From: a virus
Reading direction: 5' to 3' (one strand)
Length of the DNA stretch: 31,113 nt
IMG/VR virus record: IMGVR_UViG_3300048005_000086
Location: 1-31,113 of that record
Numbering within the stretch: position 1 is the first letter of the stretch; every line of letters starts with the position of its first letter. The notes beneath the pieces were generated by a model. It saw nothing but the letters and a program-made list of their open reading frames with translations. It made no database searches and had not been told where the DNA came from. Shown in pieces: positions 1 to 31,113 of the stretch. The position numbers and the translations under genes were made by a program.

Positions 1-1
1 A

Positions 2-964
2 TATTTTCAAACGGGATCTATTATAGGTAGATCAATGACCGTTGATGGGGATATGAATGGGGGCAAAGTGCCAATTCAAGAGTTGCCTGGAGGTGGCGGC
101 CAACAAAGTCAGTTACTTATACAAGCATATAATTATTATATGCAAATGCTTAGAGATGTAACTGGATTAAACGAAGCAAGAGACGGTACAGATCCAGATC
201 CTTATGCTTTAGTGGGCGTACAAAAATTAGCAGCGGCAAACTCTAATACTGCAACAAGACATATATTGCATAGTTCTTTATACATAACAACTACATTAGC
301 TGAAGCAATATCTATAAGAGTAAAAGATGTTTTAGAATTCCATCCGCAAAGAGATGCAATGATCGGCGGTATTGGTAGGTTTAGCGTTGGCGCTTTAAAA
401 GAAATGAGCACACTTCACCTGCATGATTTTGGTATATTCTTAGAATTAGATCCTGATGAAGATGAAAAACAACTTGTTGAAAACAACATACAGGCGGCAC
501 TATCGAGAGACCAAATATTTTTAGAAGATGTAATCGATATAAGACAAATAAAAAATATAAAGTTAGCTAATCAATTATTAAAATATAGAAGGGGCAAAAA
601 AGAAGCAGTGGATCAAATGAAAGCTGAAAGAAACATTGCTGCTCAATCACAAGCTAATGCACAAGCCGCACAAGCAGCTGAGCTTGCTAAAGCGCAAGCT
701 GAAAATATTAAAGTAGAATCTAAAGGTAAGTTAGCACAATTGCAATCACAATTAGAACTTGCTAAATTAGAAAAAGAAGCTGCAACTAAAAGAGAACTTA
801 TGCAATATGAGTTTGATTTAAATGTTAAGCTAAAAGAAATGGAACTGGATGCAAAAAAAGATATGCAAAAGGCTCCTTCAAACCCAGAGCCTAAAAAAGG
901 TTTTGAATCTTCTGGTAACGATGTACTAGGAGGTATTGATTTAAGTAGGTTTGAACCAAGATAA
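2..964 (+). CDS. Portal protein, C-terminal part (truncated by window edge)
   Basis: The reading frame is open to the left edge (the codon at 2-4 is already in frame), so the Met at 35 is internal and the gene starts outside the window. The visible part holds a helical segment with a run QLLIQAYNYYMQMLRDVTG followed by NEARDGTDPDPYALVG, the arrangement I associate with the stem/crown region of portals from marine and crAss-like podoviruses. About residues 185-285 are a long Ala/Lys/Glu/Gln-rich coiled coil, and the last 25 residues are a Pro/Gly/Ser tail. The portal is the dodecameric ring at the capsid vertex through which DNA is packaged and ejected. Its place two genes before the capsid protein supports the call. 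The family assignment is from memory; the gene order makes it likely. Confidence 0.75.
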   Translation, partial: YFQTGSIIGRSMTVDGDMNGGKVPIQELPGGGGQQSQLLIQAYNYYMQMLRDVTGLNEARDGTDPDPYALVGVQKLAAANSNTATRHILHSSLYITTTLAEAISIRVKDVLEFHPQRDAMIGGIGRFSVGALKEMSTLHLHDFGIFLELDPDEDEKQLVENNIQAALSRDQIFLEDVIDIRQIKNIKLANQLLKYRRGKKEAVDQMKAERNIAAQSQANAQAAQAAELAKAQAENIKVESKGKLAQLQSQLELAKLEKEAATKRELMQYEFDLNVKLKEMELDAKKDMQKAPSNPEPKKGFESSGNDVLGGIDLSRFEPR

Positions 965-994
965 TTTTTACAAACTATTATATATTATTAAATT

Positions 995-2212
995 ATGGCA
1001 AAGTGGACAGTAAAAGGCGCCGTTGATAACGAGCCTAAGTCAAAAAAAGAAACAGAACAAGCGGTTCTTGATAAAGCTGTTGAAAAAGGAGAAATAGATC
1101 CTCAATCAGCAGGTAAAGAATCAGATGAAACACCAAAAATTAATTTAGATGCCGTTCAGAAGCAAAGCACAGATGAGGTTCCTGTACGCGACGAACCCGG
1201 AACTAGCGAAGAAGTTCAAAAGGAAAACAAAGAAAAGAAAGTTGAAGAACCTGCCGGAGAGGATAAACAGGAAGAGTCGCCGATCGAAATTATCAAAGAA
1301 GAGAAAATTGAGGAGGGGACTTCGCAGCCTAAAGTCGATACGAACGCGACTAAAGTAAATGAAATACCGGAGCAAAAAGAAAAAGCTCCCGAACAAAAAT
1401 TACCAGAAAATATTGATAAGCTAGTTAAGTTTATGGATGACACTGGAGGGTCTCTTGAGGATTATGTTAATATGAATAGAGATGTTTCAACGTTATCTGA
1501 CGCGGAATTATTACGTCAATATTATTCACAAGCAAAACCTTGGGACTCAAAAGAAATTTCAGAATACATGGAAGATAACTTTACGTATGATGAAGAAACT
1601 GAAGAGCCCAAAGAAATCCGCGCAAAAAAACGCGCATATAAAGAAGAACTTCATAATGCACGTAAGTTTTTTACAAGTCATAAAGAAAAGTATTATACGG
1701 ATCTTAAGTTAAACCGTCAAAAAGAAATTCCTGAAGACTATGTAAATGCTTATAATGCATATAATGAATATCAACAAGGACAAGAGTCCAGTAAACAACT
1801 TAACCAGATTTTTTTAGAAAGAACAGATAACATTTTTAATGATACTTTTAAAGGTTTTGATTTCCAAGTTGGAGACAATAAATACCGATATAAAGTAAAT
1901 AATGTTAATGAAACAAAACGAATGCAATCTGATATTTCTAACTTTATCAAACCATTTATGAATGATAAAGGTGAAATTGGCAATGTCGCAGGCTATCATA
2001 AAGCCTTATTCGCTGCAAGAAATGCGGATAGAATAGCACAACATTTTTATGAGCAAGGCCGTGCCGATGCTTTAACACAAAATGCTAAAGAAGCTAAAAA
2101 CATTGATATGAGTCCTCGACAAGAAGGTGTCATAGAAACAAAAGCTGGTCAAAAATTTAAAGTTGTTTCAGGAGATTCTAGTTCAAAACTAAGAATTAAA
2201 CTTAAACAATAA
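995..2212 (+). CDS. Putative scaffolding/capsid assembly protein, 405 aa
   Basis: The gene lies between portal and major capsid, the usual scaffold position, and its composition fits: roughly the first 135 residues are disordered, Glu/Lys-rich and strongly acidic, and the remainder (about 135-405) is mostly charged alpha-helix, with a short basic C-terminal end (KLRIKLKQ) like the capsid-binding tails of phage scaffolds. No enzymatic motif is visible. The start at 995 follows an A/T-only leader with no Shine-Dalgarno. The segment coding for residues about 52-122 has unusually GC-rich codons for this genome and coincides with a second, out-of-frame ORF at 1149-1358, described separately. The scaffold role is inferred from position and composition, not from a recognised domain. 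It could instead be a minor head protein. Confidence 0.6.
   Translation: MAKWTVKGAVDNEPKSKKETEQAVLDKAVEKGEIDPQSAGKESDETPKINLDAVQKQSTDEVPVRDEPGTSEEVQKENKEKKVEEPAGEDKQEESPIEIIKEEKIEEGTSQPKVDTNATKVNEIPEQKEKAPEQKLPENIDKLVKFMDDTGGSLEDYVNMNRDVSTLSDAELLRQYYSQAKPWDSKEISEYMEDNFTYDEETEEPKEIRAKKRAYKEELHNARKFFTSHKEKYYTDLKLNRQKEIPEDYVNAYNAYNEYQQGQESSKQLNQIFLERTDNIFNDTFKGFDFQVGDNKYRYKVNNVNETKRMQSDISNFIKPFMNDKGEIGNVAGYHKALFAARNADRIAQHFYEQGRADALTQNAKEAKNIDMSPRQEGVIETKAGQKFKVVSGDSSSKLRIKLKQ
1149..1358 (+). CDS. Overprinted small basic phage protein (SKAQMRFLYA family), 69 aa, inside the scaffold gene
   Basis: This ORF lies wholly inside the scaffold-position gene in the +1 frame. Its N-terminus reads MPFRSKAQMRFLYATNPELA, then KKF and later NLPERI. 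I recognise this pattern (MPF-K/R-SKAQ-x-R-aromatic-x-A-x-x-PE-x-AKK, then LPER/LPEK) as a recurring small phage protein of about 40-60 aa of unknown function, often coded near portal and capsid genes. The start follows an A/T-rich leader (AAAATTAATTTAG), like other starts here. The local rise in GC matches the ORF boundaries closely. The C-terminal 30 residues are only Lys/Arg-rich and could be a by-product of shifting Glu-rich codons by one base; the N-terminal 40 residues carry the evidence. Function unknown. Confidence 0.65.
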   Translation: MPFRSKAQMRFLYATNPELAKKFKRKTKKRKLKNLPERINRKSRRSKLSKKRKLRRGLRSLKSIRTRLK

Positions 2213-2223
2213 AAATTTAAAAA

Positions 2224-3678
2224 ATGTCATTAACAACTGGAATAGAACATTTAACCCCTTCGCCTAGCAAAGGGCAATTGTTCCAAGGTAATTATATTAC
2301 CGATTTTGATTTTACAAAACAATTTTTACCAGACGTATACGAAAAAGAAGCTGAGATTTATGGAAATAGATCTATTGGCTCATTTTTACGTATGGTGTCT
2401 GCGGAGATGCCTTCTGCCTCTGATGAAATTAGATGGGTAGAGCAAGGTAGATTACATATTAGATACGACAACGTAGCTGTTGGTTCTGTTGAAACAGGAG
2501 GTACAGCGGGTGTAACACCTTTTACTATAACTTTTGGTTCTCTACCTGATACAACTTCTGCCGGTACTGCACAAGTACCCGCTATCAGAGTAGGACAGAC
2601 AATTATGGTGCAAGGGCAAGATAGTAATAAAGTACCTCAAGGTGCTGTATTAAAAGGTGTTGTTACAACCGCGGGTACTAATGTTAACACAACTACAGGT
2701 ACTTTTAAAGCTATCTGTTATACTGCCGCTAACTTTTCAGGTTTAACTATCCCAAGTGGTGGTTCAGCTACTGTATTAGTATATGGTTCTGAATTTGCAA
2801 AAGGTACTGACGGTATGACGGGAGCTATTGACTCTTCATACATGAGCTATACTAATAAGCCCATTATCTTAAAAGACAACTATAATATCAACGGTTCTGA
2901 CACTGCACAAATTGGTTGGATTGAAGTTACTTCTGAAAATGGTGCTTCAGGATACTTATGGTATTTAAAGTCTGAGCATGAAACAAGACAAAGATTTGAA
3001 GATTATTTAGAAATGTCTATGGTAGAGGCTGTTAAAAAAGCTTCTGGGGCTGGAGCTGGGTTCCCTTCTAATGTAACTGGATCTGAAGGTCTATTTGCTG
3101 CTTTAGAAGGCAGAGGTAATGTATTTGCGGATCTTTCCTCTGATACAGATCTTTCTGACTTTGATATTATTTTAAAACAATTAGATAAAAACGGTGCGAT
3201 TGAAGAAAATATGATCTACGGAGATCGTGCATTATCTTTATCTATTGATGATGGATTAGCTACTAAGAATTCTTATGGTTCAGGAGGTACTTCTTATGGG
3301 GTATTTAATAACTCAGAAGAAATGGCTTTAAATTTAGGATTTGCAGGTTTTAGAAGAGGTTCTTATGACTTTTATAAAACTGACTGGAAATACTTAAATG
3401 ACTTTGCCACTAGAGGCGGATTCGGAGATATTGAAGGTGTTATTATACCAGCAGGTACATCAACTGTATATGATCAAGAATTAGGTCAAAATATTAAAAG
3501 ACCATTCTTACACATCAGATATAGAGCATCTGAAACTGATGATAGAAAAATGAAAACTTGGATCACTGGTTCTGTAGGTGGAGCTTATACTTCTACTACT
3601 GACGAAATGCGAGTTTCTATGCTATCTGAAAGATGTTTGATTACTCAAGGGGCAAACAACTTCTTCTTATTGAAATAG
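2224..3678 (+). CDS. Major capsid protein, HK97-fold type, 484 aa
   Basis: Length, position after the scaffold-like gene and sequence pattern indicate the major capsid protein. The N-terminal arm (residues about 1-60, with ITDFDFTKQFLPDVYEKEAE) leads to a segment typical of marine and flavobacterial phage capsids (ISRW-like: DEIRWVEQGRLHIRYDN). Residues about 90-205 are Gly/Thr/Val-rich beta structure with RVGQTIMVQGQ, probably an inserted domain. The helical region from about 245 (YLKSEHETRQRFEDYLEMSM) would be the spine-helix part, and the C-terminus ends in RCLITQGANNFFLLK. The leader AATTTAAAAA before the ATG has no Shine-Dalgarno. A hairpin follows the stop. The HK97 fold is inferred from family resemblance, not modelled. 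Confidence 0.85.
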   Translation: MSLTTGIEHLTPSPSKGQLFQGNYITDFDFTKQFLPDVYEKEAEIYGNRSIGSFLRMVSAEMPSASDEIRWVEQGRLHIRYDNVAVGSVETGGTAGVTPFTITFGSLPDTTSAGTAQVPAIRVGQTIMVQGQDSNKVPQGAVLKGVVTTAGTNVNTTTGTFKAICYTAANFSGLTIPSGGSATVLVYGSEFAKGTDGMTGAIDSSYMSYTNKPIILKDNYNINGSDTAQIGWIEVTSENGASGYLWYLKSEHETRQRFEDYLEMSMVEAVKKASGAGAGFPSNVTGSEGLFAALEGRGNVFADLSSDTDLSDFDIILKQLDKNGAIEENMIYGDRALSLSIDDGLATKNSYGSGGTSYGVFNNSEEMALNLGFAGFRRGSYDFYKTDWKYLNDFATRGGFGDIEGVIIPAGTSTVYDQELGQNIKRPFLHIRYRASETDDRKMKTWITGSVGGAYTSTTDEMRVSMLSERCLITQGANNFFLLK

Positions 3679-3693
3679 TAATTAATGTAGAGA

Positions 3694-3715
3694 TGGGGTA
3701 TCTTAGGGTACCCCA
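3694..3715 (+). terminator. Hairpin after the major capsid gene
   Basis: A perfect 7-bp stem, TGGGGTA (3694-3700) pairing with TACCCCA (3709-3715), encloses an 8-nt loop. It lies 15 bases past the capsid stop codon. The downstream sequence is T-rich only in patches (GCTTTACTTATATTTTATT), so a partial terminator or an mRNA-stabilising hairpin both fit. In T7-type phages a leaky terminator sits just after the capsid gene, so the position is suggestive. The structure is read directly; the function is inferred. Confidence 0.55.
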
Positions 3716-3744
3716 GCTTTACTTATATTTTATTAAATTATATT

Positions 3745-4500
3745 ATGAAAACAACTAAAAACTCTCCTGTTTTAGAAAAAAAATGGGAAATAAAAGATAG
3801 AACATACGTCTTAAAGAACGGTATGTCTCCGTTAACATATAAAATAAAAAGCAAAGGTATACTTTGGTTTGACGAAGATAAAGGTATAAATAGAGAAATT
3901 AGGTATGCGTCAAATCAAAATACATTATTTAGAGATGAGCAAGATCAATTTGCAAGACTTGATCATATAATTTTTGAAAATGGAGTACTATCCGTACCGC
4001 GAAACAAGCCTTTATTGCAACAGCTTTTATCTGTTTATCATCCACAAAAAAATAACCTATGGGAAGAGTTAGATCCCGTACAAGATGCTGTAGATGATTT
4101 AGACGCTATAGAATATGAATTAAAAGCAATGAAACTTGTTCAAGATTTAGATATTGAACATTTAGAAGCAATACTAAGAACTGAGGTTGGTTCGGATGTT
4201 ACTAGCATGTCTTCAAAAGAAATAAAAAGAGACTGCTATTTGTTTGCTAAGAACGAACCTGAACTATTTATAGAGGTTGCAGAAGATGAAGATATTAAAC
4301 TTCGTAATCTGGCTAATCGTTGTGTTGAAGCTGGTATAGTAAAATTATCAGAAGATAATACAGTATTTCAGTGGGCAACTAACGGCAAAAAAATAATGAC
4401 TGTTCCTTTTGATGAACACCCTTATGGAGCGTTTGCACGATTCTTTAAAACAGATGATGGCGTAGACGTTATGAAAGCTATTATGAAAAAGCTTTCGTAA
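3745..4500 (+). CDS. Conserved virion-region protein of unknown function, 251 aa
   Basis: I recognise the general pattern from marine phage genomes, where it sits directly after the capsid gene, but know no proven function. An N-terminal beta-rich part (RTYVLKNGMSPLTYKI, then LLWF-like ILWFDEDKGINREIRYASNQ) is followed by a helical middle (about 100-175; acidic, EELDPVQDAVDDLDAIEYEL) and a C-terminal segment with WATNGKKIMTVPFDEHPYGA. No signal peptide, membrane segment or catalytic motif is visible. The start at 3745 follows an A/T-only leader. It is flanked by hairpins at 3694-3715 and 4508-4535 and may be expressed at its own level. A head-completion or virion-associated role is a guess from position. 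Confidence 0.7.
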   Translation: MKTTKNSPVLEKKWEIKDRTYVLKNGMSPLTYKIKSKGILWFDEDKGINREIRYASNQNTLFRDEQDQFARLDHIIFENGVLSVPRNKPLLQQLLSVYHPQKNNLWEELDPVQDAVDDLDAIEYELKAMKLVQDLDIEHLEAILRTEVGSDVTSMSSKEIKRDCYLFAKNEPELFIEVAEDEDIKLRNLANRCVEAGIVKLSEDNTVFQWATNGKKIMTVPFDEHPYGAFARFFKTDDGVDVMKAIMKKLS

Positions 4501-4507
4501 AACACTA

Positions 4508-4535
4508 GGTTATGATTATTCGTTTAGTCATAACC
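4508..4535 (+). terminator. Hairpin between the 251-aa gene and the first connector gene
   Basis: An 11-bp stem pairs GGTTATGATTA (4508-4518) with TAGTCATAACC (4525-4535), with one T-G wobble and a 6-nt TTCGTT loop. No T run follows; the next 20 bases are A-rich and lead straight into the ATG at 4557. This fits an RNA processing or stabilising hairpin, or a weak terminator, better than a classical Rho-independent terminator. Confidence 0.5.
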
Positions 4536-4556
4536 ATCTAAACAAAAATAAAAAAA

Positions 4557-5261
4557 ATGGTAAGTATAGATAATGTTTATAAAACAGTTTTAAATATCCT
4601 TAATAAAGAAAACAGAGGTTATATTGTGCCTAGAGAGTTTAATACTTTAGCTCTGCAAGCACAAAGCGAAATTTTTGAAGGGTATTTTTCTTCAAGAAAC
4701 TATGCTATAACTAATGACTCGGATTACTCCGATATTAAAAAAAATATAGAGGAAAAAATTGCTGAATTTGAAAACGAGGAAACAATAGCAGCCGGGTCTT
4801 TTAATAATGCTGCGGGTAACACTACAACTAGTTATTACGCTTACCCTACTAATTTTTATAGACTGAGTAGCGTTGGAGCAAATAATATATCTGTACAAGA
4901 AGTTACTAATAAAAAATTAAACTATATAAACAGGTCACCGCTTATGAAGCCTACAGCAAATAATCCTCTATATGTTAGGCATGAAGGTGGTGTAGTAATA
5001 CACCCAACAAGCGGCATTTCTAGTATATTAATAAATTATGTAAGAAAGCCAGCCGATCCTCAGTGGGTTGGTGGTACTACAGCGGGTCAAGTAGTTGCTA
5101 ATACTTCAGCGGCCACTTATAAAGACTTTGAGCTACATAGCTCTGAATTTCCTGAGCTAGTAATTAAAATATTATCGTATGCAGGTGTTATTATAAGAGC
5201 AGCCGATATTGCACAGGTTGCAACCGCAAAAGAACAACAAATAATTCAATCTGAAAGATAA
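4557..5261 (+). CDS. Head-tail connector/ring protein, 234 aa
   Basis: The N-terminus (IDNVYKTVLNILNKENRGYIVPREFNTLA, read in parts) has the pattern NKE-x-RGYI-x-P-x-EFN-x-LA-x-x-AQ-x-E-IF, which I associate with connector or ring proteins encoded after the capsid gene in crAss-like and marine flavobacterial podoviruses. Residues 80-200 are beta-rich, and a short helix closes the protein. These proteins stack below the portal and join it to the tail. The stop codon TAA overlaps the next start (TAATG at 5259-5263), so the two connector genes are probably translationally coupled. Assignment is by remembered family pattern and position; the exact ring number is not known. Confidence 0.65.
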   Translation: MVSIDNVYKTVLNILNKENRGYIVPREFNTLALQAQSEIFEGYFSSRNYAITNDSDYSDIKKNIEEKIAEFENEETIAAGSFNNAAGNTTTSYYAYPTNFYRLSSVGANNISVQEVTNKKLNYINRSPLMKPTANNPLYVRHEGGVVIHPTSGISSILINYVRKPADPQWVGGTTAGQVVANTSAATYKDFELHSSEFPELVIKILSYAGVIIRAADIAQVATAKEQQIIQSER

Positions 5262-6211
5262 TGGCAGAAACAAGAAAACTTTATAACGAAAGAGGTTATT
5301 ATGCTAAACATCAAGGAGATACTGGAAATATACCTTCAGACTTTTTAGGATTAGGATATTATAGAAGAACAAGTTTAGAAGATATTATAAACAACTTTAT
5401 TGTTGCTTACGTAGGTGAAGAAAAAGCTTTATCAAAAATACCAAGATATGAAGTTGATTTTTGGGCCCAAAGAGGTATGCAAGAATTTAGTTATGACGTA
5501 TTACATAGTGAAAAAAGTATAGAAGCTGAACTGGGACCAGCAAAAGCATTTCCTTTGCCACAAGATTACGTGTCTTTAGTTCAGGTTTCTTTTGTAGGAG
5601 AAGACGGAATAAAAAAATGTTTATTAGCTAAAAAAAATACAGGTAATCCTGATGCACCTTTGCAAGACGGCAATTTTGAATATACATTCGATAGTAATGG
5701 TGATTTGCAATTAGCAAGCTTATCTGACACAATGACTCGTTTTCAAGATGAAAATAATCCTGCTAACACATCACAAACTGCAGAAGAGTATTATTATTCA
5801 AATTATAATAATGATAATTTTTCTTATTTTAATAAAAGATTTGGTGGTAATCCAGAAGACATGAGTGCTACTGGTTATTATGTTTTAAGTGAAAAAGACG
5901 GTTTAATTTACTTTGACGGATCTTTTTCAGCTTCTAATACTAATACAGTTGTTATTGATTATATATCTGATGGTATAGCTGATAATGGAAATTTGGCTAA
6001 TGTATTTATACCTAAGTTGGCAGAAGATGCTTTGTACGCTTACATGTTATATAACTTAGCTAAAGTCCGGCCTGCTGCAGCGCAGCTTGCTGCTTTGTAT
6101 AAAAAAGAGGCTAGTGCTAAGTTAAGAAATGCAAAAATAAGGCTAAGTAATTATAATTTAAAAGAGCTTGCTCAAGTATTAAGGGGTAAAGCTAAATGGA
6201 TTAAACACTAA
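5261..6211 (+). CDS. Head-tail connector/ring protein, 316 aa
   Basis: A conserved block at about residues 41-105 reads EDIINNFIVAYVGEEKAL, then RYEVDFWAQRGMQEFSYDVL and FPLPQDYVSLVQVSFVG. This FWA-x-RG-x-QE-(F/L)-xxD followed by LPxDYVxxVxVS pattern is one I know from structural connector proteins of crAss-like and marine podoviruses. The middle (130-230) is Asn/Tyr-rich. The end is helical and basic (KLRNAKIRLSNYNLKELAQVLRG, read in parts). The start overlaps the stop of the preceding connector gene and the next start follows only six bases after the stop. Probable role: ring subunit joining portal and tail. No enzyme motif is seen. Confidence 0.65.
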   Translation: MAETRKLYNERGYYAKHQGDTGNIPSDFLGLGYYRRTSLEDIINNFIVAYVGEEKALSKIPRYEVDFWAQRGMQEFSYDVLHSEKSIEAELGPAKAFPLPQDYVSLVQVSFVGEDGIKKCLLAKKNTGNPDAPLQDGNFEYTFDSNGDLQLASLSDTMTRFQDENNPANTSQTAEEYYYSNYNNDNFSYFNKRFGGNPEDMSATGYYVLSEKDGLIYFDGSFSASNTNTVVIDYISDGIADNGNLANVFIPKLAEDALYAYMLYNLAKVRPAAAQLAALYKKEASAKLRNAKIRLSNYNLKELAQVLRGKAKWIKH

Positions 6212-6217
6212 AATTAA

Positions 6218-7957
6218 ATGGCAGAAAGCAAAAGAACGTTTCAGGCCGCTCGGATGAACAAAGATATTGAGGAAAAAATATTAAAACCGGGTGAATATAG
6301 AGACGCACTTAACGTTAGTGTAGATTTTTCAGAAGATGGAAATATTGGCGCTATTGAAAATTTAAAAGGTAATGAGCTTTTAGCTGGACAAGACATTTTA
6401 GGGTTAAGCTCTTCATCTAACCCTAATGCTAAAGTTATAGGAAGCATTGCACACCCTGAAGAAGAAAAAATATATTTTTTTGTTACAGGCGATAAAATGG
6501 ATGGTATATTTGAATATGATTTAACAGCATCTTCAAATCAAACAAAACCTATTATATTGGATAGCTCTGTTTTATCAACCACTATAAATAATATTTTAAC
6601 ATTTTCTGAAATAAATGCTACTGCTGGTGTTGCACAAGATGGTACAATTTCTGTAGATGCTAATATAGATGTAGAATCTTTAACACCTAATTTTAGTCCA
6701 AATACAACGGGTTCGAATGCCGCAAGAAAGGTAACTGTTAGAGGAATTGTACCAGATGAATTTGATAATGGTGGAGAAATGTTAGTAGGCAGTGTTTCGG
6801 CAACTCAGGCTAGCATAGCAGCTCCTGAGGTTATAACACTAGAACCTTTAACTATAGGCGAAACTACTGCTACTTTATCTGCTTCTTTAACAAATGATAG
6901 CGTTAATGTTACATCGCAAGGTTTTTACTATGGATTTAAAGCAGCAAGTAACACAGCATTAACTATATCAGAATTAATAAGTGGTGGCACTGGAATAACA
7001 AGGTTTACTGTAACAAATTCAAACGTTAGGAATAATTTTACTAAGGATATAACTAGTTTAACTAGCGACAAACTTATTAGCTTTGCTGGGTTTGCAATCA
7101 ACTCAGTTGGAACAGGAAATGGAAATGTAAAAACTTTTACTACAGATGCGCCACCTCCTGTTAACAGAATAAGCGGCAATGAATACGTTATTGTACCTGG
7201 TATACAAGATCAGACTTCTGGCAATGCTACCGACGAACTTTCTCATAGACAAGTAGGATATGGAGGTTTTTTTAAATCTAGTGGTGATTGCTATTTAAAT
7301 ATAGCAGGCCCATCTAACGACGGCTTAAGGGCAAATGCAACTGTTACAACATCTTTGCACACTAGTCTTTCTGGGTTTTCGTCGTCTCCGTCTGGTTTAA
7401 CTTTTGCAATAGCCAGTGGCTCCGCTACCGCTGTAGGGATAAAACAGGCATCTATATACGTAAGTAATTTTTCTGCTAATACAAGTTACCAAATAACTGT
7501 ACCAGCTATAACCGGCATTCAAGCACAAACTATAAGAATAAATAAAGGGACTCCATCAGGCACCTATTTTACGTCGACACTAACTTTAAATTTAACAGGA
7601 GTGCACGTTGCTAATGCCCACATTAATTCTTATAAATATAACAAAGGCATAACTTTTGCGCCAACCGCAACATTTATATTAGGACCGGTTTTATCAGGCG
7701 AAAAGGCGCAGTGTATAATTCCTTTAAATAATGTAACCACTGAAATAACTTCAACTTCTGCTTCTGCTTTTGCAAGTTCATTTAATCCAGCAAATATTTC
7801 TGTAACAGTTACTGGAAAAACAGAAGGCGTTGATTTTGATTATTATGTTGAAGACACTTCTACAGCAATATTTGGGGCCGTACCTGGAATTATATTTGAG
7901 GGTACACCGTCTTTGTTGGGAAGTACACCTACCGTTAATATAACATATACTACATAA
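6218..7957 (+). CDS. Tail protein, first segment of a split beta-propeller-type protein with an FN3-like module, 579 aa
   Basis: Residues about 8-55 contain AARMNKDIEEKILKPGEYRD followed by ALNVSVDFSEDGNIGAIENL, the hallmark start (MNKDLDER-x-x-PNG-x-YRDAMN) of a large tail protein of marine and crAss-like podoviruses. Residues 72-115 (KVIGSIAHPEEEKIYFFVTG) are blade-like. In homologues I remember, one chain carries on through the matching parts of the downstream ORFs at 8208 and 12381. Here the segment instead runs into beta-sandwich material. Residues about 205-312 look like a Bacteroidetes-style FN3/Ig-like module (TLSASL, then SQGFYYGFKA, then FAGFAINSVGTGNGNVKTFT). The last 260 residues are Ser/Thr/Ala-rich beta structure. 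The stop overlaps the next start (TAATG). Confidence 0.65.
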   Translation: MAESKRTFQAARMNKDIEEKILKPGEYRDALNVSVDFSEDGNIGAIENLKGNELLAGQDILGLSSSSNPNAKVIGSIAHPEEEKIYFFVTGDKMDGIFEYDLTASSNQTKPIILDSSVLSTTINNILTFSEINATAGVAQDGTISVDANIDVESLTPNFSPNTTGSNAARKVTVRGIVPDEFDNGGEMLVGSVSATQASIAAPEVITLEPLTIGETTATLSASLTNDSVNVTSQGFYYGFKAASNTALTISELISGGTGITRFTVTNSNVRNNFTKDITSLTSDKLISFAGFAINSVGTGNGNVKTFTTDAPPPVNRISGNEYVIVPGIQDQTSGNATDELSHRQVGYGGFFKSSGDCYLNIAGPSNDGLRANATVTTSLHTSLSGFSSSPSGLTFAIASGSATAVGIKQASIYVSNFSANTSYQITVPAITGIQAQTIRINKGTPSGTYFTSTLTLNLTGVHVANAHINSYKYNKGITFAPTATFILGPVLSGEKAQCIIPLNNVTTEITSTSASAFASSFNPANISVTVTGKTEGVDFDYYVEDTSTAIFGAVPGIIFEGTPSLLGSTPTVNITYTT

Positions 7958-8205
7958 TGGCAGAAATAATTTTATATCCCGCAAATGAAATAAACTCAAA
8001 AACTATTTTTGAAGTTCCCGCCGATATAACAATAGACGCAATACATAATAAATATCAGTTGTCTTTAAATTTTAACGAAGGAGACACTATTAATTCAGGT
8101 GCAAATATATATGTAGAAAATAATATATCTATTGAGGATTTAGAAATAATAAATGGAGTTAGACAATCTGACGGATTTGTTACAGTAGAATATACAGAAA
8201 TATAA
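7957..8205 (+). CDS. Small protein inserted between split tail-protein segments, 82 aa
   Basis: I do not recognise this protein. It starts on the last base of the previous stop codon (TAATG) and ends two bases before the next ATG, so it is translated in step with its large neighbours. It is acidic, has no Cys, no signal peptide and no membrane segment, and alternates hydrophobic and polar residues in short stretches (TIFEVPADITIDA, FVTVEYTEI) as in a small all-beta domain. Start sequence MAE matches the MAE starts of neighbouring tail genes. It may be a detached beta domain of the split tail protein or a partner or chaperone for it. Both ideas are inference from position. Confidence 0.6.
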   Translation: MAEIILYPANEINSKTIFEVPADITIDAIHNKYQLSLNFNEGDTINSGANIYVENNISIEDLEIINGVRQSDGFVTVEYTEI

Positions 8206-8207
8206 AT

Positions 8208-11200
8208 ATGGCAAGTAATATATTACAATTTGAACCAACACGTTTGATTACAGCAATTAACATAGTAGATGATATGTTATTTTATTCAGATGGTGTTACA
8301 GAGCCTAAAAAAATTAATATAAAAAAATTTAGAGGAAATGCTACAACTGGAGAGTTTGCAAATGTAAAAGTTGATCATTCTTCTGGAACAACTCATATAT
8401 ATGGCAGACCTTTTGAAGAAAGAGATATAACAGTAATAAAAGATCACGCAGGCATCTCTGATAATAAACTTTCTACAACAACTATAACAGAAAATTTTGG
8501 TATAGGAAGGGACGATTTAACTGTTAATGAAGTAACAGTAAAAAAACTAGAAATAGCTGATGGAGAAAGCTCTATAAAACAAGAAAATCCGGCTAAGGGA
8601 AAAGTTGAATTAGATTTTAATTCTACATCAATAGATTTAGTTGAAATGGAAGCAAAAGCTATTTTTGGCGGAGGATCTTTAATAGACGGAGGATTTATAT
8701 ATTCTCAAACCGACAGTACTATAGAGGATTTAATAAAAAATCAAGGTACTACTTCTACAAAAGTTACAGGTGACTATGAAATAGACGGCGGCAGTGCTAC
8801 CTCTATATTTAGAATAGAAGGCATTGATACAAATTCTCCGGACTATGATTCTTCATTATCAACAGGAAAACTTTGTGCTGTTGCTTTTATAAAGCTAAGA
8901 GGTCAAGATGAAATAATTTATAGCCCTGTACAAACAATAAATGTATATAATCAGGTTGCTTCTTCAACAGCACCTACGGGCTTAGTTACTCAGCCGGAAA
9001 AAAAAATGAATCAAACAGATTATGAATTTTCAGCTAAGTATTTAAGTAATGGAGGCACACCTATAACTAGAGCGGGGTTTTACGTAGCTGAAGGGAGATT
9101 AAATGATAATGATCCAGCTCCTACTGTACAGGAAATAATTAATAATGGGCATAATTTTCCTGCGGAGCATAGGGACCCAAATGAAATATATATTACAAAA
9201 GCACCTAAGCCAAATCATTTTTATTATTATGTTCCTTATATTGAAAATAAAAATGGCATTATCTATGGTGACGCTTTAACGACTTCTAGCCAAGCAATAA
9301 AAAAGTTTAAGTCACAAACAACATTACCCCCCACTGTTTATACTACTTCGGTAATTGATGCGGCCAATGCTAATACCCTTATAATTTCTGGTCATACTTA
9401 TGGCAATATTAGAAATAGAAAAATGCTCCACCCAAAAATGCAAGTTACAGAGGTTGGCTTTTATTTTAGAAATTCGCCAGATTTTACAAGACAACAGGAC
9501 GTTATTAAAGGTCCTTTTTCTGGCAGCCCATTAAAAAATACTTCAGGAACATTTAAAGTTCCCGTAACAGGTTATGATTTTGAACAAGGAGGGCCATTTA
9601 ATTTAGATATTGCTAGTTTTTTACCAGGCAATTTAGCGCAAGGAGAACAAGTTGCATATGTTGCTTATATAAAACATACTGGTTTTGCAGGAACTAATGA
9701 AAAAGCAGGCGGAGTGAATTATTTTAAGGTTCCGGTAAATACAGTTGATAATCCTGTACTTGCAATAACTAGCTCTACATGGGATACAAAAGCTAACTCA
9801 ACTTCTAACGCAGGCGCTAAAGATATAGAGGTTAAATATGAATTAGATCTTATTAAGTTTGATGATACAAAAACATTAGAAGATGTAGGTATCATAGTTT
9901 CAAAGCCTTTAACTGCGCAAGAAATAGCAAATAGTAAAGATGGAAAATGGGATACAGTTGAGGAAGTTATAAATTCTTCTAATTCAACTAGTATACAGCT
10001 TTCTAAAAGCGAACTTACATTTTCACCTCACGCGGGCAGTAATAATAAAGGTAGATATACAACCACAAACCCTGTAGAAATACCTGGACTAACGCATAAT
10101 GAATTTAATTATTTATCTAATAATAATATAAAACCTTTAGGTGAGAATTGGGCTGCTGTTGGTTATGTAGTAGTGGACGGCAAAACACATTATACAGATG
10201 TATTTAATATAGATTCTGATGCTTCAAACACTAAAGTAAAAGATAAAGTAACTAAAAATATTATAGGAGCACCGTTAGTTTTAAATAAAAATTCGTTAGA
10301 GCAGAGCACTACAAATATTACAAGCAGCGGCGTTACTCTAAATGCAAGTATTAATAACACGGGGAAAGATATATCTGAAATAGGATTTTATGTAAGTACA
10401 GTTAAACCTCCAGCAGCTGCAGTTGGTGGTGCAGCTCTTAGCGTTCCAAGATCTTTAGCGGATTCAAGAAATCCCGATTTAGATGCGTGGATAGCTGGCG
10501 CAACAAAACATGCTTCTACAGATGTAAATACAACTACCGCTAATAACCATATAAATCAGTCAACAAATGATTTTTTAGATTTTAAAGCGGTTATAACAGG
10601 ATTAAATCCTAAGAGTAAATACTATTATGTACCTTATGTAAAACCTGTACAAACAACAAACGTGGGTGGTGATGTTTCTTATAACGGGTCTGAAACTTTT
10701 AATACCATAATTAATTCTAATCATTATGGTTCCTTACAAAGTTTTAATACTGCACAAAATACAACTAACTTTTTGCATCCTCCTATGATTTCTGTAAGAG
10801 ATGTAGAATTAATATCAAAAATTGAAGCTAAAGTTGATATATTACTAACTTATAGAAGTGGGACAGCTGCTACAATAACAGATATTGGTATTTTTGTTAA
10901 AAAAGCTTCTTTGTTTCCGCAGCCATTTGCAAATCAATCAGGTAATGCCGCTACAATGGCAAGTGCTACTAATAGGATTAGAGTAGACTATGGTGATTTA
11001 TTCGGCCCTGGAACTACTTTTGTAGCTAATCTTTCTAATAAAGATATTGGTGGCACAAGTAAGCAGTTTTATACAGTAAAAAATATAGAACAAGTAGACT
11101 ATTATGCTTCTGCTTTTGTTGAATACAGTCATAATGGTACTTCTCATACTATTATTTCAGACTATAAATTAATAAATAATTCTATTAATGCTAACATTAC

Positions 11201-12368
11201 AGTTCCTGAAATTATATATTTTGATATAATACCTCCAGACACTTCTGGATTTGTTTTAAATCCTGGAACTTCAAATGAAAGAGCTTCGGCAGGATCTAAA
11301 AATAGGCTTAAAGCGGAATTTTCATATGAAAGAAAGCCTATTCCACAAATAGTTGAATACGGTTTTTATTTTTTAGAAAACTCTAGTTTGTCAAAGCCTA
11401 GCTCACCAGACAATTTTTTAACTCAATATAATGATTCTAGTAACGCCTGGAATAAACATAATGTTAAAAATTATTCTCAATTATCCCCAGTCAGTAGAGA
11501 TAGTTTAGGAAAAAGCGGCTCATATAGTAACTATTTGCCATTTTTTGAAAACTTTCCAAGCGCTGTTGTAGGAAAAAGATTTTATATAGTACCTTATTTT
11601 ACATATAAATTTGATAATGTAGATCCTCTTAAAACGCAACTAGGGGATCAGGTACAGGAATTTTATATGGAAGATCCAACTCCTGTTGAATCTAAAATAG
11701 AGACTACTAATGATGCGATATATTGGAGTCCTCACGCTCCGCCAGGAGCACTAGCGGGCGTTTTTAAAAACGGCGTTTCTACATTTGCAAGTGCAGATTT
11801 AAAAAGACGCGCTGCTGCAGGTTTATATAGGCCACCTTATGTTCAAATAAACATAAATTCTAATGTTGAATGGCAGTATGTTTCTGGAGCATACAACGAT
11901 AATTCTTTGTCAAGAGGATTTTCTTCTAATTTAACAGAAAATCAAAACACAATTCTTGGTGGAAGATACAGCGGAGGAACACTGTCTGATGGTGGAGGAG
12001 CTGTTTCACAATATGGAGGAAGTGGTCCCGATGGTGCTACTATAGTTAGATCTGGTAATGCGTTAAGAATATACCCACCTAAACCTAGTTATAATAAAAT
12101 AACTGGCGCGGCTGAATGGCCGGGAGGTTTCATAAACGATCAATTACCTTGGAATGGTTCAGAAATGCATATAAAAGGAGGATATAACATTTATATTTTT
12201 CCTGCTTCTTTAGATTTAAAAAAGTTTAGTGTGTCTACTAATCCTAGAAATTATAAAAATATTCCAACTAACTATTACCTTAAAGGCGGCTGGTTATTGC
12301 AAAACGCACAAGAAACAATTGAGGTTAGGTATGATACATCAGGTATTTTAAGTTATCCTAGTATATAA
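8208..12368 (+). CDS. Giant tail protein: propeller segment plus about seven Ig/FN3-like modules and a C-terminal domain, 1386 aa
   Basis: Residues 1-80 (TRLITAINIVDDMLFYSDGV, then TEPKKINIKKF, later RDITVIKDH) match the middle part of the same remembered tail-protein family as the ORF at 6218. Then come about seven degenerate modules of 110-165 aa, each with a G-(F/I)-(Y/F/I)-x-x-x strand at residues 161, 290, 417, 561, 726, 894 and 1052. Most also have a later aromatic strand such as YYYVPYIE (339-346), YYYVPYVK (805-812) or FYIVPYFT (1125-1132). Residues 1165-1386 form a different Gly/Trp/Tyr-rich domain (GGRYSGGTLSDGGGAVSQYG) that could be a tip or receptor-binding domain. No protease or glycosidase motif is evident. 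Likely an elongated tail or fibre component; receptor binding is inference. Confidence 0.65.
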   Translation: MASNILQFEPTRLITAINIVDDMLFYSDGVTEPKKINIKKFRGNATTGEFANVKVDHSSGTTHIYGRPFEERDITVIKDHAGISDNKLSTTTITENFGIGRDDLTVNEVTVKKLEIADGESSIKQENPAKGKVELDFNSTSIDLVEMEAKAIFGGGSLIDGGFIYSQTDSTIEDLIKNQGTTSTKVTGDYEIDGGSATSIFRIEGIDTNSPDYDSSLSTGKLCAVAFIKLRGQDEIIYSPVQTINVYNQVASSTAPTGLVTQPEKKMNQTDYEFSAKYLSNGGTPITRAGFYVAEGRLNDNDPAPTVQEIINNGHNFPAEHRDPNEIYITKAPKPNHFYYYVPYIENKNGIIYGDALTTSSQAIKKFKSQTTLPPTVYTTSVIDAANANTLIISGHTYGNIRNRKMLHPKMQVTEVGFYFRNSPDFTRQQDVIKGPFSGSPLKNTSGTFKVPVTGYDFEQGGPFNLDIASFLPGNLAQGEQVAYVAYIKHTGFAGTNEKAGGVNYFKVPVNTVDNPVLAITSSTWDTKANSTSNAGAKDIEVKYELDLIKFDDTKTLEDVGIIVSKPLTAQEIANSKDGKWDTVEEVINSSNSTSIQLSKSELTFSPHAGSNNKGRYTTTNPVEIPGLTHNEFNYLSNNNIKPLGENWAAVGYVVVDGKTHYTDVFNIDSDASNTKVKDKVTKNIIGAPLVLNKNSLEQSTTNITSSGVTLNASINNTGKDISEIGFYVSTVKPPAAAVGGAALSVPRSLADSRNPDLDAWIAGATKHASTDVNTTTANNHINQSTNDFLDFKAVITGLNPKSKYYYVPYVKPVQTTNVGGDVSYNGSETFNTIINSNHYGSLQSFNTAQNTTNFLHPPMISVRDVELISKIEAKVDILLTYRSGTAATITDIGIFVKKASLFPQPFANQSGNAATMASATNRIRVDYGDLFGPGTTFVANLSNKDIGGTSKQFYTVKNIEQVDYYASAFVEYSHNGTSHTIISDYKLINNSINANITVPEIIYFDIIPPDTSGFVLNPGTSNERASAGSKNRLKAEFSYERKPIPQIVEYGFYFLENSSLSKPSSPDNFLTQYNDSSNAWNKHNVKNYSQLSPVSRDSLGKSGSYSNYLPFFENFPSAVVGKRFYIVPYFTYKFDNVDPLKTQLGDQVQEFYMEDPTPVESKIETTNDAIYWSPHAPPGALAGVFKNGVSTFASADLKRRAAAGLYRPPYVQININSNVEWQYVSGAYNDNSLSRGFSSNLTENQNTILGGRYSGGTLSDGGGAVSQYGGSGPDGATIVRSGNALRIYPPKPSYNKITGAAEWPGGFINDQLPWNGSEMHIKGGYNIYIFPASLDLKKFSVSTNPRNYKNIPTNYYLKGGWLLQNAQETIEVRYDTSGILSYPSI
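8640..11687 (+). repeat. Protein-level array of about seven degenerate Ig/FN3-like modules
   Basis: Within the 1386-aa tail protein, residues about 145-1160 repeat a common pattern: an opening beta strand, then a strand of the type EVGFYFRN, EIGFYVST, DIGIFVKK, EYGFYFLE or RAGFYVAE, a variable loop, and a strand of the type YYYVPY or AYVAYI near the end. Spacing between the GFY-type strands is about 129, 127, 144, 165, 168 and 158 residues. DNA identity between modules is not obvious, so the duplications are old or the modules were acquired separately. A similar module occurs in the ORF at 6218 (GFYYGFKA, residues 235-242). Confidence 0.6.
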
Positions 12369-12380
12369 TTAATAAAAAAT

Positions 12381-15300
12381 ATGGCAGAAAAACAAAAGCC
12401 TTTTGAAAAAATATTTCCTTACATTAGCTATAGATACAAATATGATGATGGAGAGTTTTCACCATACGCACCATTTACAGAAGTACAATTTGTTTCAAAA
12501 AAACAAGACACAACTGTATTAAACGATAGGTACGAAAAAGGGTTTAATGTTTCTATGGTTAACGATTTAGAAAACATTGTAATCAACGACATTCCTAAGG
12601 GGCGTGAAGATGTTGTATCTATTGACATACTATATACAGAGTCTATTTCAAGCACGGTATATATACTAAAAACAGTAGAAATAGATCCTGCTGAAAGAGG
12701 TCAAGGCAGTTTAGACGGTATAATAATATCTAAAAGAGCATTTGGAGCAGCTCTTCCAGATACAGAGTTAACTAGACAGTTTGATTCTGTGCCAAGATCT
12801 GCTAAATCTCAAGAGTTTACTGCTAACAGAATAATGTATGGTAATTATTTATCTAAATATAATCAAAATAAAAACGATTTAGGTGGTAAAGGTTTTGAAA
12901 TGGCTGTTAGCCTTTCGGGTCAGCTAGATCCAGTCTCAGGTCCTTCTGTTAAAACAAATAGAACCTATGATATTGGAGTATCTTATTTAGACAAGTATGG
13001 CAGGCAGGGTGGATTATTAACGCAAACTACAGGCAAAAATACAGATAACACTTCTTTAATAAAAACAGCTTTTTGTTATGAAAGCAGAATAAAATTAGCT
13101 GCACAAATTATTAGTGGTCCTCCAAAGTGGGCTAAATATTATAAATACTATATTAAAGATGTTTCAACCGATTTTTTTAATTTAACTGCGTTTAATACGT
13201 ATTTAGATGGAGAGCCAGGCGATACAGAAACAGCTAATGTATATTTGCAATTTGATTCTAAAGATAGAAACAAATTAACAGAAGATTCTTTTTTAATGCC
13301 AAGAAGAGATGGTATGTCTGGCACAGACAACAGCGGTACTGTTGTAGAAGAACTTTCAAGGTTGCCTGTGTTAGACATTGAAAATGAAGCGCCTGATATT
13401 GTTAAGGCTCAAGTTATTGAAAGAACTGCAATTAAAAAGTTTGTGATTAAAGATGATTTTGCAAAATTTCAAAACGGTTACGGCCAAAATACAGCAAATT
13501 TTGCTGTTGGGGTTAACCCTGATCCTGCTCAAACTCAGCAAATATTTTTAGTTGAGCATGGGAGTAGTTTTACAACAAATTTAATTATTTCACAATTAAA
13601 CGCATATATAACCTCTCAAGGAGGTTCTACTCTATTTGAGCCAAAAGCATTACCATTTACGCCTGGAAATACTAGTCATTATCAAACGGTTTCTATGACG
13701 GGCTTTTCTGAAAGATTAGCTTTACAACTTTTTCATAATGATCTTAAAGACTCTAATCAAAATAATATTAAAACTTCAAAAATATTAATTGACGAAATAC
13801 AGCTTGGTGATAACGGAAATACTTCTAATCCTGAAAGAAATCTTTTAAGAATTACTTTGTCAAGCAGATTAAATGACGATAACGTAACAACAAATTTAAA
13901 TGGCATAGACGTTGTGCCTCCACACCCTTTGAGTGGTACTAGTGCATGGGATATGGAGGCTCCGGGTATTGCTAGCATTTATTCTGATATAGATATTAAG
14001 TTTTTTAAATTAGGTTTATCTGAAGCAGGCCAAAAAAAATTAAAAGGTTCATTTTTCGTTAAAGTTCCTAGAAAAACAGATATTACTTCTTTTACAGAAA
14101 TACCTATAAAGCAAACTGAATTAGATGAAGAAGGTAAAGTAGAAAAAATAAATTTTTTAGATTTTGAAACAGAACCAGGGGATGATTCAAATCTTAATTT
14201 ATATTGGGAATCTTCAAAAATATTTTCTGTAAGTAATGATCACGGGCAATCAAACACAATACCATGGTCTAATTGTATAGCCACAATAGGCGGCACAAAC
14301 AATAAAACTTATTTAGAATCTGTAAAAATACAAGATAAATTTAACTCTACATCTATGGTTAAAGGAATTAGGGTTAATACACCCGAAGCTAACTATAGTG
14401 AAGAACTTCGAAAAAACGGTTTAATATTTTCTGGATTATATAATTCTAGAACTGGTATAAATGAACTAAATAAGTTTAATTTAACAGATGGAATCACAAA
14501 AGATCTTGAGCCTAACTATGGCGGTATTCAAAAACTTTTTGCATTAGATACAAACTTATTAGCATTTTGTGAAGATAAAGTATTTAAAATACTAGCAGAT
14601 AAAGATGCATTGTTTAATGCAGACGATGGCGTTAATGTAACTGCTACAAACTTAGTGTTAGGTCAAGCAATGGGCTTTGGTGGTAACTATGGAATTAGCA
14701 CACATCCGGAATCTTTTGCATATTTTAATAATAATATATTCTTTACAGATGCGAAACGCGGTGCTGTAATGCAATTAACGCCTTCTAATGGACAATTATT
14801 CCCTATTAGTAGAAACGGCATGAGTAACTTTTTTAGAGACCGATTAGGAGCCTTAAACACTTCTAATAAAATTATAGGCATATACAATGGTTATAAGAAA
14901 ATGTATATATTATCTATACAGGGATATAATCCTAGCCACGCATCTATAGGCACGGAAACAATACCTAATGAAACAACAGAAATTACAGCAGGTTATAGTT
15001 TAGCCTCACAAGGCTGGACATCAAGATATAGCTATATACCTGAAACAGGTGTAACTCTTAATAATAAATTTTATACTTTTAAAAATGGCAAAGCTTATTT
15101 GCATAATTCTAATACAGCTAATAGGAATAACTTTTATGGCACTGGATATAATTCAGAAGTACAGGTAATATTTAACGATAACCCTACGGTTATTTCAGAT
15201 TGGCTATCTTTAAATTATGAAGGTGGCGAAGGCTGGGAAGCTGTAGAAATAGTAGGCGATCAAGATGGAACTTATAATATTACCAATGTACGACTACTTG

Positions 15301-15560
15301 ATTCAGAAGAGTCTGGTTTTTTAGGTTGGTTCTTTAAAGAGGGTAAATACCACGGCGCTATTGTTGGCACACAACCGCTGTATGCAATACAAGCTGGTCA
15401 AGCTAATTCATTAACAGATTTTGTATTACAAGCAACGGGAACTACTGAAGACATTTCAGGAACTAAAGGGTTTTTTCAAAAAACTAGACTTAGGAATTCA
15501 TCTACAACAGCAAAAGAATTATTTGCTGTAAGTTCGGAATATTATATTAGTCAAACTTAA
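12381..15560 (+). CDS. Tail protein, main segment of the split beta-propeller-type protein, 1059 aa
   Basis: The first 40 residues (YISYRYKYDDGEFSPYAPFT) match an internal, not N-terminal, stretch of the tail-protein family whose start is in the ORF at 6218. Further matches to the remembered family are FDSVPRSAKSQEFTANRIMY (134-153), the block near residues 684-760 (SRTGINELNKFNL, then GIQKLFALDTNLLAFCEDKV, then NADDGVNVT), FAYFNNNIFFTDAKRGAV, and the C-terminal RNNFYGTGYNSEVQVIFND and SLNYEGGEGWE. The repeated short beta motifs suggest a propeller-rich tail hub, tube or stabilisation protein. The start at 12381 follows AATTAATAAAAAAT, so this is a genuine separate start. It probably assembles with the products of 6218 and 8208 to rebuild the ancestral fold. 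Confidence 0.7.
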   Translation: MAEKQKPFEKIFPYISYRYKYDDGEFSPYAPFTEVQFVSKKQDTTVLNDRYEKGFNVSMVNDLENIVINDIPKGREDVVSIDILYTESISSTVYILKTVEIDPAERGQGSLDGIIISKRAFGAALPDTELTRQFDSVPRSAKSQEFTANRIMYGNYLSKYNQNKNDLGGKGFEMAVSLSGQLDPVSGPSVKTNRTYDIGVSYLDKYGRQGGLLTQTTGKNTDNTSLIKTAFCYESRIKLAAQIISGPPKWAKYYKYYIKDVSTDFFNLTAFNTYLDGEPGDTETANVYLQFDSKDRNKLTEDSFLMPRRDGMSGTDNSGTVVEELSRLPVLDIENEAPDIVKAQVIERTAIKKFVIKDDFAKFQNGYGQNTANFAVGVNPDPAQTQQIFLVEHGSSFTTNLIISQLNAYITSQGGSTLFEPKALPFTPGNTSHYQTVSMTGFSERLALQLFHNDLKDSNQNNIKTSKILIDEIQLGDNGNTSNPERNLLRITLSSRLNDDNVTTNLNGIDVVPPHPLSGTSAWDMEAPGIASIYSDIDIKFFKLGLSEAGQKKLKGSFFVKVPRKTDITSFTEIPIKQTELDEEGKVEKINFLDFETEPGDDSNLNLYWESSKIFSVSNDHGQSNTIPWSNCIATIGGTNNKTYLESVKIQDKFNSTSMVKGIRVNTPEANYSEELRKNGLIFSGLYNSRTGINELNKFNLTDGITKDLEPNYGGIQKLFALDTNLLAFCEDKVFKILADKDALFNADDGVNVTATNLVLGQAMGFGGNYGISTHPESFAYFNNNIFFTDAKRGAVMQLTPSNGQLFPISRNGMSNFFRDRLGALNTSNKIIGIYNGYKKMYILSIQGYNPSHASIGTETIPNETTEITAGYSLASQGWTSRYSYIPETGVTLNNKFYTFKNGKAYLHNSNTANRNNFYGTGYNSEVQVIFNDNPTVISDWLSLNYEGGEGWEAVEIVGDQDGTYNITNVRLLDSEESGFLGWFFKEGKYHGAIVGTQPLYAIQAGQANSLTDFVLQATGTTEDISGTKGFFQKTRLRNSSTTAKELFAVSSEYYISQT

Positions 15561-15574
15561 ATAAATAAATAAAT

Positions 15575-16219
15575 ATGGCATTACCAATTATGGGATTAAT
15601 CGGTGGCGCAACTCAGATTGCAGGATCACTTATAGGCGGAAGGGCTAGAAGGCGGCGAGCGCGAGAAGCCCAGACTGCTTTTAATGCGGCAAGGCAGCAG
15701 TTTCAAGATTTTACTTTTGAAAACCCTTATGCAGGACTTGAAAATACATTTGAAGACGCTACCATAAATCAACAAGCAACACAGTTTCAAGCTCAACAAA
15801 CAGACGCTGCACTAGCACAAGCACTACAATCTGCTACTTTAACAGGTGGTGCTCCAGGTGGTGCTCAAGCTATAGCACAGGCTGCTTTACAGTCTAAAGC
15901 TGGTATATCAGCTGATATTGCAAAACAAGAGCAAGCTAATCAAACAAGGGCATTAGCACAAGAGGCTAAGCTAAATCAGCTGACGGCAAGAGGCGAAGAT
16001 ACTATGCAAGCAAGAAACTACGCAAGAACACAACAGATGCTTAACTTAGCATCAGTAGAAAAGAATGCTGCGGACGCGGCTAGAAGACAAGCTACGGCAG
16101 GATTAGTTGGTGGTATTGGTAGTATAGTTGGAGGCATTGGCACAGCAGCGGCATCAGCTGGTCAAGGCGGGGGTGCTGAAAATGGCAGTAGCTTTATGCA
16201 AGAACTATTCAAAATATAA
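15575..16219 (+). CDS. Internal virion protein, T7 gp14-like, 214 aa
   Basis: The protein begins with a Gly/Ile-rich hydrophobic helix (MGLIGGATQIAGSLIGG), then an Arg cluster (RARRRRAREAQ), a long Ala/Gln helix with the marine-phage pattern FENPYAGLENTFEDATINQQ, and ends with a second Gly-rich hydrophobic segment (LVGGIGSIVGGIGTAAASAG). This layout matches gp14-like ejection proteins of podoviruses, which enter the host outer membrane during DNA injection. Residues 70-160 are helical and Gln/Ala-rich. It precedes two large internal proteins, as gp14 precedes gp15 and gp16 in T7. The stop codon overlaps the next start (TAATG at 16217-16221). The role is inferred from architecture and order. 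Confidence 0.65.
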   Translation: MALPIMGLIGGATQIAGSLIGGRARRRRAREAQTAFNAARQQFQDFTFENPYAGLENTFEDATINQQATQFQAQQTDAALAQALQSATLTGGAPGGAQAIAQAALQSKAGISADIAKQEQANQTRALAQEAKLNQLTARGEDTMQARNYARTQQMLNLASVEKNAADAARRQATAGLVGGIGSIVGGIGTAAASAGQGGGAENGSSFMQELFKI

Positions 16220-18204
16220 TGATAATGACAAAAAATAATCCATTAAAAAGAATAGCAGCAAGTGGTGCTAGTGATAGAGGCGATGCGGCCATATATGATT
16301 TATTAGGCTATCAAGCTATTGCTAGAGCAGGACAACCACAAAGTTTAACAGGCGAAGCCCTTGTTGATATAGGCAGAGGTATTGCTCAGTTAGATTTTAG
16401 TGACCCCTTAGCTGATGAGGTACTTGAAAAAACTGAAGAAGAAAAAAAAGAACCTAATTTAAGTAAGTTAGAAAAAACAGAACCTAACCTTACTGCTAAA
16501 AAAATTGATTTAGGCCGAACAAACATGGAAAACGTCGGTAAATCAGACTTTAAATATAGAGACCCGGTAAAACCACCACCTCCACCACCACCACAAAACC
16601 AAGGGAAATTTGGCACTTTACTCGCTGACCCTGCTCGTGGAGGAATCCCTGGGACTTTTACAAAAAATCCTAATACTGGAATGCCAGTAGAACAAAAAGG
16701 TCAGACGTATTTTACACCTGTTGGCGCAGGTGGAGGAATAAGATTATCTTCCACACCCGGAATACAAACAAGATCTTTAGGTGAAATATTTAGGTCTCTT
16801 TTTATGTCTTCTGGGGATAATACGCCAAATAAACGCTTATCTGATGATTTTTTAACAGGTTTAGAAATTTTAAGGTATAACAGAAAAGGGTATAAAGACA
16901 CTCCATTAAGAAGAGTAGTTCATGCTGTTTCTTCTCCGTTTTTAAAAACCGACGATTTAGGCTATAATAGAATAAGAAGATTGACTACTCCAGATGGAGT
17001 AAAGGCAGGCGGTATAGCTGGTGCTTTTGCTGGCGGGTTTAATTTAGTTGCAGATACATATAATTATAATCAAGCAGTAAGGGAACAATACGATAAAGAG
17101 CTTGATGATGAAATGGGGGATTTAAATGTAGAAGCTACTTTTGTTGACGATAATGCTAGAAGAGACTTTTTAGAACTGGGTTTTGAAAAGAAAAAAAGAC
17201 AGGCAGAGGCATTTAATTTATATGCTAGAGGCAAAATGTCTAGTGTAGAATATAAAAACATTAAGGCAACTTTAAAATCTGAACTAGATCAAGTAGCGGG
17301 AACTGTAACAGCTTTAACTAACTTAAAAAAAGAATTTGCAGAGCAAAAGGGCACTCATGATCTTTTAGCATCAAAACCGAACATGTTAGACTTTCATAAT
17401 ACTTTAGAAAAAAACCCAGAAAGAATTTCAATTAAAAATATAGACGGTATAGACTATGCAATTGGAACAACAATAGGGGACGGCAAAGATCCTAAAACAC
17501 AAAAAGAATTTAAAGTTCCTACTAGTTCTATAGCTAACGGAACAGCAGGGTTTAGACTTGTTGCAAAAGAAGATTTAAATCCTTTGTTAGCAGGAGCGGG
17601 CCAAGCTATTGATCAATTTAATAAAGGTCAGGAATATATTAAAACAGAGTATGGTCTTGGTATAGAAAAAATGTCTTCCGAACAAGCAAAAAAAGTTGCT
17701 GTAGATTATTTAAAAGTAGCTTTGGGGCAAGACAAAAATAAGCTAAGAAGTTATTTATCACAAATAGCAGGAATTGATTATAATGCATATGAAGAGTTAA
17801 TTAAAGATGGAAAAGTTCCTGACCAGCTTTTAACAGACGTAGCTTCTGAGTTATACGACGAAAGAATGGCTCCTTTATATCAGCAACAAACGCAAACTAC
17901 AAGGTTTGCTACGCAAAGACAGCCATCTAAAGGTTCTGCAGCAGAAAGAACACAAAAGCAAATGCTAGAAAAATATAATGCTACAGAATTACCTACAGCA
18001 AGTAATATATTGGATTATAGTATAGATGTTTTAGGTGGTAAAGATTTTGAAGTACGCGAGCTTGAAGATGGTACATATGGTGTGTTTAAGCAGGGTAAGC
18101 CTGATCAAACTTTATCTATATTAGATTTGAATAAACCAGAACAAGCAAAAAGAATATTATTTAACTATGGCGGATTAAAGCCTTATTCATTACCAACAAA
18201 ATAA
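16219..18204 (+). CDS. Internal virion protein (gp15-like position), 661 aa
   Basis: No family is recognised with certainty. The N-terminal 110 residues are low-complexity and charged, followed by a proline run (KPPPPPPPQNQGK, residues about 115-127). A Gly/Ala segment (GVKAGGIAGAFAGGFNLVAD, near residue 265) is the only hydrophobic stretch. The remaining C-terminal half is helical, Lys/Glu/Gln-rich and soluble. It lies between a gp14-like and a giant gp16-like gene, so an internal core or ejection protein is the best guess. ATG codons at 16219 and 16225 are both possible starts; 16219 overlaps the preceding stop and is preferred for coupling. A polyproline stretch of this kind may slow ribosomes. 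Confidence 0.6.
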   Translation: MIMTKNNPLKRIAASGASDRGDAAIYDLLGYQAIARAGQPQSLTGEALVDIGRGIAQLDFSDPLADEVLEKTEEEKKEPNLSKLEKTEPNLTAKKIDLGRTNMENVGKSDFKYRDPVKPPPPPPPQNQGKFGTLLADPARGGIPGTFTKNPNTGMPVEQKGQTYFTPVGAGGGIRLSSTPGIQTRSLGEIFRSLFMSSGDNTPNKRLSDDFLTGLEILRYNRKGYKDTPLRRVVHAVSSPFLKTDDLGYNRIRRLTTPDGVKAGGIAGAFAGGFNLVADTYNYNQAVREQYDKELDDEMGDLNVEATFVDDNARRDFLELGFEKKKRQAEAFNLYARGKMSSVEYKNIKATLKSELDQVAGTVTALTNLKKEFAEQKGTHDLLASKPNMLDFHNTLEKNPERISIKNIDGIDYAIGTTIGDGKDPKTQKEFKVPTSSIANGTAGFRLVAKEDLNPLLAGAGQAIDQFNKGQEYIKTEYGLGIEKMSSEQAKKVAVDYLKVALGQDKNKLRSYLSQIAGIDYNAYEELIKDGKVPDQLLTDVASELYDERMAPLYQQQTQTTRFATQRQPSKGSAAERTQKQMLEKYNATELPTASNILDYSIDVLGGKDFEVRELEDGTYGVFKQGKPDQTLSILDLNKPEQAKRILFNYGGLKPYSLPTK

Positions 18205-18210
18205 TAATAA

Positions 18211-21200
18211 ATGAAAAAATACATAATTGATAACGTAGAGTATACACTTGAACAAGTTGAAAGTGCCGCTAGAGATAACGGGGTAGACATTGACACGTAT
18301 ATTAATGACATGGGAGCCCAGGTCGTTGATTCAACTGAAACTGAGCCAGACCCTGTGGAAAAGCCAACAGCTCCTGCGGAGACAACTGCGGCTGTAGGAG
18401 CGACGAACGAAAATACGGGTTCGCAGTTGGAAAAACCTTTATCGGAATTACAAGAATATAATCAACAAGATTTAGATTCTATACAAAATAGCTTTAATCA
18501 GGGTAAATTTAGAGAAGACCAAAGGTTAGCCTATGAACAATACCAAAAAACTGGTAATCTTTCAAAAGAGTTACTTCCTGAAAAACAGGGTGATAAAACT
18601 TTTAACGATTATGTTACTGATCTAAAAGACCAAATTGAGGGTAACGGCATTGAAAGATTTAAAAACTGGAGTTATAATGTTTTTGGGCCGGATGGTATTG
18701 GAGGCCTACCAGGGCCATCTACATTAGCTAGATTTCAAGAAGCATCGGCAGCTTATGCATTAGCTTTAGATAAAATAAAAGGAACAGAAGAAAGCGAAAA
18801 AGGAGCTAAAAAAGAATTTGAAAAGCTTTTAGAAATTCAAAAAATGCAAAAACCAATGCCCTCTATAACAGACGAAGACTCTGAGGGGTTGTTAGGGGTG
18901 CTAGCCGGCATTTTAGGTGATGCGACCCAAGTAGGTCAATCTGTTATACCTACAATAGCAGCAAGCGTTGGCGGAGCAGCGGCAGGTGGGGCTGTAGCGG
19001 GTCCAGCAGGCGCAGCTGTGGGAGGAACGGTAGGAGCTATTACGTCAACAGCTTTGCAAATCGCACCGTCTTTTATTACAGATTATAATTTAACTAAAGC
19101 TGAAGAAAAATATAAAAATGATAACCTGAAGAGTGATGAAGCTTTAGAAAAACTTATTGAAGAAGACGAAGTAGAAATGCTTGTGCCTCTTACAGGAACG
19201 GCAATTGCTATGATACCAGAGTATGTAGGTTTTAAAGGAATAAGCAAATATCTTTTAAACTCAACCGCGGGTAAATCTGTTTTGTCTAAAGTTGCTCGAT
19301 TAGGCGTAACATCAGGAAAAGAAGGTTTAACAGAGGTTATACAATTGTTCCCTGAAGGTGTAAATAATGCGCTAGCAGCGGGAGAGGACGTTGAGGATGC
19401 TGTTGTAGAAGGTCTACAATATACTTTTGAAAACACAAAAGACACGTTTTTATCTTCGACTGTAGGTACAGCTGCCTTTGGATTAGGTGGAAAAGCAGCT
19501 AAATCAGGAGGCGCTAGGGCATGGCGCAAAGCAAGGAATATGCGCGTTGCTATTGACGAAGGCAAAATGGAAAGTGTAATGGACGAAATATCTGAATTGA
19601 ACGTTCAGAGAATGGAGGCTAATGAACCTGAGTTAAAAGAAGCTCTTACTGTAAAGATAAACGATAAAGTAAAAGAATTAGACGCTTTAGACACAAGAGC
19701 AAATAGCATAATGAGTTTTGCTAGTGATCAAGATTTTAATGAAATTACAAAAATTGAAGATCTAAAAAAGCAGTATATTAAAAAAGTAAAAAATATACAA
19801 AATAAAAAAGAACAGTTAGACCCAAAAGAATACCAACAATCTTTAGAAATTTATAAAGAAAAATATTTAGAAGCTCAGGCTAGAATTAAAGGTGTTGCTA
19901 ATAAAGTACAAGAAGAAGCAGAAAACGCAACTCCCGAAGATGTATCGGCTAGAACAGTTAAAAATGCAAATGCTATTAATAATGGATTTAATAGCAATAC
20001 AATGCAACAAACAAATGAACAGACTGGTAAAACCGAACTAACTGATAAAGGGCTAGAATTTTTTCATAACACGCTTGTTCCGGGTATGTCTGACCTTGTT
20101 ACAAGCATTGTAAACCGTAATTTTAGGCAAAATAAAGAATTTGGCGAATCAAGATATAAAAAAGAAGATTTTATTGCAGATTTACTTTACGCACCTGATA
20201 AAAATAAAGCTTCGTCATTAATTCGTTTATTAGCTAGTTTTAAACCTGAAAAAGATCAGTTTTTAACTACATATATAACAAAAAATTTAAAGCTTAGGTC
20301 TGGTCGTATTTTAGAAGAACGTGTAGGGTCACAAGCTACAATTGGCGGCACCAGTATAGATACCCAAGAAGCTAGCGAAATACAGGCAGAAGATACTCAG
20401 GTTCCGGCTATGCAAGGCCCTAAATTTACAAAACGACTTGGGCTTTCTGATGATATAGTTAATAAAGCTAGAAAAGCCGCTGCTAAAGCTTTGGCTACTG
20501 CTAAAAATGTAGACTCTAAAACATTTACTACAGACATTGTTAACTCAATTAACAATGAAATATTTGATGATATAAGAAAAATAATCCCTAAACCAAAAGA
20601 GCGAGAAGCCTTTATGGAACAATTTGCCGGGGCAATATGGGACGCAATACCATCAAGTTCATTAGCAAAAGCTACTAGAAATCAAACATTTCAAAGTTGG
20701 AATTTAAATGCCCCTACTAAAAAAGCTTTTGTAGATTATTTTTTAGGTAGAGATCAAGAAGGTTTAGCTGATAATACAATAAACGATAGGGCAAGAAGAC
20801 AATTACCTGAATATTTGGCTAAGGCAATCGGCGCTGAATATGCGCAAGATTTATTAGAAAACGATTCTGAAGTACGTGAAAGATTCCGTTTAGTACAAGA
20901 ACAAGAAGTTAAAGAAGCCGCTAAAAGTATTATTGAAAATGATGATTCAAATTGGTTTGATTACAAAAAATTTCAAGAGTCAACGGAAGTTTCAGAAGAC
21001 GACGCGGCATCTCAAACTAAAGATTGGGATAAACAACTACCTGAAGGAGAAAAAACTTTAGTTATACAGGGTAAAGAGGCAAAGCACAAAAAAGCAAAAG
21101 AGGAATTTAAAGGCTGGGTAAAAACAGTTATGGCAAAATATTTTCCAAAAGATTTCTTTTTTATAGCTGGATCTGGACATTTAACTAACTCTTCGTCTAG

Positions 21201-24200
21201 AATGGCATTTGCTAATCAAGAAAATGTTGCTCAAGAACTAGAGTCTTCAGAATTTGCTGAAGATACATCTGGAATAAACTGGAATTTAGTTGGTAGAATT
21301 GATTACAAAGGGTTAGGTCAACAAGCTAAGGTATATGTAAAAGGTTTATTTAAAGGTAAAAATAAAGCTGAAGTTACTTTAGCAGATTTGAAAAAGAGCT
21401 TCAAAAAAATACAAGCTCAAGGAGTTGAAAACATGAAAACTCTTAAATTTGCAACCCAGCAATTTGCTAAAATGTATGCAGACGATAAAAGCACAGCTAA
21501 ATTTATAGCTACGTGGTATAAGTCCGCATCAAATAATCAAAATCATATCTTAAGATTTGCCGCTCCTTTAAAGGCATTTTCTAGAGATCTTTCTTCTGGT
21601 ATGAGAGAAGAACACACTATGCCTTCAAGTTTAGTTGGGAAGTATTTATTTAATTCTATATTGAATAATGACGTAGATAATGCGTTTAAAAATGTAGAAA
21701 AAAATTATTTCCAAGTAGCATTGTCTGTTAGCGATGATAATAAGCTAAAAGGAAAAGATTTTAACTATACATCTAAAATGCCAAAGGGTTGGAAGTTTAC
21801 AGATAATACTTGGGCTCGTTATTTTAATGATTTGGTTAATAATAATAATGGAGGTATTGATCCTAACGGAATTGAATTTTTTGAAACAGGCAAAACAGTT
21901 GCTGAAACTTTTGGTGCACAAGCGAATCAAAATACTGCAGATGTAAAAGCTGCTCAACAAAAAGTTATACAAGAAAAAACTGAAGATAATTTTGAAGTTT
22001 TAATTAATAGAGCTATAGGTAAACTAGAAGATTACTTAGGTCCAAAAGGAGCTTTACAGGCTAACTTTGCGGCTGTACCTATAAATATATTAGTTGGAGG
22101 ATTAAGAGCTACTAAACTAGCTTATAGAGGTTCTAAAAACCTTACTACAGCTCTTCAAGAAGGCTATAAAAAGGTGAAAAACTATATGTCGCAGAGAGAG
22201 TGGCTAGAGTTTACTAAAAAAGCTGTTTCTGGAGTTAGAACAGGACCAGACGGTAAAACTGTTGCATTAGCTATAGCAAATGAAAATGCTATAAAAAATG
22301 AGCAAGTTAGAAAAACAAAACTTGATATTCTTAAAAAAGCTGGTGTGTATAGCAAAGAAGATGATAATAAAACTAGTCAAGAACTTAATGAAAAATTAAA
22401 AGAAAAAGACGACGCTATAAAATCTTCTAATAGGACTGAAGGCCTTGAAAGAAATTTTAGAAAAATATTAAATACCAAAAAAGATAAAGGTGGAAGACCA
22501 TCAAAATGGTTTATACCACCAAATGCAGAAGACATAAAAGGTCTGTTGTATGCTTTTTTACCTAAAGGTAAAGCAGGTGTTGAAGCTAAGAAATTTTTTA
22601 ATTCGGCTATATTAAAGCCTTACTCTGATGGAATTGCTGCAGCTGAAGCTGAAATATTGCAGAAGGCTAAGCTATTTAAACAGCTAGAAAAAGATTCCGG
22701 TGTAGACTTAAATGAAAATATAAAGGGTACGCCTTATACTTTAGGTGACGCTATAAAAGTTTATAACTGGGATAAACAAGGTATTGAGGTAGATATTTTA
22801 AAAGATGAATATTTAGATCAATTAATTGGAGCTGTTGAATTAAATCCTAAAGCCAAGTATATGGCTGAACAAGTAGCTAATAATTACGAAATTACGTATG
22901 ATAAAAATTGGCGGAATATTCCATTTAATAAATCTATTTTTGATGCTATAAACTCCGGCACGCGAGGCAAAAGTTTAGAAATATTTAGTCAAAACGTTGA
23001 TGCTATTTTTAATAAAGATAATTTAAAAGAAATAGAAAATGTTTTCGGTAAGAAATATGTACAAGCATTAAGCAATACATTAAAAAGAATGAAGACTGGG
23101 CGTAATAGAATTAGTACAGATGCTCAGTCAAATGCTTACATGAATTTTATAAATAGATCTGTAGCCACCACAATGTTTTTTAACACCCGTTCTGCTGGTT
23201 TACAGCTATTGTCTGCTTTAAATTATATAGGCCAAGATAATAATAATATATTCCAAGCTACTGCTGCTTTTGCAAATCAAGCACAATGGCAACAAGATTA
23301 TAATAAATTATGGAATAGCGATTATTTAACTAACAGGCGTAAAGGTGCTAAGTTCGATGTACTTGCTGATGAAATTGCCGAAGGCGATCCAAAGGGCTTA
23401 AATAAACTTTTAAAAGCAGGTTTTTTACCTACAAGATATGCAGATAGTTTTGCTATAGCTTTAGGAGGGGCGGCATTCTATAGAAATAGAGTTAATGCTT
23501 TAATGAAAAAAGGAATGTCTCAACAAGAAGCTGAAGAGCAAGGAATGAAAGATTGGGTAAAAACTTCAGAAGAATCTCAGCAATCTTCAGATCCTTCAAA
23601 AATATCTGAAATTCAAGCTTCTGGCGTTGGTAAAATAATATATGCTTTTGCAAACACTCCTTTTCAATATGCTCGTATTGTTAAACGTAAGCTACAAGAT
23701 ATTACTTCTGGTAGGTCTTATGCAGAAGGCGGTATGAATCAGGTTAGGAAAGATATTCAAACTTCATTATATTATACAGCCGGACAAGCTTTGTTATTTA
23801 ATGCATTGCAATCTGGACTTGTCGCTGCTTTAATGGGTGGTAATGATGATGAAGAAGAACTTGAAGAAAAAACAATTTTAGCAACAGAAAGGGCATTAAC
23901 TTCATTTGCTAAATCAACCGGCAACCCGGGTGCTATAATAGCTTCAATATATAGTATGATAGACGAAGCTGATAGTCAAATTGAAAAGAAAGGTAGAATT
24001 GATAATCCTTACAAAATAGCTTTAGAAGCTACAGGAATATCGCCGCCGGTAAATGCTAAGTTAAATGATATTGTTGCCATTGGAAATATTTATAAATATA
24101 ACCATAAGCAGATTGAAAAAGATCCGTTTGAACTTTCTATAAATAATCCTACGCTAGAAATAGCAGGTAACGCAGCTTCGTTTGCGGGAGTTCCTTTAGA

Positions 24201-24720
24201 TAGAGTTATAAGAAAAACTCAAAATTTAAATGCTGCTGTAAATGAAGAATTAGACGCTTGGACTAGACTATGGTTAGTCGCTGGTTGGAGTAAATGGGAA
24301 TTAGGTGTTGATGACAAACAGTCTGGACCTAAAGCTAAAGCTAAAGCTAAAGCTAAAGCTAAAGCCAAACCCAAACCCAAACCTAAGCCTAAGCCAAAAT
24401 CTGCAGTAAAAAAATTAAAAAATGGTGTAGCAGGACAAGCTAATAGAGATGGAACTATAGAGATAGATCCTAATTTATCACCAGTAGAAAAAGCTAAAAC
24501 AGTTGCCCATGAAAAGCAGCATGTTAAAGATATGAAAAGCGGAATGCTCGATTATGATGATAACTTTGTATATTGGAAAGGTAAAAAGTTTAAACGGAAA
24601 AGCGGAAAGATACTTTATAATGGCAAATACCATATAGAAGGTGATCCAAAGTTGCCGTGGGAAAAACGCGCGTATAACGCAGAGCCTACAACTAAGCAGG
24701 CTAAAAAGCTATATGCTTAA
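18211..24720 (+). CDS. Giant internal virion/DNA-ejection protein with C-terminal zincin domain, 2169 aa
   Basis: The gene is at the end of the virion block and has the length of the largest ejection proteins. The start (KKYIIDNVEYTLEQVESAAR) resembles the short N-terminal module seen on many marine-phage internal proteins. Residues 40-75 are a Glu/Pro/Thr/Ala linker with unusually GC-rich codons. Residues about 228-292 are a strongly hydrophobic Ala/Gly/Val region, a likely membrane-inserting segment. Residues 430-2030 are mainly charged helix with coiled-coil stretches. A (Lys-Ala)6(Lys-Pro)5 linker at 2041-2062 leads to a final domain with VAHEKQHVKDMKSG: H2100, E2101 and H2104 form HExxH, with E2151 or E2158 as candidate third ligand. 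No lytic transglycosylase motif was recognised. Confidence 0.65.
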   Translation: MKKYIIDNVEYTLEQVESAARDNGVDIDTYINDMGAQVVDSTETEPDPVEKPTAPAETTAAVGATNENTGSQLEKPLSELQEYNQQDLDSIQNSFNQGKFREDQRLAYEQYQKTGNLSKELLPEKQGDKTFNDYVTDLKDQIEGNGIERFKNWSYNVFGPDGIGGLPGPSTLARFQEASAAYALALDKIKGTEESEKGAKKEFEKLLEIQKMQKPMPSITDEDSEGLLGVLAGILGDATQVGQSVIPTIAASVGGAAAGGAVAGPAGAAVGGTVGAITSTALQIAPSFITDYNLTKAEEKYKNDNLKSDEALEKLIEEDEVEMLVPLTGTAIAMIPEYVGFKGISKYLLNSTAGKSVLSKVARLGVTSGKEGLTEVIQLFPEGVNNALAAGEDVEDAVVEGLQYTFENTKDTFLSSTVGTAAFGLGGKAAKSGGARAWRKARNMRVAIDEGKMESVMDEISELNVQRMEANEPELKEALTVKINDKVKELDALDTRANSIMSFASDQDFNEITKIEDLKKQYIKKVKNIQNKKEQLDPKEYQQSLEIYKEKYLEAQARIKGVANKVQEEAENATPEDVSARTVKNANAINNGFNSNTMQQTNEQTGKTELTDKGLEFFHNTLVPGMSDLVTSIVNRNFRQNKEFGESRYKKEDFIADLLYAPDKNKASSLIRLLASFKPEKDQFLTTYITKNLKLRSGRILEERVGSQATIGGTSIDTQEASEIQAEDTQVPAMQGPKFTKRLGLSDDIVNKARKAAAKALATAKNVDSKTFTTDIVNSINNEIFDDIRKIIPKPKEREAFMEQFAGAIWDAIPSSSLAKATRNQTFQSWNLNAPTKKAFVDYFLGRDQEGLADNTINDRARRQLPEYLAKAIGAEYAQDLLENDSEVRERFRLVQEQEVKEAAKSIIENDDSNWFDYKKFQESTEVSEDDAASQTKDWDKQLPEGEKTLVIQGKEAKHKKAKEEFKGWVKTVMAKYFPKDFFFIAGSGHLTNSSSRMAFANQENVAQELESSEFAEDTSGINWNLVGRIDYKGLGQQAKVYVKGLFKGKNKAEVTLADLKKSFKKIQAQGVENMKTLKFATQQFAKMYADDKSTAKFIATWYKSASNNQNHILRFAAPLKAFSRDLSSGMREEHTMPSSLVGKYLFNSILNNDVDNAFKNVEKNYFQVALSVSDDNKLKGKDFNYTSKMPKGWKFTDNTWARYFNDLVNNNNGGIDPNGIEFFETGKTVAETFGAQANQNTADVKAAQQKVIQEKTEDNFEVLINRAIGKLEDYLGPKGALQANFAAVPINILVGGLRATKLAYRGSKNLTTALQEGYKKVKNYMSQREWLEFTKKAVSGVRTGPDGKTVALAIANENAIKNEQVRKTKLDILKKAGVYSKEDDNKTSQELNEKLKEKDDAIKSSNRTEGLERNFRKILNTKKDKGGRPSKWFIPPNAEDIKGLLYAFLPKGKAGVEAKKFFNSAILKPYSDGIAAAEAEILQKAKLFKQLEKDSGVDLNENIKGTPYTLGDAIKVYNWDKQGIEVDILKDEYLDQLIGAVELNPKAKYMAEQVANNYEITYDKNWRNIPFNKSIFDAINSGTRGKSLEIFSQNVDAIFNKDNLKEIENVFGKKYVQALSNTLKRMKTGRNRISTDAQSNAYMNFINRSVATTMFFNTRSAGLQLLSALNYIGQDNNNIFQATAAFANQAQWQQDYNKLWNSDYLTNRRKGAKFDVLADEIAEGDPKGLNKLLKAGFLPTRYADSFAIALGGAAFYRNRVNALMKKGMSQQEAEEQGMKDWVKTSEESQQSSDPSKISEIQASGVGKIIYAFANTPFQYARIVKRKLQDITSGRSYAEGGMNQVRKDIQTSLYYTAGQALLFNALQSGLVAALMGGNDDEEELEEKTILATERALTSFAKSTGNPGAIIASIYSMIDEADSQIEKKGRIDNPYKIALEATGISPPVNAKLNDIVAIGNIYKYNHKQIEKDPFELSINNPTLEIAGNAASFAGVPLDRVIRKTQNLNAAVNEELDAWTRLWLVAGWSKWELGVDDKQSGPKAKAKAKAKAKAKPKPKPKPKPKSAVKKLKNGVAGQANRDGTIEIDPNLSPVEKAKTVAHEKQHVKDMKSGMLDYDDNFVYWKGKKFKRKSGKILYNGKYHIEGDPKLPWEKRAYNAEPTTKQAKKLYA
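24331..24396 (+). repeat. Hexanucleotide tandem repeat coding a Lys-Ala/Lys-Pro linker
   Basis: Five perfect AAAGCT units (24331-24360) and one AAAGCC are followed by five related units (AAACCC, AAACCC, AAACCT, AAGCCT, AAGCCA). They encode six Lys-Ala and five Lys-Pro pairs. Such a repeat can change length by slippage without breaking the frame. It separates the helical ejection protein from the HExxH domain. Confidence 0.9.
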
Positions 24721-24728
24721 ATAAAAAA

Positions 24729-24760
24729 GGGGGATGATACCAATTACGGCGTCATCCCCT
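24729..24760. terminator. Bidirectional Rho-independent-type terminator between convergent operons
   Basis: A 12-bp stem pairs GGGGATGATACC (24730-24741) with GGCGTCATCCCC (24748-24759), with one T-G wobble and one A-C mismatch, around the loop AATTAC. An outer G-T wobble (24729/24760) and A-T pairs extend it. An A run lies on the left (24723-24728) and TTTATTATTAT on the right, so each strand has a T-rich tail after the hairpin. It sits in the 46-base gap between the virion operon and nrdA, whose coding ends point towards each other. Confidence 0.85.
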
Positions 24761-24766
24761 TTATTA

Positions 24767-26512
24767 TTATCCATCACAGCTTAAACAATCAGGATCCATA
24801 GCGTTTGCCGCTATATCACCTCTTAATACTGATTCGGTTCTAGTATAATATAATGTTTTTATACCGCGCTTCCAAGCTTCTATATGAACTTGATTTAACC
24901 ATCTCGGCGGTGCTTCCGAAGGAAATGCTAAATTTAAAGAAACAGATTGATCTATATAATCTTGCCGTATACCAGCTTGTCTTACAAGCTCTAATTGATT
25001 TATTTCTTTAAATGTTTTAAATACATTTTTTACTGCTTCTCCTCCTTCTTGCTGAGTAAGTCTTCCTCCGTGATCGTAATACCATCCGTCAAGTTGTTCA
25101 ATTCCTTGAATGGATCCACCATCTGCCAGAATTTTATCCCAAGTTTCTTTATTATTGATACCAACTTTTCTTAATGCTTTTTCTAATTCTTTATTTCTTC
25201 TAATAAAAGTTCCTTTAGCCGATTGCTCTGTAAAAACATTTGCAGCCCAAGGTTCAATACCCGGTGATACATTACCTGCAAGTTTACTATTTGAAACCGT
25301 AGGTGCTATAGCTCTAAGATGCGTATTACGAAATCCTGTACCAACACACCACAAAGGCTCTCCGTAGGTTTCAGCTAAAGCTCTTGAAGCTCTTTCAGTT
25401 TCAATTTTTATTTTTGAAAATATTTCCCGCGTTTTGAATTGCGCTAATAAACTTTCGAATGCTATTCCGTTTTTTTGTAATAGGCTGTGCCATCCAAGGA
25501 CACCTAACCCTAATGCCCTTCCTTTCTCCGCACTGCGCACAGAGTTCTCGAATCCCTTCATATTCTTGGCACGCTGAATAAATTCTTCTAGCACACCGTC
25601 CAGGAACCAAGTTGCGTCGTAAATTAAATTCGTATTCTTCCACTCGTCGTATCTATCTAAATTAACTGATGATAAGCAACATACAAAACTATGTGACTCA
25701 TCCGTATGTAATACAATTTCACTACATATGTTAGTCATATGTACCTTTAAACTGTTCTTTTTATATGCTTCTGGATTATTTTTGTTTGTATTTCCCTTAA
25801 ATAATATATAAGGTTCTCCAGTTGCTTTACGCTTTTGGAGCAGTCTTGCCCATTTTTGTCTTGCTTCAGAATCTCCTCCTTCAAGGCTTCGCATAAACTT
25901 GTCGCCGACCACAGCGCACTGGTGGAGGTTGAGTGATTGTCTATTGACGTCTCCTTTAGGTTCTCTAATTTCAAGCCATTCGTCAAAGTCGGGGTGATCA
26001 ATATTAATATTAACGCTTGCTGCTCCTCTTCTGACAGAACCTTGATTAGTGGCAAGTATAGTTGAATCGTAAACTTTGCAAAACGGCACCACTCCATCAC
26101 TTGTTCCATTACCTGTAATTTTAGAACCGGCGGGTCTAATCATATTAATGCCAATACCAACACCGCCTCCATGCTTGGCTAATAGCATCATTTCTAAATT
26201 TTTTGTGCCTATTTCAGAAATACTATCTCCTACATCAATTCCAAAACAACTGATCGGCAAACCTCTGTCTGTACCTGTATTAGAAAGCACAGGAGAAGCT
26301 AAACACAACCACCCATCCCATATGTACTGAAAAAACTTTTCGGCTAATTCTGGCTTATATAAACGCCTTGCAACAGCTTTTGAAACACGCTGGTATGCAT
26401 CTTTTGGTGTTTCGCCCGGCAATAGATAACCTCCTGCTATAGTTTTTTTATAAACATCAGTATCGCCCCAAGAGGGGTAGTCTTCTCCTTTTTTCCAATC
26501 GTTATTCCACAT
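24767..26512 (-). CDS. nrdA: Class I ribonucleotide reductase large (alpha) subunit, 581 aa
   Basis: The enzyme reduces ribonucleoside diphosphates to deoxyribonucleotides for phage DNA synthesis, using the radical made by NrdB. Visible key residues: redox cysteine C89 (SCFG) and its partner C278 (CCLSSVNL), the active-site set N261, C263 and E265 (NICSEI), the phosphate-binding loop around SNSKLAGNVSPGIEP (407-421), radical-transfer tyrosines Y555-Y556 (LYYTRTES), and a C-terminal C576/C579 pair (CLSCDG) that relays electrons from glutaredoxin or thioredoxin. The N-terminal ATP-cone found in the 761-aa E. coli protein is absent; the chain begins just before the catalytic ten-stranded barrel. 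All catalytic residues are present, so it should be active. It is last in the minus-strand operon, one base after the preceding stop codon. Confidence 0.93.
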   Translation of the reverse strand: MWNNDWKKGEDYPSWGDTDVYKKTIAGGYLLPGETPKDAYQRVSKAVARRLYKPELAEKFFQYIWDGWLCLASPVLSNTGTDRGLPISCFGIDVGDSISEIGTKNLEMMLLAKHGGGVGIGINMIRPAGSKITGNGTSDGVVPFCKVYDSTILATNQGSVRRGAASVNINIDHPDFDEWLEIREPKGDVNRQSLNLHQCAVVGDKFMRSLEGGDSEARQKWARLLQKRKATGEPYILFKGNTNKNNPEAYKKNSLKVHMTNICSEIVLHTDESHSFVCCLSSVNLDRYDEWKNTNLIYDATWFLDGVLEEFIQRAKNMKGFENSVRSAEKGRALGLGVLGWHSLLQKNGIAFESLLAQFKTREIFSKIKIETERASRALAETYGEPLWCVGTGFRNTHLRAIAPTVSNSKLAGNVSPGIEPWAANVFTEQSAKGTFIRRNKELEKALRKVGINNKETWDKILADGGSIQGIEQLDGWYYDHGGRLTQQEGGEAVKNVFKTFKEINQLELVRQAGIRQDYIDQSVSLNLAFPSEAPPRWLNQVHIEAWKRGIKTLYYTRTESVLRGDIAANAMDPDCLSCDG

Positions 26513-26513
26513 A

Positions 26514-26879
26514 TTAATTAATTATATATATTAAGTAGCCTATTATAATATTTAAATTAAGAATTACTATATTCCATTGCTTTGCTAAAAATACTTGCGG
26601 AGTTAAAAGTAAGGCTCCTATTATATATGTTATAGCACCCATATTATCATATTTCAAAAGATATGGGGATAACATTATAAAAGCAGAGCCCATATAACCT
26701 ATTCTATTAGATAGCCTTTCTTTAGGATTTAATTTTTTATCTTTAACAAGTAATCTTAAAAAAGATCTTTTAAACCTGAACTCACAAATAGAGCATGTTT
26801 TTTTACCCGGGTGTTTAAAATAAAAATTACTTTTAGGTTTATTACAAACGTTACATACTTTCATTTTAGTTTTTGCCAC
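26514..26879 (-). CDS. Zinc-ribbon membrane protein, 121 aa
   Basis: The N-terminal 45 residues are basic and hold two CxxC pairs, C9/C12 (CNVC) and C29/C32 (CSIC), which make a four-cysteine zinc ribbon. The remaining 65 residues form probably three membrane helices (about 58-76, 79-98 and 103-120). The second ends in LLLTPQVFLAKQWN; the PQ motif faintly recalls PQ-loop/SemiSWEET proteins, but this is not a firm assignment. The start overlaps the end of the upstream 113-aa gene by 19 bases and its stop is one base from the nrdA start, so it is part of the RNR operon. A holin-like, superinfection-exclusion or transport role is possible; the sequence does not decide. Confidence 0.7.
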   Translation of the reverse strand: MAKTKMKVCNVCNKPKSNFYFKHPGKKTCSICEFRFKRSFLRLLVKDKKLNPKERLSNRIGYMGSAFIMLSPYLLKYDNMGAITYIIGALLLTPQVFLAKQWNIVILNLNIIIGYLIYIIN

Positions 26880-27202
26880 AGCCAGGCTTGTGTTGATCGA
26901 GGTTTACATATAACCATAGTTTCATTCCCTATGTAGTAACATAAATTATATACGTCAGTAGTATCTGATCTTAAAATCCTTAATTCTTTTTCTATATATT
27001 TTATGGTTCCTCTAGCTAAAATTCTTTTCTTTTTACTTTGAGGTATAACAACAAATCTATTGAAAGTGTCGTTATAATCAATTTCTACAAACTCTCCTTC
27101 TTGATTATACCAAAGGCCATATATTTCTTCTTGTTGGCTATAGACCCAAGTTCCCATCAATAAAAAGTATAAAAACAATAATGCTCCGAATAAATATTTC
27201 AT
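26861..27202 (-). CDS. Exported lipocalin-like small protein, 113 aa
   Basis: A typical Sec signal peptide (MKYLFGALLFLYFLLMGTWV, then YSQQ) is followed by a mature domain of about 90 residues. The mature part is beta-rich: IYGLWYNQEGEFVEIDY at its start, and MVICKPRSTQAWLWQK at its end. A G-x-W near the start and a final (V/I)-x-KP-x-x-x-x-AWLWxK strand recall the lipocalin-like domains common in Bacteroidetes secreted proteins. No Cys follows the cleavage site closely, so it should be periplasmic rather than lipidated. It lies between nrdB and nrdA in the same operon, after the 57-aa lipoprotein gene. Its function in the phage is unknown; envelope modification or exclusion of other phages are guesses. 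Confidence 0.65.
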   Translation of the reverse strand: MKYLFGALLFLYFLLMGTWVYSQQEEIYGLWYNQEGEFVEIDYNDTFNRFVVIPQSKKKRILARGTIKYIEKELRILRSDTTDVYNLCYYIGNETMVICKPRSTQAWLWQKLK

Positions 27203-27214
27203 TTTAATTTTATT

Positions 27215-27388
27215 TTATTTTGTTTTACATTCAAAAACATATTGACATTCTTTTATATTATTAACAACATCACCACAAACTTTAGCGACTATTTCACAAT
27301 TAATAGTATCTTCTTTGTAACAAGAAGCTATTATAAAGAATGTCATTAAATATATTTTACCAAATATCTTCAAAATCTTCTCCCTCAT
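27215..27388 (-). CDS. Small phage lipoprotein, 57 aa
   Basis: The chain has a basic n-region (MREKILKIFGKIY), a hydrophobic core (LMTFFIIAS) and a lipobox IIASC with the acylated Cys at residue 23. The mature peptide is about 35 residues with four further cysteines (31, 38, 48, 54), enough for two disulphides. The start at 27388 overlaps the end of nrdB by 32 bases; a second Met at 27346, 11 bases after the nrdB stop, is an alternative start but would lose the positive n-region. Small phage lipoproteins include Rz1-type spanins and receptor-blocking proteins, but this one is not Pro-rich like Rz1. It was short enough to be missed by ORF callers that keep the longer 181-aa shadow frame through nrdB. 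Confidence 0.65.
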   Translation of the reverse strand: MREKILKIFGKIYLMTFFIIASCYKEDTINCEIVAKVCGDVVNNIKECQYVFECKTK

Positions 27389-28334
27389 TGGCCTTCGAGT
27401 AATCAGTAGGCCTAACAGCAAAGAAATCAGTATGAGTATGCCCCCCGGTAAGATGATAGAACCAGTCAAGATTGCTTGCTGCGATTTCGTCAAATTCAAA
27501 AGTGTTTGACCTGAAGTTTGTGTAACCGAGTTCACTGATTTTTTCATTAAGTCTTTTTCGTATAAATTGTTTGAGGTCGTAAGATTTAAGATTTTCAATG
27601 TCTCCTTGTTCAAACATTTTGTCAATATATCTTTCTTCTGCTTCGAGCATAGCTGTTGCTGCTTCAATAATATGTTCATAACAATCATTTTGTAATCCGT
27701 TAATTTCTTTGCACATATGTCTAAAAAGCTTACAACCCATTTTACTATGCAGTGACTCATCTCTTACTGACCACTTCATTTGTTGTCCAATTCCTTTAAG
27801 TAAATTACGTAATTGAAAACTATAAAGCACAGCAAACGCTGAATATAAAGACACACCTTCCGCAAATGCACTAAATACAGCTAAAGACTTACCAATACCC
27901 ACGGGATCTTTACCTTCATAGCTAACAAGATTATCAAACCTTGCGGCTGTTGCAGGTTCATGTAAAAATGCTTCAAAGTTTTCAAGGCCTAATGTCTCAT
28001 TTAAATATGAGTAAGCTACAGCGTGAATTGTTTCTTGTGAGCCAAACATCATAGCCATTTGTTGTATTTCATGCTTTGGAAACCATCCTACAACTTTTTG
28101 TGTCCAGTAGTCTGATACTGCACATTCAGTTTGCGCAAAACCTAATAAGATATTTCCTACTAAATTTTTTTCGGACTTTGTAAGTTTTTCATTCCAGTCT
28201 TTAATATCCCCTTGCATTGGTATTTCTGTGTGCAACCAAAATGCTTGTGCTTGTTTTAACCAGCCTTCATTATAATATTCTGGGTATTCAAACGGTTTAT
28301 ACGGTATTCTTTCCTTGAATAGGTTCATTCTCAA
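27357..28334 (-). CDS. nrdB: Class I ribonucleotide reductase small (beta) subunit, 325 aa
   Basis: NrdB is a ferritin-like helical protein that holds the dimetal cofactor and starts the radical reaction of NrdA. The metal ligands can be read as E70 (TECAVSDY), E101 and H104 (ETIH), E159 (FAEG), E193 and H196 (RDESLH). The position four after H104 is Y108, where E. coli has its radical Tyr122. The first ligand is Glu, where E. coli class Ia has Asp84; spacing of 31 residues to E101 supports this. Glu at this site with Tyr kept is the pattern I recall for class Id (Mn/Mn) enzymes of Flavobacteriia. No ATP-cone is present. The start overlaps the upstream 74-aa gene by 38 bases; Met3 (28328) is an alternative start. 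Confidence 0.92.
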   Translation of the reverse strand: MRMNLFKERIPYKPFEYPEYYNEGWLKQAQAFWLHTEIPMQGDIKDWNEKLTKSEKNLVGNILLGFAQTECAVSDYWTQKVVGWFPKHEIQQMAMMFGSQETIHAVAYSYLNETLGLENFEAFLHEPATAARFDNLVSYEGKDPVGIGKSLAVFSAFAEGVSLYSAFAVLYSFQLRNLLKGIGQQMKWSVRDESLHSKMGCKLFRHMCKEINGLQNDCYEHIIEAATAMLEAEERYIDKMFEQGDIENLKSYDLKQFIRKRLNEKISELGYTNFRSNTFEFDEIAASNLDWFYHLTGGHTHTDFFAVRPTDYSKANEGEDFEDIW

Positions 28335-28521
28335 TTTGTTTTTTAGCGTGTTCTGTTTTTAATTCTTCTAAAGCATCCTTATATCCTGGAATTTTTTTTA
28401 GTAGTCTCATTGTTCCCACACTTAAATCTTTAACATAAGTTACTTCTCTAGACAATATATTTATAACATTACCTAGAGTTTCAATCTTATTTTGCATTTC
28501 TAATAATTTACTTTCCTTCAT
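28297..28521 (-). CDS. Small coiled-coil protein, 74 aa
   Basis: Residues 1-35 form a heptad-patterned helix (LLEMQNKIETLGNVINILSR), followed by YVKDLSVGTMRLLKKIPGYK and a charged tail. I remember similar short proteins (helix, then V-x-DLS-x-GT-(L/M), then (I/M)PGY) from marine phage replication regions, without known function. The gene overlaps the preceding 77-aa gene by 14 bases and nrdB by 38 bases, so it is tied into the operon. It may self-associate through the coiled coil or modulate a replication enzyme. No DNA-binding or catalytic motif can be seen. Confidence 0.7.
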   Translation of the reverse strand: MKESKLLEMQNKIETLGNVINILSREVTYVKDLSVGTMRLLKKIPGYKDALEELKTEHAKKQIENEPIQGKNTV

Positions 28522-28741
28522 CTTCTTTTTCTTCGTTCTTAGTAAAGTATTTTTTAAGAGCAGTCATTCTATCATCTGCATCAACAAGCATTTGTAATGC
28601 TTCTTCTGCATTACTATAGAAGTCTTTTGTTGAGTGGTCTCCAATTCCTACTGCTTTATTTCCTAACAAACTTAAAGTTAAAAGTGCTTTTGATTTGTCC
28701 GCTTGTGCAGACGTAAATAACATTTGATATAATTCATTCAT
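28508..28741 (-). CDS. Conserved small acidic phage protein, 77 aa
   Basis: The protein begins MNELYQMLFTSAQADKSKAL and contains LLGNKAVGIGDHSTKDFY and ALQMLVDADDRMTALKKYF. I recognise this (AQAD-K-x-KALLTL, then GNKAVGIGDHS, then A-x-x-A-L-x-MLVDADDR) as a small protein shared by many marine phages, with no established role. It is predicted helical, soluble and acidic at the C-terminus. Start and the preceding stop overlap as ATGA (28738-28741), a sign of coupled translation with the 45-aa gene upstream. Confidence 0.75.
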   Translation of the reverse strand: MNELYQMLFTSAQADKSKALLTLSLLGNKAVGIGDHSTKDFYSNAEEALQMLVDADDRMTALKKYFTKNEEKEDEGK

Positions 28742-28875
28742 TTTCCTTGTCCTTTATAAGATTTAATATAATTTTTACTTGATTTTAATTTTGATGTTTT
28801 ACTCTTGGCATGAACGCCAGGTCTTTTAATTCTTTTACTAGGTGTAAAATTATTAATATTATTCTTGCGGGTCAT
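28738..28875 (-). CDS. Very small basic protein, KRPGVHAK type, 45 aa
   Basis: The ORF reads MTRKNNINNF, then TPSKRIKRPGVHAKSKTS, then SKNYIKSYKGQGK. The pattern KRPGVHAK-x-K-x-SK-x-KxSKNY-x-x-x-Y-x-GQGK is one I know from many marine phages (cyanophage and pelagiphage genomes), where it is a tiny Lys-rich protein of unknown function. It is too short for most ORF filters. It overlaps the end of the 49-aa gene by 17 bases and ends in an ATGA overlap with the next gene. The high positive charge suggests nucleic-acid or ribosome contact, but that is a guess. Confidence 0.75.
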   Translation of the reverse strand: MTRKNNINNFTPSKRIKRPGVHAKSKTSKLKSSKNYIKSYKGQGK

Positions 28876-29008
28876 CTTTAAATACAGTTAAACACAGTTC
28901 AATAAAAGGTATATATACTACATGTTCCCACGTGCTCGGATTGTCATAGCTTCTCATTCCTATAACAAATCCCGGATAAAATCCTAAAGAAAGTTCCCAG
29001 GCTGTCAT
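28859..29008 (-). CDS. Small conserved phage protein, 49 aa
   Basis: The ORF reads MTAWELSLGFYPGFVIGMRS, then YDNPSTWEHVVYIPFIELCL and TVFKDDPQE. The pattern (L/F)-x-x-G-(F/W)-YPG-x-x-x-G-(M/I)-R-x-Y, then H-(V/L)-x-Y-(I/L)-PF is one I associate with small marine-phage proteins of unknown function. It is short, hydrophobic in the middle and without a clear membrane helix. The start overlaps the stop of the 32-aa ORF as ATGA (29005-29008). The frame is also open upstream to the stop codon of the 71-aa gene at 29084, so a longer form without an ATG start cannot be excluded. Confidence 0.65.
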   Translation of the reverse strand: MTAWELSLGFYPGFVIGMRSYDNPSTWEHVVYIPFIELCLTVFKDDPQE

Positions 29009-29103
29009 TCTGTTTGTTCGTTTAAATAATATAATAGCAACTTCATATGAAAGTTTATTCTTTCTGAGTAGTGTTCTTGTAAATTAAACTCCGTATCTTC
29101 CAT
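29005..29103 (-). CDS. Possible micro-ORF, 32 aa
   Basis: The ORF reads MEDTEFNLQEHYSERINFHM, then KLLLYYLNEQTE. It overlaps the stop region of the 71-aa gene by 20 bases and its own stop overlaps the next start as ATGA, so it fills an otherwise empty gap in an operon where every gene overlaps its neighbours. The sequence is amphipathic and has a natural-looking composition rather than a random one. No homologue is known to me. Support is positional, so confidence is moderate. Confidence 0.5.
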   Translation of the reverse strand: MEDTEFNLQEHYSERINFHMKLLLYYLNEQTE

Positions 29104-29299
29104 GTATTTCTAATATTTCTTCATACTTTATTGGGTTTTTCTTTAACAAAGACTTAACTTCTTTTTCAATTTTTCTTCTTTTATACATTATTTGCGCTTG
29201 CTTTTTCTTTTTTCTTTTATCATCTGTATCGTTAAGTCTACTTCCTTTTGATTTTGCGGCTTGTAAAGCGTCCTTCCAATATTGTTTTTCGTTAGCCAT
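29084..29299 (-). CDS. Small basic protein overlapping the resolvase gene, 71 aa
   Basis: The chain has a helical N-terminus (MANEKQYWKDALQAAKSKGS), a very basic middle (DKRKKKKQAQIMYKRRKIEK) and ends LEIHGRYGV. No family is recognised. Its first 112 bases lie in another frame over the end of the endonuclease gene, and the remaining 104 bases have no other gene except the start of the 32-aa ORF, which argues that it is real. The Lys/Arg-rich middle suggests nucleic-acid contact. The YWKDALQAA motif is reminiscent of short phage helices, but I would not assign a function. Confidence 0.65.
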   Translation of the reverse strand: MANEKQYWKDALQAAKSKGSRLNDTDDKRKKKKQAQIMYKRRKIEKEVKSLLKKNPIKYEEILEIHGRYGV

Positions 29300-29646
29300 A
29301 ATTTAAAAAGTTTCCATCTTAATGGGAAAGATTCATTAGCTCTTCCCTTACATTCTATAATATAATCTTTACCGGTAAAGTCTGGTGTATATTTTATACC
29401 TAATATTTTTTTAATTCCGCGATTAATATATTCACCTTTGCCATTAGCTTGTTTTTCGTATGATTCATTTGGAAAATCAAATGGGTCTATTAAAGCAAAG
29501 TTTTCACCTTCGTAATACTCAAAAAGCTTAGCTTTTTTTAAAGCAATATACGTATATCTTTCTAATCCTGAAGCAAAATTAATACCATCATATGATATTT
29601 TTTTAGCAGTTACCGGTCCTCTTTTTCTACTTTTTTTGTATCTCAT
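29188..29646 (-). CDS. T7 endonuclease I-like Holliday-junction resolvase, 152 aa
   Basis: The catalytic pattern of the T7 gp3 family is visible: SGLE with E29, a YTPDF with D89, and IIECKG with E98 and K100. In T7 endonuclease I the matching residues are E20, D55, E65 and K67 and the protein is 149 aa, close to this length. The enzyme cuts four-way junctions and branched DNA before packaging and helps degrade host DNA. An insert of about 20 residues lies between E29 and D89 compared with T7. The start overlaps the upstream gene by 20 bases, and the C-terminal 37 codons overlap the 71-aa gene. The very basic C-terminus (KEKRKSKRK) suits DNA binding. Confidence 0.8.
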   Translation of the reverse strand: MRYKKSRKRGPVTAKKISYDGINFASGLERYTYIALKKAKLFEYYEGENFALIDPFDFPNESYEKQANGKGEYINRGIKKILGIKYTPDFTGKDYIIECKGRANESFPLRWKLFKLWLTKNNIGRTLYKPQNQKEVDLTIQMIKEKRKSKRK

Positions 29647-29929
29647 TACTATAATTAGTTGTCCAGTATTCTGGTTCAGGATATGCGGATATTAATTCAG
29701 GATCTTTAACTTCTAAATTACGCACATAACACTCTTCAATTTCTTCTTGAAGTGACATACGCGTTTTTTCAATATAATTTACAGCATCCATAAGCTCTTC
29801 TTGTATATGATTAAGCCACATATCTAGTGGCTGGTTATCATCGTATAAAGTAACGCCATACTTTTTAAAACCAACTTCAGAGCGGCCTTTTATCTTATTT
29901 ATTACGCTTTGTATTATTTTATCCTTCAT
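29627..29929 (-). CDS. MazG-like nucleotide pyrophosphohydrolase, 100 aa
   Basis: The segment KYGVTLYDDNQPLDMWLNHI followed by QEELMDAVNYIEK matches the short all-alpha NTP pyrophosphohydrolase type found in many phages (R-x-x-x-G-x-x-KYG, then W-x-x-H-x-x-EE-x-x-DA-x-x-Y). E44, E45 and D48 are the likely metal-binding residues. Such enzymes hydrolyse (d)NTPs or ppGpp-like nucleotides to monophosphates, clearing non-canonical nucleotides or adjusting pools. The C-terminal third is Tyr/Glu/Pro-rich and probably disordered. It overlaps the upstream fusion gene by 11 bases, giving two adjacent MazG-type genes. The substrate cannot be told from sequence. Confidence 0.7.
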   Translation of the reverse strand: MKDKIIQSVINKIKGRSEVGFKKYGVTLYDDNQPLDMWLNHIQEELMDAVNYIEKTRMSLQEEIEECYVRNLEVKDPELISAYPEPEYWTTNYSNEIQKK

Positions 29930-30665
29930 CTTTTACAAATGTTCCGTTAATCATTTTGCCAGTTCTATTAGATATTTCATCATAAGCAGTGCTAATACAG
30001 TCCTCAATGCGGACACCGGCAAGTTCGGCCAGATTAGTAAGCACAACAACACAATCACCAATAGCATCAATAGTATCTTCTCTATTATCTTTAAGTATAC
30101 TTTGGGATAATTCTCCAGCTTCCTCATATAATTTAATTAATTGTGTTTTTAAATCTCCTTTATCTAAGATTCCTTTTTCTTCTGCCCAATTCCTAATTTT
30201 GTCAAAGTCGTGTTTTTGAAAAGGACCAGCTTTTGCCATAGCTTTGTTGTATATGTAACAAGTTGACGGCCCAAATTGGCTAGATACTGCGTTGCTGATA
30301 ACCCAATCAATTTTATCCGTTGTATCAAGTTTAAATTCTCCATAAGTGTTTTTAATTTTTAAGTCTGCAAGAAATTTTGCATTTAATTCTGATTTTGGTA
30401 TTTTAAATGTTGTGGTAGCAGGCGATGAGCTATGCTTTTTCATTCGCTGTTTTTTAAATAAATTTTTATATAATTTTAAATCTTTTTTATAACCAAATTC
30501 TAATTGAGAAACCTGTTCTTGTATAGAGGCTTCATTTATATCTTTGGTTTCTAAAAGTACTTCGTACTCATCAGAGTTATAACCTTGTTGATTAGTAACT
30601 CTTTTTTGAAGGTTTGTAGTACAACCAACTTTTACTCCGGGTATATGGTATACATAATATGTCAT
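29919..30665 (-). CDS. GIY-YIG-like domain fused to MazG NTP pyrophosphohydrolase, 248 aa
   Basis: Residues 1-70 look like a compact GIY-YIG-type nuclease domain: YYVYHIPGVKVGCTTNLQKR has the first Tyr strand, a KVG in place of the usual YIG, T-x-x-L-x-x-R with the candidate catalytic Arg22, and a Glu-rich helix (INEASIQEQ). Residues about 150-245 are a MazG domain: FDKIRNWAEEKGI, LIKLYEEAGELSQSILK with E181, E182 and E185, and DTIDAIGDCVVVLTNLAEL with D200 and D204. The middle (85-150) contains WVISNAVSSQFGPSTCYIYN and is unassigned. Likely role of the MazG part: nucleotide-pool cleaning next to thyA and RNR. The start overlaps the thyA stop by four bases. A variant YIG motif means nuclease activity is uncertain. 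Confidence 0.7.
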   Translation of the reverse strand: MTYYVYHIPGVKVGCTTNLQKRVTNQQGYNSDEYEVLLETKDINEASIQEQVSQLEFGYKKDLKLYKNLFKKQRMKKHSSSPATTTFKIPKSELNAKFLADLKIKNTYGEFKLDTTDKIDWVISNAVSSQFGPSTCYIYNKAMAKAGPFQKHDFDKIRNWAEEKGILDKGDLKTQLIKLYEEAGELSQSILKDNREDTIDAIGDCVVVLTNLAELAGVRIEDCISTAYDEISNRTGKMINGTFVKDEG

Positions 30666-31113
30666 GTTGCTAATGGTGCTTTTATTGGTGTGTTTGAATT
30701 ATAATTTTCTAATATGATATCTTTATGTAAAGGTACAACTATTTTTTCATTATATTGTAATCCTTTTAATAATTTTACACTAGGTAATATTAAGTCTTTT
30801 CTATCTAAATATTGTTTAGCTTGTTCAATATGATTATTATATATATGACAATCACCCATAAATGCTATTAGTTGTCCTGGTTTATAGCCATTGCCTTTAG
30901 CTAACATTAATAATAATATACCATACATAGCTATGTCGTAAGGTAATCCTAAAAATATATCTACAGACCTTTGATTCCAACTTAGGCTAAGTTTACCATC
31001 ATTTATATAAATCTGAAAACCGTAATGACAGGGAGGTAATGCCATATTAGACATATCACCGGGATTCCATAGGCTTGCCATAATGCGCCGCGAGCCTGGG
31101 TTTTCTTTAATTT
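30662..31113 (-). CDS. thyA: Thymidylate synthase, C-terminal part (truncated by window edge)
   Basis: The frame stays open to the right edge: upstream of the Met at 31081 it reads IKENPGSRRI, part of the classic ThyA signature NP-x-SRR-x-x-x-x-WNP. The Met is therefore internal and the gene starts outside. Visible key parts are WNPGDMSNMALPPCHYGFQI with the catalytic Cys in PPCH, the NQRSVDIFLGLPYDIAMYG stretch that binds dUMP phosphate, and GDCHIYNNHIEQAKQYL with the His and Tyr that bind the sugar. Most ThyA have Ser-Cys-Asp or Ser-x-Asp at QRSVD; here the residue before Asp is Val. The enzyme methylates dUMP to dTMP using methylene-tetrahydrofolate. The stop overlaps the next gene's start (ATGA). 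Confidence 0.93.
   Translation of the reverse strand, partial: IKENPGSRRIMASLWNPGDMSNMALPPCHYGFQIYINDGKLSLSWNQRSVDIFLGLPYDIAMYGILLLMLAKGNGYKPGQLIAFMGDCHIYNNHIEQAKQYLDRKDLILPSVKLLKGLQYNEKIVVPLHKDIILENYNSNTPIKAPLAT

Follow-up and report, generated by a model that had tools for sequence, protein, structure and literature searches.

Fission of a crAssvirus-type tail-muzzle gene into three reading frames, two of them with large appended tails

The DNA analysed here (the window) is a whole viral record, linear and 31,113 bases long, whose virion module runs from left to right. Three of its open reading frames, A, C and D, are fission products of one crAssvirus-type tail-muzzle gene (gp44-like, PHROG 14478). 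The usual muzzle is a single polypeptide; here three ORFs, separated by two breaks, jointly carry the N-terminal, Ig, middle and C-terminal propeller segments of the protein in order. The explanation that best accounts for the data overall is that a single muzzle gene underwent fission, that A, C and D reassemble non-covalently as a propeller, and that their added tails act as host-contact arms; we assign this reading a probability of about 0.8. The relevant features are as follows.

4557..5261, + strand: ring / head-tail adaptor protein (context; PHROG 14543, virion structural, E 6.8e-42; same synteny in relatives)
5261..6211, + strand: second virion structural protein, adjoining the muzzle genes (context; PHROG 13977, E 6.8e-37; same synteny in relatives)
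6218..7957, + strand: ORF A, 579 aa, muzzle N-terminus, blade 1 and appended domains (PHROG 14478; sB1 HMM)
6218..6562, + strand: A residues 1-115, scaffold segment B1 (approximately crAss001 gp44 2-110; dN/dS 0.12)
6605..7147, + strand: A residues 130-310, linker and FN3-like sequence (assigned by eye)
7148..7957, + strand: A residues 311-579, distal module that appears to be swapped between phages (identity comparisons)
7955..7959, + strand: TAATG overlap of A stop and B start (sequence)
7957..8205, + strand: ORF B, 82 aa, conserved small protein (found between A and C in relatives)
8208..12368, + strand: ORF C, 1386 aa, blade 2 and long appended tail (sB2 HMM, E 8.9e-19 at the N-terminus)
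8208..8441, + strand: C residues 1-78, scaffold segment B2 (approximately crAss001 gp44 110-160; dN/dS 0.12-0.16)
8964..11675, + strand: C residues ~253-1156, predicted tandem FN3/Ig-like beta-sandwich string (AlphaFold2, Foldseek, VIA)
11676..12365, + strand: C residues 1157-1386, C-terminal tip (low-confidence model)
12381..15560, + strand: ORF D, 1059 aa, all of the muzzle from the first Ig domain onwards (PHROG 14478, E 1.1e-86; AlphaFold2; VIA)
12402..12869, + strand: D residues 8-163, IG1 segment (sIG1 HMM, E 2.3e-41)
14142..15398, + strand: D residues 588-1006, C-terminal propeller segments P1-P3 (sP1, sP2 and sP3 HMMs; profile match)

Upstream of ORF A, profile searches identify portal-, head- and ring-type genes; the product of 4557..5261 also shows a weak match to Pfam SU10_adaptor (E 0.003, under the cut-off). 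In the window and its relatives alike, the muzzle genes directly follow these ring/adaptor-type virion genes and precede large cargo or ejection-type genes. All four ORFs (A, B, C and D) begin with ATG. The B stop and the C start are two bases apart, and a stretch of twelve bases, A and T only, separates the C stop from the D start; C and D share a reading frame in the window, one TAA apart. A preliminary description, made from the sequence alone, had placed ORFs at 6218, 8208 and 12381 and noted a new start codon at each break, with an A/T leader or a TAATG overlap, and both the ORFs and the junctions are as it described. The peptides it quoted as ORF starts have the correct letters but begin 12 to 13 residues downstream of the true N-termini, which read MAESKRTFQAARMNKDIEEK... 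in A, MASNILQFEPTRLITAINIVDD... in C and MAEKQKPFEKIFPYISYRYKYDD... in D. ORF B is found between A and C in nine related contigs (L001, L002, L003, L022, L023, L110, L113, L115 and L116), and a shorter version occupies the same place in L111.

To locate the muzzle scaffold, HMMs for individual segments were derived from 124 single-chain relatives carrying the N-terminal, middle and P1-P2 segments in one ORF, with no window sequence included, and run against all 353 six-frame ORFs of the window. The B1 model matched residues 1-124 of A only (E 7.8e-34, 109.7 bits), the B2 model matched the N-terminus of C only (60.1 bits), and the IG1, M1, P1, P2 and P3 models matched D only, with E values between 9.6e-25 and 2.1e-50 (sP1 9.6e-25, sP2 2.1e-50, sP3 5.3e-27). 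Together, the matches keep the segment order of single-chain relatives, and conserved family columns are retained in B1 of A and B2 of C. The best match of any segment model elsewhere among the 353 ORFs had an E value of 0.095. ORF B matched no muzzle segment, and hence the scaffold is carried by three ORFs rather than four; the earlier suggestion of three or four thus holds at the lower number.

Independent profiles and intact genes give the same layout. PHROG 14478, a virion structural family with 1474 profile positions, matches A over positions 2-142 (E 1.2e-17) and D most strongly over the stretch 863-1202. The A N-terminus, the C N-terminus and D align in order onto the single chains of the isolates phi38:1 (1324 aa), elemoE (1470 aa) and Gundel (1386 aa), and the three pieces also map in order, as far as P2, onto that of the metagenomic phage ctfjg026 (1551 aa). 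B1, B2 and IG1 occur in one chain in 137 distinct relatives. The proposal that these ORFs are consecutive stretches of one tail protein is thereby borne out, by these relatives as well as by the crAss001 muzzle: homologues place all three N-terminal stretches one after another in a single chain, rather than in unrelated domains of distinct proteins. ORF C gave no match by tblastn against 50,697 phage records, because its scaffold part is short (~60 residues). With general libraries (PHROG, Pfam), A is matched in part and C not at all, so annotation by such libraries misses the true extent of the muzzle.

Structure prediction ties D to the muzzle of crAss001. An AlphaFold2 model of D, built on 70 sequences, has a pLDDT of 81.2, and among PDB structures Foldseek ranks the crAss001 muzzle first for it (7qok_A, E 7.1e-24). 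VIA-align superposes the model on 7qol_P with a Z score of 12.9 over 665 residues, model residues 3-1056 falling on chain residues 177-1371. Among PDB sequences, neither phmmer with D nor hmmsearch with profile A1 found a muzzle; structure comparison alone did so. Similarly, hhalign returned no match when crAss001 gp44 was used as a single sequence, and succeeded with a profile of nine Crassvirales muzzles with gp44 as master. In that comparison, gp44 1003-1332 paired with the 588-1006 region of D (probability 99.75, E 2.8e-27), and the N-terminal 400 residues of Crassvirales muzzles were also matched (E 1.4e-19). Pfam crAss_MUZ_C hits D at E 3.6e-4 and 21.4 bits, below its 27-bit cut-off.

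The first 176 residues of gp44, absent from D, are the parts matched by A 1-115 (gp44 ~2-110) and C 1-78 (gp44 ~110-160). The published crAss001 structure shows gp44 as a hexamer whose propeller has seven blades, with the IG1 domain (163-292) between blades 2 and 3 (PMC10172136). Given this layout, break 1 sits approximately where blade 1 meets blade 2, and break 2 where blade 2 meets IG1. Segment spacing within D is similar to that of phi38:1 and leaves no space for two substitute blades; D carries no spare blades. One could suppose that D by itself forms a reduced, five-bladed propeller and that the N-termini of A and C have become docking domains elsewhere on the tail. D is indeed an ORF in its own right and gives a good model by itself (pLDDT 81), and in a mirror-tree comparison, which carried little information, the B1 and B2 distances follow those of D only moderately (Spearman 0.41 and 0.59). 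Against this, B1 and B2 remain strongly similar to single-chain blades, with conserved columns kept, and the loss of two blades from a hexameric gate would be a large change for an otherwise conserved protein. The constraint on the stubs also equals that on D. Nei-Gojobori dN/dS values relative to L005 and L115 are lowest in the three scaffold parts (A 1-115, 0.12; C 1-75, 0.12-0.16; D, 0.155) and lie at 0.45-0.62 in A 115-208 and in the C tail; one caveat here is that dS is near 1-2, making all of these values approximate. The similarity of the values indicates that the A and C stubs are held as tightly as the D scaffold, and this, with the retained resemblance to single-chain blades, is as expected if the blades still pack against the same neighbours. 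We consider a five-bladed D unlikely, and infer with good support that each tail-tip subunit has a seven-bladed propeller made up jointly of A, C and D.

The same two breaks, with all three pieces, are seen in 15 other contigs whose D identity ranges from 54 to 100%, and A and C are also separate in two further contigs that end early. In a quick tree of 70 rows, for which the program gave a long-branch warning, the split rows form one clade (100% SH-aLRT) on a long stem, adjoining a single-chain group. All split-clade examples are metagenomic contigs from uncultured phages. Related muzzles are found in isolates that infect Cellulophaga, Flavobacterium, Tenacibaculum and Maribacter, and by analogy the host of the split clade is likely to belong to Bacteroidota.

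This recurrence bears on how the breaks arose and whether they persist in the protein. The reliance on metagenomic contigs might raise the suspicion of sequencing or assembly error, but in 15 contigs the breaks fall at the same homologous positions, while the frame relations of A to C and C to D, and the spacers, differ among relatives. These data argue against error, including the frameshift errors raised as a possible source of the breaks, and we regard that origin as having a negligible chance of being correct. They argue equally against programmed fusion, in which stop readthrough, frameshifting or protein splicing would yield one long virion chain. The point in its favour is that C and D share a frame in the window, with a single TAA between them; however, nearly all relatives start C and D at an ATG of their own that follows an A/T-rich leader, TAATG shows no evident slippery sequence, and Pfam finds no intein in A, C or D. 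Fusion in some form is very improbable, and its readthrough and frameshift versions are ruled out by frames that vary between relatives. A still slimmer chance attaches to the idea that the pieces are decaying or chimeric remnants, with a working single-chain muzzle elsewhere in the phage genome. As the window is a 31 kb linear fragment, absence of a second muzzle there says little on its own, but no second copy is present in the 27-65 kb records of the split clade, and those of 52, 60 and 65 kb hold the split set only. Moreover, every piece is under purifying selection, and the split arrangement persists at D identities down to 54%.

Both chains that lie 5' of a break, A and C, bear large C-terminal extensions. 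AlphaFold2 models the C tail (187-1386) as a string of beta-sandwiches with a mean pLDDT of 67. The leading Foldseek matches of this model are Ig/FN3 ectodomains (best E 3.3e-12), and VIA gives Z scores up to 9.7 across two FN3 domains. Pfam FN3 found no match in 16 members at an E value of 0.05. On the basis of the model, C ~253-1156 looks FN3-like. The extra beta domains predicted for the ends of the first two pieces are thus supported by a model in C, and in A by sequence only.

The tails evolve faster than the scaffold. Residues 130-310 of A are 47-57% identical between distant clade members, and in L001-L003 the A tail is a separate ORF that starts near A residue 210. L005 and L009 share 81% identity in distal A, 68% in D and 26% in the C tail; the window and L116 share 78% in distal A and 50% in D (partial in L116); and L007 and L114 share 88% in D and 43% in distal A (310-end). 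Judging from these comparisons, the distal A module (310-end) appears to have been exchanged between phages in a mosaic pattern. Fast change and exchange of the tails would fit a role in host contact. Single-chain relatives hold inserts of up to 448 and 1184 residues at the window's two break sites, and hence a break is no strict requirement for appendages there.

In the mechanism that we favour, fission with reassembly, A, C and D would be co-translated and then assemble non-covalently, with blades 1 and 2 fitting in beside the five blades left in D to complete a seven-bladed gating propeller at the tail tip. By analogy with crAss001, six copies of the rebuilt propeller subunit would be present. 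The TAATG overlap and the two-base spacer suggest that assembly may be ordered by coupled translation. The FN3-like C tail and distal A would project outward and touch the host surface, a step with less support than reassembly. After fission, every arm would have a free C-terminus and a gene to itself, making loss, replacement and recombination easier while leaving the gate untouched.

Comparison with known systems places the window's arrangement within the family. The segments of crAss001 gp44 (PDB 7QOK, 7QOL; PMC10172136) are homologous to those of A, C and D and in the same order, and its gene, too, directly follows a ring-type virion gene. A single chain of 1371 aa makes up gp44, whereas the window has three, of 579, 1386 and 1059 aa, with long added tails. 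In the Cellulophaga phage phi38:1 (Pervagoviridae), A 1-161, the C N-terminus and D 3-994 map in order onto gp097 (1324 aa), which is unbroken and has no large insert at the two break sites. The D model also matches, in Foldseek, the propeller tail-tip proteins P22 gp10 (the tail hub, aligned over residues 128-472) and T7 gp12 (the nozzle), both of which, unlike the muzzle of the window, are single chains; the crass fold has been described as absent from these two proteins (PMC10172136). A closer precedent is the Cellulophaga phage phi18:3 (Pachyviridae), whose broken muzzle, gp114 and gp115, has an upstream chain lengthened by 500 aa at its C-terminus. There the break lies near the C-terminal domain (P2|P3) and yields two chains, compared to breaks flanking blade 2 and three chains in the window. 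Both gp114 and gp115 are annotated from MS/MS proteomics of the phage, a precedent for both pieces of a broken muzzle being virion proteins.

Breaks occur at other sites in the family as well: at P2|P3 in phi18:3, ctfjg026 and 40 others, at P1|P2 in Panino, and at M1|P1 in L152, L169 and L178. At P2|P3, all 42 split phages (42/42) have an extension of 108-1149 residues on the upstream chain, and all 78 unsplit phages (78/78) have a gap of only 2-35 residues. The split state at this site needs a minimum of six changes on the tree, three of them forced by well-supported branches. A testable rule follows for P2|P3, namely that a large extension always comes with a new gene start, unsplit chains having at most 35 extra residues. 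More tentatively, and at somewhat less than even odds, the multi-chain propeller gate may be a plug-in scaffold in which each break is a socket for the exchange, gain and loss of arm chains. Such a principle would have arisen at several sites (blade 1|2, blade 2|IG1, M1|P1, P1|P2 and P2|P3) and offer a general route to diversify host contact with the DNA gate unaltered.

Searches of open-licence PMC papers gave nothing relevant on split muzzles or split propellers, and no paper on fission of this gene, although an earlier description elsewhere is possible. The split muzzle is a real and conserved form of a known tail protein, and one that is undescribed as far as that literature shows. A beta-propeller usually closes within a single chain. 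If the proposed assembly is true, a DNA-gating tail protein whose seven-bladed propeller is built from three chains would be an unusual case of split-protein design in nature. If the reading given here is true, the split muzzle would also expose a general way to add arms to a gated tail and would offer a direct view of how short-tailed Bacteroidota phages diversify the parts that touch the host.

In the closest relatives of the window (loci L001, L002 and L003), ORF A, the first of the three muzzle genes, is divided again near residue 210. The new ATG is preceded by an A/T-rich leader, and the ORF released by this break (369-376 aa) contains none of the blade segments. ORF B sits between A and C in many, though not all, of the contigs sharing the window's split, and no known family was found for it.

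L001 4441-4464, L002 4320-4343, L003 4456-4479: second break of ORF A
Window 7957-8205: ORF B, small conserved protein with C-terminal end YTEI

Three other features of the window lie outside the muzzle genes.

35-964: portal-like ORF, matching 509-788 of the 827 positions of the portal profile
18211-24720: 2169-aa ORF, located where cargo or ejection proteins are encoded in crAss phages
24767-31081, minus strand: nucleotide-metabolism block

Since only the C-terminal part of the portal profile is matched, the record's left edge probably cuts the portal-like gene short. A Pfam search of the 2169-aa ORF gave no match, and small PHROG families match its C-terminus only (about 2074-2160), one of them a metallo-protease (E 5e-4). 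The minus-strand block encodes large and small chains of ribonucleotide reductase, Holliday junction resolvase-like and MazG-like proteins, and a thymidylate synthase fragment.

Within the same muzzle family, chain breaks also occur between the successive segments M1, P1, P2 and P3, all of which lie in ORF D in the window.

P2-P3 break: L012, L011, L043, L069 and 38 further loci
M1-P1 break: three loci, L152, L169 and L178
P1-P2 break: L014 (Maribacter phage Panino)

Where P2 and P3 are split, the upstream chain carries a C-terminal extension of 108-1149 aa (42/42), compared to a gap of only 2-35 aa in unsplit muzzles (n = 78). Gut crassviruses also have long insertions without a break, as the Crassvirales muzzle gene of crAss-like phage cr108_1 (L192 1429-7524) encodes a single chain of ∼2031 aa.
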